A stretch of DNA of 58,585 nt. It comes from Vicinamibacteria bacterium. Lineage in GTDB: Bacteria > Acidobacteriota > Vicinamibacteria > Fen-336. Numbering within the stretch: position 1 is the stretch's first letter; each line of letters starts with the position of its first letter. The DNA lies in the NCBI GenBank assembly GCA_023701125.1, contig JAMPXO010000016.1, positions 1 to 58,585 of the forward strand. The letters are read 5' to 3'. Below, piece after piece: positions 1 through 58,585 of the stretch. The notes beneath the pieces are model-generated. The model was not told where the DNA came from and ran no database searches. It saw only the letters and a program-made list of their open reading frames with translations. A program made the translations under genes and the position numbers.

Positions 1-573
1 CTCGGCTGGACGAACAGGGCCCCCGACCGCCTGGTCGCCGTCAACGACGTCCGCGAGCTGGGCCTCGAGTGGACCGGCGAGTTGCGGCCGGAGTGGCCGC
101 TGACGCTGACCGTCGCCCGCCAGACCCGCTTCCACGAGAACGCGCCGGGCGAGAGCGAGAACTTCTCGGGCGTCGTCGCCCAGGGCACGATCAGCCACCC
201 GTTCTCGTGGCTGACCGTGGCGCTGCAGGGCCAGCGCAGCACCTATCTTTCCGCCTTCGAGGACAACGGCTACTACGTCAGCAAGGGCGGGCGGCTGGAG
301 TTCTCGGGCGGCCTGCCCCTGCGCCTGCGCTTCGTGCTCGCCGGCGGCCTCCAGCGCAACGACTACCCGCTCCAGGCCGCCGCCATCGGCGTGCCCCGCC
401 GCGACGACGTCCGCAGCTTCGCGGTCGGCCTGTCGCGCAACGTGGGAGACTCGCTCTTCATTCGGCTCGACTACCAGATCGAGCAGCGCATCTCGAACAT
501 CCCGGGCTACTCGAACCGCACCGGCGGATTCATGTTCGGCGTCGGCTTCTCGCGCCGCAAAGAGCTACTGTGA
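1..573 (+). CDS. Outer-membrane beta-barrel protein, C-terminal part
   Basis: The frame is open from the first base and ends at 573, so the 5' end lies outside the window. The visible 190 residues alternate hydrophobic and polar positions with short turns and many Gly, Tyr, Phe and Arg, as in transmembrane beta-strands of an outer-membrane barrel. It overlaps the exporter gene behind it by four bases (GTGA), so the two are translationally coupled. Position ahead of Wza- and Wzc-like genes suggests an outer-membrane component of exopolysaccharide secretion. That role is inferred from context; no catalytic motif is visible. Confidence 0.6.
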   Translation, partial: LGWTNRAPDRLVAVNDVRELGLEWTGELRPEWPLTLTVARQTRFHENAPGESENFSGVVAQGTISHPFSWLTVALQGQRSTYLSAFEDNGYYVSKGGRLEFSGGLPLRLRFVLAGGLQRNDYPLQAAAIGVPRRDDVRSFAVGLSRNVGDSLFIRLDYQIEQRISNIPGYSNRTGGFMFGVGFSRRKELL

Positions 574-1433
574 CGATCCTCGCTCTCGGCCTCGCCCTGC
601 TGCTGCAGGCCGCTCCCGTGGCCCCTCCGCCGACGGCCACTCCGGAACCCACCCCGGAACCGTTCACCCAGGCGGAGACGGAGTACCGCGTCGGCGTCGG
701 CGACGTGCTCGACGTGACGGTGATCGGCAACGCGGAGCTGTCGCGCACCGCCCCGATCCAGCCCAGCGGCGGCGTCTCGCTGCCGCTGCTCGGCGAGGTG
801 GTCGTCTCCGGCCTGACGATCCCCGAGGTGCAGCGCAAGGTCACCTCGCTGCTCGAGCGCGACTACCTGGTCAACCCCCAGGTCGAGGTCAAGGTCCGCG
901 AGTACCAGAGCCAGTTCGTGTTCGTCGTCGGCGAGGTCAATCGCCCCGGCCGCCAGGCCCTGCGCGGCACCACCCGCCTGCTCGACGCGCTGCTGGCGGC
1001 CGGCGGCTTCAACCCCCGCGCCTCCGGCGAGGTGCTGATCACCCGCGTGCCCGACGGCGGCGGCGATCCGCAGACGCTGCGCATCCGGCTGTCGGGGCCG
1101 ACGCCGACGCCGCAGGACCAGATCAACCTGCGGGTGCCGCTGCTCCACGGCGACGTCCTGACGGCCACGCCGATGAGCTATGTTACGGTCCAGGGAGAGG
1201 TCGCCCGGCCCGGTCGCTATCCCCTGGAGGGCGACCTGACCGTCACGTCCGCGATCGCCCTGGCGGGGGGCAAGACCCGCTTCGGCTCGGACAAGGTGGA
1301 GATCTCGCGCCTGGAGGCGGGCGGCATGCGCAGGACGTTCAAGGTCGACATCAAGGGCATCCACAAGGGCAAGGAGCCCGACGTGACGGTCCAGGCCAAC
1401 GACACGATCGTGGTGTCCCGACGCTTGTTCTGA
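570..1433 (+). CDS. Polysaccharide export protein, Wza/SLBB family
   Basis: A 287-residue protein. GTG at 570 is chosen because it overlaps the preceding stop and gives a hydrophobic export signal (ILALGLALLLQAAP), followed by a Pro/Thr-rich spacer. Residues about 45-120 match the polysaccharide export domain (YRVGVGDVLDVTVIGN, then LPLLGEVVVSGLT and VNPQVEVKV). Two SLBB-like segments follow (FVVGEVNRPGRQALRG and VTVQGEVARPGRYPL). The family forms the periplasmic/outer-membrane channel for capsule or exopolysaccharide and works with a Wzc-type co-polymerase, which is the next gene. No lipobox Cys is obvious, so membrane attachment may differ from E. coli Wza. Confidence 0.88.
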   Translation: MTILALGLALLLQAAPVAPPPTATPEPTPEPFTQAETEYRVGVGDVLDVTVIGNAELSRTAPIQPSGGVSLPLLGEVVVSGLTIPEVQRKVTSLLERDYLVNPQVEVKVREYQSQFVFVVGEVNRPGRQALRGTTRLLDALLAAGGFNPRASGEVLITRVPDGGGDPQTLRIRLSGPTPTPQDQINLRVPLLHGDVLTATPMSYVTVQGEVARPGRYPLEGDLTVTSAIALAGGKTRFGSDKVEISRLEAGGMRRTFKVDIKGIHKGKEPDVTVQANDTIVVSRRLF

Positions 1434-1467
1434 TTCGTCAGTCGAGGGTTTGGGGGTCCGGAACCCC

Positions 1468-3615
1468 ATGAGCGGTGAACTGGAGCCGGGCGGCGTCGGC
1501 GCCGAGATGGGCCCCGAGGCTCGCTATTACCTCGACCTGCTGTGGCGCAGCCGGGCGCTGATCGTCGCCGGCGCCGCGGCCGGGCTGCTGGTGGGCGGCT
1601 TCGTCGCCTTCGTCCAGACCCCCGAGTACCAGTCCGAGGCCACACTCCAGATCGACCCGCCGATGCCGGCCGTGATGAGCGTCAACGAGGCGCTGCTCGG
1701 CGGCGGCACGCTGTGGCAGTACGCGGACTTCTACAACACGCAGTACCAGTTGCTGCGCTCGCGCGAGATCGTGGACATCACGCTCGACCGGCTCAAGCTG
1801 CACGAGCACCCGCCGTTCAAGGACGCGCCGGACCCGACCGGGCTGTTCAGCGCGGGGCTCGCCGTCGCGCCGGTGCCGGAGACACGCCTGGTCAAGGTCC
1901 AGATCACCCACGAGGACCCGAAGGAGGCCGCGCGGCGGGCCAACGCGCTGGCCGAGGTCTACGTCGAGCGCTCGCTGTCCAGCCGGGTCGAGGCCGCGCG
2001 GCGCGCCAGCGACTGGATCCAGGAGCGGCTGCTGGCCACCCAGCAGTCGATGCGCGAGGCCAACGAGAAGCTGTACTCGACCGCGTCCTCGGCCGACCTG
2101 GTGACGCCCGCGGGCGAACCGACGGCGCTCTCCAGCCAGCTCGGCAAGCTGACCGAGGACTACATGGACTCGCGCGCGCGCCGCATCACGCTGGAGGCGG
2201 CGCTCAAGCAGGCGGCCGACATGAAGGCGCGCGGGGTCGGCCTGGAGTCGCTGCCGCAGGTGGTGGGCGACGTGGCGGCCAACGAGATCGGCCAGCAGAT
2301 CGCGGCCGCCCGCATCGAGCAGGTGCGGCTGCGCGAGAAGTACAAGGAAGCGCACCCGGAGATCCAGCGCCGGCAGAGCCAGATCCAGGACCTCGAGCGG
2401 GCCCGCGCGGCGCGCGCCGAGCAGATCCTGGAGGGCCTGCGCACCGAGTACTCCCAGCTCCAGAAGCGCGAGCAGGAGCTGCAGGGCGCGATGGACGCGC
2501 AGCGCACGCAGGCCGCCGCCCAGAGCCGCCGCACCACCGAGTTCGACACCCTGCGCAAGGAGGCCAGCTCGGCCGAGAACCTGTACGAGGTGCTGCTGCA
2601 GAAGCTGCAGGAGACGGACATCGCCTCCTCGCTGCGCAACAGCACGGTCGCGCTGGTCGAGCGGGCGCGTCCGGCGCAGGAGCCGATCCGGCCCAACAAG
2701 CGCCGCATCGCCGGCATCGGCCTGCTGGCGGGCCTGTTGCTGGGCGTGGCCGCGATCCTGCTGCGCGACTTCTTCGACAACACGATCAAGTCGCCGGAGG
2801 AGGTCGAGCGCTTCCTGCGCGCCGAGCTGCTGGCGGCGGTGCCGCGCTACGACCAGGAGAGCGTGCACCTGGTGACCGAGGCCTACCAGGCGCTGCGCAC
2901 GTCGCTGCTGTTCGCGCGCTCGAGCGAGCGCGGCCAGGTGGTGCTGGTGACCGGCACGGCGCCGCAGGAGGGCAAGACCACCACGCTGATCAACGTCGGC
3001 AAGCTGCTCGCCTCGTCGGGCGAGAAGACACTGGCGATCGACTGCGACCTGCGCCGCGCCCAGCTCCACACCCGGCTCGGCCTGCCCCGCGACCCCGGCC
3101 TCTCCGACCACTTCGTGCGCCACGAGCCGCTCGACAACCTGATCCGGGCGACGCGGGTGCCGAACCTGTTCGTGCTGACCTCGGGCCAGTTGCCGCCCAA
3201 CCCGCCGGCGCTGCTGGCCCGGCGCAGCATGGCCGAGCTGCTCGACGGCCTGCGCGACCGCTTCGACTGGATCCTGCTCGACTCGCCGCCGCTGGCCTCG
3301 GTCACCGACGCGCTGCTGCTGGCCCGCCACGCGGACATGGTGGTCTTCGTCGTCCACCACAACCAGGTCGACAAGCACGTGATCCGGCGCGCGCTGGGCT
3401 CGCTGCGGCGGGCCGCGGACAACCTGCTGGGCGTCGTCCTCAACGGCGTCTCGACCCGCACCCGCGGCGACTATTACTACTACTACTACCAGAACGCCCC
3501 GGGCGAGGACGAGAAGAGGGCCGTCGAGACCGACAGCGGCCCGGTCGAGGGCGCGCCCGCCGCGCGCAAGGCCTCGCGCCGCACGGCGAAGCCCGAGGCC
3601 GGCCAGCCCACGTAG
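1468..3615 (+). CDS. Wzc-type polysaccharide co-polymerase / tyrosine autokinase
   Basis: A 715-residue inner-membrane protein. An N-terminal Wzz segment has a first membrane helix (LIVAGAAAGLLVGGFVAFV). A long coiled-coil periplasmic region follows, then a second helix near residue 420. The cytoplasmic BY-kinase has a Walker A variant (TAPQEGKTTT, Lys503), Walker A' (LAIDCDLRRA) and Walker B (WILLDSPPL). Six consecutive tyrosines at 669-674 are the expected autophosphorylation cluster. ATG at 1468 is preferred over an in-frame TTG at 1450 because a GGGGGT stretch lies about ten bases upstream. It should control polymer length and export with the Wza-like protein. A terminator follows. Confidence 0.92.
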   Translation: MSGELEPGGVGAEMGPEARYYLDLLWRSRALIVAGAAAGLLVGGFVAFVQTPEYQSEATLQIDPPMPAVMSVNEALLGGGTLWQYADFYNTQYQLLRSREIVDITLDRLKLHEHPPFKDAPDPTGLFSAGLAVAPVPETRLVKVQITHEDPKEAARRANALAEVYVERSLSSRVEAARRASDWIQERLLATQQSMREANEKLYSTASSADLVTPAGEPTALSSQLGKLTEDYMDSRARRITLEAALKQAADMKARGVGLESLPQVVGDVAANEIGQQIAAARIEQVRLREKYKEAHPEIQRRQSQIQDLERARAARAEQILEGLRTEYSQLQKREQELQGAMDAQRTQAAAQSRRTTEFDTLRKEASSAENLYEVLLQKLQETDIASSLRNSTVALVERARPAQEPIRPNKRRIAGIGLLAGLLLGVAAILLRDFFDNTIKSPEEVERFLRAELLAAVPRYDQESVHLVTEAYQALRTSLLFARSSERGQVVLVTGTAPQEGKTTTLINVGKLLASSGEKTLAIDCDLRRAQLHTRLGLPRDPGLSDHFVRHEPLDNLIRATRVPNLFVLTSGQLPPNPPALLARRSMAELLDGLRDRFDWILLDSPPLASVTDALLLARHADMVVFVVHHNQVDKHVIRRALGSLRRAADNLLGVVLNGVSTRTRGDYYYYYYQNAPGEDEKRAVETDSGPVEGAPAARKASRRTAKPEAGQPT

Positions 3616-3637
3616 CGCTCGCCCTCCCCGAAACACG

Positions 3638-3668
3638 AAAGCCCGGGCCGTCGTGGCCCGGGCTTTTT
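3638..3668. terminator. Intrinsic terminator between convergent genes
   Basis: A perfect GCCCGGGCC/GGCCCGGGC stem (3641-3649 with 3655-3663) has a five-base loop, is flanked by AAA on the left, and is followed by TTTTT. It lies between the kinase stop and the end of the minus-strand gene and can end transcription from both sides. Confidence 0.9.
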
Positions 3669-3682
3669 CGTCTTCGGTCGGG

Positions 3683-5095
3683 TTACCCGATCGGGAGCGG
3701 GTTGGTCGGGCTGGCCACGTCCTGCGGAGGCAGCACCGGAGGCGGGCTGCCTCCGGGAGGGCCACCGCCGGGGGGACGACCGCCGCCCGGAGGCGTGCCG
3801 CCGCCGCCGGGACCGCCGGGGCCGCTCGGCGGCGCACCGGGGAGGCCACCGTCGCCGCCGATCTGGGAGCCCTGGGCCGCGGCGAACTGCTCGCCGGCCT
3901 GGGGGCCGACTTCGCCGCAGAAGGCCCCCGCGCGCTCCGAGGCGCGCTTGCGCAGGAAGCTGAGGGCGTCGATCGCCCGCTCGCGGGAGATCGGCCCCGG
4001 CGCGCCGGCGTCGAAGCCGAGGCGGTCCAGCGTTGCCAGGTAGGCCTCGGCGTCGTTGCGCTTGCGCTCGAGCCGCAGCCGCGACACGGCCGCGCCTTCG
4101 GCCAGCGTGACCGAGACCGAGTGCCGGCCCGCGGTGAACTCGCGGGTCAGCACCGACCGCCACTGCGGCCGCGGGATGTCGGCGCCGACGTAGGGACAGG
4201 TCACCGACTTGGCGCAGCCGTCCGCCGTCCAGCTCTGGCCCGAGCCCTGGAGCCCGAAGGAGTAGAGGGTGTAGACCCCGTGCTCGGGCACGTCGAGCAT
4301 CACGTGGGCCGACAGGCCGCGCTGGTCGGCGGCCAGGTAGGCTTCGCCACCGCCGCCCGCCGCCAACTGGGTGTCGGGCGTGGCCGAGACGAAGCGCGAG
4401 GCCGGGACCTCCTCGCTCCAGTCGCCCGGCGGCAGCTCGTGCTCGAGCTCGGTGGCGCGGAGCAGGGTGACCGCGACGTCGTCCGTGTAGAGCAGCGCGG
4501 TGCCCTTCCAGCCGCCCAGCGGCTCGACCGGCACCAGGCACGGCGGGGTCAGCTCCACCCGCTCGAGCAGGGCGTCCCCGCGGAGCTGGACCCGGGCGTA
4601 ATAGAGCCCGGGATCGAGGTGGGTGCGGCCGGCCTCGCGCCAGCCGCCGTCGAGGGTCGGCAGCGCGGGGAAGGAGACCACCACCGCCTCGTCTTCGCGG
4701 CGCACGACGTCGACCACGCAGGGCGACTCTTCGCCGCCCTGCAGCTTCAGCCGCACCTTGTAGTCGCCCGGCATGATGATCGTCAGCGGGTAGTGGACGG
4801 AGGCCAGCTCGGTGGTCGCGGCCAGCATCTGGCGTGGCCCGCGGAGCGTGAGGTTGGTGCCCTCGGTCCGCTCGTACTGGGCGGCCGGGAACAGCAGGGC
4901 CTCTTTCCACGACAGCGACGCGAACAGCGTCGAGGCCCGCGCCTGCGGCGGCAGGGCGTCGGACAAATCCATCGCGTTGAGCATCAGCCGCGCCCACTCG
5001 GCGTGGGTCACGGGTGCCTGGCGCGGATCGCCGTACAGCGGCAGGAGGGTGGTACCGCAGACGGCGAGAAGTACAAGGTGCTTTGGCTTGAACAC
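3683..5095 (-). CDS. Hypothetical secreted protein with Gly/Pro-rich tail
   Basis: A 470-residue protein of unknown function. The N-terminus (KHLVLLAVCGTTLLPLYG) looks like a secretion signal. The body appears beta-rich, with repeated segments such as PGDYKVRLKLQGG and AGRHSVSVTLAEG that resemble carbohydrate-binding or beta-sandwich modules. A helical stretch near residue 370 contains LSFLRKRASERAG. The last 65 residues are low-complexity Gly and Pro. It is convergent with the tyrosine-kinase gene across a shared terminator and divergent from the giant surface protein. No catalytic motif is recognised. An extracellular structural or binding role is only a guess. Confidence 0.7.
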   Translation of the reverse strand: MFKPKHLVLLAVCGTTLLPLYGDPRQAPVTHAEWARLMLNAMDLSDALPPQARASTLFASLSWKEALLFPAAQYERTEGTNLTLRGPRQMLAATTELASVHYPLTIIMPGDYKVRLKLQGGEESPCVVDVVRREDEAVVVSFPALPTLDGGWREAGRTHLDPGLYYARVQLRGDALLERVELTPPCLVPVEPLGGWKGTALLYTDDVAVTLLRATELEHELPPGDWSEEVPASRFVSATPDTQLAAGGGGEAYLAADQRGLSAHVMLDVPEHGVYTLYSFGLQGSGQSWTADGCAKSVTCPYVGADIPRPQWRSVLTREFTAGRHSVSVTLAEGAAVSRLRLERKRNDAEAYLATLDRLGFDAGAPGPISRERAIDALSFLRKRASERAGAFCGEVGPQAGEQFAAAQGSQIGGDGGLPGAPPSGPGGPGGGGTPPGGGRPPGGGPPGGSPPPVLPPQDVASPTNPLPIG

Positions 5096-5187
5096 TGGTC
5101 GTACCCCTCCCCAGAGTCCACCCTACGCGCCGCGACCGCCCGCTGTCAAAGCCGGGCAGGGCGCGTGAGCCCCGTCACAGGCCCGCA

Positions 5188-5216
5188 TTGTGGTGCCCCC
5201 GGCCCTCGGATAGGAT
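5188..5216 (+). promoter_or_regulatory. Candidate sigma-70 promoter for the giant surface protein
   Basis: TTGTGG (5188-5193), a 17-base spacer and TAGGAT (5211-5216) lie 120 bases ahead of the start codon at 5336, in the 240-base gap between divergent genes. The spacing is canonical; the hexamers are partial matches. Confidence 0.4.
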
Positions 5217-5335
5217 GGTGTGTCGGCGTCATCCTCCCTCCTGACACCGGCGTTTGTCCGCGAACGCCGTCTCACCTCGAAGTGTCTCCATCGCGATCTC
5301 GAGGGTTGACGGGCGGCGTTCCTGGGGGAGTGTTC

Positions 5336-8300
5336 ATGCAGACGTCCAGTCGTGCCGTGAAGGGCCGCATCCTGTGGGCCCTCGCTCTCGCCGTCCTGTG
5401 CGCCCCGCAAGGCCTCGCCCAGGGCGTGCTGAGCATCGAGATCGTCAACGGGTACAACCTGATCGTCGACTCGAACGTCACGGCCCCCTCGACCTACGCC
5501 CCCGGCGCGGCCTACATCGGCGCCCAGGTCTGCAACACGGGCAACGCCACGCTCGACAACGTCACGGCCTACGTCGGCAACTACCAGGCGACACGCAGCT
5601 TCACGGCCACGACCACGGCCGGCAGCCGGACGATCACCGCGACGGGCGTCGGCGCCAACGCCTTCGCACCGACGACCGAGGGCGGCCTGCTGATCAGCGG
5701 CAGCCCCAACATTCCCGCGGGCACGACGCTCTCGGCCATCGCCAGCGCCACCAGCGCGACGCTCAGCGCGCCGGCCACGGTCTCGGGTTCGCTCACGGTC
5801 ACCCTGACCGCGGCTCCCGGCGTCTTCCCGGTCACCACCTTCGGCGCCGACCCCAACCCGCTGCGCTTCCACCTGGCGAACACCGGGCCGTACTCGCTCA
5901 CGCTCGAGGTCGGCAGCGGCTCGCTCGAGGACGGCACTCGCTACGTCGGCAGCCTGGCGGCGGGCGAGTGCCGCATCCAGTACTGGCTGTTCTCGTACCC
6001 GCAGTGCGTGAACGTGAGCGGCGCGCCGCAGTACCCGCCGTGTGACGTCAGCATCGCCGGCGGCATCAAGGCCGAGGACGACCTGTCGCTCGACTACGAC
6101 ATCTGGGCCACGACCACGACGGCGATCGCGTCGCCGACGGTCGTCGAGACCGGCGATTTCACGATGCGCAACGAGATCTCGGCCTCCGCCAACAAGATCT
6201 GGCCCAACACCGCGTCGAAGGTGCCGGACGAGTACCTGGCGGCGATCCAGGGCGTCGTCGGCTGGGGCACGCTGGGTCCCGACGGCCAGCCGCTGACCGC
6301 GGCCAGCGCCGTCTACCCGGGCCAGCGCGTGATCACGACCCAGGGCATCTGGTACGACCTCGGCAACGTCGGCCACGGCTTCGACAACAACGGGGACCTG
6401 ATCCCCGACCAGAACGCCTGGCTGCAGCCGGTCGGCGACGCGGCCTCGTTCGACACCGCCTGCTTCCGGATGGTCAACGTGTACGGGATCGTGATCGTCA
6501 AGCTCAAGGACGGCGGCGAGCTGCTGATCCCGTTCCAGAACCAGCTCTACCACGAGAACCTGCCCGACAACACGGGCGTCGTCGGCCTCGTCTACTACCA
6601 GTACATCGCCACCCGCGAGGGCTGCGCCGCGAACATGACGCCGTACCAGGAAGCGGCCTCGGGCTACGACAACGAGAAGTTCAGCGCCGACTACGGCCTG
6701 AACCTCGGCCTGCAGAGCGGCGAGTTCGACACCGACCTGACGTTCAGCAAGACCGACGGCGTGACGACCGTGGCGCCGGGGGGCACGCTGACCTACACGA
6801 TCTCGGCGACCAACTCGACCGGCGTGGCGCTGGGCGCGCCTGACCTCGGCACCCCGCTCGTCTTCCGCGAGTCGATCCCGACCGGCACCACCTACGTGGC
6901 GAGCTCGGCCGACAACACCATGGTCGCGCCGACCGGCACCGGCACGTACAGCCAGGGCTTCACGGACGTCGACGGCAACCTCGACCCCTGCCCGATCAAC
7001 TACAACATCACCAGCTCGAGCTGGCTGCCCTTCTACTCGAACGACGGCGGCTTCACCTGGGTGCTGACCCCCGAGCCCTCGGGCGTGACCGACATCCGCT
7101 GGCTGTTGCAGACGACGATCGCCCTCGACGGGTCCCACGACCGCTCGGCGTGCGTGGCGCCGAACGGGGTCTACGACGACGGCACGCTGGACACCTCGCT
7201 GCCGCCCGGCAAGACCGTCAGTGTCCAGTTCCAGGTCACGGTCGACACCAACCCCAGCGCCGTCATCTGCAACACCGCGCGGGTCGGCTTCGGGCCGGCG
7301 CTCTCCAACGTCGAGGCCACCGACTGCACGCTGGTCAGCGGCCCCAACAGCATCGCGGGCAGGGTCTTCGAGGACGACGGCGGCGACGGCACCGCGACCT
7401 ACGGCAACGGGCTGATCGACAACGCGACCGAGGTCGGCATCGGCAACGGCACGACCGGCACCCTGGTCCGGCTGTACTACGACGCCAACGCCGACGGCCT
7501 GCTCGACGAGGGCGACCTCTACTACGACGAGACCTTCGCTTCGGCGACCGGCGCCTACTCGTTCACGCTCCTGCCCGACGGCAACTTCATCGTCGTCGCC
7601 AAGAAGTACGACGGGGTCACGGTCACCACCACCGCGGGCAGCATGACCGTCACCTCGCCGCAGGCGGTGTTCACGTCGGACGACATTGGCAAGAGCATCT
7701 CCGGCAACGGCATCCCGCTGGGCGCCACGATCGCGGCCGTGATCTCGCCCACCGAGATCGAGATCAGCTCCAATGCGACGGTCTCGAACACGGTGATCGC
7801 GCTGGTCGCCGCCGGCACCAGCGACGCGGCGACCGAGTTCCTGGCGGGCCGCGTCACCAATGCCGACCTCACGACCGGCTGGGGCAACACCACCTACGAT
7901 CCGAACCTGGCGCTGACCACGGACTCGGGGATCCTCAAGCTGCACGAGGACCTGACCACGGTGTCGCTGGCGATCAGCATCGACCTCGACCACTCGAACG
8001 CCCTCAACCAGAGCCTGACCACCACCGAGCTGACCGCGATCAACTTCGGCTTCGCGCCGCCGTTCGAGCTGACCAAGACCGTGGCGGCGACGACCGTCGA
8101 CGAGGGCGACCTCTTCGACTACACGATCGTGCTGACGAACCGCCTGCCCAGCGTCGGCGTGCAGGGCCCGTCGGGCTGCCAGTACACGGCGTGGGCGACG
8201 ACCGGCTCCAACGGCACGCCGGCGAACAAGGAATTCACGAACTTCGCGGAGGCCCACGACGGGCCCAACCGCCAGGTGGCCACGGCCTACATCGAAGGCG

Positions 8301-11300
8301 GCGCCAACCGCTTCATGTACTCGCAGGGCTTCCGCCTGGCCGACCAGGCCGGCTCGATCACCCGCGTCGAGGTGCTGGTGATGGCCTACTACGACGGCAC
8401 ACTCGACAACGACCGGCTGGAGCTGCAGGCGCGGCTGGCCGGCGTCGACAACACGCTGACCACGATCAACTCGGCGGCGATGGCGTCGTACATCGGCCCG
8501 CCGCCCGACCTCAACCCCAACAGCGCGATCTCCTGGGACGTGACGTCCAACCGCCCCGGCGGCGGGAGCTGGACCTGGGCCGACGACTTCTTCGGGCTGC
8601 GCGTCTACACCAACCCCGCGAAGGCGTCCGGGGCCGACCCGCGCACGTTCTCCATGGACGCCGTCGGCATCCGGGTGACCACCGACGCCGACTGCGTCGC
8701 CGGCACCTCGACCACGCTCGACCCGGTGCCGCTGCAGGACCGCTACGACGCGACCTGGATGTCGTTCGTCTCGGCGGTGCCGCCGCCGACGACCGTCTCG
8801 GGCTCGACGCTGCAGTGGGACAACGTCGGCCCGATCCTGCCCGGCACCTCGACCACGGTGACGGTGACGATGCGCGCCAACGACGTGGCCGGCCTGGAAC
8901 TCGGCTCCTGTGCCACGACCTTCGCCGGCATCCCCGGTACCGCGCCGCCGACGGACACGCTGTGCAACCTGGCCGAGACCGCCTACACCGGCCACAACGT
9001 CTACTACGCCGACGGGCGCCTGGCCAACGACGACGACGACAAGGTCGCGGTCAACATCCAGGGCAAGGGCGAGCTGCGCGGCACGGTGTTCCGCGACGAC
9101 GGCAACACCGCGGCCGACGGCTGGGCGATGGAGGCCGCGTCGATCGACCTGCGGCTCGCCAACGTCAGCGTCACGTTGTTCGCCTGCGTCAAGGCCGACG
9201 GCGTGACGCTCGAGACCGGAGCCACCAACAACAAGACCTGTCTGACGCAGACCGGCGGCAACAGCTGGCTGGCCTGGTCCACGACGATCACTGACGCCGA
9301 CGGCGCCTACGAGTTCCTCGGTCTCGACAGCGGCTACTACATCATCCAGGTCGGCGACACCGACGGCGACGTCACGACCGCCGGCTCCTCCCCGTTCGGC
9401 TTCACGCAGACGGCGGAGGCCCGCGATACCCAGACCGTCACCGGCCTCAACTCGAACGGCGACGACTGCCTGCCGATCAGCGGCGGGGTCACCTGCAACA
9501 GCACCTGGGGCTCCTCGACTGCCGACCTGAATGTCGGGTTCAACCTCCTCAACGGTGCTGCCGAGGAGACGATCAACGGCATCGACTTCGGCTACTTCAG
9601 CACCGAGGTGCTGATCTACGGCAACGTCTGGCACGACGTCGACGGCGACGCCACCCGCGATACCGGCGACGGCGACCTGGACAACTTCACGGTCCAGCTC
9701 TACACCGACCCCAACGGCGACGGCGACCCGGCCGACGGCGCTCTCGTCTCGACCGACGTCTCGGACGCGGACGGCAACTACGCGTTCACGGTCAACATCC
9801 TCGCCAGCACCAACTACACGATCGTCGTCACCCCCGAGACGCTGCCCAACAACGTCTGGGCCGAGACGGACGAGGCGACGGTCACCGGCGGCAGCGTGCT
9901 GACGCCGCTGGACCTCGACAACCGGATCCGGGTCACGGTCGCGCCCGGCGCCACCTCGGGCTCGCACGACTTCGGCTACACGCTCGATACCACCTCGGAC
10001 ATCGGCGACACCGTCTACATCGACTTCGACGCCGACGGCATCCAGGACCCGACCGAGAACGGCATCCCGAACGTCACGGTGTGGCTGTACGAAGACGTCG
10101 ACCGCGACGGCACGATCGACGCCGGCGTCGACGACCTGCTCCAGACCGACGTCACCGACGCCTTCGGCGAGTACCTCTTCACGGGGCTGCCGGAGGGCAA
10201 CTACATCGTCCAGGTCGACACCACCGACCCCGACTTCCCGAGCGACGTCACCGCGACGGCCGACCCCGACATCTTCGCCGGCACGATCGGCAACTACGTC
10301 TGGTACGACAACGACAACGACGGCGTCCAGGACGCGACCGAGGCCGGCATCCCCGGCGTCGTCGTCCTGCTGTGGGCCGCCGACGCGAACGTCGGCTTCA
10401 ACGCCAGCCAGGACACGCTGATCGCGGCGACCACGACCAACATCAACGGCAACTACCTGTTCACCGGCCTGCCCGCCGGCTCGTACTACGTGACCGTCGA
10501 CGAGACCACGTTGCCGGTGACGCTCAGCCGCTCGACGCCGGTCGCCGCCAACTCCAACCTGATCACGCTGGCCAGCAGCACCGCCAGCGACCTGACGGCG
10601 GACTTCGGCTACTACGCCGCCCAGGTCGTGATCGGCAGCCGGGTCTGGCACGACACCGACGGCGACGGGGTCCAGGACGCGGGCGAGATCGGGCTGCCCG
10701 GGGTGGACATCACGATCAGCGGCGCCAGTTGCGCGACCCCGTGCACGGCGACGACGGACGAGGCCGGCTACTGGACGCTCGCGTTCAACACGGCCGGCAC
10801 GGCCCTCGGCAACGGCACCTACACGATGACGGTGGACACTACCGACCTGCCGAGCGGCGTCACGGCGACCACCGGCACCACCGGCACGGACAGCGTGACG
10901 ATCGCGGGGCTGGTCGACAACGTCAACCTGACTACCGGCGGCATCGTCACCACCGACTTCGACTTCGGCTACCGCTATGCGACCGGGTCCCCGACCGGGT
11001 CGATCACGGGCTCGGTGTTCCTCGACGCGGACGGCGACGACCTGCTGGACTCGGGCGAGGCGATGGCCAGCGTCACCGTCAACCTGCTCGACGAGAACGG
11101 CTACGTGATCGCCACCACCACGACCGACGTCACCGGCGCCTACGCGTTCACGGGCGTGTTCATCGGCGACTACGCGGTCGAGGTGCTGGCCTCCTACGGC
11201 ACCCGCTACAGCGTGCTGTTCCTGTCGTCGACCTCGGGCTTCCCGAACCTGAACGTGGCCTACGACGCGACCCAGGCGACCACGGCCGACGACCAGAGCT

Positions 11301-14300
11301 CGGTGGCCGTCGACGGCGTCCACGACAACCTGCTGCAGGACTTCGGCTACGAGCGCTTCCTCGGCTCGGTCGGCGACACGGTCTACTGGGACGCCAACGA
11401 GAACGGCACCCAGGACGTGGGCGAGCCGGGCATCTCCGGCGTCCTGGTCAGCCTCTACGACTGCACCTGGGCGGACGACGGCGACTTCATCTTCGAGAGC
11501 GCCGAGCGGAGCTGCACGGTCGCGCTGGACACCGTCACCACCACCGTCGACGACCCGCTGACGACGGCCGACGAGGGCGGCAAGTACCTGTTCTCGAACC
11601 TCGACACGCTGGCCACCAACCACTACTACGTGGTGGGCGTGGACACCGCTTCGCTGCCCGGCCCCTACGTGACCAGCCCGGGCCCTGGCGTCTACCTGAC
11701 CGCGGACCCCGAGACCGACGGTCTCGTCTGCACGTCGCTGACGCCGTCCACCAACCCGCCGTCGACCACCTGCGACAACTTCAACCTGGTCCAGGTCTTC
11801 CGCGGCGGCCTCAACTACCTGGGCGCCGACTTCGGCTACCAGATCGCCTCGCTGCCCAACTACGCCAAGCTCGGCGACCACGTCTGGATCGACACCGATG
11901 GCGACGGCACGCTCGACGTCGGCGAGCCGGGCATCCCCAACATCAGCGTCTGGATCGACGCCGACGGCGACGGCGTCCTCGACTGGTCCGACGCCAACTC
12001 GAACGGCGAGTGGGACTCGGGTGAAGGCGAGCGCTGGACCGTGACCGACACGGACGGCTACTACCTGTTCACCGGCCTGGCCGACGGCTCGTACCAGGTC
12101 CGGGTGCTGACCTCCGACGCGGACTGGCCCTCCGGGCTGCCGACCACGCCGACGTTCGAGGTGCGCTCGACCAACCTCACCAGCCTCGACAGCATCGCGA
12201 TCGCCACGATCTCCGGCGGTGCCGTCACCGCCATCGACGACGGCCACGTCGGCAACACCGACACCTGCACGAACTGCGACCTGAACGTCGACTTCGGCTA
12301 CCGCTACGCCGGCACCAACAGCCTGAGCGGCACGGTCTGCATCGACGCCCCGGCCGAGGACGGCAACTGCGGCCGCGAGACGGCGAGCGTCACCACCACC
12401 AGCGGCAGCGCGACCGTGACCTCGGCCGGGCTGTTCTCGTCCGACATGGTCGGCTCGTCGATCTCCGGCACGGGCATCCCGGCGGGCGCGACGATCACCG
12501 CCTTCACCGACGCCAACACGGTCACGATCAGCGCGCCGGCGACCGCGGACGGCACGGTGACGGCCACCATCAACCGCTACTCCGGCACCATCCCCGGCGA
12601 CGAGTCGCCGATGTCCGGCATCAGCGTCTACCTCTACCGGTGGACCGACACCGACGCCGACAACGTCGCCTGGGCCACGGACGGCACGCTCGACGCCGGC
12701 GACACCTTCGTGCTGATGGGCTCGACGTCGACCGACGCCAACGGCGACTACTCGTTCACCAACGTGCCCGACGACGTCGTCATCGTCTTCGGCGTCAACC
12801 CGGCGCAGAGCCTGCTGCTCAACACCACCCAGGCCAACACGGCGGTGGAGGACGGCGGGCTCAGCCAGCAGGTCTACAACGGCCAGACGATCTACGACTC
12901 GACGCTGGTGGCCTCGATCATCCGCCAGGCGCTGAAGCTGGCACCCGACGCCGACAACGTCGTTCGCAACGTCGACTACGCCTTCGACGGCACCTACAAC
13001 GGGGCCATCACCTACGACTACGGCGACCTGCCCAACGACACCTACGGCGCGACGGTGCCCGACTACAACATGACGCTGCTGCGCGTCGGCGGCGCTCGCC
13101 ACCTGGTCGGCAGCGTGTTCCTCGGCACGGGCGTGACCGCGGACACCGACGGCTTCGACAGCATCGACGCGGCCGGCGAGGTCGACGCCGTCGGCAACGA
13201 CGGCGTGGCGCTGGTCGGCGGCCAGATCAGCCCCGGCACCGACGGCGGTGCCCTGGACGTGTTCGTCACCAACCCGACCACCGCCCAGGCCTGGCTGGTC
13301 GGCTGGATGGACTTCAACAAGGACGGCGACTTCGCCGACGAAGGCGAGCGCATCGTGCAGCAGGCAGTCGTCGCCGGCCAGCAGTACGTCTTCTTCGACG
13401 TGCCGGCCACGCTGCCCGAGGCGGCGAGTGCCACCTACTTCGCGCGCTTCCGCATCTTCGCGACCGAGCCGCTGCTGATCTCGGCGACCGGCACCTCGCT
13501 CAGCTCGACGTTCGAGCCGCTCGGCGGCGAGGTCGAGGACTACGCCTTCGCGCTCAGCGTGACGGCGGCGGTCGTCAGCCGCTTCGAGGCCCGCGACACC
13601 GCTCGCGGCATGGCGCTGGAGTGGGAGACCGCCTCCGAGGTCGGTACCCTCGGCTGGTTCCTGCACCGCTACGACGACGAAGCGGGTCGCTTCGTGCCCG
13701 TCCACGAGCGGCGCCTGCCCTCGGTCCGGCGGCGCCAGGGGGGTCTCTACCGCTACGTGGACGAGACGGCGACACCCGGCCAGCCCTACACGTACCAGTT
13801 GGTCGAGGTCGAGCTGTCGGGCCGGACCAACGTCTACGGCCCGTACCGGGTCGACACCCGGAAGACCGACGCCAGCGCGGGTGCGCCGGTCGTGCAGGCC
13901 CGCGGCCGCCGGCTCGACGCCGCCGAGCGGGAGACGGGCTTCGCCAGCGTGCCCAAGGGCCCGTCGCGGCCCGCGGACAAGGACCACGCCTCCAGCCGCC
14001 AGCCCCCGTCCGGCCGGGCGGGGAGCGTGAAACTGGAAGTCGGCGCTCGCGGCCTCTACTACGTGAGCCTGGCGGATCTGGCCGCGTGGATCGGCCGGCC
14101 CGTCGACTACAAGCGCCTGGTCTCGCCGCAGAACCCGTACGCGCTGGTGCAGGGTGGGAACACGATCGCCTTCGACGTGACGCCCGACCGCCAGGGCCTG
14201 GTCTTCTTCGGCCAGGAGCTGGACTCGATCTACACGGCGCACAACGTCTACGGCTGGGGCGCCGGCACCGGCCGCGGTGTGCGGATGGCCGCTCGCAACG

Positions 14301-16072
14301 AGATGCAGCCGACGCCGGCGTCCGGCGCCGAGCTCTTCGGGCGCCGGGTCCACGCCGAGGTCGACCAGATCCAGGCCGACGACGCGTTCAACGAGCCGGA
14401 GGCCGACACCTTCCTGTGGGACTTCGTGTTCTGGGGCTACGACCCGGCGTTCACGTTCGACGCCGACGGCGCGCGCGCCGGCGAGGCCACGCTCAGCATC
14501 CGGGTGAAGGGCCTGTACGACACCCCCACCAGTCCCGACCACGTGGCGGCGGTGAAGATCAACGGTCAGCAGGTCGGCGAGGTGGTGCTCGACGGCCTCC
14601 AGGACCGGACGATCGAGCTGCCCTTCGAGGGCAGCGTGCTGGTCGACGGCGCCAACGTGCTCGAGCTGTCGGCCGACATCGACGTGGCGCCCAACACCGT
14701 GTTCATGGTCGACTCGTTCGAGATCCGCTACCCGAGCGTCTACCGCGCGGCCGGCGACCAGATCGAGGCCCGGGCGGACGGCAACGCCGCCGTCCTGCTC
14801 TCCGGCTTCAGCCGCCCCGACATCTTCGTCTACGACATCACCGACCCGCTGCGCCCGGTGCAGGTGAACGGCCGCCCGCGCACGTTCGGCGACGGGACGT
14901 TCGGCGTCGAGTTGACGCCGCCGTCGCCGGCCGACACCGTGTACTTCGCCGCCACGCCCGCGGCGTTCCAGGCTCCCGCCCGGATCTGGGAGAACGTGCC
15001 GTCGTCGCTCGCCACCGACGATCCCGGCGCCGAGTACGTGATCCTGGCGCCGGCGGCGCTCAAGGCGACGGCGCAACGGCTCGCGGACTACCGCTCCGAC
15101 CTGCGCACGATCGTGATCGACCTCGAGGACGTCTACGACGAGTTCAACCACGGCATCCCCAGCCCCCACGCGATCAAGGCGTTCTTCGACCACACGTGGC
15201 GCCACTGGAGCACGGCGCCGCGCTATGCGCTGCTGGTCGGCGACGGCTCCGTCGACTACAAGGACGTGTGGGGCCTCGGCCAGAACCTCGCACCGACGAT
15301 GCGCATCAACACCCCCAGCGGCCTGGTGCCGTCCGACGCCTGGTTCGGCGACCTCGACCAGGGCCAGCCTGGCCCGGAGGTGGTGATCGGTCGCCTGCCG
15401 GCGGCGGACCCCGCCGAACTCGACCAGATGATCGACAAGGTCCTGGCCCGCGAGGCGAGCCTGGGCAGCCCGTGGCAGGAGAAGACGGTGCTGGTCGCCG
15501 AGGTCGCGGATCACGCCGGCGCGTTCCCCGACGACTCCGAGCGGGTCGCGGCGGCCGACGGCGGCGTCCAGGAGAAGTTGTACCTGTCGCCGGCTGCCGG
15601 CGTGCCGGCCGTCACCACGACGTACGCACGCACCCAGTTGCTGGCCGCCTTCACGAACGGGGCGGGCTTCATCAGCTACCTCGGTCACGGCGGCTACGAC
15701 CGGATCGCCAACGAGACCCTGCTGCACAGCAACGACGTCGTCGGCATGACCAACCTCGACCAGCCGGTGATGACCGCGATGACCTGCGTCGTCAACGACT
15801 TCGCCCAGGCCGGCGACGCCAGCATCGGCGAGTTGCTGATGCGCCAGCCTGGCGGCGGCGCGGCGGCCCTGTGGGGCGCGTCCGCACTGTCCCAGAACGA
15901 GTTCGCCGTGCTGCTGGCCGAGGGCTTCTACGCGTCGATCACCGCCGGCGGCGGCGATCGGCTCGGCGACGCCGTCCGCGAGTCGGTCGCCCGCTACGAC
16001 ACGACCGGTGGGCCGAAGTACCTGGGCAACGGTTATGTCCTGCTCGGCGACCCGGCGATGCGGGTGCGCTGA
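5336..16072 (+). CDS. Giant secreted SdrD-repeat protein with C25 gingipain-type peptidase domain
   Basis: A 3578-residue exported protein. ATG at 5336 follows a GGGGGAG ribosome site and begins a clear signal peptide ending near LAQ-G. In order: a beta-rich N-terminal region; a DUF11-like segment (GGTLTYTISATNSTG); about ten SdrD-B-like beta-sandwich repeats at roughly residues 669-2490, with DxDGDGxxDxxE calcium-type loops and GxYxF strands; a GEVED domain at about 2560-2742 (WMDFNKDGDFADEG ... GGEVEDYAF); a fibronectin-like segment; and a C25 peptidase domain at about 3230-3555. The candidate dyad is His3451 (YLGHGG) and Cys3484 (MTCVVNDF). Their 33-residue spacing agrees with the known gingipain His/Cys spacing. 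No T9SS-type C-terminal domain is visible. It is probably a surface adhesin or processing protease; the substrate is unknown. Confidence 0.88.
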   Translation: MQTSSRAVKGRILWALALAVLCAPQGLAQGVLSIEIVNGYNLIVDSNVTAPSTYAPGAAYIGAQVCNTGNATLDNVTAYVGNYQATRSFTATTTAGSRTITATGVGANAFAPTTEGGLLISGSPNIPAGTTLSAIASATSATLSAPATVSGSLTVTLTAAPGVFPVTTFGADPNPLRFHLANTGPYSLTLEVGSGSLEDGTRYVGSLAAGECRIQYWLFSYPQCVNVSGAPQYPPCDVSIAGGIKAEDDLSLDYDIWATTTTAIASPTVVETGDFTMRNEISASANKIWPNTASKVPDEYLAAIQGVVGWGTLGPDGQPLTAASAVYPGQRVITTQGIWYDLGNVGHGFDNNGDLIPDQNAWLQPVGDAASFDTACFRMVNVYGIVIVKLKDGGELLIPFQNQLYHENLPDNTGVVGLVYYQYIATREGCAANMTPYQEAASGYDNEKFSADYGLNLGLQSGEFDTDLTFSKTDGVTTVAPGGTLTYTISATNSTGVALGAPDLGTPLVFRESIPTGTTYVASSADNTMVAPTGTGTYSQGFTDVDGNLDPCPINYNITSSSWLPFYSNDGGFTWVLTPEPSGVTDIRWLLQTTIALDGSHDRSACVAPNGVYDDGTLDTSLPPGKTVSVQFQVTVDTNPSAVICNTARVGFGPALSNVEATDCTLVSGPNSIAGRVFEDDGGDGTATYGNGLIDNATEVGIGNGTTGTLVRLYYDANADGLLDEGDLYYDETFASATGAYSFTLLPDGNFIVVAKKYDGVTVTTTAGSMTVTSPQAVFTSDDIGKSISGNGIPLGATIAAVISPTEIEISSNATVSNTVIALVAAGTSDAATEFLAGRVTNADLTTGWGNTTYDPNLALTTDSGILKLHEDLTTVSLAISIDLDHSNALNQSLTTTELTAINFGFAPPFELTKTVAATTVDEGDLFDYTIVLTNRLPSVGVQGPSGCQYTAWATTGSNGTPANKEFTNFAEAHDGPNRQVATAYIEGGANRFMYSQGFRLADQAGSITRVEVLVMAYYDGTLDNDRLELQARLAGVDNTLTTINSAAMASYIGPPPDLNPNSAISWDVTSNRPGGGSWTWADDFFGLRVYTNPAKASGADPRTFSMDAVGIRVTTDADCVAGTSTTLDPVPLQDRYDATWMSFVSAVPPPTTVSGSTLQWDNVGPILPGTSTTVTVTMRANDVAGLELGSCATTFAGIPGTAPPTDTLCNLAETAYTGHNVYYADGRLANDDDDKVAVNIQGKGELRGTVFRDDGNTAADGWAMEAASIDLRLANVSVTLFACVKADGVTLETGATNNKTCLTQTGGNSWLAWSTTITDADGAYEFLGLDSGYYIIQVGDTDGDVTTAGSSPFGFTQTAEARDTQTVTGLNSNGDDCLPISGGVTCNSTWGSSTADLNVGFNLLNGAAEETINGIDFGYFSTEVLIYGNVWHDVDGDATRDTGDGDLDNFTVQLYTDPNGDGDPADGALVSTDVSDADGNYAFTVNILASTNYTIVVTPETLPNNVWAETDEATVTGGSVLTPLDLDNRIRVTVAPGATSGSHDFGYTLDTTSDIGDTVYIDFDADGIQDPTENGIPNVTVWLYEDVDRDGTIDAGVDDLLQTDVTDAFGEYLFTGLPEGNYIVQVDTTDPDFPSDVTATADPDIFAGTIGNYVWYDNDNDGVQDATEAGIPGVVVLLWAADANVGFNASQDTLIAATTTNINGNYLFTGLPAGSYYVTVDETTLPVTLSRSTPVAANSNLITLASSTASDLTADFGYYAAQVVIGSRVWHDTDGDGVQDAGEIGLPGVDITISGASCATPCTATTDEAGYWTLAFNTAGTALGNGTYTMTVDTTDLPSGVTATTGTTGTDSVTIAGLVDNVNLTTGGIVTTDFDFGYRYATGSPTGSITGSVFLDADGDDLLDSGEAMASVTVNLLDENGYVIATTTTDVTGAYAFTGVFIGDYAVEVLASYGTRYSVLFLSSTSGFPNLNVAYDATQATTADDQSSVAVDGVHDNLLQDFGYERFLGSVGDTVYWDANENGTQDVGEPGISGVLVSLYDCTWADDGDFIFESAERSCTVALDTVTTTVDDPLTTADEGGKYLFSNLDTLATNHYYVVGVDTASLPGPYVTSPGPGVYLTADPETDGLVCTSLTPSTNPPSTTCDNFNLVQVFRGGLNYLGADFGYQIASLPNYAKLGDHVWIDTDGDGTLDVGEPGIPNISVWIDADGDGVLDWSDANSNGEWDSGEGERWTVTDTDGYYLFTGLADGSYQVRVLTSDADWPSGLPTTPTFEVRSTNLTSLDSIAIATISGGAVTAIDDGHVGNTDTCTNCDLNVDFGYRYAGTNSLSGTVCIDAPAEDGNCGRETASVTTTSGSATVTSAGLFSSDMVGSSISGTGIPAGATITAFTDANTVTISAPATADGTVTATINRYSGTIPGDESPMSGISVYLYRWTDTDADNVAWATDGTLDAGDTFVLMGSTSTDANGDYSFTNVPDDVVIVFGVNPAQSLLLNTTQANTAVEDGGLSQQVYNGQTIYDSTLVASIIRQALKLAPDADNVVRNVDYAFDGTYNGAITYDYGDLPNDTYGATVPDYNMTLLRVGGARHLVGSVFLGTGVTADTDGFDSIDAAGEVDAVGNDGVALVGGQISPGTDGGALDVFVTNPTTAQAWLVGWMDFNKDGDFADEGERIVQQAVVAGQQYVFFDVPATLPEAASATYFARFRIFATEPLLISATGTSLSSTFEPLGGEVEDYAFALSVTAAVVSRFEARDTARGMALEWETASEVGTLGWFLHRYDDEAGRFVPVHERRLPSVRRRQGGLYRYVDETATPGQPYTYQLVEVELSGRTNVYGPYRVDTRKTDASAGAPVVQARGRRLDAAERETGFASVPKGPSRPADKDHASSRQPPSGRAGSVKLEVGARGLYYVSLADLAAWIGRPVDYKRLVSPQNPYALVQGGNTIAFDVTPDRQGLVFFGQELDSIYTAHNVYGWGAGTGRGVRMAARNEMQPTPASGAELFGRRVHAEVDQIQADDAFNEPEADTFLWDFVFWGYDPAFTFDADGARAGEATLSIRVKGLYDTPTSPDHVAAVKINGQQVGEVVLDGLQDRTIELPFEGSVLVDGANVLELSADIDVAPNTVFMVDSFEIRYPSVYRAAGDQIEARADGNAAVLLSGFSRPDIFVYDITDPLRPVQVNGRPRTFGDGTFGVELTPPSPADTVYFAATPAAFQAPARIWENVPSSLATDDPGAEYVILAPAALKATAQRLADYRSDLRTIVIDLEDVYDEFNHGIPSPHAIKAFFDHTWRHWSTAPRYALLVGDGSVDYKDVWGLGQNLAPTMRINTPSGLVPSDAWFGDLDQGQPGPEVVIGRLPAADPAELDQMIDKVLAREASLGSPWQEKTVLVAEVADHAGAFPDDSERVAAADGGVQEKLYLSPAAGVPAVTTTYARTQLLAAFTNGAGFISYLGHGGYDRIANETLLHSNDVVGMTNLDQPVMTAMTCVVNDFAQAGDASIGELLMRQPGGGAAALWGASALSQNEFAVLLAEGFYASITAGGGDRLGDAVRESVARYDTTGGPKYLGNGYVLLGDPAMRVR
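5603..5811 (+). repeat. Nested 65-70-residue module, copy 1
   Basis: Encodes a TTTAGSRTI...LLISGSPNIPAGTTL...ATLSAPATVSG pattern inside the N-terminal domain of the giant protein. The same pattern recurs at about 7619 and 12388. The boundaries are approximate. Confidence 0.65.
7619..7815 (+). repeat. Nested 65-70-residue module, copy 2
   Basis: Carries TTTAGSMTVTSPQ, GKSISGNGIPLGATI and EISSNATVSN inside the first SdrD-B-like repeat, between the strand ending VVAKKYDG and the continuation TEFLAGRV. It matches copies 1 and 3 in protein pattern. Confidence 0.65.
12388..12576 (+). repeat. Nested 65-70-residue module, copy 3
   Basis: Carries TTTSGSATVTSAG, GSSISGTGIPAGATI and VTISAPATADG inside the last SdrD-B-like repeat, between CGRET and the continuation ESPMSGISVYLY. 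Confidence 0.65.
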
Positions 16073-16095
16073 GTCACTCCTCCCGGCGGGCTCCC

Positions 16096-17133
16096 GTGCA
16101 CGCAGCAGGGGAGCTCGCCGCCCTCCGCCTCGCCCGCTCCTGCGCGGGCGGGGCGCCGCTCCTGCCGGCGGACGCCGCCGACGCCGATGCGCTGGCGACG
16201 GCAGCGATCGGCCACGGCCTGGCGGCGTGGTGCCTCGCGGTCGCAGGCGACTGGCCGGGCCCGGCGGTCGAGCGGCTCGCGCAGGCGGTGCGCGACACGC
16301 GCCTGCGCACCGGTCTCCAGCTCGACCGCGCGGCCGCGATTCGCGACCGGCTGACCTTCGCCGGTCTGCCGACCCTGCCGCTGAAGGGCACAGCACTCGT
16401 GCCCCGCGTGTACGCGGATCCCGCGCTGCGGCCCATGCTCGATCTCGATCTCTTCGTCTGCGGCGACGTGACGGCCGCCGCGCGGGTGCTCGTCGAAGAC
16501 GGCTTCACGCCGCGGGCGCCGGCCGCCCACGCCCTCGTGCTGGCCAGCCCCGAGGGCTTCGAGCTGGAGCTGCATCACGCGCTGGCGGCCCCGGCCCGGT
16601 TCCATCGCGCCGACGGTGCCGCGTGGATCGCGCGCGGCCAGCCCGACGCCGCCGGGCGGCCCGCCGCCGCCAGCGCCGACCTGCTGGTCCAGCTCGCCGT
16701 CCACGCGGCGTTCCAGCACGGCCTCGTCCTGCGCCTCGGCCAGTGGCTCGACTTCCGAGCGCTGCTCGAGCGCGAGCCGCCACCACTCGCCGCTGCGCTG
16801 GCGGCAGCCCGTGAAGCCCGGGCGACGGCCGAGCTGTACGCCGCGCTGCAGGCGGCCACGGACCTCGTCGGCGCCGCCGCCACGCCGCTGCTCGCGGCGC
16901 TGGCCCCTCTCGTCCCTCGTGCCGTGCGTCGCCATCTGGCCTGGCGCCAGGCCGACCCGGCGAGCCTGTGCGTGCCGCGCGAGCCGCCGCTGGCGCGCGT
17001 CCGCCTCGCCCTCGCCGCCGGCCGCCGCCTCGAGCTGCTCCGCGCCACGCTGCGTCCGCCGGGGCTGCCGCTGGCCCGGGTCCCGGCCCGCTTCGCAGCG
17101 CTCGTCGCGCGTGGCCTCGGCCGCCAGCATTGA
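16096..17133 (+). CDS. Nucleotidyltransferase family protein (NTP_transf_5-like)
   Basis: A 345-residue protein starting at GTG 16096, just behind the giant protein. The segment LPLKGTALVPRVYADPALRPMLDLDLFV (two parts: LKGxxL, then RPMxDxDLFV) is the hallmark of this polymerase-beta-like family, whose Asp pair would bind metal. The rest is Ala/Arg-rich and helical. Members often sit near exopolysaccharide or peptide-modification genes, and their substrates are largely unknown. The gene could be cotranscribed with the surface protein. The start is uncertain because no strong ribosome site is visible. Confidence 0.75.
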   Translation: MHAAGELAALRLARSCAGGAPLLPADAADADALATAAIGHGLAAWCLAVAGDWPGPAVERLAQAVRDTRLRTGLQLDRAAAIRDRLTFAGLPTLPLKGTALVPRVYADPALRPMLDLDLFVCGDVTAAARVLVEDGFTPRAPAAHALVLASPEGFELELHHALAAPARFHRADGAAWIARGQPDAAGRPAAASADLLVQLAVHAAFQHGLVLRLGQWLDFRALLEREPPPLAAALAAAREARATAELYAALQAATDLVGAAATPLLAALAPLVPRAVRRHLAWRQADPASLCVPREPPLARVRLALAAGRRLELLRATLRPPGLPLARVPARFAALVARGLGRQH

Positions 17134-17169
17134 CACCACGAACGGCGCACGGCTAACGTCGCCGTTGGC

Positions 17170-17637
17170 ATGGCAGCGGAAGTGAAGGACGCACGCGAAG
17201 AGCGCGAGGTGTGGAGCGCGTACCTCGTCCAGCACGGCCTCAAGCGCAGCGAGCAGCGCGAGGCGATCCTCGAGGTGTTCCTGCGCACCGAGAACCACCT
17301 GTCGGTGGAAGACCTGCTGCAGCTCGTCCAGAAGCGGCGGCCCGACGTCGGCCGCACCACGGTCTATCGCACGCTGAAGCTGCTGTCCGCCGCCGGCCTC
17401 GCCCGCGAGCTGCACCTCGACGGCGAGACCCGCTTCGAGCGCGACTGGAACCGCGAGCACCACGACCACTTCATCTGCCGCGCCTGCGGCGACATCTTCG
17501 AGTTCAAGAGCGACGAGATCGAGAAGCTGCAGGAGGAGATCGCGGAACGGATCGGCTTCGCGATCGACGGCCACCGCCACCACATCTACGGCCTGTGTCG
17601 CCGCTGCCAGGCGAAGGCCGCCGCGAGCCGCCGCTGA
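17170..17637 (+). CDS. Fur-family transcriptional regulator
   Basis: A 155-residue protein with the Fur fold. The N-terminal winged helix has LKRSEQREAILEVFL and the recognition segment DVGRTTVYRTLKLL. The metal-binding dimerisation domain has HHDHFICRACGDIFEF and the closing GLCRRCQ. Both CxxC pairs of the structural zinc site and the His-rich regulatory site are present, so it should be functional. The residues do not separate Fur from Zur or PerR. It lies 36 bases behind the nucleotidyltransferase gene and ahead of the enolase-family gene. Nothing around it points to a specific iron or zinc uptake target. Confidence 0.9.
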   Translation: MAAEVKDAREEREVWSAYLVQHGLKRSEQREAILEVFLRTENHLSVEDLLQLVQKRRPDVGRTTVYRTLKLLSAAGLARELHLDGETRFERDWNREHHDHFICRACGDIFEFKSDEIEKLQEEIAERIGFAIDGHRHHIYGLCRRCQAKAAASRR

Positions 17638-17672
17638 CCGCGCGCCGACCCGGGGGAGCGGGGGCGGAACCC

Positions 17673-18779
17673 ATCAGCCTCCAGCGGATCGAGCTGCGCG
17701 TCCTCGCGCTGCCGATGCGGCAGCCGTTCGAGACCTCGTTCGGCGTCGCCCGCGAGAAGCGCTTCCTGCTGGTCTCGATCCACGCCGATGGCCTCACGGG
17801 CCACGGCGAGTGCGTCGCCGACCACCACCCGGGCTACCTGCCGGAGACGATCGGCACCGCGGCCCACGTGTTGCGCGACTACCTGGCCCCGCTCGCCTTC
17901 GCTGCTCCCTTCGCGACGCCACAGGAACTGGTGGCGCGGCTGCGGCCGGTGCGCGGCCACGAGATGGCCAAGGCGGCGCTGGAGATGGCGGCGTGGGACC
18001 TGTGCGCGCGCCGCGCCGGCGTGTCGCTGGCTACGTTTCTCGGCGGCACCCGCAGCCGGATCGCGGCCGGCGTCTCGATCGGCCTGCAGCGCGACGACGC
18101 GGCGCTCGTCGACAAGGTCGCCGAGGAGCTGGCGGCGGGCTACCACCGGGTCAAGGTCAAGATCAAGCCCGGTCGCGACCAGGGCGCGCTGCGCGCGCTG
18201 CGCCATCATTTTCCCGACCTGCACGTGGTCGCCGACGCCAACAGCGCCTACACGCTCGAGGACGCGGACCACCTGGCCCGGCTCGACACCTTTGCGCCGG
18301 CGATGCTGGAGCAGCCGCTCGGCTGGGACGACGTGCTCGACCACGCGGTGCTGGCCAAGCGGCTGCGCACGCCGATCTGCCTCGACGAGTCGCTGCGTTG
18401 CGTCGAGCGGGTGCGACAGGCGATCGACATCGGCGCCGCCGCGGTCGTCAACCTGAAGCCGGGCCGGGTCGGCGGCCTGGTCGAGAGCGTGAAGATCCAC
18501 GACCTGTGCGTCGCCCGCGGCGTGCCGCTGTGGTGCGGCGGCATGGTCGAGAGCGGCCTCGGCCGCACGGCCAACGTGCACCTGCAGTCGCTGCCCGGCT
18601 TCGACCCCGGCGACACCTCCGACCCGCGTCGCTACTTCGACGAGGACCTGGTCGAGCCGCCGGTCGTGGTCGCCAAGGACGGCTTCATCGACGTGCCGCA
18701 GGGGCCGGGCCTGGGCGTCGAACTGATCACGTCCCGGCTCGAGCGGGCGACGCAGTCGCGCGAGGCGCTGGTTCCGTGA
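17673..18779 (+). CDS. menC: o-Succinylbenzoate synthase / N-acylamino acid racemase-type enolase
   Basis: Enolase-superfamily protein of about 368 residues. Visible catalytic elements are KVKIKPGRD (paired lysines), ADANSAYT (metal Asp), MLEQPLGWDD (metal Glu), CLDESL (metal Asp), NLKPGRVGG (second catalytic Lys) and the closing WCGGMVESGLGRTANVHL and DTSDPRRYF. These fit the MenC/N-succinylamino-acid racemase clade better than the dipeptide epimerase clade. No ATG, GTG or TTG gives a full first strand. An ATC at 17673 behind GGGGGAGCGGGGGCGG matches the expected N-terminus, while the first in-frame ATG (17715) would remove about 14 residues. No other menaquinone gene is in view, so the in vivo substrate is open. 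Confidence 0.82.
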   Translation: MSLQRIELRVLALPMRQPFETSFGVAREKRFLLVSIHADGLTGHGECVADHHPGYLPETIGTAAHVLRDYLAPLAFAAPFATPQELVARLRPVRGHEMAKAALEMAAWDLCARRAGVSLATFLGGTRSRIAAGVSIGLQRDDAALVDKVAEELAAGYHRVKVKIKPGRDQGALRALRHHFPDLHVVADANSAYTLEDADHLARLDTFAPAMLEQPLGWDDVLDHAVLAKRLRTPICLDESLRCVERVRQAIDIGAAAVVNLKPGRVGGLVESVKIHDLCVARGVPLWCGGMVESGLGRTANVHLQSLPGFDPGDTSDPRRYFDEDLVEPPVVVAKDGFIDVPQGPGLGVELITSRLERATQSREALVP

Positions 18780-19306
18780 CCGCGTTGCGCGGCGCTCTCG
18801 CCTTCGCCGCCGCGCTCCTGCTGGCGCTGCTGGCCCTGCTCTGGCTGGGGGGCCGCGAGCTGCCGCGAGTGCGCGAGGGGCAACCGCTGCCGGCGCCGGC
18901 GTTGTCGCGGATCGGCGGCTTCGGCGAGACGTCGTTCGCGGCCTTCCGTGGCCGCCCGCTGCTGGTGGTGGTGCTCGACACGGAGTGCTGCGCGCGCGCC
19001 GCGGGCGCCGCCGAGCGGCTGAACCGCGAGCTGGCCCGGCGCGACCTGGCGGTGATGGTGGTGATGGTGGACCAGGACCGCGGCCGGGTGGACGCCGCCG
19101 CGCGGGCGCTGGGACTCACCTTGCCCGTGGTCGAGGACCCCGGCCGCGCCCGCCTCGGCGAGGCTTTCGGCCACGGCGGGCTGCCGCAGTACTACCTCGT
19201 GGACCGCGCGGGCCGCGTCGTGCTGGCTGCGATCGGCGCGCTCGACCTCGAGTCGAAGGACTTCCGCGCCCGGCTCGAGCCGCTGCTCTCGCCCGCGCCC
19301 TGGTGA
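18776..19306 (+). CDS. Membrane-anchored redoxin-like protein
   Basis: A 176-residue protein starting at GTG 18776, overlapping the enolase stop by four bases. An N-terminal hydrophobic helix (ALAFAAALLLALLALLWLGG) is followed by a thioredoxin/AhpC-like fold: PLLVVVLDTECCARA, then VVEDPGRARLGEAFGHGGLPQYYLVDRAGRVV. The usual CxxC is replaced by adjacent cysteines in TECC, so ordinary TlpA-type dithiol chemistry is doubtful. It is predicted to face the periplasm. Its last 115 bases overlap the end of folC on the other strand. Confidence 0.72.
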   Translation: MTALRGALAFAAALLLALLALLWLGGRELPRVREGQPLPAPALSRIGGFGETSFAAFRGRPLLVVVLDTECCARAAGAAERLNRELARRDLAVMVVMVDQDRGRVDAAARALGLTLPVVEDPGRARLGEAFGHGGLPQYYLVDRAGRVVLAAIGALDLESKDFRARLEPLLSPAPW

Positions 19307-20604
19307 GTGCCGGCGCGGTGTGCGAGCACCGCGCCGACCAGGTACAGGCTGCCCGCGACCACGACCGGCTCGCCGCGCCGCGCGAGCGCCGCGGCCAGCG
19401 CCAGCCCGGCGCGCAGCGAGCGCGCGCGGCGAGCCCGTGTCGCGACGGCGCCCGCACGGCGGGCGATGGTGGCGGGGGAGGCCGCGCGGGCCCCCGGCGC
19501 CTTGACCAGCACCACCTCGCGCGCGAGCGGGAACAGCGCGGCCGTGACCTGCTCGAGGTCCTTGTCGGCCATCGCGCCGAACAGCAGCACGCACGAGCGC
19601 AACGGCGCGAGAGCGGCCGCCAGCGCGCGCGCGCCGTCGACGTTGTGGGCGCCGTCGAGCAGCAGCGGCGGCCGGCCCGCGATCCACTCCAGTCGCCCCG
19701 GCCAGTGCGCCGTTGCGAAGCCCGCGACGGCGCGGGCGAGATCGAAGCGCAGGCCGCTGGCGTGGGCCTCTTCGAGCACCCGCAACGCGACCTTCAGGTT
19801 GGCGCTCTGATGGGGGCCGGGCAGCGCCTGTACGCCGCGATGGCGGGCGTGCGGCGTGGTCGCGTCCAGGCGCGCCGGCCACAGCGCGCGCGGCTGGCCG
19901 CGGCGTGGCCGCGACGCCAGCGGTCGCAGCCGCACGTCGGCTTCCGCGTCCACCAGGCGCGCGCCGCTGGCGCGGGCTCGCGCCACGATCACCGCTGTGG
20001 CCTCGGCGGGCAGCGCGCCGATCACGGTCGGCCGTCCCCGCCGCATCACCCCGGCCTTCTCGCGCGCGATGTGGCGCAGGGTGGGACCGAGGTACTCCTG
20101 GTGGTCGAGGCCGAGGCTGACGATCGCGCTCACCCGCGGATCGCTCAGGTTGGTGGCGTCGAGCCGGCCGCCGAGGCCGACCTCCAGCACCTGCACGTCG
20201 ACTCGCGCGTCGCGGAAGATCAGCCACGCCGCGGCGGTGATCGCCTCGAAGTAGGTGGGGGCGGCGGGCAGCGCGCCGCGCGCGACCAGCGCCTCGGAGA
20301 CCTCCCGCACGCGTGAGAGGGCCCGCGCCAGCACGCGGGTGGCGACGGGGCGCCCGTCGACGGTGATCCGCTCCTCCGGCCGCACGAGGTGCGGCGAGGT
20401 GTAGCGCCCGACCCGCAGCCCGCCCGCCCGCAGGCCGGCATCGAGCAACGCCACGACGGACCCCTTGCCGTTGGTCCCCGCCACGAGCAATGCGGGCGCA
20501 CACCGCTCGGGCCGACCCAGCGCCCGCATCAACTGTCGCAAGGGCCCGAGCCCGAGCTTGATCCCGAAGCGCGCCCGCGATCGCAGCCAGGTGAAGGGCC
20601 CCAT
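19192..20604 (-). CDS. folC: Dihydrofolate/folylpolyglutamate synthase
   Basis: A 470-residue Mur-ligase-family enzyme. It has the P-loop LLVAGTNGKGSVVALL near residue 42, RYTSPHLVRPEERI, the FEAITAAAW segment, EVGLGGRLDATN, LGLDHQEYLG, the REKAGVMRRG lysine region and LLLDGAHNVDGA in the C-terminal domain. It adds glutamate to folates in the cytoplasm. The last roughly 38 codons run into the convergent redoxin gene, giving an unusual basic Ser/Arg-rich tail after VGAVLAHR where family members usually stop. It is divergent from mraZ across a 94-base region with MraZ-like boxes. Confidence 0.9.
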   Translation of the reverse strand: MGPFTWLRSRARFGIKLGLGPLRQLMRALGRPERCAPALLVAGTNGKGSVVALLDAGLRAGGLRVGRYTSPHLVRPEERITVDGRPVATRVLARALSRVREVSEALVARGALPAAPTYFEAITAAAWLIFRDARVDVQVLEVGLGGRLDATNLSDPRVSAIVSLGLDHQEYLGPTLRHIAREKAGVMRRGRPTVIGALPAEATAVIVARARASGARLVDAEADVRLRPLASRPRRGQPRALWPARLDATTPHARHRGVQALPGPHQSANLKVALRVLEEAHASGLRFDLARAVAGFATAHWPGRLEWIAGRPPLLLDGAHNVDGARALAAALAPLRSCVLLFGAMADKDLEQVTAALFPLAREVVLVKAPGARAASPATIARRAGAVATRARRARSLRAGLALAAALARRGEPVVVAGSLYLVGAVLAHRAGTHQGAGESSGSSRARKSFDSRSSAPIAASTTRPARSTR

Positions 20605-20623
20605 GGCCCGCGATCCTAGCGCG

Positions 20624-20685
20624 GTGGCGGCTGTGGAAACTTTTGTCGGGCCCGGGTGTGGAAATGTGGGAGAAAGTGTGGAAAA
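20624..20685 (+). promoter_or_regulatory. Cluster of GTGG boxes upstream of the first mraZ
   Basis: GTGG occurs at 20624, 20633, 20658, 20666 and 20678. Three of these lie in the octamer TGTGGAAA (20632, 20657 and 20677). MraZ proteins bind TGGG-type direct repeats ahead of their own gene. The spacing here is less regular than at the second mraZ. No convincing promoter hexamers are seen. Confidence 0.5.
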
Positions 20686-20698
20686 CTCCTAGCTCGCT

Positions 20699-21157
20699 GT
20701 GTTCAAAGGGACTTATCGCCACCGCATCGACCCCAAGGGGCGCCTGCCCGTGCCCGCGGCCTTCCGCCGCGCGTTGCCGGAGGCGGACAAGGGGCTCGTG
20801 TTGACGGCCCTCGACGGCTGTCTCGCCGCCTACCCGCTCGCGGAGTGGGCGCGGCTCGAGCAGCAGCTCGCGCAGTTGCCCGCGTTCTCGAAGCCCGTGA
20901 AGGCCTTGTCCCGCCTGCTGCTGTCGCGCGCGATCGACTGCGAGCTCGACGTCCAGGGCCGCATCCTGGTGCCGCCGAACCTCCGCGCCGCCGCCTCGCT
21001 CGGGTCCGAGGTGGTGGTGGTCGGCGTCCTCAACCGTTTCGAGTTGTGGGCGCCCGACTCGTGGGACGCCTTCTGCCGCGACTCCGAGCAACTGCTCGAC
21101 GACGTCTCCCTGGGCGTCGAATGGCCGCTCCGTCCACAGGGAAACCCCAACAGCTAG
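20699..21157 (+). CDS. mraZ: MraZ transcriptional regulator, first copy
   Basis: A 152-residue protein starting at GTG 20699. It has the two SpoVT/AbrB-like halves of MraZ: FKGTYRHRIDPKGRLPVPAAFR at the N-terminus and LSRAIDCELDVQGRILVPPNLR in the middle, each with the DxxGRxxxP signature. MraZ is a DNA-binding protein that controls the dcw cluster and usually represses its own promoter. The copy is followed by a second, differently diverged mraZ with its own promoter, so the two may regulate each other. Confidence 0.92.
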   Translation: MFKGTYRHRIDPKGRLPVPAAFRRALPEADKGLVLTALDGCLAAYPLAEWARLEQQLAQLPAFSKPVKALSRLLLSRAIDCELDVQGRILVPPNLRAAASLGSEVVVVGVLNRFELWAPDSWDAFCRDSEQLLDDVSLGVEWPLRPQGNPNS

Positions 21158-21169
21158 TTCGATTAAGGC

Positions 21170-21198
21170 TTGACACCCCCCGGAGCCACTCCTAGACT
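21170..21198 (+). promoter_or_regulatory. Sigma-70 promoter for the second mraZ and dcw operon
   Basis: TTGACA (21170-21175), exactly 17 bases, then TAGACT (21193-21198). This is the best promoter match in the window. Transcription would start near 21205, directly in the GTGG boxes, and would read into mraZ-rsmH-ftsL and the genes behind. Confidence 0.8.
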
Positions 21199-21203
21199 CC
21201 GCG

Positions 21204-21247
21204 GTGGTCACTTGTGGAAAAAAGTGGGTCGAAATCCCTCGCGGTGG
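21204..21247 (+). promoter_or_regulatory. Phased MraZ-box operator
   Basis: GTGG starts at 21204, 21214, 21224 and 21244, all on one 10-base register with only 21234 missing. MraZ of E. coli binds TGGG-type repeats separated so that one repeat falls each helical turn, between promoter and gene. The same geometry here, immediately behind the promoter, indicates autorepression. Confidence 0.72.
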
Positions 21248-21277
21248 GGGATCGAGGACCCATTGGGGCCAAGGGGC

Positions 21278-21721
21278 ATGCTCCGGGGCAACCATCCGGC
21301 TCGCGTCGACGACAAGGGACGGCTGAAGATCCCGAACGCTTTTCGTGTGCTCCTCGAGGCGCAGTACGGCCCCGAGGTGTTCGTCACGAGCGTCACGGGT
21401 GAGTACGTCCGCGTGTATCCGATGCCCGTCTGGCTCGAGATCGAGCGGAAGCTCGCCGCGGTGCCGCAGTCGAGTCCCGCGCGCCAGCGTTTCCTCGATC
21501 GCGTCAACTTCTTCGGGCAGGTGCTGAGCCTCGACAAGCAGGGTCGCGTGCTGATTCCCCAGTTGCTGCGCGAGTCGGCCGCGATGAGCGGCGAGGTCGC
21601 CGTGCTGGGCCTGATGAACCACGTCGCGGTGTGGAACCACAAGCGGCTCCACGACCGGCTGTTCAAGAAGGAGCCCTTCACGGACGAGGACGGCCGCGTG
21701 CTCGCGGAGTTCGGGATCTGA
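21278..21721 (+). CDS. mraZ: MraZ transcriptional regulator, second copy
   Basis: A 147-residue MraZ. ATG at 21278 begins MLRGNHPARVDDKGRLKIPNAFR, the expected family N-terminus; the longer open frame upstream covers the promoter and operator and is rejected. The second half has FFGQVLSLDKQGRVLIPQLLR. The sequence is clearly diverged from the first copy, with different residues flanking both DxxGR signatures. It directly precedes rsmH with a one-base gap, the normal position of the single mraZ in other bacteria. This copy is therefore probably the ancestral operon member and the upstream one the extra. Confidence 0.92.
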   Translation: MLRGNHPARVDDKGRLKIPNAFRVLLEAQYGPEVFVTSVTGEYVRVYPMPVWLEIERKLAAVPQSSPARQRFLDRVNFFGQVLSLDKQGRVLIPQLLRESAAMSGEVAVLGLMNHVAVWNHKRLHDRLFKKEPFTDEDGRVLAEFGI

Positions 21722-21722
21722 T

Positions 21723-22622
21723 GTGGAGGACGCCCCGCGTCACCTCCCCGTCCTGCTCGCCGAGGTGCTGGAGCTGCTCGCGGTGAAGCCGGGCGGGTCA
21801 TGGGTCGACGGCACGCTCGGCCTCGGCGGCCACGCGGAAGCGGTGCTCGAGCGCTCGTCGCCCGACGGCCGCCTGCTCGGCCTCGATCGTGATCCCGCGG
21901 CGCTGGCGCTGGCCCGCACCCGCCTCGCCCGCTTCGGCGATCGGCTGCGCACCGAGCACGCGGACTTCCGCGCGCTGCCGGAGCTGCTCAAGCACGACGC
22001 GCCCGACGGCATCCTGCTCGACCTCGGCGTCAGCTCCATGCAGCTCGACGACCCGACCCGCGGCTTCAGCTTCCGCGCCGACGGCCCGATCGACATGCGG
22101 CTCGACCCGACTCGCGGCGAGCCGGCGTCCGAGCTCGTCAACCGCCTCAACGAGTTCGACCTGGCCGACCTGATCTACCGCTTCGGCGAGGAGCATCGCT
22201 CGCGGCGCATCGCGCGCGCGATCGTGTCGGCCCGCCCGCTGAACAGCACCACCGCGCTGGCCGAGGTCGTGCGCCGCGCCGCCGGCCGCCCGCGGCGCGG
22301 GATCGACAACGCCACGCTCACCTTCCAGGCGCTGCGGATCGCCACCAACGGCGAGCTCGACGAACTCGGCGCCACGCTCGAGCAGCTCGCCCACCGCCTC
22401 GCCCCTGGCGGCCGGCTGGCCGTGATCGCCTTCCACAGCCTCGAGGACCGCGTCGTCAAGCACACCTTCCGCGCCCTCGCCGCCCGCGGCTTCTCGCTGC
22501 TGACCCGCAAGCCGGTGGTGGCCTCGGCCGAAGAAGAGCGCGCCAACCCCCGCGCGCGCAGCGCCAAGCTGCGGGTGCTGCGGCGCGACCCGGCGATGGA
22601 CGCGCTGGGCGAAGCCGCATGA
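21723..22622 (+). CDS. rsmH: 16S rRNA (cytosine1402-N4)-methyltransferase
   Basis: A 299-residue SAM-dependent enzyme, formerly MraW. It starts at GTG 21723, shares the TGATGTG junction with mraZ and ends overlapping ftsL (ATGA). Key segments are HLPVLLAEVLELL, the SAM-binding WVDGTLGLGGHAEAVL, LGLDRDPAAL, GILLDLGVSSMQLDDPTRGFSF and LAVIAFHSLEDRVVKHTF. It methylates N4 of C1402 in the 30S decoding centre. Length and motif order are standard. Confidence 0.96.
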   Translation: MEDAPRHLPVLLAEVLELLAVKPGGSWVDGTLGLGGHAEAVLERSSPDGRLLGLDRDPAALALARTRLARFGDRLRTEHADFRALPELLKHDAPDGILLDLGVSSMQLDDPTRGFSFRADGPIDMRLDPTRGEPASELVNRLNEFDLADLIYRFGEEHRSRRIARAIVSARPLNSTTALAEVVRRAAGRPRRGIDNATLTFQALRIATNGELDELGATLEQLAHRLAPGGRLAVIAFHSLEDRVVKHTFRALAARGFSLLTRKPVVASAEEERANPRARSAKLRVLRRDPAMDALGEAA

Positions 22623-23050
22623 GCACCGACCCGCGCAGCGTCGCCCTGTCCGGCATCGGCAAGGCGATCGACAACTCGGGCGTGATCCGCGAGCGCGACC
22701 CACGCGCCTCGCGCGACGTGCGCCACCTGCTGCTGCTGGTCGCGTTGTTCGTCGGCGGCATGGTGCTCTACGCCTGGCCCCACTTCGAGCTGCGCCAGAC
22801 CGGCGTGCTCTCCGACCGCCTGCAGCGCGAGCGCGAGCGGCTGGTCGAAGAGAACCGCAAGCTGCAACTGGAGAAGGCGAGCCTCGAGAACCTGAAGCGG
22901 GTGGAGTCGATCGCCCGTCGCGACCTGCACCTCGCCACCCCCGCCGCTCGCGACGTGTACGTCGTCGAGCGCAGCGCGGCGCCGGCTTCGTCGGAGGCGA
23001 TGGCGGCGCTGCCGGCCTCGCCGGTCGCGAGCCCGGAGGTGCGGCAGTGA
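22619..23050 (+). CDS. ftsL: Cell division protein FtsL
   Basis: A 143-residue bitopic membrane protein. A short cytoplasmic N-terminus is followed by one membrane helix (HLLLLVALFVGGMVLYAWP, near residues 36-54). A coiled coil follows (LSDRLQRERERLVEENRKLQLEKASLENL). The Ala-rich tail overlaps ftsI by four bases. Position between rsmH and ftsI and the helix plus leucine-zipper topology identify it. FtsL links FtsQ/FtsB to activation of the FtsW-FtsI synthase. Confidence 0.85.
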   Translation: MSTDPRSVALSGIGKAIDNSGVIRERDPRASRDVRHLLLLVALFVGGMVLYAWPHFELRQTGVLSDRLQRERERLVEENRKLQLEKASLENLKRVESIARRDLHLATPAARDVYVVERSAAPASSEAMAALPASPVASPEVRQ

Positions 23051-25140
23051 TGGACCGCACGCGCCAGTCGCGGCTGCGGCTGATGTTCCTGGCGATGGGC
23101 GTGACGTTCTGGGGGATCGTGGTGCTCGGTCGCCTGATCCAGCTCCAGGTCTTCCAGCGCCCCGCCTTCGAGCGGCTCGCCTCCAAGCAGAGCGAGCGCA
23201 CGCTCAACCTCGCCCCCCGCCGCGGCCCGATCCTCGACCGCGACGGCCGCGCCCTGGCCGTCTCGGTCGACGCCGAGAGCCTGTACGCGGTGCCGCAGGA
23301 CGTCGACGACCCGGAAGCCACCGCCGCGGCTCTCGCTCGCGCGCTCGGCCTCGACGCCAGTCACCGCCGGGACCTCGTCGTCCAGCTCGGCAAGACCAGC
23401 CGCTACTTCGTGTGGGTCGAGCGCAAGCTCGATCCCGTCCGCGCTCACGCCGTGCGCGAGCTGGGCCTGCCGGGAATCGGCTTCCTGACCGAGAGCCGCC
23501 GCTACTACCCCAAGCGCGAGCTGGCCGCGCAGGTGCTCGGCTACGTGGGCCTCGACGACCACGGCATGTGGGGCATCGAGCAGGAGCTCGACGAGCGCAT
23601 CCGCGGCCGCGCGGCCAAGGTCGTGGTCCGCACCGACGCCCGGCGCCGGCCCGTCGAGCACGTCGAGAAGCCGTCGACCGAAGGCCACGCGGTGGTGCTG
23701 ACGATCGACGAGTCGATCCAGCACGTCGCGGAGGTCGAGCTCGAGAAGGCGGTCCGCGCCACCGGCTCGATCGCCGGCTTCGCGGTGGTGATGGACCCGC
23801 GCAGTGGCGAGATCCTGGCGATCGCCAACCAGCCGACCTTCAACCCCAACCGCTACGCGGCCTACTCGCGCAACACGTGGCGCAACCGGGCGGTGGCCGA
23901 CGCCTTCGAGCCGGGCTCGATCTTCAAGATCTTCACCGCCGCTGCCGGCCTGCAGGAGGGCCTGGTCACGCCCGACGAGGTGATCGACTGCGGCGGCGGC
24001 TTCGTCGAGGTCAGCGGCATCCGCATCAACGACCACGGCGTGTTCCACCAGCTCGCCTTCCGCGACGTGATCGCGCGCTCGTCGGACGTCGGCGTCGTGC
24101 GCGTGGCCCAGCGCCTGGGCCGCGACCAGTTCGGCAAGTACCTGCGCGACTTCGGCTTCGGCGCCCGGACCGGGATCGAGTTGCCGGCCGAGATCCCGGG
24201 CCTGCTGCGGCCGACCCAGCGCTGGAACGCGGTCTCGCTGGCGTCGCTCTCGTTCGGCCAGGAGATCGGCGTCACCGCGATCCAGATGACCGCGGCGGCG
24301 GCCGCCGTGGCCAACGGCGGCTACCTGATGAAGCCGCAGATCGTCAAGCGCCTGCTCGACGCCCAGGGCCGGGTGGTGTCGGAGCCGGCGCCGGTCGCGG
24401 TGCGCCGGGTGCTGACGCCGGAGACGGTCGACGTGCTGACCGAGATCCTGAAACGAGTGGTCACCGACGGCACCGGCCGCAAGGCGGCGATCGACGGCTA
24501 CGTGGTCGCCGGCAAGACCGGCACCGCCCAGAAGTTCGACTTCGCGGCGAAGAAGTACTCGATGATCGACCACGTCGCCTCGTTCGTCGGCTTCGCGCCG
24601 GCCTCGCGGCCCGCGATCGTCGTGCTGGTCTCGCTCGACGAGCCCAAGGGCGCCGCCAACCAGGGCGGCGACGTCGCCGCGCCGCTGTTCTCGAAGATCG
24701 CCGAGCACGCGCTGCGCCGGCTCGCGGTGGCGCCCGACGCCGAGGACCGGGTGCTGCGCCCGGTGCCCGGCGAGCCCGCGCTGCGCGCGGCGCTGACGGC
24801 ACCCGACCCGGCGCTCAGCACCGTCGCCCTCGACGCCGGCGACCCGCTGCTGATGCCCGACCTGCGCGGCCGCAGCGCGCGCGAGGCCGCCGCCGCCGCT
24901 GCCCGCCGCGGGCTGATCGTGGAGCTGCGCGGCAGCGGGCGCGTCGTCGAGCAGGCGCCGGCACCCGGCACCGAGCTGGAGACGGGCATGGCCTGCGTGC
25001 TGACGCTCTCACCCATCGGGTTCCAACGCCGGGATGAACCCGGCGTCGGTCCCATGGGGGCTACGTCGCAAACGGAGCTCCTCCGCCCCCAAGCCCCCAT
25101 GCCGCCTGCTACCAGCTCGCTCGGCGAGGGGCCGCAGTGA
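23047..25140 (+). CDS. ftsI: Septal peptidoglycan transpeptidase FtsI (PBP3) with PASTA domain
   Basis: A 697-residue class B penicillin-binding protein. It has an N-terminal membrane helix, the dimerisation segment NLAPRRGPILDRDGRALAVS (two parts), then the transpeptidase domain. The active Ser291-Ile-Phe-Lys294 lies in EPGSIFKIF, KTG starts at Lys490 (VAGKTGTAQK), and the second motif is S345-S346-D347 where SSN is usual. One PASTA domain (MPDLRGRSAREA...) follows. After VLTLSP, where the domain should end, about 42 residues are encoded by a palindromic repeat element, giving GFQRRDEPG...[13 protein letters not shown] at 23047 and the end at 25140 overlap ftsL and murE. Confidence 0.94.
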   Translation: MMDRTRQSRLRLMFLAMGVTFWGIVVLGRLIQLQVFQRPAFERLASKQSERTLNLAPRRGPILDRDGRALAVSVDAESLYAVPQDVDDPEATAAALARALGLDASHRRDLVVQLGKTSRYFVWVERKLDPVRAHAVRELGLPGIGFLTESRRYYPKRELAAQVLGYVGLDDHGMWGIEQELDERIRGRAAKVVVRTDARRRPVEHVEKPSTEGHAVVLTIDESIQHVAEVELEKAVRATGSIAGFAVVMDPRSGEILAIANQPTFNPNRYAAYSRNTWRNRAVADAFEPGSIFKIFTAAAGLQEGLVTPDEVIDCGGGFVEVSGIRINDHGVFHQLAFRDVIARSSDVGVVRVAQRLGRDQFGKYLRDFGFGARTGIELPAEIPGLLRPTQRWNAVSLASLSFGQEIGVTAIQMTAAAAAVANGGYLMKPQIVKRLLDAQGRVVSEPAPVAVRRVLTPETVDVLTEILKRVVTDGTGRKAAIDGYVVAGKTGTAQKFDFAAKKYSMIDHVASFVGFAPASRPAIVVLVSLDEPKGAANQGGDVAAPLFSKIAEHALRRLAVAPDAEDRVLRPVPGEPALRAALTAPDPALSTVALDAGDPLLMPDLRGRSAREAAAAAARRGLIVELRGSGRVVEQAPAPGTELETGMACVLTLSPIGFQRRDEPGVGPMGATSQTELLRPQAPMPPATSSLGEGPQ
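25015..25099 (+). repeat. Palindromic repeat element, copy A, inside ftsI
   Basis: Ordered blocks are GGGTTCC, a hairpin (CGCCGGG, loop ATGAA, CCCGGCG at 25027-25045), GGTCCC, two variable bases, GGGGGCTACGTCG and TCCTCCGCCCCC. The reverse complement of 47676-47763 has every block in the same order and nearly the same spacing, with a different but still complementary stem. Confidence 0.85.
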
Positions 25141-26615
25141 CGCTCGGCGAGTTGCTGGCCCGCATCCGGGTCGCGGTCCCAGCAGGGGTTGCGGCCGATG
25201 CCGCGGTGACGACGATCTGCCCCGACTCGCGGCGGGTCGGCGCGGGAGCCGTGTTCGTCGCCTTGCGCGGCGCGGTCGTCGACGGCAACACCTTCGCCGA
25301 CGCGGCGCTCAAGAAGGGTGCGCTGGTCATCGTCTCCGACCGCGAGCCGCCGGCGCCGGACCTGCCCTGGGTCCAGGTCGAGAACGCGCGCGTCGCCCTC
25401 GCGCAACTGGCCGCCCTGTTCCACGGCCGCCCTGCCGACGGCCTGGTGCTGGCGGGCGTCACCGGCACCAACGGCAAGACCACCGTCACCTACCTGATCG
25501 ACGCCGCGCTGCAGGCCGCCGGCCGTCGCGTGGGCCTGCTCGGCACCGTCGCCTACCGCGTCGGCGATCGCCTGGCCGAGGCCAACCGCACGACGCCCGA
25601 GTCGTCCGACCTGCAGGCGCTGCTGCGCGAGATGCGCGACGCCGACTGCAGCCACGCGGTGATGGAGGTCTCGTCGCACGCGCTGGCGCTGGAGCGCGTC
25701 CACGGCCTGCGCTTCGACGTCGCGGTGTTCACCCACCTGACCCGCGACCACCTCGACTTCCACGGCGACATGGACGGCTACTTCGCCGCCAAGAAACGGC
25801 TGTTCAGCGAGGGCCTGTCGCCCGCCGGCCGAGCCGTGATCAACGCCGAGGACGACCGCGCGGAGGCGCTCAGCGCGGCGTCGCCCGCGCCCGTGTGGAC
25901 GTTCGCCATCGAGCGCCCGGCGGATTTCGTCGCCCGCGACGTCTCGCTCGGCCTCGCCGGCACCCGCTTCACGGTGCACGGACCCGACGGCCAGACGGCG
26001 ATCGAGAGCCCGCTGCTCGGCCGCTTCAACGTGCAGAACCTGCTCGCCGCGTTCGCTGCCGCGCGGGCGATGGGCGTCCCGGTCGAAGCCGTGGTGGCGG
26101 GGCTGCAGAGCCTCGCCGGCGTGCCCGGGCGGCTGGAACGGATCGAGGCCGGCCAGGACTTCCGGGTGATCGTCGACTACGCCCACACCGACGACGCGCT
26201 GAAGAACCTGCTGGAGACCGTGCGCGCGCTGCAGCCGCGGCGGCTGATCACGGTGTTCGGCTGCGGCGGCGACCGCGATCGCACCAAGCGCCCGCTGATG
26301 GGCGCCGTCGCGTCCCGGCTCTCGGACGTCGTCGTGCTGACCTCGGACAACCCGCGCTCCGAGCCGCCCGAGTCGATCCTGGAGCAGATCCAGCGCGGCA
26401 TGAACGGCGGCCGCAAGACCGAGCGCCACGTGATCGCCGACCGCCGCGAGGCGATCGCGCGGGCGCTGGAGCTGGCCGGCCCGGGCGACGCGGTCGTGAT
26501 CGCCGGCAAGGGCCACGAGACGACGCAGACGATCCGCGACCGGGTGCTGCCGTTCGACGATCGCCAGGTGGTCCGCGAGGAGCTGGCGCGGATCGCCCGC
26601 GGGGCCCGCGCTTGA
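25137..26615 (+). CDS. murE: UDP-MurNAc-tripeptide synthetase, meso-diaminopimelate-adding
   Basis: A 492-residue Mur ligase. The GTG start at 25137 overlaps ftsI by four bases. It has [14 protein letters not shown], the P-loop [15 protein letters not shown] near residue 110, [30 protein letters not shown], the carbamoyl-Lys region YFAAKKRLF and [13 protein letters not shown]. The C-terminal [10 protein letters not shown] carries the DNPR motif associated with meso-diaminopimelate. It attaches that residue to UDP-MurNAc-L-Ala-D-Glu in the cytoplasm. This is the evidence for a DAP-type wall. Confidence 0.95.
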
Positions 26616-28009
26616 GCCCGCTCGCGCCGATGCTGACCCTGGGCCTGGTCGCCGAGGCCAGCGGCGGCGCGCTGCCCGCGCCCGCGACGGCGGCGCAGGC
26701 GCTCGCCGGCGTGTCGATCGACTCGCGCACCGTGGCGGCCGGGGAGCTGTTCGTCGCCGTCGCCGGGCCTCGCTTCGACGGCCACGACTTCCTGGCCGAG
26801 GCCCAGGCGCGCGGCGCCGCCGCGGCGCTGGTGAGCCGCGCGGACCAGGTGCCGAGTGGCCTGCCGTCGGTGGTGGTCGCGGACACGACGCGGGCGCTGG
26901 CCGACCTCGCCCGCCACGTGCGCCGGGTGTCGGGCGTGAAGGTGGCGGCGATCACCGGCTCCGCCGGCAAGACCACCACCAAGGAGATGCTGGCGGCCCT
27001 GCTCTCGACCGCCGCGCCGACCCTGAAGACCGAGGGCAACCTCAACAACCAGTACGGCCTGCCGCTGACGTTGCTGCGGCTGCGGCCCGAGCACCGCTAC
27101 GCGGCGCTCGAGCTCGGCATGTCGGCGCCCGGGGAACTGCGCGCGCTGTCGGCGATCGCCGCGCCCGACGTCGCCGCCATCACCAACGTCGGCCGCGCCC
27201 ACCTCGAGTTCTTCGCGGACCAGGACCAGATCGCGGAGGCCAAGGCCGAGGTGCTGGACGGGTTGTCGGCCTGCGGTGTCGCCGTGCTCAACCGCGACGA
27301 CCCGCGGGTGCGCCGCGTCGGCGAGCGTTTTCCCGGCCGCGTGCTCTGGTTCGGCCAGGACCGCGGTTGCGACGCCTCCGTCGAGAACTGGCGCGGCACG
27401 ATCCACGGCATGCGCTTCGACCTGCGCCTGGGCGGCGAGACCCACGACGTCGCGCTGGCGCTGGCCGGCCGCCACCACGTCGCCAATTTCCTGGCCGCCG
27501 CGCTGTGCGCCCACGCGATGGGCGTCGCCCCCGCGCAGATCGCCCAGGCCGCGTCCGGGCTGGCCCCTGCCCGCCGCCGCGGCGAGGTGCTGCGGCTGGG
27601 CTCGGGCGTGACCCTGCTCGACGACAGCTACAACGCCAACCCCGAGGCGGTCGCGGCCGCCGTGGCCGCGCTGGGCCTGGCGGCGAAGGGCCGTCGCGTG
27701 GCGTTCCTCGGCGACATGCTGGAGCTCGGGCCGCAGAGTGCCGAGATCCACGAGGCGACCGCGGCGACGGTGGCGCCCGGCCTCGACGCGCTGGTCGCGG
27801 TCGGGGCCTGGTCCGCGGCGCTGGCCCACGGCGCGTCGCGCTGCGGCCTCGACCGGTCCACGATCCACACCTTCGCCGACTCGGCCGCGGCGGCCGCCGC
27901 CGCGCCGGGCCTGGTGCAGCCGGGCGACGCGGTGCTGGTCAAGGGCTCGCGTGGCTCGCGCATGGACGTGGTCGCCGACGCGCTGGTCGCGGCGCTGGGG
28001 AAGGCCTGA
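26612..28009 (+). CDS. murF: UDP-MurNAc-pentapeptide synthetase
   Basis: A 465-residue Mur ligase that adds D-Ala-D-Ala to the UDP-MurNAc tripeptide. It has [17 protein letters not shown], the P-loop [64 protein letters not shown] and GDMLELG. TTG at 26612 is chosen because it overlaps the murE stop as TTGA, like the other junctions; ATG at 26630 is a possible alternative that removes six residues. It ends in an ATGA-type overlap with mraY. No ddl gene is in the cluster, so D-Ala-D-Ala must come from elsewhere. Confidence 0.94.
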
Positions 28010-29094
28010 TGCTCTTCCACCTGCTCTACGCGCTGCGCAGCGAGATCTCCGGCCTCAACGTCGTCCGTTACGTTACCTTCCGCACCGCGGTCGCCAGCCT
28101 GACGGCGTTCTTCCTGGTGCTGTTGCTGGGGCCGTGGCTGATCGAGCGCCTGCGCAGGTTCCAGATCGGCCAGCAGATCCGCAGCGACGGTCCGCAGTCG
28201 CACCAGGCCAAGGCCGGCACGCCGACGATGGGCGGGCTGCTGATCCTGGCCGGCATCCTGGTGCCGACCCTGCTGTGGGCCGACCTGACCAACCACAACG
28301 TGTGGATCCTGATCCTCTCGACGCTGGCCTTCGGCTCGATCGGCTTCTGGGACGACTACACGAAGGTCGCCCGCAAGCGCTCGCTGGGCCTCACCGCGCG
28401 CCAGAAGCTGCTGCTGCAGTTCACGGTCGGGCTGTCGCTGGGTGCGACGCTGTACGCGCTGGCCCAGCAGGGCGCGTTCTCGACCCGGATCGTGTTCCCG
28501 TTCTTCAAGACGTTCCAGCCCGACCTGCACGGGCTCTACATCGTGTTCGTGGCGCTGCTCGTGGTCTGGGCGTCGAACGCGGTGAACCTGACCGATGGCC
28601 TCGACGGGCTGGCGATCGGCTCGACGCTGATCTCCGCCGGCGCCTTCACCGTGCTCGCCTACGTCTGCGGCCACCGCGTGTTCTCCAGCTACCTCGACCT
28701 GGCGTTCATGCCGGGCGCCCACGAGGTGACGGTGTTCTGCGGCGCGATGGTCGGCGCCTCGCTCGGCTTCCTGTGGTGGAACTGCTACCCGGCGCAGGTG
28801 TTCATGGGCGACGTCGGCAGCCTGTCGCTGGGTGGCGCGCTCGGCACCGTGGCGATCCTGATCAAGCAGGAGCTGCTGTTCCTGCCGATCGGCGGGCTGT
28901 TCGTGATCGAGGCGCTGTCCGTGATGCTGCAGGTCGGCTCGTTCAAGCTGACCGGCAAGCGCATCTTCCGCATGGCGCCGCTGCACCACCACTTCGAGCT
29001 GATCGGCTGGAAGGAACCGCAGGTGATCGTCCGCTTCTGGATCGCCGCGTTCGTCTTCGCCCTGTTCAGCCTGACCACGTTGAAGCTGCGATGA
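28009..29094 (+). CDS. mraY: Phospho-N-acetylmuramoyl-pentapeptide transferase
   Basis: A 361-residue polytopic membrane enzyme that makes lipid I from UDP-MurNAc-pentapeptide and undecaprenyl phosphate. Typical segments are [16 protein letters not shown] near the N-terminus, [16 protein letters not shown], the catalytic [25 protein letters not shown] and [21 protein letters not shown]. About ten hydrophobic helices can be drawn. It overlaps murF and murD by one and four bases, so it is fully coupled in the operon. Confidence 0.96.
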
Positions 29095-30494
29095 GCGCGA
29101 CGCCCCGCCGCGCGCTGGTCGTCGGTCTCGCCCGCTCGGGCGTGGCGGCGGCGGAGCTGCTGCTGGCCGAGGGTGCGAGCGTCACCGTCACCGACCTGCA
29201 GCCCGAGGCGGCGCTCGCCGATCGGGCCGCGCGGCTGCGCTCCGCGGGCGCCCGGCTCGAGCTGGGCGGGCACGTCCGCCAGAGCTTCGAGCAGGCCGCG
29301 CTGGTGGTGGTCTCGCCGGGCGTGCCGTGGGATCACGCCGACCTGGCCGCGGCCCGCGCCGCCGGTGCCCTGGTGATCGGCGAGCTGGAGTTGTTCGCGC
29401 GCCGTGCGCAAGGCCCGGTCACGGCCGTCACCGGCAGCAAGGGCAAGTCGACGACGACCGCGGCGCTCGGCGCGATGCTGCGCGAGGCGTTCCCCGACGT
29501 GCGCACGGGCGGCAACCTCGGCGCCGCGGCCTGTGGCCTGCTCACGGGCCACGACGCCTCCACCCGCTTCGTGATCGAGGTGTCGAGCTTCCAGCTCGAG
29601 GCCCAGTCGTCGCTGCACCCACGAGTGGCCGTGTTCCTCAACCTCTCGGCCGACCACCTGGAGCGCCACGGCACGCTGGCCGTCTACGCCCAGGCCAAGG
29701 CCCGCCTGTTCGCCCGCCAGACCCCCGACGACTGGGCTGTGGTCGGTGCCGACGATCCGCAGGTGCTGGCGCTGGCGACCGCCGGCCGCGCGCGGGTGAT
29801 CGGCTTCGCGCGCAATGCCATCGTCCACCCGGCGCTGGCCGGCTCGGCCGCGTTCGAGAACGGCCGTGCAGTGCTGCGCCGCGACGGCGTCGCCGAGGTG
29901 CTGTTCGAGCGCGGTTCGCTCCAGCTCCCCGGCGAGCACCTGCACCTCGACCTGCTCGCGGCCGCCGCCGCGGCCCGGCTGCAGGGCGCGCCGGTCGACG
30001 CGATCGCCCGCGCCGCCGCCGCGTTCCGCGGCCTGCCCGACGTGCTGGAGCCGGCCGGCGAGATCGCCGGCGTGCGCTTCGTGAACGACACCAAGGCCAC
30101 CAACGTCGACGCGGTGCGCAAGAGCCTGGAGGCGTTCGCGGCGCCGGTGGTGCTGATCCTGGGCGGCCGCTACAAGGGCGGCGACTTCCGGCTGTTGCGC
30201 GACTACGTGCGCCCGCGCGCGGCGCTGCGGCTCAAGGCGGTGATGGCGATCGGCGAGGCGCGGCCGCTGGTCAACGAGGCGCTCGCCGACGTCGTGCCCG
30301 TGGTCGACTGCGACAGCCTCAAGGACGCGGTGACCTCGGGCCTGGCCGCGGCCGAGGCCGGCGAGGTCGTGCTGCTGGCGCCGGGCTGCGCCAGCTTCGA
30401 CATGTTCCGCGACTACGCGGACCGCGGCGCGCAGTTCCGCGAAGCGGTCGCCTGGCTGCGCCAGCGCGTGCCGGCGGCTGGAGTGCCGGCGTAA
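29091..30494 (+). CDS. murD: UDP-MurNAc-L-alanine:D-glutamate ligase
   Basis: A 467-residue Mur ligase. The Rossmann-like N-terminus ([19 protein letters not shown]) is followed by [11 protein letters not shown], the P-loop [62 protein letters not shown] and [12 protein letters not shown]. It adds D-Glu to UDP-MurNAc-L-Ala in the cytoplasm. The start overlaps mraY (ATGA), and the stop overlaps the ftsW start (TAATG). Confidence 0.96.
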
Positions 30495-31591
30495 TGGCCA
30501 AGAAACTGTCCGCCGACCTGATGCTGTTCGCGGTCACCGCCGCGCTGCTCGGCTTCGGCCTGGTGATGGTGTGGAGCGCGTCGTCCGCGCTGGCCCAGGA
30601 GCAGCACGGCTCCGCCTACCACTTCTTCCTGCGCCAGCTCGGCTGGGCGCTGTGCGGCCTGATCGCGATGATCCTGGCGATGCGGGTCGACTACCGGCGG
30701 CTGCGCAACCCCGCCGTCGTCTACGGCCTGTTCGGGCTGACCAGCATCCTGCTGATCACCGTGCTGTTCATGCCCGCGGTCAACGACGTGCACCGCTGGT
30801 TCCGGCTCGGCGCGCTGTCGTTCCAGCCGGTCGAGCTGGCCAAGCTGTCGCTGATCCTGTTCCTGGCCTTCCACCTCGAGCGCAAGCGCGAGCAAGTCGA
30901 CCACTTCCTGCCCACGCTGTTCCCGGCCCTGCTGCTGCTCGGCTGGTACGCGTTCCTGGTCTTCTCCCAGCCCGACCTCGGCTCCGCTTTCACGCTCGGC
31001 CTGATCGCCTGCGCGATGATGTTCCTGGCTGGCGTGCGGCTGCGCTACTTCGCACTGCTGTTCGCCGCCGCGGTGCCGGTGATGGCGTGGGCGGTGCTCA
31101 CGGCCAACTACCGGGTCGCCCGCATCCAGGCCTTCCTCGACCCGTGGGCGGCGGAGCGCCGCTCCGGCTCCGGCTACCAGTTGATCCAGAGCCTGATCGC
31201 GGTCGGCACCGGCGGCGTCACCGGCGCCGGCTTCATGGAGGGCCAGCAGAAGCTGTTCTACCTGCCCTACCCCTACTCCGACTTCATCTACGCGGTGATC
31301 GGCGAGGAGCTGGGGCTGGTCGGGGCGGCGCTCGTGGTCCTCGCCTTCACGCTGTTCCTGTGGCGCGGGTTGCGCGCGGCCTGGCGCGCGCCCGATGCCT
31401 TCGGCCTGCTGCTGGCCGCCGGCGTCACCCTCGCCATCGTGCTGCAGGCCTTCATCAACCTGAGCGTCGTGCTCGGGCTGCTGCCGACCAAGGGCATCCC
31501 GCTGCCGTTCATCTCGGCGGGCGGCTCCTCGCTGCTGTTCACGCTGGTCGGCGTCGGCCTGGTGCTCAACGTGTCGCAGCATGCGGACTGA
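30494..31591 (+). CDS. ftsW: Septal peptidoglycan glycosyltransferase FtsW
   Basis: A 365-residue SEDS-family membrane protein. Features are LMLFAVTAALLGFGLVMVWSASS in helix one, VNDVHRWFRLG, the conserved FQPVELAKLSLILFLA, SQPDLGSAF, the extracellular RRSGSGYQLIQSLIAVGTGG, DFIYAVIGEELGLVGA and the end PTKGIPLPFISAGGSS. About ten helices are apparent. SEDS proteins polymerise lipid II together with the matching class B PBP, here FtsI seven genes upstream. Confidence 0.95.
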   Translation: MAKKLSADLMLFAVTAALLGFGLVMVWSASSALAQEQHGSAYHFFLRQLGWALCGLIAMILAMRVDYRRLRNPAVVYGLFGLTSILLITVLFMPAVNDVHRWFRLGALSFQPVELAKLSLILFLAFHLERKREQVDHFLPTLFPALLLLGWYAFLVFSQPDLGSAFTLGLIACAMMFLAGVRLRYFALLFAAAVPVMAWAVLTANYRVARIQAFLDPWAAERRSGSGYQLIQSLIAVGTGGVTGAGFMEGQQKLFYLPYPYSDFIYAVIGEELGLVGAALVVLAFTLFLWRGLRAAWRAPDAFGLLLAAGVTLAIVLQAFINLSVVLGLLPTKGIPLPFISAGGSSLLFTLVGVGLVLNVSQHAD

Positions 31592-31594
31592 ACC

Positions 31595-32668
31595 GTGGGC
31601 CTCACCTTCCTGGTCGCGGCCGGCGGCACCGGCGGCCACATCTTCCCCGGCATCGCCGTCGCCGACGCGCTGCGCCTTCGCGACGGGGACGTCCGCGTCG
31701 TCTTCGTCGGCACCGACCGCGGGCTCGAGTCGCGGCTCGTGCCGCGCGCCGGCTACCCGCTCGAGAAGCTGCCGATCCTGCCGCTCAACGGCGTCGGCGC
31801 GATCCGCGCGTTGCGTGGCCTGCTCGCCCTGCCGCGCGCGTTCTGGCGCGCCGCAGCGCTGCTGCGCCGCGAGCGGCCGCGGGCGGTGCTCGGCATCGGC
31901 GGCTACGCGGGCGGCCCGATCGTCCTGCTCGCCGCGCTGCTCGGGGTGCGCACGGTGATCCTCGAGCCCAACGCCCGGCCCGGCTTCACCAACCGCGTGC
32001 TGCGCCCGTTCGTGCGCCGCGCCGCCTGTGCGTTCGAGAGCGCGCGCCTGTACTACGGCGCGCGCGGCGTGCTGACCGGCAACCCGGTGCGCGGCGGCTT
32101 CGCGAGGATCGCGCCGCGCGAGGTGCTTTCGCCGCTCACGTTGCTGGTGTTCGGCGGCAGCCAGGGCTCGCGGGTGCTGAACGAGGCGATGGTCGCCGCC
32201 CTGCCGTCGCTGCCCGCGGCAGGCGAGCTGCGGATCGTCCACCAGACCGGGCCCAGCGCCCACGCGCCCGTCGCGGCAGCCTACGCCGCGGCCGGCCGCG
32301 AGGCCCAGGTCGCGCCGTTTCTCGACGACATGGAGGCGCAGCTCGCCGCCGCCGACCTCGTGCTGTGCCGCGCCGGGGCGACCACCTGCGCCGAGCTGTG
32401 CGCCGCCGGCCGGCCGGCCGTGCTGGTGCCGTTGCGCGGCGCCGCCGACGACCACCAGCGGGCCAACGCCGTGGCGATGCAGACCGCCGGGGCGGCGCGG
32501 ATGATCGTCGAGGACGAGCTGTCGGGAGCGACGCTGGCCGGCGCCCTGCGCGAGCTGCTCGCCGACCCCGCAGCGCTGTCGCGGATGGGCGCTGCGGCCC
32601 GCGGCCTGGCCCGCACCGACGCCGCCGCGCGGGTGGCGGCGCTGCTGCACGGCGAGGAGGCGGCATGA
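31595..32668 (+). CDS. murG: UDP-GlcNAc:lipid I GlcNAc transferase
   Basis: A 357-residue GT28 enzyme starting at GTG 31595. Signatures are AAGGTGGHIFPGIAVADAL at the N-terminus, VLGIGGYAGGPIVLLAALL, LEPNARPGFTNRVL, LTGNPVRGGF, LLVFGGSQGSRVLNEAM and the donor-site ATTCAELCAAGRPAVLVPL. It converts lipid I to lipid II at the inner face of the membrane. The end overlaps murC by four bases (ATGA). Confidence 0.96.
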   Translation: MGLTFLVAAGGTGGHIFPGIAVADALRLRDGDVRVVFVGTDRGLESRLVPRAGYPLEKLPILPLNGVGAIRALRGLLALPRAFWRAAALLRRERPRAVLGIGGYAGGPIVLLAALLGVRTVILEPNARPGFTNRVLRPFVRRAACAFESARLYYGARGVLTGNPVRGGFARIAPREVLSPLTLLVFGGSQGSRVLNEAMVAALPSLPAAGELRIVHQTGPSAHAPVAAAYAAAGREAQVAPFLDDMEAQLAAADLVLCRAGATTCAELCAAGRPAVLVPLRGAADDHQRANAVAMQTAGAARMIVEDELSGATLAGALRELLADPAALSRMGAAARGLARTDAAARVAALLHGEEAA

Positions 32669-34035
32669 GGGGCGTGCGCCGCATCCACTTCGTCGGCATC
32701 GCCGGCGCCGGCATGAGCGGCATCGCCGAGCTGCTGCTGGCCCAGGGCTACGAGGTCTCGGGCAGCGACCTGAAGCCGGGGCCGGTGGGCGAGCGGCTGG
32801 CGCGGCTCGGCGTCCGGGTCGAGACCGGCCATGCCGCGGAGCACGTCGGTGACGCCCAGGTGGTGGTCGTGTCTTCGGCGGTGCCGGTCGACAACGCCGA
32901 GGTCCTGGCCGCGCGGCAGCGCGGCGTACCGGTCATCCCGCGCGCGGAGATGCTGGCCGAGCTGATGCGCCTGAAGCAGGGCGTCGTCGTCGGCGGCAGC
33001 CACGGCAAGACCACCACCACGTCGATGGTGGCGGCGGTGCTCGAGTACGGCGGCCTGGACCCGAGCGTGATCGTGGGTGGCCGCCTGCGCGCGCTCGACT
33101 CCGGGGCGCGGATGGGCAGCGGCCTGTACCTGGTGGCGGAGGCGGACGAGTCGGACCGCTCGTTCCTCAAGCTGCAGCCGGTGATCGCCGTCGTCACCAA
33201 CGTCGACCGCGAGCACCTCGACGCCTACGCCGACCTGGCCGACGTGCAGGCCGCGTTCCTCGACTTCCTGAACAAGGTGCCTTTCTACGGTGCCGCCATC
33301 GTGTGCCTCGACGACGCCCCGCTGGCGGCGCTGCTGCCGCGGCTGACCCGGCGCGTGATCGGCTACGGCACCGGCGCGACCGCCCGCGTCACGGCCCGCG
33401 ACGTCGTGCTGGAGGCCAGCGGCTCGCGCTACACGGCCCTGGTCGACGGCCGCGAGCTGGGCTCGATCCAGCTCGCCGTGCCCGGCCGCCACAACGTGCT
33501 GAACTCGCTGGCCGCGCTGGCCGTGGGGCTGGAGCTGGAGCTGCCGTTCGAGCGCATCGTCGCCGGCCTGCAGAGCTTCTCGGGCGTCGATCGCCGCTTC
33601 CAGCGCCGCGGCGAAGCGGGCGGCATCACCGTCGTCGACGACTACGGCCACCATCCCGCCGAGATCCGCGCGACGCTGGAGACGCTGCGGCTGGTCGCGG
33701 GCGAGCGCCGCACGCTGGTCGTGTTCCAGCCCCACCGCTACACCCGTACCCAGGCGCTGTGGGACGACTTCTGCACCGCCTTCGCCGACGCCGACGTGTT
33801 GCTCGTGTGCGACGTCTACGCGGCGGGCGAGGCGGTGATCGAGGGCGTCGACGCCCGCAGGCTGGCGGCCGCCCTGCGCGCGCGCGGCCACGACGACGTG
33901 AGCTACGCGGGCGGTGTCGCCGAAGCCGCGCGGCGGCTGCTCGAGCGGGCCCGCCCCGGCGACGTCGTGCTGACGCTGGGGGCCGGCAACGTCGCCCAGG
34001 CGGCCGACGCGCTGCTGCAGCGGGGGGCGGCATGA
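32665..34035 (+). CDS. murC: UDP-MurNAc:L-alanine ligase
   Basis: A 456-residue Mur ligase. The N-terminus HFVGIAGAGMSGIAELLL with VSGSDLKPG binds the nucleotide sugar. The P-loop is VVGGSHGKTTTTSMVA, followed by EADESDRSFL, TNVDREHLDAY and the C-terminal DYGHHPAEI and FQPHRYTRT. It adds the first amino acid of the stem peptide. In many dcw clusters murC is followed by murB and ddlB, but here the next gene is ftsQ, with a four-base overlap. Confidence 0.96.
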   Translation: MRGVRRIHFVGIAGAGMSGIAELLLAQGYEVSGSDLKPGPVGERLARLGVRVETGHAAEHVGDAQVVVVSSAVPVDNAEVLAARQRGVPVIPRAEMLAELMRLKQGVVVGGSHGKTTTTSMVAAVLEYGGLDPSVIVGGRLRALDSGARMGSGLYLVAEADESDRSFLKLQPVIAVVTNVDREHLDAYADLADVQAAFLDFLNKVPFYGAAIVCLDDAPLAALLPRLTRRVIGYGTGATARVTARDVVLEASGSRYTALVDGRELGSIQLAVPGRHNVLNSLAALAVGLELELPFERIVAGLQSFSGVDRRFQRRGEAGGITVVDDYGHHPAEIRATLETLRLVAGERRTLVVFQPHRYTRTQALWDDFCTAFADADVLLVCDVYAAGEAVIEGVDARRLAAALRARGHDDVSYAGGVAEAARRLLERARPGDVVLTLGAGNVAQAADALLQRGAA

Positions 34036-35054
34036 GCGTGCTGCACGACGACCCGCTGCTCGACCTGCCGCTGGGCCGGATCGAAGCTGGCGTCGCGGAG
34101 GAAGGGCCGTTCCTGCGCTCGCGGGCGCGCGGTCGCAAGCGCGCCCGCCGCGGCGCGCTGCACCGCCTGGCGCTGCTGGTCCAGGTCACCGGCGTCGTCG
34201 CCGTCGCGGTGGCGGCGCTGGTGGTCGGCTACGGCAAGGTGATGGCGTCGGAGCGGCTGCGCGTGGCCCGCGTCGACGTCAAGGGCCAGCGCTTCCTGTC
34301 CGAGGGCGAGGTGCGCGAGCTGCTCGGCCGCGCGGTCGGCGAGAACATCCTCGGCCTCGACATCGCGCAGCTCAAGCACAAGCTGCTGGCTTCGCCGTGG
34401 GTCGCCGACGCGACCGTGCGCCGCACGCTGCCCGACGCGCTGCAGGTCGAGATCCGCGAGCGGGTGCCGCTGGCGCTGGCCGAGCTGGAGCGGCTGTACC
34501 TGATGGACGCCGCCGGCGCCCTGATCGACATCTACGGCCCGCGTACCGCGGGCTTCGACCTGCCGATCGTGCGCGGCCTGGCCGGCTCCACCGGCGAGGC
34601 GCGGCGGGCGCGGGCCGAGCGCGCGGGCGCGCTGCTGGCCGACCTCGGCGACCTCGGCAGCGAGGTGTCCGAGGTCGAGGTCGAAGACAGCGGCGACTTG
34701 CGGGTGACGCTGCGCGGCCACGGCGAGGTGCTGCGCCTCGGCGCGCCGCCCTACCGCGAGCGGCTGGCTTCGTTCCTCGAGCTGCGCCGCGAGATCGCCG
34801 CCCGCGCGCCGCGCGCCCTGTACTACGACCTGCGCTTCCGCGACCGGATCTACGCGAAGCAGGACCCGACGCCGGAGCCGACGCCGACGCAGACTCCCGC
34901 GCCGCGCGCGGTCGTCGCCCGTCCGGCGCCGCGCCCCCCGTTCGCCGCACCCGTTCAGAGCCTCCCGTCCGCCGTCGCCCTCCCGTCCGCGGAGACCCCT
35001 CCTCCCGCGCCGACGCCGACGCCGTTCGGGACCCGTCCCCAGGGGCACCCCTAG
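34032..35054 (+). CDS. ftsQ: Cell division protein FtsQ/DivIB
   Basis: A 340-residue bitopic protein. A basic cytoplasmic N-terminus (RSRARGRKRARRG) is followed by one helix (VQVTGVVAVAVAALVVGYG). The POTRA-like domain has RVARVDVKGQRFLSEGEVRELLG and the FtsQ-type segment HKLLASPWVADATVRRTLPD. The beta domain and a Pro/Thr-rich tail of about 60 residues (PTPEPTPTQTPAP and on) complete it. FtsQ scaffolds FtsL and FtsB in the divisome. The long low-complexity tail is atypical. Confidence 0.9.
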   Translation: MSVLHDDPLLDLPLGRIEAGVAEEGPFLRSRARGRKRARRGALHRLALLVQVTGVVAVAVAALVVGYGKVMASERLRVARVDVKGQRFLSEGEVRELLGRAVGENILGLDIAQLKHKLLASPWVADATVRRTLPDALQVEIRERVPLALAELERLYLMDAAGALIDIYGPRTAGFDLPIVRGLAGSTGEARRARAERAGALLADLGDLGSEVSEVEVEDSGDLRVTLRGHGEVLRLGAPPYRERLASFLELRREIAARAPRALYYDLRFRDRIYAKQDPTPEPTPTQTPAPRAVVARPAPRPPFAAPVQSLPSAVALPSAETPPPAPTPTPFGTRPQGHP

Positions 35055-35057
35055 ACC

Positions 35058-36305
35058 ATGGCCAAGAAGAAGGACCGTTACATCGTCGGCCTCGACATCG
35101 GCACCCAGAAGGTGTGCGCGATCGTGGCCGAGATCACCGACGAAGGCCGCCTCGACGTGATCGGCATCGGCCAGACCGACTCCAAGGGCGTGCGCAAGGG
35201 CGTGATCATCAACCTCGACGCCACCATCGAGGCGATCAAGAAGGTCGTCGAGGAGGCGGAGCTGATGGCCGGGGTCGAGATCGGCTCGGCCTTCGTCTCG
35301 CTGTGCGGCACCCACGTCCGCGGCTTCAACAGCCGCGGCGTGATCGCCGTCTCCGGCAAGAGCCGCCGCATCGAGCGCGAGGACGTGCAGCGCGCGATCG
35401 AGGCCGCCAAGGCGGTGTCGATCCCGCTCGACCGCGAGATCCTGCACGTGCTGCCGCAGGAGTTCGTGGTCGACGACCAGGACGGCATCCCCGACCCGAC
35501 CGGCATGACCGGCACCCGGCTCGAGGTCAACGTCCACGTCGTCACCTGCTCGCAGACCTCCGCCCAGAACGTGATCACCTGCGTGAACCGCGCCGGGCTC
35601 GAGGTGCAGGACACGGTGCTGGCACAACTGGCGGCGGCCGAAGCCTGCGTCACCTCCGACGAGAAGGACCTGGGCGTCGCGCTGGTCGACGTCGGCTGCG
35701 GCACCACGGACCTCGCCATCTTCGAGAAGGGCGCGCTCTGGCACACCGCGATCCTGCAGGTCGGCGGCGAGCACTTCACCAACGACATCGCGGTCGCGCT
35801 GCGCACGCCGGTCGGCGAGGCCGAGAAGATCAAGAAGAAGCACGGCTGCGCGCTGACCTCGATGATCCCGGAAGAGGACTCGATCGAGGTGCCGGCGGTC
35901 GGCGGCCGGCGGCCGCGGATCATGGCCCGCCAGGTGCTGGGCGACGTGGTGCAGGCGCGGGCGGAGGAGATCTGCCAGCTGGTGCTGACCGAGATCCGCC
36001 GCGCCGGCTTCGACCGCTCGCTCAACAGCGGCGTCGTGCTGACGGGCGGTGGCTCGATCCTCGAGGGCCTGCCCGAGATCGCGGAGCAGATCTTCGACAT
36101 GCCGGTGCGCCGCGGCGCGCCGGCCGGCATCGGCGGGCTGGTCGACGTGGTGGCGAGCCCCGTGTACTCGACGGCCGTGGGCCTCGTGCTGTGGGGCTAC
36201 CGGCGGCGGATGGGACGCGAGCTGGGGATCTCGCGACAGGTGGCGACGGGGACTTTCGGCCGCATCTCCGGGCGTCTCAAGAACTGGCTGCAGGACTTCT
36301 TCTGA
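35058..36305 (+). CDS. ftsA: Cell division protein FtsA
   Basis: A 415-residue actin-like protein. The ATPase phosphate-1 motif is [16 protein letters not shown]. The 1C subdomain includes [19 protein letters not shown]. Phosphate-2 is [18 protein letters not shown], and the adenosine motif is [13 protein letters not shown]. The C-terminal [15 protein letters not shown] is the amphipathic membrane-targeting helix that tethers FtsZ to the membrane. A small zinc-ribbon gene lies between it and ftsZ, where other bacteria usually have no gene. Confidence 0.95.
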
Positions 36306-36325
36306 TCGCGGCGGGAGGCAAGCGC

Positions 36326-36529
36326 ATGCAGACGAGAACGGAAGCGGCGGCGTGGCCGCCGGTACCGCTGTTCCGCCGACCGGGTGGCGAGGTGCGCGGG
36401 CGCGACGCGCGCGCCGACGCCGACCGCGAGCCGCGCTGCGAGATGTGTGGCGCCACGGTGATCGCGCATCACTGCAAGCGGATCTGCCTGCGCTGCGGGT
36501 TCATGACCGGGTGCTCGGAAGGCATCTAA
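36326..36529 (+). CDS. Small zinc-ribbon protein between ftsA and ftsZ
   Basis: A 67-residue protein. ATG at 36326 is preceded by GGGAGG at a good distance. The first 40 residues are Arg/Pro-rich and likely disordered. The rest has a CxxC knuckle (CEMCGATV), HHC, a second CxxC (CLRCGF) and TGCSEG at the end, giving two metal-binding pairs plus two extra cysteines. It lies 20 bases behind ftsA and 23 ahead of ftsZ, so it should be cotranscribed with both. The function is unknown. A metal-dependent adaptor or nucleic-acid-binding role is possible but not shown. Confidence 0.72.
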
Positions 36530-36552
36530 CGGAAAAGGGTGAGGGAAGACGC

Positions 36553-37764
36553 ATGACGAATCACGAGAGCGCCGGCCGCATCACGTTCGCGGAGGAGGAA
36601 GTCCGCGGCGCCCGGATCAAGGTCGTGGGCGTGGGCGGCGGCGGCGGCAACGCGATCAGCCGCATGATGGCCGCCGGCGTCCAGGGTGTCGAGTTCATCG
36701 CCATCAACACCGACCGCCAGGCGCTGCGCGACAACAAGGCGCCGACGCGGATCCAGATCGGCGAGAAGCTGACCAAGGGGCTCGGCGCCGGCGCCAACCC
36801 CGAGGTCGGCCGCCAGGCCGCGGTCGAGGACACCGAGAAGATCTGCGACGCGCTCGAGGGCGCGGACATGGTCTTCATCACCACGGGCCTCGGCGGCGGC
36901 ACCGGCACCGGCGCTGCGCCGGTTGTCGCGTCGATCGCCAGCCAGCTGGGCGGCGACGCCGGCTCGGTGCTGACGGTGGCGGTCGTCACGCTGCCGTTCG
37001 GCCTCGAGGGCAAGCGCCGCCAGTCGCAGGCGATGGACGGCCTGATGGCGCTGCGCGAGTGCGTCGACTCGGTGATCGTGATCCCCAACGACCGGCTGCT
37101 GCAGACGGTCGCCCGCAACACGCCGGTGTCGGAGGCGTTCCGCGTCGCCGACGACGTGCTGCGCCAGGCGGTGCAAGGCATCTCGGACATCATCACCGTG
37201 CCTGGCCAGATCAACCTCGACTTCGCCGACGTGCGCGCGGTGATGAAGGGGATGGGCTCGGCGGTGATGGGCACCGGCATCGGCGAAGGCGAAAACCGCG
37301 CGATCGAGGCCGCCCAGCGCGCGATCTCCAACCCGCTGCTCGAGGACTCCTCGATCGAGGGCGCCCGCGGCGTGATCGTCAACATCACCGGCGGCGCCGA
37401 CCTGTCGCTGGCCGAGGCCTCCGACGCGACGGCCCTGATCACCCAGGCCGCCGACCCCGAGGCCAACGTGATCTACGGCATCGTCACCGACGAGACGATG
37501 GGCCAGGCGGTGAAGGTGACGGTGATCGCCACCGGCTTCGTGCGCGCCGCGCGCAAGGCGCCGCCGACTCCGGTCGACCTCGCCAACTACGTCGGTCCGG
37601 CCGCGGCTGCGGCTGCGGCCGCCGCGGCGACGAACCCGGCCGCGGGTCAGAACGCGTTCTACCGCAACACGCCGATGCCGCGCGCGGCGTCCGGCGGCGG
37701 CGGCCGCTTCGACCTCGACGTGCCGACGTTCATCCGCAAGCAAGGGACAGGGACTGGCGACTAG
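36553..37764 (+). CDS. ftsZ: Cell division GTPase FtsZ
   Basis: A 403-residue tubulin homologue. ATG at 36553 follows GAGGGAAG. It has [24 protein letters not shown], the tubulin signature [13 protein letters not shown] near residue 114, [21 protein letters not shown] and the T7 loop [11 protein letters not shown] with the catalytic Asp. An Ala-rich linker leads to the conserved tail [10 protein letters not shown], which binds FtsA. All GTPase elements are intact. It polymerises at mid-cell as the division ring. Confidence 0.97.
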
Positions 37765-37879
37765 GGCGTTTGGGGACGGCGCCCGGGTCGTCACGACCGG
37801 GCGCCTGCTCGCCCTCCTGTTCAGCGCCTGGTGCGTCGTCCTGATCGCGCGCTCCGCGACGATCGCCCCCGATGGCCGG

Positions 37880-39370
37880 GTGTTCCCCGCGCTGGCCGAC
37901 GACGCGATGATCTCGATGCGTTACGGCTGGCACCTCGCTCACGGCGAGGGCCTCGTCTACAACCCCGGCGAGCGCGTCGAGGGTTACACGAACCTGCTGT
38001 GGACGCTGGTGATGGGTGCGTCGATCGCCGCCTTCGGCAGCCGCGGCGGCGCGCTCGCGATCTCGCTGCTCGGGATCGTCCTGTGCCTCGCCTGCGCGGC
38101 GGCCGCGGCCCGGCTGGCGCGGGCGCTGGCGGCCGCCGCGGGCGCCGATCCCGGGGCGGCCGCGACGACGGCCACGCTGCTGGGGCTCACCTGCTTCCCG
38201 CTCGCCCACTGGGCGCTCTACGGCATGGAGACGACGCTGCTGGCGTTGCTGCTGTGTCTCGCCGCCGAGCGCGCGCTGCAAACGGAGCTCCTCCGCCCCC
38301 AAACCCCCGGCGGGTTGGGACTCGGCGGGCTGCTGGCGCTCCTCGTCTGGACCCGCGCCGACGCCGCGTTGCCGGCGGCGGTGGTGGTCGGCTTCCTGCT
38401 GTGGCGCCCGGCGTCCCGGCGCGCCGCTCTCGTCGCCGCGGCCGTCTGCGGCGCGGCGCTCGCCGCCCACGCGCTCTTCCGCTTTGGCTACTACGGCGAC
38501 TGGGTCCCCAACACCGCCCGCCTCAAGCTCGACGGCATTCCGCTCGAAGCCCGGCTGCAGGCGGGTGCTGCCTTCGGTGGCGAGTTCGCCGCGAGCTACG
38601 GGCCGGCCTTCCTCGTCGTCCTGGCCGGCGCGCTGCGCGGTCGGCGCGGCGCGGCCCTGGCCGCCGCGCTGTGGGCCGTCGCCGGCCTCTACCTGGTGTG
38701 GGTCGGCGGCGACGCCTTCCCGCACCACCGGCTGGTGGTGCTGGTGCTGCCGATCACGTTCGCGGCCTTCGCCGCCGAGCTGGCGCTCGCCTCGCGGGCC
38801 GCGCTGGCCGCGGCGGCCCGGCGCGGCGCCCGCCCCGGCTCGCCCGCGCAGCTCGCCGTGCTGCTCGCGCTGCCGTTCGTGCTCTGGAGCCAGCGGCCCG
38901 ACTGGACGCGGATCGCCCTGCTCGACGAGCCGGCCGCGGCCGTCTACGCCAGCTACAACACCCACGCCTACCTCGACTTGAGCGCCGTGCTCGGGCCGCA
39001 GGCGACGCTCGGCGTGGTCCAGGCCGGCACCCTGCCCTACTACGGCGCCCACTGGCGCACGATCGACTTCCTGGGCAAGGTCGACCCCCACATCGCCCGC
39101 CTGGCGCCCGACCTCTCCGGCGCCGAGAACTGGTTCGGGACCGGGACGGTGCCCGGCCACAACAAGTACGACCTGCGCTACTCCATCCTCGAGCGCCGGC
39201 CGAGCTACGTGCAGACGGCACACTGGGGGAGCCAGGCGCTGGACCTCGCGGGCCTCTACGTCCGCGGCTGGCGCAGCGGCCGCAGCTACCTGCTGCGGAT
39301 CGACGACCCGGCCGTGAACTGGGCCGCCCTCGACGCGGTGACGCCGCTGCCGGGTGCGCCCCGGCGCTGA
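37880..39370 (+). CDS. Polytopic glycosyltransferase-like membrane protein
   Basis: A protein of at least 496 residues with about ten membrane helices. The early [18 protein letters not shown] plus [14 protein letters not shown] is the first-loop pattern of GT-C-type lipid-linked sugar transferases related to AftB/PMT families. It probably moves a sugar from a polyprenyl carrier to an extracytoplasmic acceptor. GTG 37880 is the first ordinary start, but the frame stays open upstream and encodes a good membrane helix ([16 protein letters not shown]). CTG at 37754, behind AAGGGACAGGGA and overlapping ftsZ, may be the true start. A 31-base repeat shared with ftsI encodes QTELLRPQ in one loop. 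Confidence 0.72.
38278..38308 (+). repeat. Fragment of the palindromic element inside the glycosyltransferase gene
   Basis: 31 bases match 25068-25098 in ftsI with a single G-to-A difference and are read in the same frame, so both proteins carry QTELLRPQ followed by Ala-Pro or Thr-Pro. The hairpin and GGGGGCTACGTCG blocks are absent here. Confidence 0.8.
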
Positions 39371-39405
39371 GCCCGGACGCGTGCGCCTGCTAGGATGGAA
39401 GGCTC

Positions 39406-41250
39406 GTGAGCTCCCGCATCGAAACCCGCCACCGGACTCTCCGCGAGGCGGAGATCCACCTCCGACCGCGCCGGCGGCAGGGGGCGTTCCGGATTGCCCT
39501 CGGCTACCCCAACCTGTACTACGTCGGGATGTCGAACCTGGGCTTCCAGGGCGTGTTCCAGATGCTGAACGAGGCGCCGGACGTCGTCTGCGAGCGCTTC
39601 TTCCTGCCCGACGACGAAGACCGCGAGGACCTGCTTCGCTCCGGCCGCGCGTTGCCCAGCTTCGACACCGGCGCGGACCTCGGCCGCTTCGACGCGCTGG
39701 CGTTCTCGGTCTCGTTCGAGAACGACTACGTCCACGTGCTGCAGATGCTGCGGATGGCGGGCATCCCGCTGCGCGCGAAGGACCGCGGCCCGCGCCACCC
39801 GCTGGTGATCCTGGGCGGCGCCGCGACGTTCCTGAACCCGGAGCCGCTGGCGCCGTTCGCCGACATCATCGCGGCCGGCGAAGCCGAGGCGCTGCTGCCG
39901 AAGCTGCTCGGCGCGTTGCTCGGGTCGAAGTCGCCGCGCGACGGTATCGTCCACCTGCGCGAGGAGGACGGCTTCTACATCCCCTCCCGGTACGAGGTGC
40001 GCTACCACGTGGACGGCACGGTCGCCGCCTACGACGGTCCCGGCCCGGTGCGCCGCGCGCGCGGCGTGTTCGGCAAGATGACGCTGCCGCAGAGCGTGAT
40101 CCTGACCCCGAACACCGAGATGTCGATGAAGTTCCTGGTCGAGATCTCGCGCGGCTGCCCGTGCATGTGCCGCTTCTGCTGGGCGGGCTACAACTACCTG
40201 CCGGTGCGCGGCTTCTCGCGCGCCGAGATCGTCTCCCGCGCGGCCGAGGTGCGCCGCCACACCAACAAGATCGGCCTCGTCTCCACGGCCGTCTGCGACC
40301 ACCCCGAGATCGAGGGCATCGTCGACGACCTGGCGGGCCTCGGCTACGAGGTCTCGGTCGCCTCGCTGCGGCTCGACGACCTGACCCCCGAGTTCGTGTT
40401 CAAGCTGGCCGACACCGGCGTGCAGGGCCTGACGCTGGCCCCCGAGTGCGGCTCGAACCGGATGCGGAAGATCCTCAACAAGCAGTTCACGAACGACGAG
40501 ATCCTGGACAAGGCCTCGTGGATCTTCGGCAACGGCATCGCCAACCTGAAGCTCTACTACATGATCGGGCTGCCGTTCGAGCAGCACGAGGACGTCGAGG
40601 CGATCGTCACCCTGACCGAGCAGATCCGCGAGCGGATGCTGGTCGAGGCGAAGAAGCGCGGCCGCATCGGCCGCCTGCACCCGTCGGTCAACCCGTTCGT
40701 GCCCAAGCCCGGCACGCCGTTCCAGTGGTTGCCGATGGAGGACCCGAAGGAGTCGGACCGCAAGCTCCAGCACCTGCGCAAGGCGTTCACCCGCATCCCC
40801 AACGTCGACGCGGTGATCAAGAGCGCGCGCACCGGGGCCACCCAGTCGGTGCTGGCGCTGGCCGACCGCCGTGTCGCCGACGCGCTGGAGCACGCCGTCG
40901 TGGAGGGCACGGACCTGAAGCGCGGGCTGAAGGCCGCGGGCCTCGACCCCGCCTTCTACCTGTTCCGCGAGCGGGCGAAGGACGAGCTGCTGCCGTGGGA
41001 CGTGATCGACAACGGCGTCGCCAAGAACTACTACTGGAAGGAGCTGGAGAAGGCGCGCAAGGAAGCGCTGTCTCCGCACTGCCCGGAGATCCAGGGCTGC
41101 ATCCGCTGTGGCGTGTGCGAGGAGACGGTGAACCCGGGCTACAAGCTGCCCGAGCAGTGGAAACACCTGGGCACGCCGCCGCGCTACCTGAAGGTCTTGC
41201 CGGGGGGCGAGAACCAGGAGCCGGCACCCGCCGCTCCCGTCGAGGTCTGA
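39406..41250 (+). CDS. B12-binding-type radical SAM protein (TIGR03960-like)
   Basis: A 614-residue protein starting at GTG 39406. The N-terminal 200 residues resemble a cobalamin-binding domain (FRIALGYPNLYYVGMSNLGF, VILGGAATFLNPEPLAPF). The radical SAM core has EISRGCPCMCRFCWAGY, containing the CxxxCxxC cluster ligands, then LAPECGSNRMRKILNK and YYMIGLPFE. A C-terminal HCPEIQGCIRCGVCEE adds Cys residues for a second cluster. The family is widespread, often fused or adjacent to a DUF2344 protein, and its reaction is uncertain; tRNA or cofactor modification has been suggested by association only. No DUF2344 partner is next to it here. Confidence 0.88.
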   Translation: MSSRIETRHRTLREAEIHLRPRRRQGAFRIALGYPNLYYVGMSNLGFQGVFQMLNEAPDVVCERFFLPDDEDREDLLRSGRALPSFDTGADLGRFDALAFSVSFENDYVHVLQMLRMAGIPLRAKDRGPRHPLVILGGAATFLNPEPLAPFADIIAAGEAEALLPKLLGALLGSKSPRDGIVHLREEDGFYIPSRYEVRYHVDGTVAAYDGPGPVRRARGVFGKMTLPQSVILTPNTEMSMKFLVEISRGCPCMCRFCWAGYNYLPVRGFSRAEIVSRAAEVRRHTNKIGLVSTAVCDHPEIEGIVDDLAGLGYEVSVASLRLDDLTPEFVFKLADTGVQGLTLAPECGSNRMRKILNKQFTNDEILDKASWIFGNGIANLKLYYMIGLPFEQHEDVEAIVTLTEQIRERMLVEAKKRGRIGRLHPSVNPFVPKPGTPFQWLPMEDPKESDRKLQHLRKAFTRIPNVDAVIKSARTGATQSVLALADRRVADALEHAVVEGTDLKRGLKAAGLDPAFYLFRERAKDELLPWDVIDNGVAKNYYWKELEKARKEALSPHCPEIQGCIRCGVCEETVNPGYKLPEQWKHLGTPPRYLKVLPGGENQEPAPAAPVEV

Positions 41251-41255
41251 ACGCC

Positions 41256-41660
41256 ATGCGTACCCTGCGGGCGGCACTCGCCGCCCTGTTCGCCATCGCC
41301 TGCGGCTCGTCTCCGGCCGATCCTTCGACCGCACCGGCCGCGGCGCTGGGCCAACCCACGAAGCTCGGCATGGGCCAGGCGGCGAGCTTCGACAGCGGCC
41401 GCTTCGAGCTCGGCCTGCGCCAGGTGCTCGAGGACTCGCGTTGCCCTGCCGACGCGTTGTGCATCCAGGCGGGCGCCGGGCGCCTCGCCGCGTGGGTCGT
41501 CACGGCGACGGGTCGCCGCGAAGCCGAGCTGCGCACCGACGCCTGGCCGTCCTTCGACGGCTACGCCGTGCAGGTCACGGCGCTCGAGCCCTACCCGTAC
41601 TCGAACATCCGCATCGACCCCAGCAAGTACGTGGCGACGGTGATCGTCACTCGCCGCTGA
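41256..41660 (+). CDS. Small hypothetical lipoprotein
   Basis: A 134-residue protein starting five bases behind the radical SAM gene. The signal ends in a lipobox-like FAIAC (AALFAIACGSS). The mature part has a compact beta pattern: ASFDSGRFELGLRQVLEDSRCPADALCIQAGAGRLAAWVV in two parts, with a Cys pair in SRCPADALC likely to form a disulfide. Similar small lipoproteins with DSRCPxxxxCxxAG occur in several phyla without a known role. It is probably anchored in the envelope. Confidence 0.7.
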   Translation: MRTLRAALAALFAIACGSSPADPSTAPAAALGQPTKLGMGQAASFDSGRFELGLRQVLEDSRCPADALCIQAGAGRLAAWVVTATGRREAELRTDAWPSFDGYAVQVTALEPYPYSNIRIDPSKYVATVIVTRR

Positions 41661-41692
41661 AGCCGCACGGAACAGACGCCTCCCGACTCTCG

Positions 41693-41741
41693 TAGAATCC
41701 CGTTGGCCCCTCCCGGGGCCTTGATGCGCCTGCTCTCCTAA
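41693..41741 (+). promoter_or_regulatory. Possible leader with hairpin and tiny upstream ORF for the ABC-F gene
   Basis: TAGAAT (41693-41698) could be a -10 box. GGCCCC/GGGGCC forms a hairpin (41705-41720). The next bases encode ATG-CGC-CTG-CTC-TCC-TAA (41724-41741), a five-residue leader, about 80 bases ahead of the ABC-F start. No ribosome site is seen for the leader. Confidence 0.25.
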
Positions 41742-41821
41742 AGACCCTCGCCCCGCGCCCCGCCGCCGCTCCTGCGGCCGTGGTGTGTCGCGGTCCTCTC
41801 CCCTGGTCTTCCGGAGGTCGC

Positions 41822-43297
41822 ATGCAGGTCTGCCTGAGATCCGTCTCTTTCTCCCACTCGTCCGCCCGCCCGCTGCTCCGCGGCGTCAGCGCCACCTTCG
41901 AGCGCGGCTTCACCGGCCTGGTCGGGGCCAACGGTGCCGGCAAGAGTTCGCTGCTGCAACTGATCACGGGCACCCTGCGACCCGACGTCGGCAGCGTCGT
42001 CGTGCGCCCGGCGGGGGCGCGCGTCGTCCACGTCGAGCAGCGCGCCGATCTGCCGCCCGCCCCCGGCGTGCTCGCTTTCGCCGCCGACCCGCGGGGGCCG
42101 GCGGCACGCCTGCGCGGCCAGCTCGCGCTCGAGGCCCTGGCCGTCGCCCGCTTCGATCGCCTCTCGCCGGGTGAACGGCGGCGCCTCGCGCTGGCGGCCG
42201 CGCTGGCGGCCGAGCCCGACGTGCTGCTGCTCGACGAGCCCACCAACCACGTCGATGCCGAAGCCCGCGCCTGGCTCGTCGCGGCGCTCGGCCACTTCCG
42301 CGGCGTGGCCGTCGTCGTCTCCCACGACCGCGCGCTGCTCAATGCCCTGTGCCCGCGCACCGCCTGGCTGGAGGCCGGTCGACTGACCGTCGAGGACGCG
42401 GCGTACGACGTCGCCCGCGCCCGCCGCGAGGCCGCCCGCGAGGCCGCGATCGAGGAGCAGGAGCGCCTGCGCCGCGAGCACCGCCGGCTGCAGGTCACGC
42501 TGGAAGCGCGTCGCCAGGTGCGGGCCTCGGCGGAGCGCGGACGCTCCGCGCGCCACGCCGGCAGGGGAGACGCCGACGCGCGCTCGATCGGCGCCCGCAA
42601 CCGCGCGGCGTGGGCGGAGAACCGCGCAGGCCGCGAGGTGAAGACCCTGGCGCTCCGCGCCAAAGTGGCGGCCGAGCGGCTGGCGACGGCCGGCGTCGGC
42701 GCCCAGCGCGGAGCGGCCGTGGCCTGGCGCGCGGCGCGCGCGGCGCGATCCCGCCTGTGCGCGTGGAGCGGCGACCTGGTGCGCGGCGAACGCGTGCTGG
42801 CGAAAGGCCTCTCGCTTGTCGTGGAGCGCGACACCCGCGTCCACCTCGTCGGCCCCAACGGCGCCGGCAAGTCCACGCTGCTGGCCGCGCTCGCCGAGGC
42901 CTGCGGAGGGCCCGACTTTCTCCACCTGCCGCAGGAGCTGCCGCCGGGCTTCGCCACGGCCGTGCTCGAGAAGCTGCACGCGGCGAGTGGACCCGAGCGC
43001 GGGGCGGTGCTGGCGACGGCCGCGGCACTCGGGCTCGATCCCGAGGCGGTGCTGTGCAGCACTCGTCCCTCGCCCGGCGAGGCGCGCCAGCTCGCCCTCG
43101 CCCTGGCCCTCGCCCGCGAGGTGTCGCTGCTGCTGCTGGACGAGCCGACGAACGACCTGGACCTGCCGGCCACGGAGCGCCTCGAACGAGCGCTGGCGGA
43201 GTACGGCGGAGCGCTCGTGCTCGTCTCCCATGACGACGCCTTCGCCCGCGCTTGCACCTCAAACGATTGGACGCCGTTCACGGCCGAGAAAAGTTGA
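41822..43297 (+). CDS. ABC-F family ATPase
   Basis: A 491-residue soluble protein with two ABC domains and no membrane helices. ATG at 41822 has GGAGG at the right distance. Domain one has GANGAGKSS (Lys41), LSPGERRRLAL and LLLDEPTNHVD; domain two has GPNGAGKST (Lys350), PSPGEARQLAL and LLLDEPTNDLD, then LVSHDDAF. The linker is about 100 residues, very Arg- and Ala-rich and probably helical. ABC-F proteins act on the ribosome as translation factors or antibiotic-protection proteins. The sequence does not say which. It runs separately from, and ahead of, the MacAB-type export genes. Confidence 0.9.
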   Translation: MQVCLRSVSFSHSSARPLLRGVSATFERGFTGLVGANGAGKSSLLQLITGTLRPDVGSVVVRPAGARVVHVEQRADLPPAPGVLAFAADPRGPAARLRGQLALEALAVARFDRLSPGERRRLALAAALAAEPDVLLLDEPTNHVDAEARAWLVAALGHFRGVAVVVSHDRALLNALCPRTAWLEAGRLTVEDAAYDVARARREAAREAAIEEQERLRREHRRLQVTLEARRQVRASAERGRSARHAGRGDADARSIGARNRAAWAENRAGREVKTLALRAKVAAERLATAGVGAQRGAAVAWRAARAARSRLCAWSGDLVRGERVLAKGLSLVVERDTRVHLVGPNGAGKSTLLAALAEACGGPDFLHLPQELPPGFATAVLEKLHAASGPERGAVLATAAALGLDPEAVLCSTRPSPGEARQLALALALAREVSLLLLDEPTNDLDLPATERLERALAEYGGALVLVSHDDAFARACTSNDWTPFTAEKS

Positions 43298-43360
43298 ACC
43301 CTCGAGGGGGGCAGCGGCGTCTTACCGATTGAACGACAGAGGTATCGAAAGGTGTCCGCG

Positions 43361-44464
43361 ATGCGCAAGGGACTGATCGTGGGGGGCGTCGTCGTGCTGG
43401 TCGGCGGGGCCTCCGCCGCCCTCTACAGCCGCGCCGCCTCGCGCGACGACAGTGGATTCAAGACCGTCGCGGTCACTCGCGGCGGGGTCGTGGAGAAGGC
43501 GCTGGCGGTCGGCTCGATCCGGCCGCGCCAGGAGATCACGGTCAAGAGCAAGATCTCCGGCATCGTCAAACGCTCGTTCCGCGAGGTCGGCGACCGCGTC
43601 AAGGCGGGCGATCCACTGTTCGAGATCATCCCCGACCCGACGCCGCTGGAACTGACCGAGGCCCGCCGCGAGGTCGAGATCGCCCGCAACATCTACGAGC
43701 AGGCCAAGAAGCGTTTCGACCGCTCGGAGACGCTGCGCAAGCAGGGCATCGTCGCCTCGCAGGACGCGGACGTCGCCGACAAGGAGATCCAGGACGCGCA
43801 GATCCGGCTCAAGCTGGCCCAGGACCGGCTCGCGCTGGTGGAGAAGGGTCGGGTGATGGGCGACCAGCAGCTCCAGGTCTCGGTCGAGTCGATCATCCGC
43901 GCGCCCACGACCGGCACCGTGCTCGAGCTGCAGGTCAACCAGGGCGACCCGGTGGTGCCGCTGACCTCGTTCCAGGCCGGCACGCCGCTGGCGACGCTGG
44001 CCGACATGAGCACGCTGATCTTCAAGGGCACGGTCGACGAAATCGACGTCGGCAAGCTGAAGGAGGGGATGCCGGCCCGGATCAAGATCGGCGCCCTGCC
44101 CGAGGCCCAGGTCGACGGCTCGGTCGAGAAGATCGCGCCCAAGTCGAAGACGCTCGAGGGCGCCACCCTGTTCGACGTCGAGATCGCGCTCCAGCCGGGC
44201 CCCGGCGTGACGCTGCGCGCCGGCTACTCGGCCAACGCCGACGTGGTCGTGCGCGAGAAGAAGGACGTGCTGCTGCTGCCCGAGCGCCTGGTCACCTTCG
44301 ACGGCGGCAAGGCCAGCGTCGAGCTGCCACCCGCGACCCCCGATACCGAGCCGGCGAAGAAGGTGGTGACGGTCGGCCTCTCCGACGGTCTCAACATCGA
44401 GATCAGCGCCGGCCTCAAGCAGGGCGAGCTGGTGGTCGAGCGGCCGCCGAAGAAGATCGAGTAG
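43361..44464 (+). CDS. MacA/HlyD-type periplasmic adaptor protein
   Basis: A 367-residue membrane-fusion protein. ATG at 43361 is preferred over GTG at 43352 because AAAGG lies nine bases ahead of it. It has an N-terminal helix (KGLIVGGVVVLVGGASAALY) and a split lipoyl domain (ITVKSKISGIVKRSFREVGDRVKAGDPLFEI in two parts, and SIIRAPTTGTVLELQVNQGDPV). An alpha-helical hairpin lies in between (EVEIARNIYEQAKKRFDRSE), with beta-barrel segments at the end. It should join the FtsX-type permeases behind it to an outer-membrane channel. The substrate is unknown, and no TolC-like gene is in view. Confidence 0.9.
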   Translation: MRKGLIVGGVVVLVGGASAALYSRAASRDDSGFKTVAVTRGGVVEKALAVGSIRPRQEITVKSKISGIVKRSFREVGDRVKAGDPLFEIIPDPTPLELTEARREVEIARNIYEQAKKRFDRSETLRKQGIVASQDADVADKEIQDAQIRLKLAQDRLALVEKGRVMGDQQLQVSVESIIRAPTTGTVLELQVNQGDPVVPLTSFQAGTPLATLADMSTLIFKGTVDEIDVGKLKEGMPARIKIGALPEAQVDGSVEKIAPKSKTLEGATLFDVEIALQPGPGVTLRAGYSANADVVVREKKDVLLLPERLVTFDGGKASVELPPATPDTEPAKKVVTVGLSDGLNIEISAGLKQGELVVERPPKKIE

Positions 44465-44488
44465 CCGCGGTCCGCCCCGAGATCCTCG

Positions 44489-45721
44489 ATGACCGCGCTG
44501 TCCTTCCTCCGGCAGATGCTCCAGGACGTGCGCCAGCAGAAGCTGCGCACGGCGCTGACCGTGCTCGGTATCACCTGGGGTACCGTCTCCGTCTCGCTGC
44601 TGGTCGCCTTCGGCGAGGGCCTCGAGGCGCGCATCCGCGCCAACCAGCGCGGGCTGGGCGAGAACATCGTGATCGCCTGGCCGTCGCGCACGTCGCTGCC
44701 GTGGGAGGGCCTGGGCAAGGGCCGCCGCATCCGCATCACCGAGGAGGACATCGAGGCGCTGCGGCGGGAGATCCCCGAGGCCCGCTTCTCCGGCGAAATG
44801 AGCCGCGAGAAGAGCACCTTCCGCCGCGAGCGGGTGCGGATCACGCCGGAGATCTCGGCCAACAGCCCGATCTTCGCGGCGATGCGCAACATCATCCCCG
44901 CCGCCGGTGGTCGCTACGTCAACGACCTCGACCTCGACCGCCGCCGCCGCGTCGTGTTCCTCGGCGACAAGCTCAAGCAGGACCTGTTCGGCGACGAAGA
45001 AGCCGTCGGCAAGACGGTGATGCTCGACAACGTGCCGTTCCTGGTCGTCGGCGTGATGGAGAAGAAGGCCCAGGACTCGTCCTATTCCGGCCGCGACGAA
45101 GGCAAGGCGTTCATCCCCGAGACCACGTTCCGCGGCCTGTTCTCCGAGCGCTACCTGGAGAACTTCATCTTCCAGGCCGCGAACGCCGCCGCGACCCCTG
45201 ACGTCACCCGCCGCGTCTACGAGGTGCTGGCCCGGCGCCACAAGTTCGACCCCGCCGACAAGGAAGCGATCGGGATGTGGGACACGAGCGAAGGCGAGAA
45301 GTTCTTCGCCATCTTCTTCGGCACGTTCCGCGCGTTCCTCGCCATCATCGGCTCGTTCACCCTGGTCGTCGGCGGCATCGGCGTGTCGAACATCATGTAC
45401 GTTGTGGTCGAGGAGCGCACCCGCGAGATCGGCGTCAAGCTCGCGGTCGGCGCCAAGCCGGCCTGGATCCAGCGCCAGTTCCTGGCCGAGACGCTGACCC
45501 TGACGGCCGTCGGCGGCGTCTGCGGGCTGGTCGTCACCCTCGGCTTCCTGGCCGTGTTCCCGCTGCTCGGCCTCGACGAGTACGTCGGCACGCCGCAGGC
45601 CTCGCCGCTGGTCGTCGCCACCACGACCCTGCTGCTGGGCGTGATCGGCATGGTCGCCGGCTGGTTCCCGGCCCGCCGCGCGTCGCTGCTCGACCCCGTG
45701 ATCGCGCTCAAGCTGGCATGA
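44489..45721 (+). CDS. MacB-type ABC transporter permease (FtsX fold), first copy
   Basis: A 410-residue membrane protein. One helix near the N-terminus ([22 protein letters not shown]) is followed by a periplasmic MacB_PCD domain of about 230 residues. Three C-terminal helices follow, including [43 protein letters not shown] (two parts), the FtsX core. It ends [22 protein letters not shown]. It overlaps the second permease by four bases (ATGA). Two separate permease genes suggest a heterodimer. Confidence 0.93.
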
Positions 45722-46977
45722 AGACCCTGCTCGCCGAACTGCGCCTCGTGCTGCGGCTGTTCCAGGCCGACGTCACCCACAACCGCAAGCGGATCGCGCT
45801 GACCGTGATCGCGATCGGCTGGGGCACGCTGTCGATCGTGATGCTGCTGTCGTTCGGCGAGGGGTTGCGCCGCTCCTTCTACACCAACACCCGCGGCATG
45901 GGGGTCGGCATCGCGGTCGTCTGGCCGGGGGCGACCACCCGGCCCTGGGCCGGGTTGCCGGCGGGGCGCAACATCCAGTTCACCGACGAAGACGCCGAGT
46001 TGCTGGCCGCCCGCATCCCCGAGATCGACGGCGTCAGCCGCGAGTACGCGACCCGGCGCGGGGTCACGGTCGGCGAGAAGACGATCAACGCCCGGGTGCG
46101 CGGCGTCGACGCCCGCTTCGGAGCGATGCGCAACATCACGCCGCAAGCCGGCGGCCGCTTCCTCAACGAACGCGACATCGAGGAGAAGCGGCGAGTGGTG
46201 GTGCTGGGCGACGAGCTGGCGCAGGACCTGTTCGGCAGCCAGGACGTGGTCGGCCGTACCGTGCAGATCCAGCAGTCGACCTTCACCGTCGTCGGCGTGG
46301 CGATCCCGAAGACGATGATGGGCATGTACTCGGGTCCCGACAAGGGCCAGGCCACGATCCCGGCCACGACCTACAAGTCGATGTGGACCGACCACAAGAT
46401 GAGCAACCTGATCTACCGCCCGCTGACGCCCGAGCTGGGCGACCAGGCCAAGGCCCAGATCTACCGCATCCTCGGCGGCCGCTACCGCTTCGACCCCGAC
46501 GACCTTCGCGCGCTCGGCGTGTGGGACACCCGCCGCAACCAGCAGATCACCGACAACATCGCGCTCGGCATCCAGATGTTCCTCGGCCTGATCGGTGCCT
46601 TGACGCTGTTCGTCGGCGGCATGGGCGTCGCCAACATCATGTACGCGGTGGTGCAGGAGCGGACCCGCGAGATCGGGCTCAAGATGGCGCTCGGCGCCAA
46701 GGCGCGACAGGTGATGGCGCCGTTCGTGGTCGAGGCGCTGATGATGACCGCGATGGGCGGCCTGCTCGGCACCTTCGTCTCGCTCACGATCATCACCGGC
46801 ATCGGCCTGATCCCGGTCCAGGACGACGCCCTCGCGTTCCTCGGCAAGCCCACGTTCTCGCTGCCGATCGCCGCCGCCACCGCGCTGATCCTCGGCAGCG
46901 TCGGCGCCCTGGCCGGATTCTTCCCGGCCCGCCACGCGGCGGCCGTGCAGCCCGCTGTCTCGTTGAGGTACGAGTGA
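45718..46977 (+). CDS. MacB-type ABC transporter permease (FtsX fold), second copy
   Basis: A 419-residue paralogue of the preceding permease with the same topology: [25 protein letters not shown] at the N-terminus, a periplasmic domain, then [35 protein letters not shown] (two parts) and [19 protein letters not shown] at the end. The ATPase gene overlaps the last base of its stop (TGATG). It is probably the second half of a heteromeric MacB complex powered by that ATPase. Confidence 0.93.
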
Positions 46978-47675
46978 TGACCGCAGAACAGCCGCTGATC
47001 GAGCTTCAGGGCGTGCGCAAGGTGTATTCGACCGGCCGGCTCGAGGTGGAGGCGCTGCGCGGCATCGACCTCGACGTGCACCGCAACGAGTACGTCGCCA
47101 TCGTCGGTCCCTCGGGCTCGGGCAAGTCGACGCTGATGAACATCCTCGGCTGCCTCGACACGCCCAGCGCGGGCCGCTACACGCTGGGCGGCGAGACCGT
47201 GGGCGGGCTCGACCGCAACCGCCTGGCGGAGATCCGCAACCGCCACATCGGTTTCGTGTTCCAGAACTTCAACCTGCTGCCCTACGCCTCGGCGCTGGAG
47301 AACGTGGAGCTGCCGCTGCTGTTCGCCGGCGTGTCCGCGCGCGAACGCCACGAGCGCGCGGCCGCGATGCTCGAGCGGGTCGACCTCGCCAACCGCATGG
47401 ACCACAAGCCGACCGAGCTGTCGGGCGGCCAGATGCAGCGGGTGGCGATCGCCCGCGCGCTGGTCAACCGGCCGACCATCCTGCTGGCCGACGAGCCGAC
47501 CGGCAACCTCGACTCCGCCTCCGGCAAGGCGATCGTGTCGTTGTTCGAGGAGTTGCATGCGGCCGGCCAGACGATCGTGCTGATCACCCACGACGCCGGC
47601 ATCGCCAGGCTGGCCAACCGCGTGGTCCGCGTCCAGGACGGCACGATCGTGGAGGACGTCCGCGCCGCGGCGTAG
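46977..47675 (+). CDS. MacB/LolD-type ABC transporter ATPase
   Basis: A 232-residue nucleotide-binding protein. Walker A is [16 protein letters not shown] and the Q-loop is [21 protein letters not shown]. The signature is [15 protein letters not shown], and Walker B with D-loop is [16 protein letters not shown], followed by [18 protein letters not shown] and TGNLDS are typical of the MacB/LolD/FtsE branch. It completes the adaptor-permease-permease-ATPase operon. A palindromic element starts directly behind the stop. Confidence 0.95.
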
Positions 47676-47763
47676 TGGGGGGGCGGGGGCGGAGGAGGGT
47701 TCGCTGTCCGACGTAGCCCCCGCGGGACCGGCCCCGACGTGAAGTCGGGGCCGGAACCCAATC
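47676..47763 (-). repeat. Palindromic repeat element, copy B, between convergent genes
   Basis: Read on the minus strand it has the same block order as the ftsI copy: GGGTTCC, a 9-base-pair hairpin (GGCCCCGAC and GTCGGGGCC at 47730-47752, plus-strand loop GTGAA), GGTCCC, two bases, GGGGGCTACGTCG and TCCTCCGCCCCC. It fills the gap between the transporter ATPase and the GH18-like gene and may also end transcription. Confidence 0.85.
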
Positions 47764-48763
47764 ATCTCCCTCGCCAGAGGCGGTCGTAAGTCGCCCACTC
47801 CTTTTCGTCTGTCGTCCAGTGGGCGTAGAGGGCGACGCCCTCGAACGTGCCGTCGGCGCCGACGCCGCGCAGGCCCTGGACGATCCCGCGCAGCGCCTGC
47901 TCCGGCGTCTCCACCCCGCCGCGGTGCATCAGCCCGGTCTCGTCGTAGGTGGGCACGCCCATCAGCAGCCGGGCGTGGCGCGAGCTGTCGCGCAGCGCGG
48001 CCGACGCGCTGCGCGAGGCCCACGCCACGTAGCGCGCGTACAGGCCCGGGGTCGGCAGCGCGGTGTCGTAGGCCATCACCACGACCTGGTCGGCGAGGGC
48101 GCCGACGCGGGCGTAGTAGTCGGGCGTCCACAAGAAGTTGGGCGCGCCGGGCAGCGCGATCGGCCCCGGCCGGATCGCGGACAGCGACAGCGTCGCGTCG
48201 CCGATCGCCGGTCGCAGCGCCCGCAGCAGCGACAGGAACTCCACGTTGCCGTCGCCCACCGGCTCGACGTTGAGGTGGATGCCGTCGAAGCCCTCGTCGA
48301 TCAGGCCGCGGCACTCGGCGACGATGCGCTGGCGCTGGCCGAGGTCCGCCAACTCGATCGAGCCGGCCTTCTGCCGCCGCCAGCCGACCCGCAGGCCGCC
48401 GACCCACGGCAGCACCTGGAGGCCGGGCGCCTCGCGGCGGGCGACGGCGAGGAAGCGCCGCATCTGCTCGCGGTCGTGGGCCGGCAGCCGTCCGGCGCGG
48501 TCGAACGGGATCACGTGCGGGAACGCGTAGCGCACGCCACGCGCGCGCAGGTCGCGCACCAGTGCGGTGATCTCCGCTTCGGAGTGCGGTCGCTCCAGCC
48601 AGCGGTGCTCGAGCCACACCGCGTTGCGGTCCTGGTTGAACGGGTGGGGCCGGTCGTCGCCCGCCGGCAGGTACGCCAGCAGGGCGAGCGCTCCCGCGGC
48701 GGCGAGCAGCAGGCCGGCGAGGATGGCCACGACTCGCGCGCGGCGGCCGGCGGGGAGGCGCAT
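47762..48763 (-). CDS. Membrane-anchored GH18-like protein (DUF3142-like)
   Basis: A 333-residue protein with an N-terminal helix (VVAILAGLLLAAAGALALLAYL). A TIM-barrel pattern follows: AVWLEHRWLERP, VRYAFPHVIPFD, LPWVGG and then GFDGIHLNVEPVGDG, which resembles the GH18 catalytic strand ending in Glu. Further along are VVVMAYDTALP and LLMGVPTYDE. GH18 enzymes act on chitin- or peptidoglycan-like sugars. Here the DxxDxDxE motif is relaxed to DGIHLNVEP, so activity is uncertain. It is predicted to sit outside the cytoplasm. It ends inside palindromic element B. Confidence 0.68.
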   Translation of the reverse strand: MRLPAGRRARVVAILAGLLLAAAGALALLAYLPAGDDRPHPFNQDRNAVWLEHRWLERPHSEAEITALVRDLRARGVRYAFPHVIPFDRAGRLPAHDREQMRRFLAVARREAPGLQVLPWVGGLRVGWRRQKAGSIELADLGQRQRIVAECRGLIDEGFDGIHLNVEPVGDGNVEFLSLLRALRPAIGDATLSLSAIRPGPIALPGAPNFLWTPDYYARVGALADQVVVMAYDTALPTPGLYARYVAWASRSASAALRDSSRHARLLMGVPTYDETGLMHRGGVETPEQALRGIVQGLRGVGADGTFEGVALYAHWTTDEKEWATYDRLWRGR

Positions 48764-48800
48764 CTCTGCGGGCAGTCTACGATGCGCCGGCCCGCCGCGT

Positions 48801-48830
48801 TTGAAGGTTCGCGCCCGGAGCGCCTAGACT
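48801..48830 (+). promoter_or_regulatory. Candidate sigma-70 promoter for dedA
   Basis: TTGAAG (48801-48806), an 18-base spacer and TAGACT (48825-48830), the same -10 hexamer as the mraZ promoter, lie 66 bases ahead of the DedA start in a divergent gap. Confidence 0.45.
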
Positions 48831-48896
48831 CCGGCGCCCGACCCGCTTCCAGAACGCGGCGTCGGAAGCACTGGACAAGGAAGGACCTGAAGGTCG

Positions 48897-49547
48897 TTGG
48901 AACTCGTCACCACGTTCGTCGATTTTTTCCTGCACCTCGACCGCCATCTGGCCGAGCTGATCGCCGCCTACGGCGCCTGGACCTACGCGATCCTGTTCGT
49001 GATCGTGTTCCTGGAGACCGGGCTGGTCGTCACCCCGCTGCTGCCCGGCGACTCGCTGCTGTTCGCGGCCGGCACCTTCGCGGCGCTGGGCGCACTCGAC
49101 CTGTGGCCGCTGGTCCTGCTGCTGATCGTGGCCGCGGTGCTGGGTGACACCGTGAACTACGGGATCGGCAACTACCTCGGGCCGAAGGTGTTCCACTTCG
49201 AGCGCTCACGCTGGTTCAACCCCGACCACCTGAAGAAGACCCACAACTTCTACGAGCGCTACGGGGCGAAGACGATCGTGATCGCCCGCTTCGTGCCGAT
49301 CGTGCGCACGTTCGCGCCGTTCGTCGCCGGCATCGGCTCGATGACCTACGGCAAGTTCATCAGCTACAACGTGATCGGCGGCGTGCTCTGGGTCCTGGTC
49401 TGCGTCCTCGGCGGCTTTTTCTTCGGCAACCTGCCGTTCGTGAAGAAGAACTTCAGCCTGGTGATCCTGGCGATCGTGTTCATCTCGATCCTGCCGGCGC
49501 TGGTCGAGTACCTGCGCCACCGCCGGGAGGCGGCCCGCGCCGCCTGA
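48897..49547 (+). CDS. DedA-family membrane protein
   Basis: A 216-residue polytopic protein. TTG at 48897 is used because AAGGACCTGAAGG lies just upstream and no closer ATG exists. It has FLETGLVVTPLLPGDSLLFAAGTFAALG, the re-entrant DedA core (two parts), GDTVNYGIGNYLG, and the hallmark RFVPIVRTFAPFVAGIGSM with conserved Arg residues. Four to five helices are apparent. Members of the family have been shown to translocate undecaprenyl phosphate or other lipids across the membrane, which would support the wall and polysaccharide pathways in this window. The exact substrate is not evident. Confidence 0.92.
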   Translation: MELVTTFVDFFLHLDRHLAELIAAYGAWTYAILFVIVFLETGLVVTPLLPGDSLLFAAGTFAALGALDLWPLVLLLIVAAVLGDTVNYGIGNYLGPKVFHFERSRWFNPDHLKKTHNFYERYGAKTIVIARFVPIVRTFAPFVAGIGSMTYGKFISYNVIGGVLWVLVCVLGGFFFGNLPFVKKNFSLVILAIVFISILPALVEYLRHRREAARAA

Positions 49548-49548
49548 C

Positions 49549-50247
49549 GTGACGCCTTCGTTCGTGACGGTGCCGTCGTTCGTGGCCGTGCCCGGCCTCG
49601 TCCACGGCTTCGAGCGGCGCACCCCCGGCGCTCCCGCCGAAACGCGCGAGGCCGCTCGCCAGCGCGTCGCGAAGGCGCGGACTACCCGCGGGCGCGTGCT
49701 GTTCCTGACCCAGGTCCACGGCGCCGCCGTGGTCCGCGCGCCGTGGGACGGGGCGCCGGCAGCCGACGCGGCGCTGGCCACCGCCCCGGGGCTGCTGCTG
49801 GCGATCGAGACCGCGGATTGTCTGCCGGTGCTGTTCGTCGATCCCGTCCGCCGTGCCGTGGCCGCGGCCCACGCGGGCTGGCGCGGCACGGCCGCAGGCG
49901 TCGCCCGCGCCGCGCTCGAAGCGTTGCTCGCTTCCGGCTCGCGCCGCGAAGACGTGCGGGCGGCACTCGGCCCCGCGATCGGCGCCTGCTGCTACGAGGT
50001 CGGCGAGGAGGTGCGCGCGGCGCTGGGCCCGTCGCTCGCCCATTGCTTCCGCGACGGCGCGCCGCGTCCCTTCTTCGACTTGCGGGCAGCCAATCGCGCC
50101 CAGCTCGAGGCGGCGGGACTGGCCGCCGCGGCGATCGAGGATGTCGACGAGTGCACGCGCTGCCTGCCGGAGCGCTACCACTCGTGGCGCCGCGACGGAG
50201 CGGCCGCCGGCCGTCTGATCCACGTCATCGGGTTCGTGGCGCGCTGA
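49549..50247 (+). CDS. pgeF: PgeF/YfiH-family protein (multicopper polyphenol oxidase fold)
   Basis: A 232-residue protein starting at GTG 49549, one base behind dedA. Family residues are present: FLTQVHGAAVV (His), ETADCLPVLFVD (Asp and Cys) and AAAHAGWRGTAAGV (second His), with GPAIGACCYEVGEEV later. The three metal-binding residues are intact. Members were first called laccase-like; E. coli YfiH acts in peptidoglycan fidelity, and others are purine nucleoside phosphorylases or deaminases. Activity here cannot be assigned from sequence alone. A small hairpin follows the stop. Confidence 0.9.
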   Translation: MTPSFVTVPSFVAVPGLVHGFERRTPGAPAETREAARQRVAKARTTRGRVLFLTQVHGAAVVRAPWDGAPAADAALATAPGLLLAIETADCLPVLFVDPVRRAVAAAHAGWRGTAAGVARAALEALLASGSRREDVRAALGPAIGACCYEVGEEVRAALGPSLAHCFRDGAPRPFFDLRAANRAQLEAAGLAAAAIEDVDECTRCLPERYHSWRRDGAAAGRLIHVIGFVAR

Positions 50248-50259
50248 TCGCGTTGCGGA

Positions 50260-50278
50260 CGCCGGAGTGAATCCGGCG
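50260..50278. repeat. Hairpin with GTGAA loop, related to the palindromic element
   Basis: CGCCGGA (50260-50266), loop GTGAA and TCCGGCG (50272-50278) match the stem-loop style of elements A and B (loops ATGAA and GTGAA), but the flanking blocks are missing. It lies between convergent pgeF and RNase H genes. Confidence 0.6.
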
Positions 50279-50286
50279 ACCGCCGA

Positions 50287-50706
50287 CTACTCCAGGCGGC
50301 TCTGCTTTTCGTCGAGCGCGCGGTTGGCGAGCGCGTCGGCCTCGCGGTTCTTCTCGCGGCGAACGTGGGCCAGCGGCGCGCTCTCGAAGCCGCGCAGCAG
50401 CGTCACCGCCTCGCGGTGCAGCGGCTGCATGTCGGGGTGCTTGACCCGGTACTCGCCGCGGATCTGCTTCACCACCAGCTCGGAGTCGGAGTAGAGCGCG
50501 ATCCGCCGCGCGCCGCGGGCCTTCGCCCAGCGCAGCGCGTGGATCAGCGCCTGGTACTCGGCGAAGTTGTTGGTCGCCCGCCCCAGGTAGCCGTAGAGGC
50601 CGGCCACCTCCGTGCCCGCGGGGTCCGCGACGTGGACGCCGAAGGAGGCCTCCCCGGGGTTGCCGCGCGACGCGCCGTCGATGTGGATGACGTACTCGGC
50701 GCTCAC
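50287..50706 (-). CDS. rnhA: Ribonuclease HI-like protein
   Basis: A 139-residue RNase H fold. GTG at 50706 overlaps the upstream gene's stop by four bases and gives a normal N-terminus: VIHIDGASRGNPGEASFGV. The active-site acids are the Asp in HIDGASRG, the Glu in NNFAEYQAL and the Asp in YSDSELVVKQ, with REKNREADALANRAL at the end. It cleaves RNA in RNA-DNA hybrids. It is the second gene of a two-gene unit with the zinc-ribbon coiled-coil protein, a pairing seen in other bacteria. Confidence 0.9.
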   Translation of the reverse strand: MSAEYVIHIDGASRGNPGEASFGVHVADPAGTEVAGLYGYLGRATNNFAEYQALIHALRWAKARGARRIALYSDSELVVKQIRGEYRVKHPDMQPLHREAVTLLRGFESAPLAHVRREKNREADALANRALDEKQSRLE

Positions 50707-51437
50707 GGGCCGTGGTCGACGGTCGGCGGCTCGGGCACGAAGTACAGCATGCGCTGGCATGACGGGCACTGCGTGACCTGCTCGTTCTTCTTGAGGTCGA
50801 GCATCTGCTGCGGCCGCATCTTGACGCGGCAGGCCTGGCAGCAGCCGTCCTTCGCCTCGGCCATCGCCACCCCGCCGCGCAGCTTCGCGATCCGCTGGTA
50901 CTGGGCGAGCGGCGCCTCCGGCACGCCGACGAGGGCCGTCTCGCGGCCCGCGCGGGCGACCTCGACCTGCTGCCGGGCGGCCTTCTCGCGTGCATCGACG
51001 TCGGCGAACTCGGCCTTGTACTGGGCCTCGGTCGCCCGAAAGTGGGCCTCCTCGCGCTTGACGTCGGCGGCGTGGGCTTCGCCCGCCTCCATCTCCTCGA
51101 GTGCCTTGTCCTCGCGGCCACGGATCTCGCGCTCGACGTTCTCGATCTCGTGGAGCAGCGCCTGGTATTCCTTGTTGGTCTTGACCTCGCCCTGCTGGCT
51201 CTTGTACTTCGTGCGCTTGGTCTCGAGGTCCTGGATCTCGGCCTCGAGCTTGCGCCGCGCCTTGTTCGAGACCTCGGTGGCCGCGCGGGCGGCGTCGAGC
51301 CGGGCGCGCTCCTGGTCGAGTCGGGCCTGGATCGCGGCGCGGTCGACGGGACAGCGGGCGAGCAGCGCCTCGGCGGCGCGCAGCACGTTCTCGGCCTCGT
51401 GGAGCTCGATCAGCGCCTGAAGTTCGGGGTTCATCAT
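50703..51437 (-). CDS. Coiled-coil zinc-ribbon protein (CT398-like)
   Basis: A 244-residue protein. ATG at 51437 or the adjacent ATG at 51434 starts MNPELQALIELHEAEN. Residues about 20-175 form a long antiparallel coiled coil (ARLDQERARLDAARAATEV, KEYQALLHEIENVEREI). The C-terminus is a zinc ribbon with CCQACRVKMRPQQ and CPSCQRMLYFV, giving two CxxC pairs. Chlamydial CT398 of the same type binds RNA polymerase sigma-54 and secretion components. The role here is unknown, but it is translationally coupled to RNase H. Confidence 0.85.
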   Translation of the reverse strand: MMNPELQALIELHEAENVLRAAEALLARCPVDRAAIQARLDQERARLDAARAATEVSNKARRKLEAEIQDLETKRTKYKSQQGEVKTNKEYQALLHEIENVEREIRGREDKALEEMEAGEAHAADVKREEAHFRATEAQYKAEFADVDAREKAARQQVEVARAGRETALVGVPEAPLAQYQRIAKLRGGVAMAEAKDGCCQACRVKMRPQQMLDLKKNEQVTQCPSCQRMLYFVPEPPTVDHGP

Positions 51438-51597
51438 CGGGATTCCAGGGATTCTAGCCCCGCCTTCCCACATCCGCCGGGAATGTTCCCCGCGTATCGA
51501 CGTTATCCACTGTCAGGGAGATCCGGGCCGCGCGCCGGGGAGACGTGTCGCCCGGGCGGGCTTTCGGCCCGGGCTCTGAACCGAAGGAGCGAAACGC

Positions 51598-51969
51598 ATG
51601 GAACGTCGTCAGTTCAATCACATGATCGGCGCCGTCGTGGCCGGCATGGTGGCCGGCTCGCGGGCGCTGGCCCAGCCCGCCGACAAGAAGCCCGAGGACA
51701 AGGCCCCCAAGCACATCTGCAAGGGCCACAACGACTGCAAGGGCATGGGCGGCTGCAAGACCGAAGCCAATGCCTGCGCGGGCAAGAACGCGTGCAAGGG
51801 CAAGGGTGGCTGCGCGGCCGCCGCGGCCAAGCACGAGTGCAAGGGCAAGAACGCCTGCAAGGGCATGGGTGGGTGCAAGACCGACGCCAACGCCTGCGCC
51901 GGCAAGAACGCGTGCAAGGGCAAGGGCGGCTGCGCCGTGCCGCCGAAGATGGCCGAGAAGAAGAGTTAA
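51598..51969 (+). CDS. Bufferin-like cysteine-rich RiPP precursor with duplicated module
   Basis: A 123-residue precursor with a strong AAGGAG ribosome site seven bases ahead. The leader (ERRQF, then GAVVAGMVAG, cleavage near ALA-Q) looks twin-arginine-like. The mature part carries 12 cysteines in two modules offset by exactly 40 residues: Cys 41, 47, 53, 60, 66, 72 and 81, 87, 93, 100, 106, 112, in CKGxNxCKGMGGCKT and CAGKNACKGKGGC contexts. This resembles BufA2-type bufferins, copper-sequestering peptides modified at Cys by an MNIO enzyme. The DUF692 and DUF2063 genes behind supply that context. Metal and modification are inferred. Confidence 0.85.
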   Translation: MERRQFNHMIGAVVAGMVAGSRALAQPADKKPEDKAPKHICKGHNDCKGMGGCKTEANACAGKNACKGKGGCAAAAAKHECKGKNACKGMGGCKTDANACAGKNACKGKGGCAVPPKMAEKKS

Positions 51970-51982
51970 GGTTGATCCGTGA

Positions 51983-52010
51983 GGGGCGGGAGCCGCGTGG
52001 CTCCCGCCCC
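51983..52010 (+). terminator. Strong hairpin between precursor and maturase genes
   Basis: A perfect 12-base-pair stem, GGGGCGGGAGCC (51983-51994) with GGCTCCCGCCCC (51999-52010), has a GCGT loop and no T-run. It could slow or partly end transcription, or protect the precursor mRNA, so that precursor is made in excess over the enzyme. Confidence 0.6.
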
Positions 52011-52039
52011 GCCTGGTCCGCGGGGTGATCGAGAGGCGC

Positions 52040-52885
52040 ATGGCGAACAGGTGGGGCCTGCCGGACCTGGGCATCGGCATCGGCCTGCGCACGGCTCACT
52101 TCACCCACATCCTGTCGGAGTGGCCACAGGTCGACTGGTTCGAGGTGCTCTCCGAGAACTTCATGGACACCGGCGGCCGGCCGCTGCACGTGCTCGACCA
52201 GGTCGCCCTGCGCTACCCCGTGGCGCTGCACGGCGTCTCGCTCGGCATCGGCAACACCGCGCCGCTGGACCGCGAGTACCTGGGCAAGCTGAAGGCGCTG
52301 GCGACGCGCACGCGCGCGGCGTGGGTCTCGGACCACCTGTGCTGGACGGGCTTCGCCGGCCGCAACACCCACGACCTGCTGCCGATGCCGCTCGACGAGC
52401 CGGCGCTGCGCCACGTCACGGAGCGGGTGCGGGTGGTGTCCGACTTCCTCGAGCGACCGCTGGTGCTGGAGAACCCGTCCTCGTACCTCGAGTTCGCCAC
52501 GTCGTCGATGCCCGAGTGGGAGTTCCTGGCCCGGCTCGCCGAAGACGCCGACTGCGGCCTGCTGCTCGACGTCAACAACGTCTACGTCAGCAGCGTCAAC
52601 CACGGCTTCGACGCCGCGGCCTACGTCGACGCGATGCCCGCCGATCGCGTCGTCCAGTACCACCTCGCGGGCCACACGAACCGCGGCAGCCACCTGCTCG
52701 ACACCCACTCCGACCACGCCCGGCCCGAGGTGTGGGAGCTCTACGCGCGGGCGCTGCGCCGCACCGGCCTGGCGGCGACGCTCTACGAGTGGGACGAAGA
52801 CATCCCGGAGTTCGACGTCGTGCGCGCCGAGGCGCAGAAGGCGAAGGCCGCCCGCGACGGCGTGGCGGCCGGGGAGCGGGCGTGA
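52040..52885 (+). CDS. bufB: MNIO (DUF692) bufferin maturase, BufB-like
   Basis: A 281-residue TIM-barrel iron enzyme. ATG at 52040 is preferred over GTG at 52025 because GAGAGG lies just upstream. Metal-ligand and active-site motifs are intact: EVLSENFMD, ALHGVSLGIGN (His64), WVSDHLCW, LENPSSYLEF, LLLDVNNVYV, YHLAGHT, DTHSDH and YEWDEDIPEF. MNIO enzymes are multinuclear non-heme iron oxidases that convert Cys in precursor peptides into heterocycles or other metal-binding groups, with a partner protein delivering the substrate. The neighbours match that arrangement exactly. Confidence 0.93.
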   Translation: MANRWGLPDLGIGIGLRTAHFTHILSEWPQVDWFEVLSENFMDTGGRPLHVLDQVALRYPVALHGVSLGIGNTAPLDREYLGKLKALATRTRAAWVSDHLCWTGFAGRNTHDLLPMPLDEPALRHVTERVRVVSDFLERPLVLENPSSYLEFATSSMPEWEFLARLAEDADCGLLLDVNNVYVSSVNHGFDAAAYVDAMPADRVVQYHLAGHTNRGSHLLDTHSDHARPEVWELYARALRRTGLAATLYEWDEDIPEFDVVRAEAQKAKAARDGVAAGERA

Positions 52886-53700
52886 CCGACCTCGCGCGCC
52901 TGCAGGAGTGGATGCAGGCCGTGATCTCCCACCCGGGGGAGATCGACGAAGCGCTGCGCGCCGCGCCCGGCCTGCAGGCCGCGGAGGTGATCCGCCCCTC
53001 GTCGACGTTGACGCCCGCCGAGCGGCTCGCCATCTACCAGGGCATGTACCCGCTGCGGATGGAGGAGGCGCTGCGCAGCGACTATCCGGGCCTCGCTCAC
53101 CTGGTCGGTGACGCGGCGTTCACGGCGCTGGTGCGGGCCTACGTCGCGGCATGGCCCTCGCGCAGCTACACGCTGAACCGGCTCGGCGACCACCTGCCCG
53201 AGTTCCTGCGTGGTGGCGGCGGCGGCCTGCGGCGGCCGGACCTGCTGGCCGACCTGGCGATGCTGGAGCGCGCGTTCAGCCAGGTTTTCGACGCGGAAGA
53301 GACGCCCTCGCTGACCGAAGCGGAGATCGCCGCCGTCCTTCCCGAGGCGTGGGCCGACGCCGTGCTCGAGCCGATCGCCGCGCTGCGCCTGCTCGAGTTG
53401 CGCTACCCGGTCGGGCTGTGGCTCGACGCGATCAAGGCGCAAGGGGAAGAACACCGCCACCCTCGACTCGCCCGCAAGGACAGCCGGCTGGTGGTGTATC
53501 GCCGTCGCTACGCGGTGTACCGCGAGGAACTCGACAAGTCCGCCCACGCCCTGCTGGCCGACCTGGTCGCCGGGCGGCCGCTCGGCGAGGCGGTGGAAGC
53601 GGCCCTCGGGCGCCCGCGCGCCCCGGCCCCCGAGCGGCTGACCGGCTGGTTCCGCGGCTGGGCCGGCGCCGGGCTGTTCCGCGCCGTGCGTTTTCCCTGA
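52882..53700 (+). CDS. bufC: DUF2063 partner protein, BufC-like
   Basis: A 272-residue protein starting at GTG 52882, overlapping bufB by four bases. The N-terminal helical DUF2063 domain includes LQEWMQAVISHPGEID, STLTPAERLAIYQGMYPLRMEEALRSDYP (two parts) and SYTLNRLGDHLPEFL. The C-terminal part is a mixed domain ending GLFRAVRFP. In bufferin and related MNIO systems this protein binds the precursor leader and the enzyme. No BufD/DoxX membrane gene follows; a tRNA comes next. Confidence 0.9.
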   Translation: MTDLARLQEWMQAVISHPGEIDEALRAAPGLQAAEVIRPSSTLTPAERLAIYQGMYPLRMEEALRSDYPGLAHLVGDAAFTALVRAYVAAWPSRSYTLNRLGDHLPEFLRGGGGGLRRPDLLADLAMLERAFSQVFDAEETPSLTEAEIAAVLPEAWADAVLEPIAALRLLELRYPVGLWLDAIKAQGEEHRHPRLARKDSRLVVYRRRYAVYREELDKSAHALLADLVAGRPLGEAVEAALGRPRAPAPERLTGWFRGWAGAGLFRAVRFP

Positions 53701-53727
53701 CCGCGCGCACACCTGTTAGGCTTTCCC

Positions 53728-53800
53728 GGGCCCGTAGTTCAGCGGTTAGAACGGCCGGCTCATAACCGGCTAGCCGCAGGTTCGAATCCTGCCGGGCCCA
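53728..53800 (+). tRNA. tRNA with CAU anticodon (Met or Ile2)
   Basis: A complete 73-base cloverleaf. The acceptor is GGGCCCG/CGGGCCC, the D-stem is GTTC/GAAC with a short eight-base loop, the anticodon stem is GCCGG/CCGGC, and the loop CTCATAA gives CAT at 34-36. The T-arm is GCAGG-TTCGAAT-CCTGC and the discriminator is A. No CCA is encoded. The G1-C72 pair rules out the usual initiator tRNA. Elongator Met and lysidine-modified Ile2 cannot be separated by eye. Confidence 0.93.
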
Positions 53801-53845
53801 GGTTCCAAAGGCCGTCGCTCCCTCCAGGAGTGTGAAGTCGACTTG

Positions 53846-54676
53846 ATGCCCCGTTCCACCCTGCTCACGATCGTGTCGCTCGTGCTCCCGGCCTTGGCCG
53901 CCGCCCAGGCGCCACTCGGCAGCCCGGTGGCCACCCTCGTCTACGTCGAAGGCGCGGCCAACATCACTCCCGCCAGCGGCGTCGCGGCGCCGGCCACCCA
54001 GGGCCAGAAGCTGCGCACCGGCGAGCGGCTGCAGACGGACGCCGCCTTCGTGCGGCTCGAGTTCCCGTGGATGAAGGCGTCGCTCGCCCCGCAGTCGGCG
54101 ATCCACGTGCCGGCGGAGACGATCCTGTCCGTGGTGCTGGAGGCAGGTCGGCTCGAGATCTTCTCCGAGGAGGACACGATCAAGGTCGTCACCCCCGAGG
54201 CCGAGGTGCGCGGCCGCGGTCGCGCGATCCTGCGCCGGACCGAGGGCATGACGCGGGTGATGGTGATCGACGGCCAGGTTGCGATCGAGACCGAGCAGGG
54301 GGGTGTCGCGCTGAACGCGCGCCAGGGAGCGCTGGTCGCCACGGGCGGCGCGATCGACGGCCCGCACCCGCTGCCGGCGGCGCCGCGCGACGTGCAGCCG
54401 ACCGCCGACCCCCAGTATCTGCCGGTCGGCACCAGCGTCGACCTCGTCTGGCAGGGCGACGCCGAGCGCTACTACGTCGAGATGCTCGCGGTCGACGTCG
54501 AGGAGTCGGTGTTCGCCACCGAGACGGGCAAGGCGCCCTACACGCTGGCCCTGCCCTGGATCGGCACCTACCGCTGGCGGGTGACGGCGATCGATCCGCG
54601 CGGCCTGGAGAGCGCGCCCTCGGTCGAGGGCACGGTCTGCGTGATCGACCCCGACGCCGGCAAGGGCGAGGGGTAG
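53846..54676 (+). CDS. FecR-domain secreted protein
   Basis: A 276-residue protein. ATG at 53846 begins a signal peptide (LLTIVSLVLPALAAAQ). A FecR-type beta-helix follows: VEGAANITPASG, GQKLRTGERLQTDAAFVRLEF, VVTPEAEVRGRGRAILRR and MVIDGQVAIETEQGGVALNARQGALV (two parts). The C-terminal 90 residues look like a fibronectin-type fold (GTYRWRVTAIDPRGLESAP). FecR domains occur in sigma regulators and in surface proteins; with a cleaved signal and no partner sigma factor or TonB receptor here, a surface role is more likely. It is convergent with the kinase gene. Confidence 0.8.
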   Translation: MPRSTLLTIVSLVLPALAAAQAPLGSPVATLVYVEGAANITPASGVAAPATQGQKLRTGERLQTDAAFVRLEFPWMKASLAPQSAIHVPAETILSVVLEAGRLEIFSEEDTIKVVTPEAEVRGRGRAILRRTEGMTRVMVIDGQVAIETEQGGVALNARQGALVATGGAIDGPHPLPAAPRDVQPTADPQYLPVGTSVDLVWQGDAERYYVEMLAVDVEESVFATETGKAPYTLALPWIGTYRWRVTAIDPRGLESAPSVEGTVCVIDPDAGKGEG

Positions 54677-54703
54677 CCCGGCCTCGCGCCCCCCGGTCCG
54701 GGC

Positions 54704-56980
<2,277 letters not shown>

Positions 56981-57115
56981 GGTCGGCAGGATACTTCCGC
57001 AAGCCGCCGGCGGGCGATCCAGACCCTGGATCCGGCTGCCCTCCGGGCCTGCCGTCCCCGAGAGTTCCGCCTGAGCGCGCTCGCTCCCCCGAACCGTCTT
57101 CGTGCAGAGATTCGG

Positions 57116-57622
57116 TCAGGCCGCACCTCCGGGTCGGCGCGATGGCTTGCCGGGGTTGGGCAGCCGTGACCATTCCTCGAGGACCGGCCGGATCGCCTTC
57201 AGCGCCTCGAAGAGGTCGGCCAGCTTCTCGGCCCCGACCCGGTCGGCGAGGGCCCTCTCCAACTGCCTGAGAGCCGAGAGGGCGCTGACGAACGTCTCGC
57301 CGCCTTTCTGGGTGAGGCGGACCCTCCGGGCTCGCCCGTCGCGGGGGTCGTCGACGTACTCGACCAGGCCCTGCTCGACGAGCGGCGCAAGGGTCTGGCT
57401 CACGGCCTGCTTCGAAACGTCCGTGAGGCGGGCCAGGTCGCTCGGCCGGATGCCGTCGAAGGTCAGGTGGGGCACCAGGCGGACGAGACCGGGAGGCGCC
57501 ACGACCTTTCCGGCCTGGCGATTGAGCAGGCCGTGAGCCAGGGCATCGAAGAGCCGGGCGCAGGTGAGGAGGGTGTAGCCGAAGTTCTCGGCTTGCCGGC
57601 GGTGGAGCTGGGCCGTGTTCAT
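57116..57622 (-). CDS. MarR-family transcriptional regulator
   Basis: A 168-residue winged-helix protein. The DNA-binding part has IRPSDLARLTDVSKQAVSQTLAPLVEQGLVEYVDDPRDGRARRVRLTQKG (three parts: helix, recognition helix, wing), with the DxRxxR wing signature. Flanking helices form the dimer interface. It is divergent from a membrane protein gene, and the 80-base gap contains two inverted repeats, a standard arrangement for autoregulation and control of the neighbour. The inducer is unknown. Confidence 0.88.
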   Translation of the reverse strand: MNTAQLHRRQAENFGYTLLTCARLFDALAHGLLNRQAGKVVAPPGLVRLVPHLTFDGIRPSDLARLTDVSKQAVSQTLAPLVEQGLVEYVDDPRDGRARRVRLTQKGGETFVSALSALRQLERALADRVGAEKLADLFEALKAIRPVLEEWSRLPNPGKPSRRPGGAA

Positions 57623-57654
57623 CAGGGGTGCATGATCCTCTCGCCCGGGAAGTT

Positions 57655-57700
57655 GGTCAAGGCCACTTGACCGACTGTAGTCAAGCGTGATTGACTACAG
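57655..57700. promoter_or_regulatory. Tandem palindromic operators for the MarR regulator
   Basis: GGTCAAG, four bases, CTTGACC (57655-57672) and CTGTAGTCAA, six bases, TTGACTACAG (57675-57700) are perfect inverted repeats sharing the TCAAG/TTGA core. TTGGTC (57653-57658), 17 bases and TGTAGT (57676-57681) could be the promoter for the membrane gene, so both operators would cover it. Confidence 0.7.
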
Positions 57701-57702
57701 TG

Positions 57703-58585
<883 letters not shown>

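Follow-up and report, generated by a model that had tools for sequence, protein, structure and literature searches.

The segment at positions 21170-21227 of the window (the whole 58,585-nucleotide stretch of Vicinamibacteria DNA analysed here) is very probably the autoregulatory promoter-operator of a division and cell-wall operon, as judged from its sequence and that of its relatives. This site, P2, comprises a promoter on the forward strand (21170-21198), TTGACA (21170-21175) and TAGACT (21193-21198) with 17 nt between them, followed by three GTGG boxes in a 10-bp register at 21204, 21214 and 21224 (21204-21227). Its sequence, geometry, conservation, uniqueness and gene order are matters of direct observation. 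P2 is an ordinary operator within an unusual control region: the gene that it precedes, mraZ2, stands in tandem with an upstream mraZ1 that has its own conserved array, and the control region thus comprises two MraZ genes and two arrays. An earlier note on this DNA had read P2 as the MraZ operator of the division operon, a reading supported by a geometry that is conserved in the order, in the class and in E. coli.

Within positions 20550-21300, P2 is the sole sigma-70-like site returned by a promoter scan (10 of 12 matches; shuffles, mean 0.0), and TTGACA and TA...T are kept at all 16 loci of the order. Box 1 sits on the predicted transcription start at approximately 21205, which the array thus spans, and the third box lies 50 nt from the start of mraZ2. 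The promoter and the GTGG tetramers that the earlier note had placed at 21204, 21214, 21224 and 21244 are exact to the base. Position 21234 reads ATCC, however, so the boxes form a group of three, then a gap, then one. Of the proposed four-box register, the first three positions are conserved, whereas the last (21244-21247, forward strand, in register at +40 from box 1) is not: GTGG occurs at +40 in only 4 of the 16 order loci, and a single genus accounts for three of these four. A four-box operator is thereby ruled out as the conserved core. The conserved core of the array is three boxes, and the GTGG at 21244 is at most an extra.

The distribution of this arrangement was followed by searching PF02381 in 60 genomes, including the window's own, 59 of which matched at E <= 0.001. 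Among the 17 genomes of the order, two mraZ genes are present in 16, and the other (G009, 63% complete) has no match. Upstream of mraZ2 in all 16, the promoter is followed after 4-5 nt by three NTGG boxes at 10 bp; the boxes are perfect GTGG in 13 and read GTGG/TTGG/GTGG in three members of family f2, and the promoter spacer is 17 nt in 12 loci, 18 in three and 19 in one. The class set consists of single-mraZ loci, one mraZ locus taken from each of 43 genomes, and 32 of these have the promoter and an array of at least two NTGG (one weak box being allowed in two). Three NTGG are found in 30 of the 43 and three GTGG in 17. The gap between the -10 and box 1 in the 32 loci is 4 nt in 30, 2 nt in one and 5 nt in one; of the 48 order and class loci that have both promoter and array, 47 have a gap of 4-5 nt. 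Conservation of the boxes before orthologous mraZ genes, which the earlier note had proposed to examine, is thereby borne out. In addition, the GTGG triple occurs at mraZ in all 13 family-f1 genomes that have the gene, with 22 matches in total in those genomes.

The 11 class loci that depart from the pattern are two shortened ones (L046 and L053) and nine of family f3 (L020, L038, L040, L042-L044, L049-L051). The latter count against a uniform arrangement, since they have the boxes (three GTGG at 10 bp in eight of the nine; TTGG/GTGG/ATGG, by eye, in L050) with no TTGACA promoter above them. In most family-f3 loci an A/T-rich -10-like hexamer lies 3′ of the array. Also counting against generality are 25 further upstream regions from the phylum, which were drawn from the best-scoring loci and are thus not a fair sample: three GTGG are present in 7, two in 5, one in 1 and none in 12, although several of those that have none carry TGGGA-type repeats at 10 bp instead, as read by eye.

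Similar comparisons extend to characterized systems. The MraZ operator of E. coli is reportedly Pmra, as set out by Eraso in 2014. Read from sequence, the region upstream of mraZ in E. coli K-12 is TTGACA-18-TAAACT-7-GTGG/GTGG/GTGG with the boxes at 10 bp, and therefore shares with P2 the TTGACA, the TA...T and, ahead of mraZ, a run of three GTGG spaced by 10 bp after the -10, while differing in its single mraZ, its 18-nt spacer, its distance of 7 nt rather than 5 from the -10 to box 1, and its GTGGG boxes. An E. coli 5′ leader is given as 38 nt in PMC5089854, so that the mapped start falls inside the E. coli GTGG array. In Burkholderia, PMC7761207 describes a gel-shift fragment of B. cenocepacia PmraBc, bound by MraZ, in which GTG repeats (7 nt each, separated by 3-nt spacers) lie 3′ of the -10 and over the transcription start, as at P2; the differences are that the repeats are four and that one MraZ is mentioned there. 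The Mollicutes site, given as (AAAGTGKN3)3 in PMC5282649 and PMC8475190, likewise has a 10-bp repeat with a GTG core followed by G or T, but belongs to a reduced cluster with one MraZ. No MraZ box sequence was found in the accessible parts of PMC5138195 and PMC9395523. The resemblance to the Mollicutes extends to flanking bases, as box 3 of P2 reads AAAGTGG and boxes 2 and 3 of the array before mraZ1 are mostly AAAGTG(G/T) in the order.

MraZ is a ring-shaped oligomer. In the proposed mechanism, a sigma-70 type polymerase would start at approximately 21205 from TTGACA-17-TAGACT, and MraZ, as an oligomeric ring (a shape described in PMC7761207), would bind the three GTGG boxes, which are one helical turn apart and thus lie on the same face of the DNA. 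Bound MraZ would cover approximately +1 to +24 and block initiation, and its accumulation would lower expression of mraZ2-rsmH-ftsL-ftsI-mur. Binding by MraZ, the start site, the sign of control (repression, not activation) and the identity of the acting MraZ are inferred. The proposed repression agrees with the M. genitalium data, in which loss of MraZ raises cluster expression, that is, MraZ represses (PMC8475190), and with the position of the B. cenocepacia site over the start.

Conceivably, the array could act positively, with MraZ as an activator, or the two MraZ proteins could differ, one repressing and the other relieving, for example in mixed rings. The presence of two MraZ of different lineages at one locus is compatible with this, and overexpression of MraZ in M. 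gallisepticum accompanied higher FtsZ (cited in PMC8475190), so control by MraZ need not have the same sign everywhere. However, +1 to +24 is a poor place for activator boxes, and the E. coli and M. genitalium data in the same source point to repression, which leaves positive action rather improbable. It is much less likely still that the boxes are a G-quadruplex or another DNA or RNA structure controlling mraZ instead of protein-binding boxes: a G-quadruplex has been described, and such control proposed, for a G-rich stretch 3′ of the S. aureus mraZ promoter (PMC11796246), but the boxes here mostly contain no more than two G in a row, and what is constrained is their 10-bp register, frequently across AT-rich spacers, which a G-quadruplex would not require.

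In the window, GTGG tetramers are over-represented (685 versus 591 expected), and GTGG-N6-GTGG-N6-GTGG occurs once versus 0.05 expected; because 5 of 100 shuffles also held such a triple, the window-only evidence is modest. Relaxed DTGK triples, representing NTGK-type boxes, number exactly two in the window, where 0.28 would be expected and one shuffle in 100 had as many; each mraZ is preceded by one of the two. In the whole 5.4-Mb draft genome, the exact GTGG triple has one site, at P2, and the reversed pattern also occurs once. Spacings between GTGG tetramers in the upstream regions peak at 10 and 20 (26 and 20 counts in the order, 53 and 33 in the class), with next highest counts of 4 and 10, respectively, and three GTGG in register appear in none of 1600 (order) or 4100 (class) dinucleotide shuffles. 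A chance periodicity of GTGG in G+C-rich DNA, which the over-representation and the shuffled triples would favor, is already contradicted by the same register and near-same -10 distance at 16/16 order and 32/43 class loci and by the single triple in the genome, and its probability is negligible; conservation of the array across these loci removes the doubt left by the window.

Downstream of P2 is the division and cell-wall operon, all on the forward strand. Its first gene is mraZ2 (21278-21721, ATG at 21278, 147 aa, native-type MraZ; PF02381 E 2.9e-18), followed by rsmH (mraW; 21723-22622; PF01795 E 3.3e-96) and by the rest of a packed cluster recognized by Pfam matches (22619-36305): ftsL, ftsI, murE, murF, mraY, murD, ftsW, a Mur ligase, ftsQ and ftsA. 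The first genes of the cluster are joined by consecutive 4-nt overlaps, and both mraZ head it, next to rsmH. A scan of 20550-21300 returned zero terminator-like sites, so that transcription from the region before mraZ1 (P1) may continue into the operon and there encounter MraZ bound at the P2 boxes.

mraZ1 (20699-21157, forward strand, GTG start, 152 aa; PF02381 E 3.3e-32) is predicted to encode an E. coli-type MraZ, with 43% identity to the E. coli protein and 31% to MraZ2. Both score over the curated PF02381 cut-off (110.7 bits for MraZ1 and 66.1 for MraZ2), each has two domain stretches, and the D-x-K-G-R and G-R motifs of both halves are kept in MraZ1, MraZ2 and E. coli MraZ; the solved MraZ structures 1n0e, 9qlr, 9sx6 and 9qlg are related by sequence to both. 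In a tree of 102 proteins, MraZ1 belongs to a clade (SH-aLRT 99) with E. coli, a record labelled proteobacterial and a small number of additional copies from acidobacteria, whereas MraZ2 clusters with the proteins of the class loci that have one mraZ. The tree argues against a recent duplication within the order, monophyly of MraZ1 and MraZ2 being rejected by the AU test (p 0.0216, on 146 columns with long branches). By sequence, then, MraZ1 is of the E. coli type and MraZ2 of the phylum's own type, and the two do not appear to be recent duplicates. A separate observation concerns L036, a proteobacterial record with an MraZ1-type MraZ, in which three GTGG at 10 bp lie nine nt past a -10-like hexamer.

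In a phylum sample of 297 genomes, six others have four MraZ domain matches; G080 and G092 show the genes in tandem, and the stretches from G115, G243 and G305 (the last on two contigs) have one mraZ open reading frame each (G249 was left out). The tandem pair in family f30, present in two genomes, has for each gene a promoter followed by two in-register GTGG; a third genome of that genus (G104) has zero MraZ match. A literature search, mostly at listing level, found no account of tandem mraZ; the term mraZ1p in PMC5089854 names a promoter.

Upstream of mraZ1 is the second array, at 20656-20683 on the forward strand, which the coordinates of the earlier note leave out; its motif is conserved at 16/16 order loci. 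It can be read equally as NTGK boxes at 10 bp (GTGT 20656, GTGG 20666, GTGT 20676) or as GTGG cores at 20658, 20666 and 20678, with spacings of 8 and 12 bp. The sequence TGTGGAAA(A/T)GTGG-N7-TGTGGAA precedes mraZ1 in all 16 order loci. Searched for in 21 genomes with a 27-base pattern (one mismatch allowed), it gives a single match in each of 15 and none in the other six, which are G009 plus five genomes of the class; the control with the pattern reversed gave zero matches.

A usual promoter for mraZ1 was sought in two ways: the consensus scan of 20550-21300 yielded none, and at 4-5 nt above the array none of the 16 loci has a convincing candidate (best scores average 4.1 of 12 and do not exceed 7, versus 10.0 at P2). 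By eye, the 50 nt above the array likewise hold no promoter common to these loci. The boxes themselves may contain the mraZ1 promoter. A putative TGGAAA (20659-20664), 17 nt and AAAACT (20682-20687), with TG before the -10, lies on the forward strand at 20659-20687, and its hexamers are present in this register at 16/16 order loci; the consensus scan of 20550-21300 did not return it. The corresponding pattern (TGGAAA-17-AANANT, TG before the -10) has a mean score of 7.4 inside the P1 array versus 4.6 at P2. These offsets were chosen after viewing the P1 data, and thus the embedded promoter is a proposal; moreover, its -35 match is partly inherent in GTGGAAA, since P2 boxes also score 3-4 of 6. 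In its favor, every one of the 16 P1 loci has at +24 a -10-like hexamer scoring 3-4 of 6, versus 0-3 at P2, and in the other class loci shown this hexamer reaches 4 once. The nine family-f3 loci give a similar picture, scoring 4.8 above the array and 7.6 inside it.

If the embedded promoter is real, 7-11 nt would separate the end of its -10 from the start codon, and the mraZ1 mRNA would be leaderless or nearly so. It could tentatively be supposed that the locus forms a two-repressor division switch, in which MraZ proteins of different ancestry stand in tandem with their own arrays in opposite layouts: at P2 the boxes would come after a strong promoter, and at P1 they would themselves hold the -35 (TGGAAA) and the extended -10, so that MraZ and polymerase would compete for the same bases. 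The tandem pair is a natural setting in which to ask whether two MraZ proteins use common operators or separate ones. More broadly, P2 adds Acidobacteriota to the groups with the MraZ control layout described for E. coli, Burkholderia and Mollicutes; in the order and class loci the distance from the -10 to box 1 is nearly fixed.

Elsewhere in the window, 5′ of the division cluster, a Fur-family regulator is found at 17170-17637 (PF01475), and a 4139-aa open frame at 3653-16072 appears by eye to encode a secreted, repeat-containing protein whose end is peptidase-like.

Follow-up and report, generated by a model that had tools for sequence, protein, structure and literature searches.

The closest described counterparts of the repeat analysed here are the palindromic elements of Rickettsia (RPEs, RPE-1 to RPE-3 especially) and Wolbachia, selfish elements of ~100-150 bp found in intergenic DNA and also, as peptide insertions that the host proteins tolerate, in frame in many unrelated genes (PMC10969869, PMC3767692). 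RPEs have been reviewed as the outstanding case of intragenic in-frame palindromes, with 44 integrations in a Rickettsia species. ERIC (127 bp) and RU-1, RU-2 and RU-3 of enterobacteria are short repeats of a MITE-like type; they contain open frames and some copies are intragenic, and insertion of ERIC within conserved domains has been argued to disrupt function (PMC2759123). REPs are 20-40 bp in length (PMC3733652), extragenic and dependent on a Y1 transposase, and MITEs of classical IS are short, non-autonomous, multi-copy elements with precise insertion, terminal inversions and a target duplication. An incomplete search of the open literature returned no published description of elements of this kind in Acidobacteriota.

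The window, the whole stretch of 58,585 nucleotides that was analysed, belongs to a genome of Vicinamibacteria (Acidobacteriota) of 5.41 Mb in 254 contigs (G000). Its repeat resembles RPEs in being a palindrome that can lodge within unrelated protein genes and keep their frame, and differs from them in its host (Acidobacteriota rather than Rickettsiales, with the core only in one Vicinamibacteria genus), in its GC content (~70-78%) and multi-megabase genome, in its 84/87-bp unit and head-to-tail arrays, in its use of both orientations, all six frames (two of them preferred) and a likely CCGWCGG target with a short duplication, and in insertions that relatives lack at the three loci checked. 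The repeat works like RPEs and is apparently unrelated to them, being set apart by description and taxon rather than by sequence alignment; the likeness to Rickettsia elements proposed by a first-pass annotation of this DNA is one of behaviour. From ERIC the repeat differs in sequence and in that about one third of its arrays lie in genes, often mid-domain. With REPs and BIMEs it shares a palindromic form, high copy number and a position near gene 3' ends, but 41 of its 113 sampled arrays lie in genes and Y1 is absent. It has the brevity, non-autonomy, copy number and precise insertion of MITEs, together with terminal inversions like theirs and what may be a target duplication (triplet exact in 28 of 101 arrays here), but its terminal inverted repeat is minimal, its internal hairpin covaries strongly, and searches with Y1, DDE_Tnp_1 and rve returned no parent IS.

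The features of the ftsI locus are as follows.

23047-25140, plus strand: host gene ftsI, encoding a penicillin-binding transpeptidase of 697 aa with one PASTA domain; its stop overlaps the murE start.
25015-25098, plus strand: inserted 84-bp unit of 28 codons, made up of an 81-bp core (25018-25098) and a 3-bp target copy (ATC); the orthologous site is empty in the same-genus genomes G001 and G002.
25023-25049, no strand assigned: hairpin 1, with an 11-bp stem (25023-25033 with 25039-25049) and loop ATGAA; 9 of 11 pairs are changed on both sides across copies.
25056-25090, no strand assigned: hairpin 2, GGGGGC (25056-25061) with GCCCCC (25085-25090); 98.9% of cells are paired.
25094-25101, plus strand: 3' end CCCCC and the following triplet ATG, whose 5' counterpart is ATC at 25015-25017, an imperfect 3-bp duplication.
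25099-25140, plus strand: the 13 native C-terminal residues of FtsI, 3' of the insert; relatives end in VAVASTLAEGPQ and the stop.

The dcw cluster around ftsI is intact, and the insert leaves the ftsI stop and the murE overlap in place. At the head of the cluster, tandem short genes (20699-21157 and 21278-21721), both apparently MraZ-like by sequence, immediately precede mraW (rsmH). FtsI residues 657-684 (28 residues) are encoded by the element. The same-genus orthologues of G001 and G002, which are 85% identical, match the FtsI of the window up to residue 654-656, the exact element start, after which they read WPPDAPVAVASTLAEGPQ or WPPAAPVAVASTLAEGPR to the stop; the FtsI of the window resumes with its 13 host residues after the insert. 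Both orthologues are without the 28 codons and still have the final residues in common (SLGEGPQ / TLAEGPQ). The empty site is not base-perfect, as a separate 16-bp length difference adjoins it. The first-pass annotation had attributed the last ~42 residues after the PASTA domain to the element; its position near the C-terminus was borne out, but the element accounts for 28 of the last 41 residues, and the terminal 13 are host sequence, recognisable in relatives (...STLAEGPQ and stop). A tail common to all orthologous FtsI in genomes lacking the repeat was looked for, and the insert was absent from 10 of 10 complete orthologues examined (2 same-genus and 8 from the family and order).

The covariance model scored the ftsI copy (25015-25099, plus strand) at 112 bits (E 4e-23, copy in the training set of the model); a further match in the window, at 24977-25057 on the minus strand, is the ftsI palindrome read backwards. 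Two other copies lie in the window.

47676-47762, minus strand: diverged second copy, flanked by two convergent genes; its hairpin 1 is different and fully paired.
38278-38309, plus strand: third copy, truncated (3' 32 bp), inside the predicted gene 37880-39370, with its frame as in ftsI.

The second copy scored 77 bits (E 3e-15, also in the training set), and its recurrence on the minus strand at 47676-47763, as first annotated, is also obvious in plain alignment. The host of the third copy is a predicted membrane-protein gene in which 10 element residues are encoded in frame, and this copy is possibly the remnant of an older in-frame insertion. Repeats of other kinds in the window are a single very long predicted gene (5357-16072) with recurring segments rich in Asp and Gly (46-97 nt, families D1-D5), SdrD-type B repeat-like by sequence, and a 109-bp direct duplication at 51707-51935 (89% identity, spacing 120 bp).

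When the ftsI segment was searched by BLAST in its own genome, in line with the check suggested in the first annotation, dozens of unlinked copies of 85-95% identity over ~85 bp were returned, many of them tandem. The copy number in G000 is ~200: the 3' module, allowing at most 1 mismatch, matched 219 times (reversed-pattern control, 0), and the covariance model gave at least 150 nearly full-length matches. The model matched 57 times in G001 and 86 times in G002, and gave no match in genomes from four other genera of the family; BLAST gave none in 57 genomes outside the genus. Among 84,980 species, an exact 20-base core matched only two MAGs ("Vicinamibacteria bacterium" and "Acidobacteria bacterium"), and it matched none of 2.9 million viral contigs. 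The repeat is a new family and, judged from these sequence searches, is restricted to one genus. In G000 the unit is 84 bp long, with an 85-bp form that carries one additional base, and in G001 and G002 it is often 87 bp; units abut exactly, head to tail. Arrays lie at the ends of eight G000 contigs, which suggests longer arrays that broke the assembly. In a tree of copies, those of G000 stood separate from those of G001 and G002 (12 label changes vs 29.5 shuffled), so the copies multiplied for the most part within their own lineages; a separate subfamily of in-gene copies was rejected, their clustering on the tree being weak (20 changes vs 24.9 shuffled, 11/500).

The element folds strongly (z about -4.5). 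As first annotated from two copies, the blocks outside the hairpin are conserved and the stem is altered on both sides with pairing kept; this was seen for hairpin 1, in which 75 double-change cells were counted vs 13.6 shuffled, with slid controls far lower. The hairpin 1 alignment was fitted to the model and so leans towards structure, and the double changes are plain in the raw sequences too. Hairpin 2 is almost invariant and leaves no scope for a covariation test. On the ftsI strand, wobble in hairpin 1 comprised 46 A-C vs 5 G-T, most of it from two positions, as expected if the strand opposite the ftsI strand folds. A closing helix, GGGTT/AACCC, proposed by RNAalifold was left out of the model, its wobble evidence conflicting between strands. 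A short inverted repeat marks the termini (GGG..TT / AA..CCCCC); the flank consensus reads CC-R-T-C before GGGTT and G-N-C-GGG after CCCCC. Bordering triplets were identical in 28 of 101 arrays, a minority (28%), vs 15.4 shuffled (0/5000). These data suggest CCGWCGG as the target, with a 3-bp duplication. Since a junction between elements recreates CC-GTC-GGG, the target itself may account for the arrays.

Gene context was scored in 100 regions around copies, which held 113 arrays, with genes called by a home-made 3-periodic Markov finder trained on the sampled sequences with element bases masked; the finder reproduced the known mur/fts cluster and gave a coding share of 92% of the sampled DNA. 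Of these arrays, 41 were inside genes, 11 overlapped gene ends and 61 were intergenic. Intergenic copies favoured convergent spaces (20/49 vs 9/138 background) and lay a median of 11.5 bp from gene 3' ends. Array length was divisible by 3 in 37 of 41 in-gene vs 20 of 61 intergenic arrays (p = 4.2e-9), and 85-bp forms, common between genes, were nearly absent within them. The open-frame requirement being partly circular for the in-gene class, flanks were also scored alone: where both flanks were coding on one strand, 25 arrays were in frame and open vs 7 out of frame, and all 7 of the latter were at gene ends or junctions. In-gene arrays comprised 22 on the same strand and 19 antisense, with same-strand phase 0 used 15 times, antisense phase 2 used 14 times and the remaining four frames 12 times together; the preference for two frames may reflect GWC at the target being a codon (Asp or Val). 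Many insertions would survive inside genes because 84 and 87 are divisible by three and because stops are usually absent from four of the six frames, as seen in the 84-bp units of the in-gene set. The first-pass proposal that an intergenic-type repeat entered ftsI in frame is upheld by the empty orthologous sites and the genome-wide family, and in-frame entry into genes is supported as a general habit of the family, with dozens of copies in genes that apparently still work.

Pfam domains span the insert in eight hosts, namely a GT2 glycosyltransferase (GT2), MoeA (MoeA_N), D-aminoacyl-tRNA deacylase (Tyr_Deacylase), HisF (His_biosynth), an MFS transporter (MFS_1), an amino-acid permease (AA_permease_2), an AMP-binding ligase (AMP-binding) and an amidohydrolase (Amidohydro_1); the insert of RecQ is interdomain and that of HypD N-terminal. 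The deacylase of G000 is 170 aa long and that of each relative 142, the difference being an insert of exactly 28 residues at FPDA^GAMN, and HisF of G002 is contiguous at the G000 insertion point, so that at 3 of 3 loci checked (ftsI, deacylase, HisF) the insertion was not common to the relatives. An AlphaFold model of the deacylase with its insert had a mean pLDDT of 56, lowest in the insert, and was too poor to use. In G002 (C37:3637-3985), four tandem 87-bp units lie in frame in one predicted gene, giving a 29-residue protein repeat.

With a probability of about 85%, we regard the repeat as a non-autonomous, MITE-like palindrome that has multiplied in one genus, is moved in trans to CCGWCGG-like sites and survives in genes as in-frame insertions of 28-29 residues. 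The element would consist of 81 bp and a 3-bp target duplication (84 bp in total; 85-87 bp in other subtypes), and an enzyme acting in trans would recognise its folded ends or hairpins and insert it at CCGWCGG-like sites; a mobilising enzyme is implied by the precision with which the element enters unrelated genes at a short target. Junctions between elements would recreate the target and yield head-to-tail arrays. Selection would remove harmful insertions; the survivors would mostly adjoin gene 3' ends, and those in genes would be 28-29-residue insertions in loops or tails, FtsI being one such protein. Ribosomes probably read through the insert, because it is frame neutral and excised RNA would not need to be, and the peptide would be retained in the mature protein. 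The three genomes of the genus seem transposase-poor: no Y1_Tnp and no DDE_Tnp_1 were found in G000, G001 or G002, and rve, at most one domain per genome, was found in one gene each in two of the three, with no element-like ends seen at those two loci. Ten genes between copies, tested against Pfam, were ordinary and nothing transposase-like was among them.

The strong fold and covarying stem of the element would also be compatible with removal of in-gene copies before or during translation, by self-excision of RNA or translational bypassing, leaving the protein unaltered, and the one-sided wobble of hairpin 1 hints at a role as single-stranded RNA or DNA. Removal, however, would need neither frame neutrality nor stop-free frames, yet nearly all in-gene arrays are divisible by 3 and 85-bp forms are scarce within genes; in-gene copies also occur in both orientations, and an Rfam search gave only chance matches below threshold, with no ribozyme or intron family among them. 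We regard removal as very improbable. If the repeat were of the REP/BIME type and owed its mobility to a RAYT (Y1 tyrosine transposase), as such repeats do in enterobacteria and pseudomonads, this would fit the palindromic form, the conserved stem, the copy number and the preference for gene 3' ends and convergent spaces, but the lack of Y1_Tnp in G000, G001 and G002, of which two are 92-95% complete, largely refutes this origin, and the unit, at 2-3 times REP length, enters ORFs and is bordered by a duplicated triplet; such an origin is very unlikely.

Spread by homologous recombination or gene conversion between copies would require no mobilising enzyme, in keeping with the lack of a transposase in the searches, and unequal crossover can lengthen tandem arrays. 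De novo integration is nevertheless needed to explain entry into unrelated single-copy genes, where the target is a short consensus and the flanks have no long homology, and we give recombination little credence as the source of the copies. Finally, FtsI tails vary in length across the family, as they might if the tail of the window FtsI were ancestral and lost in relatives or resembled an intergenic repeat by chance. Against this, its 84 bp match dozens of unlinked copies at up to 95% identity, none of the ten orthologues has the insert and an equally precise gain is seen in two further genes, which makes an ancestral or fortuitous tail scarcely credible. The mobile, MITE-like palindrome remains the preferred reading. 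Beyond it, the odds stand near even for a wider proposal, in which protein-coding palindromes would have arisen independently in Acidobacteriota as a codon-matched unit (84/87 bp including the triplet), frame-neutral at CCGWCGG and moved by a hairpin-recognising enzyme outside the common transposase families, and would have added 28-29 residues to dozens of conserved proteins.

Selfish palindromes in frame in many genes are known mainly from Rickettsia and Wolbachia, for which reduced genomes and weak selection are a natural explanation. A second, larger and apparently unrelated case in a multi-megabase, GC-rich bacterium indicates that the phenomenon is general, and opens to test both the way in which these elements spare the genes they enter and the question of whether new protein segments arise from them. 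That the usual transposases are absent suggests a mobiliser of an undescribed kind. Loop insertion can be studied as a natural experiment in FtsI, HisF, MoeA and the tRNA deacylase, each with a gain of 28 residues; for two of the four, orthologues with a clean empty site were compared.
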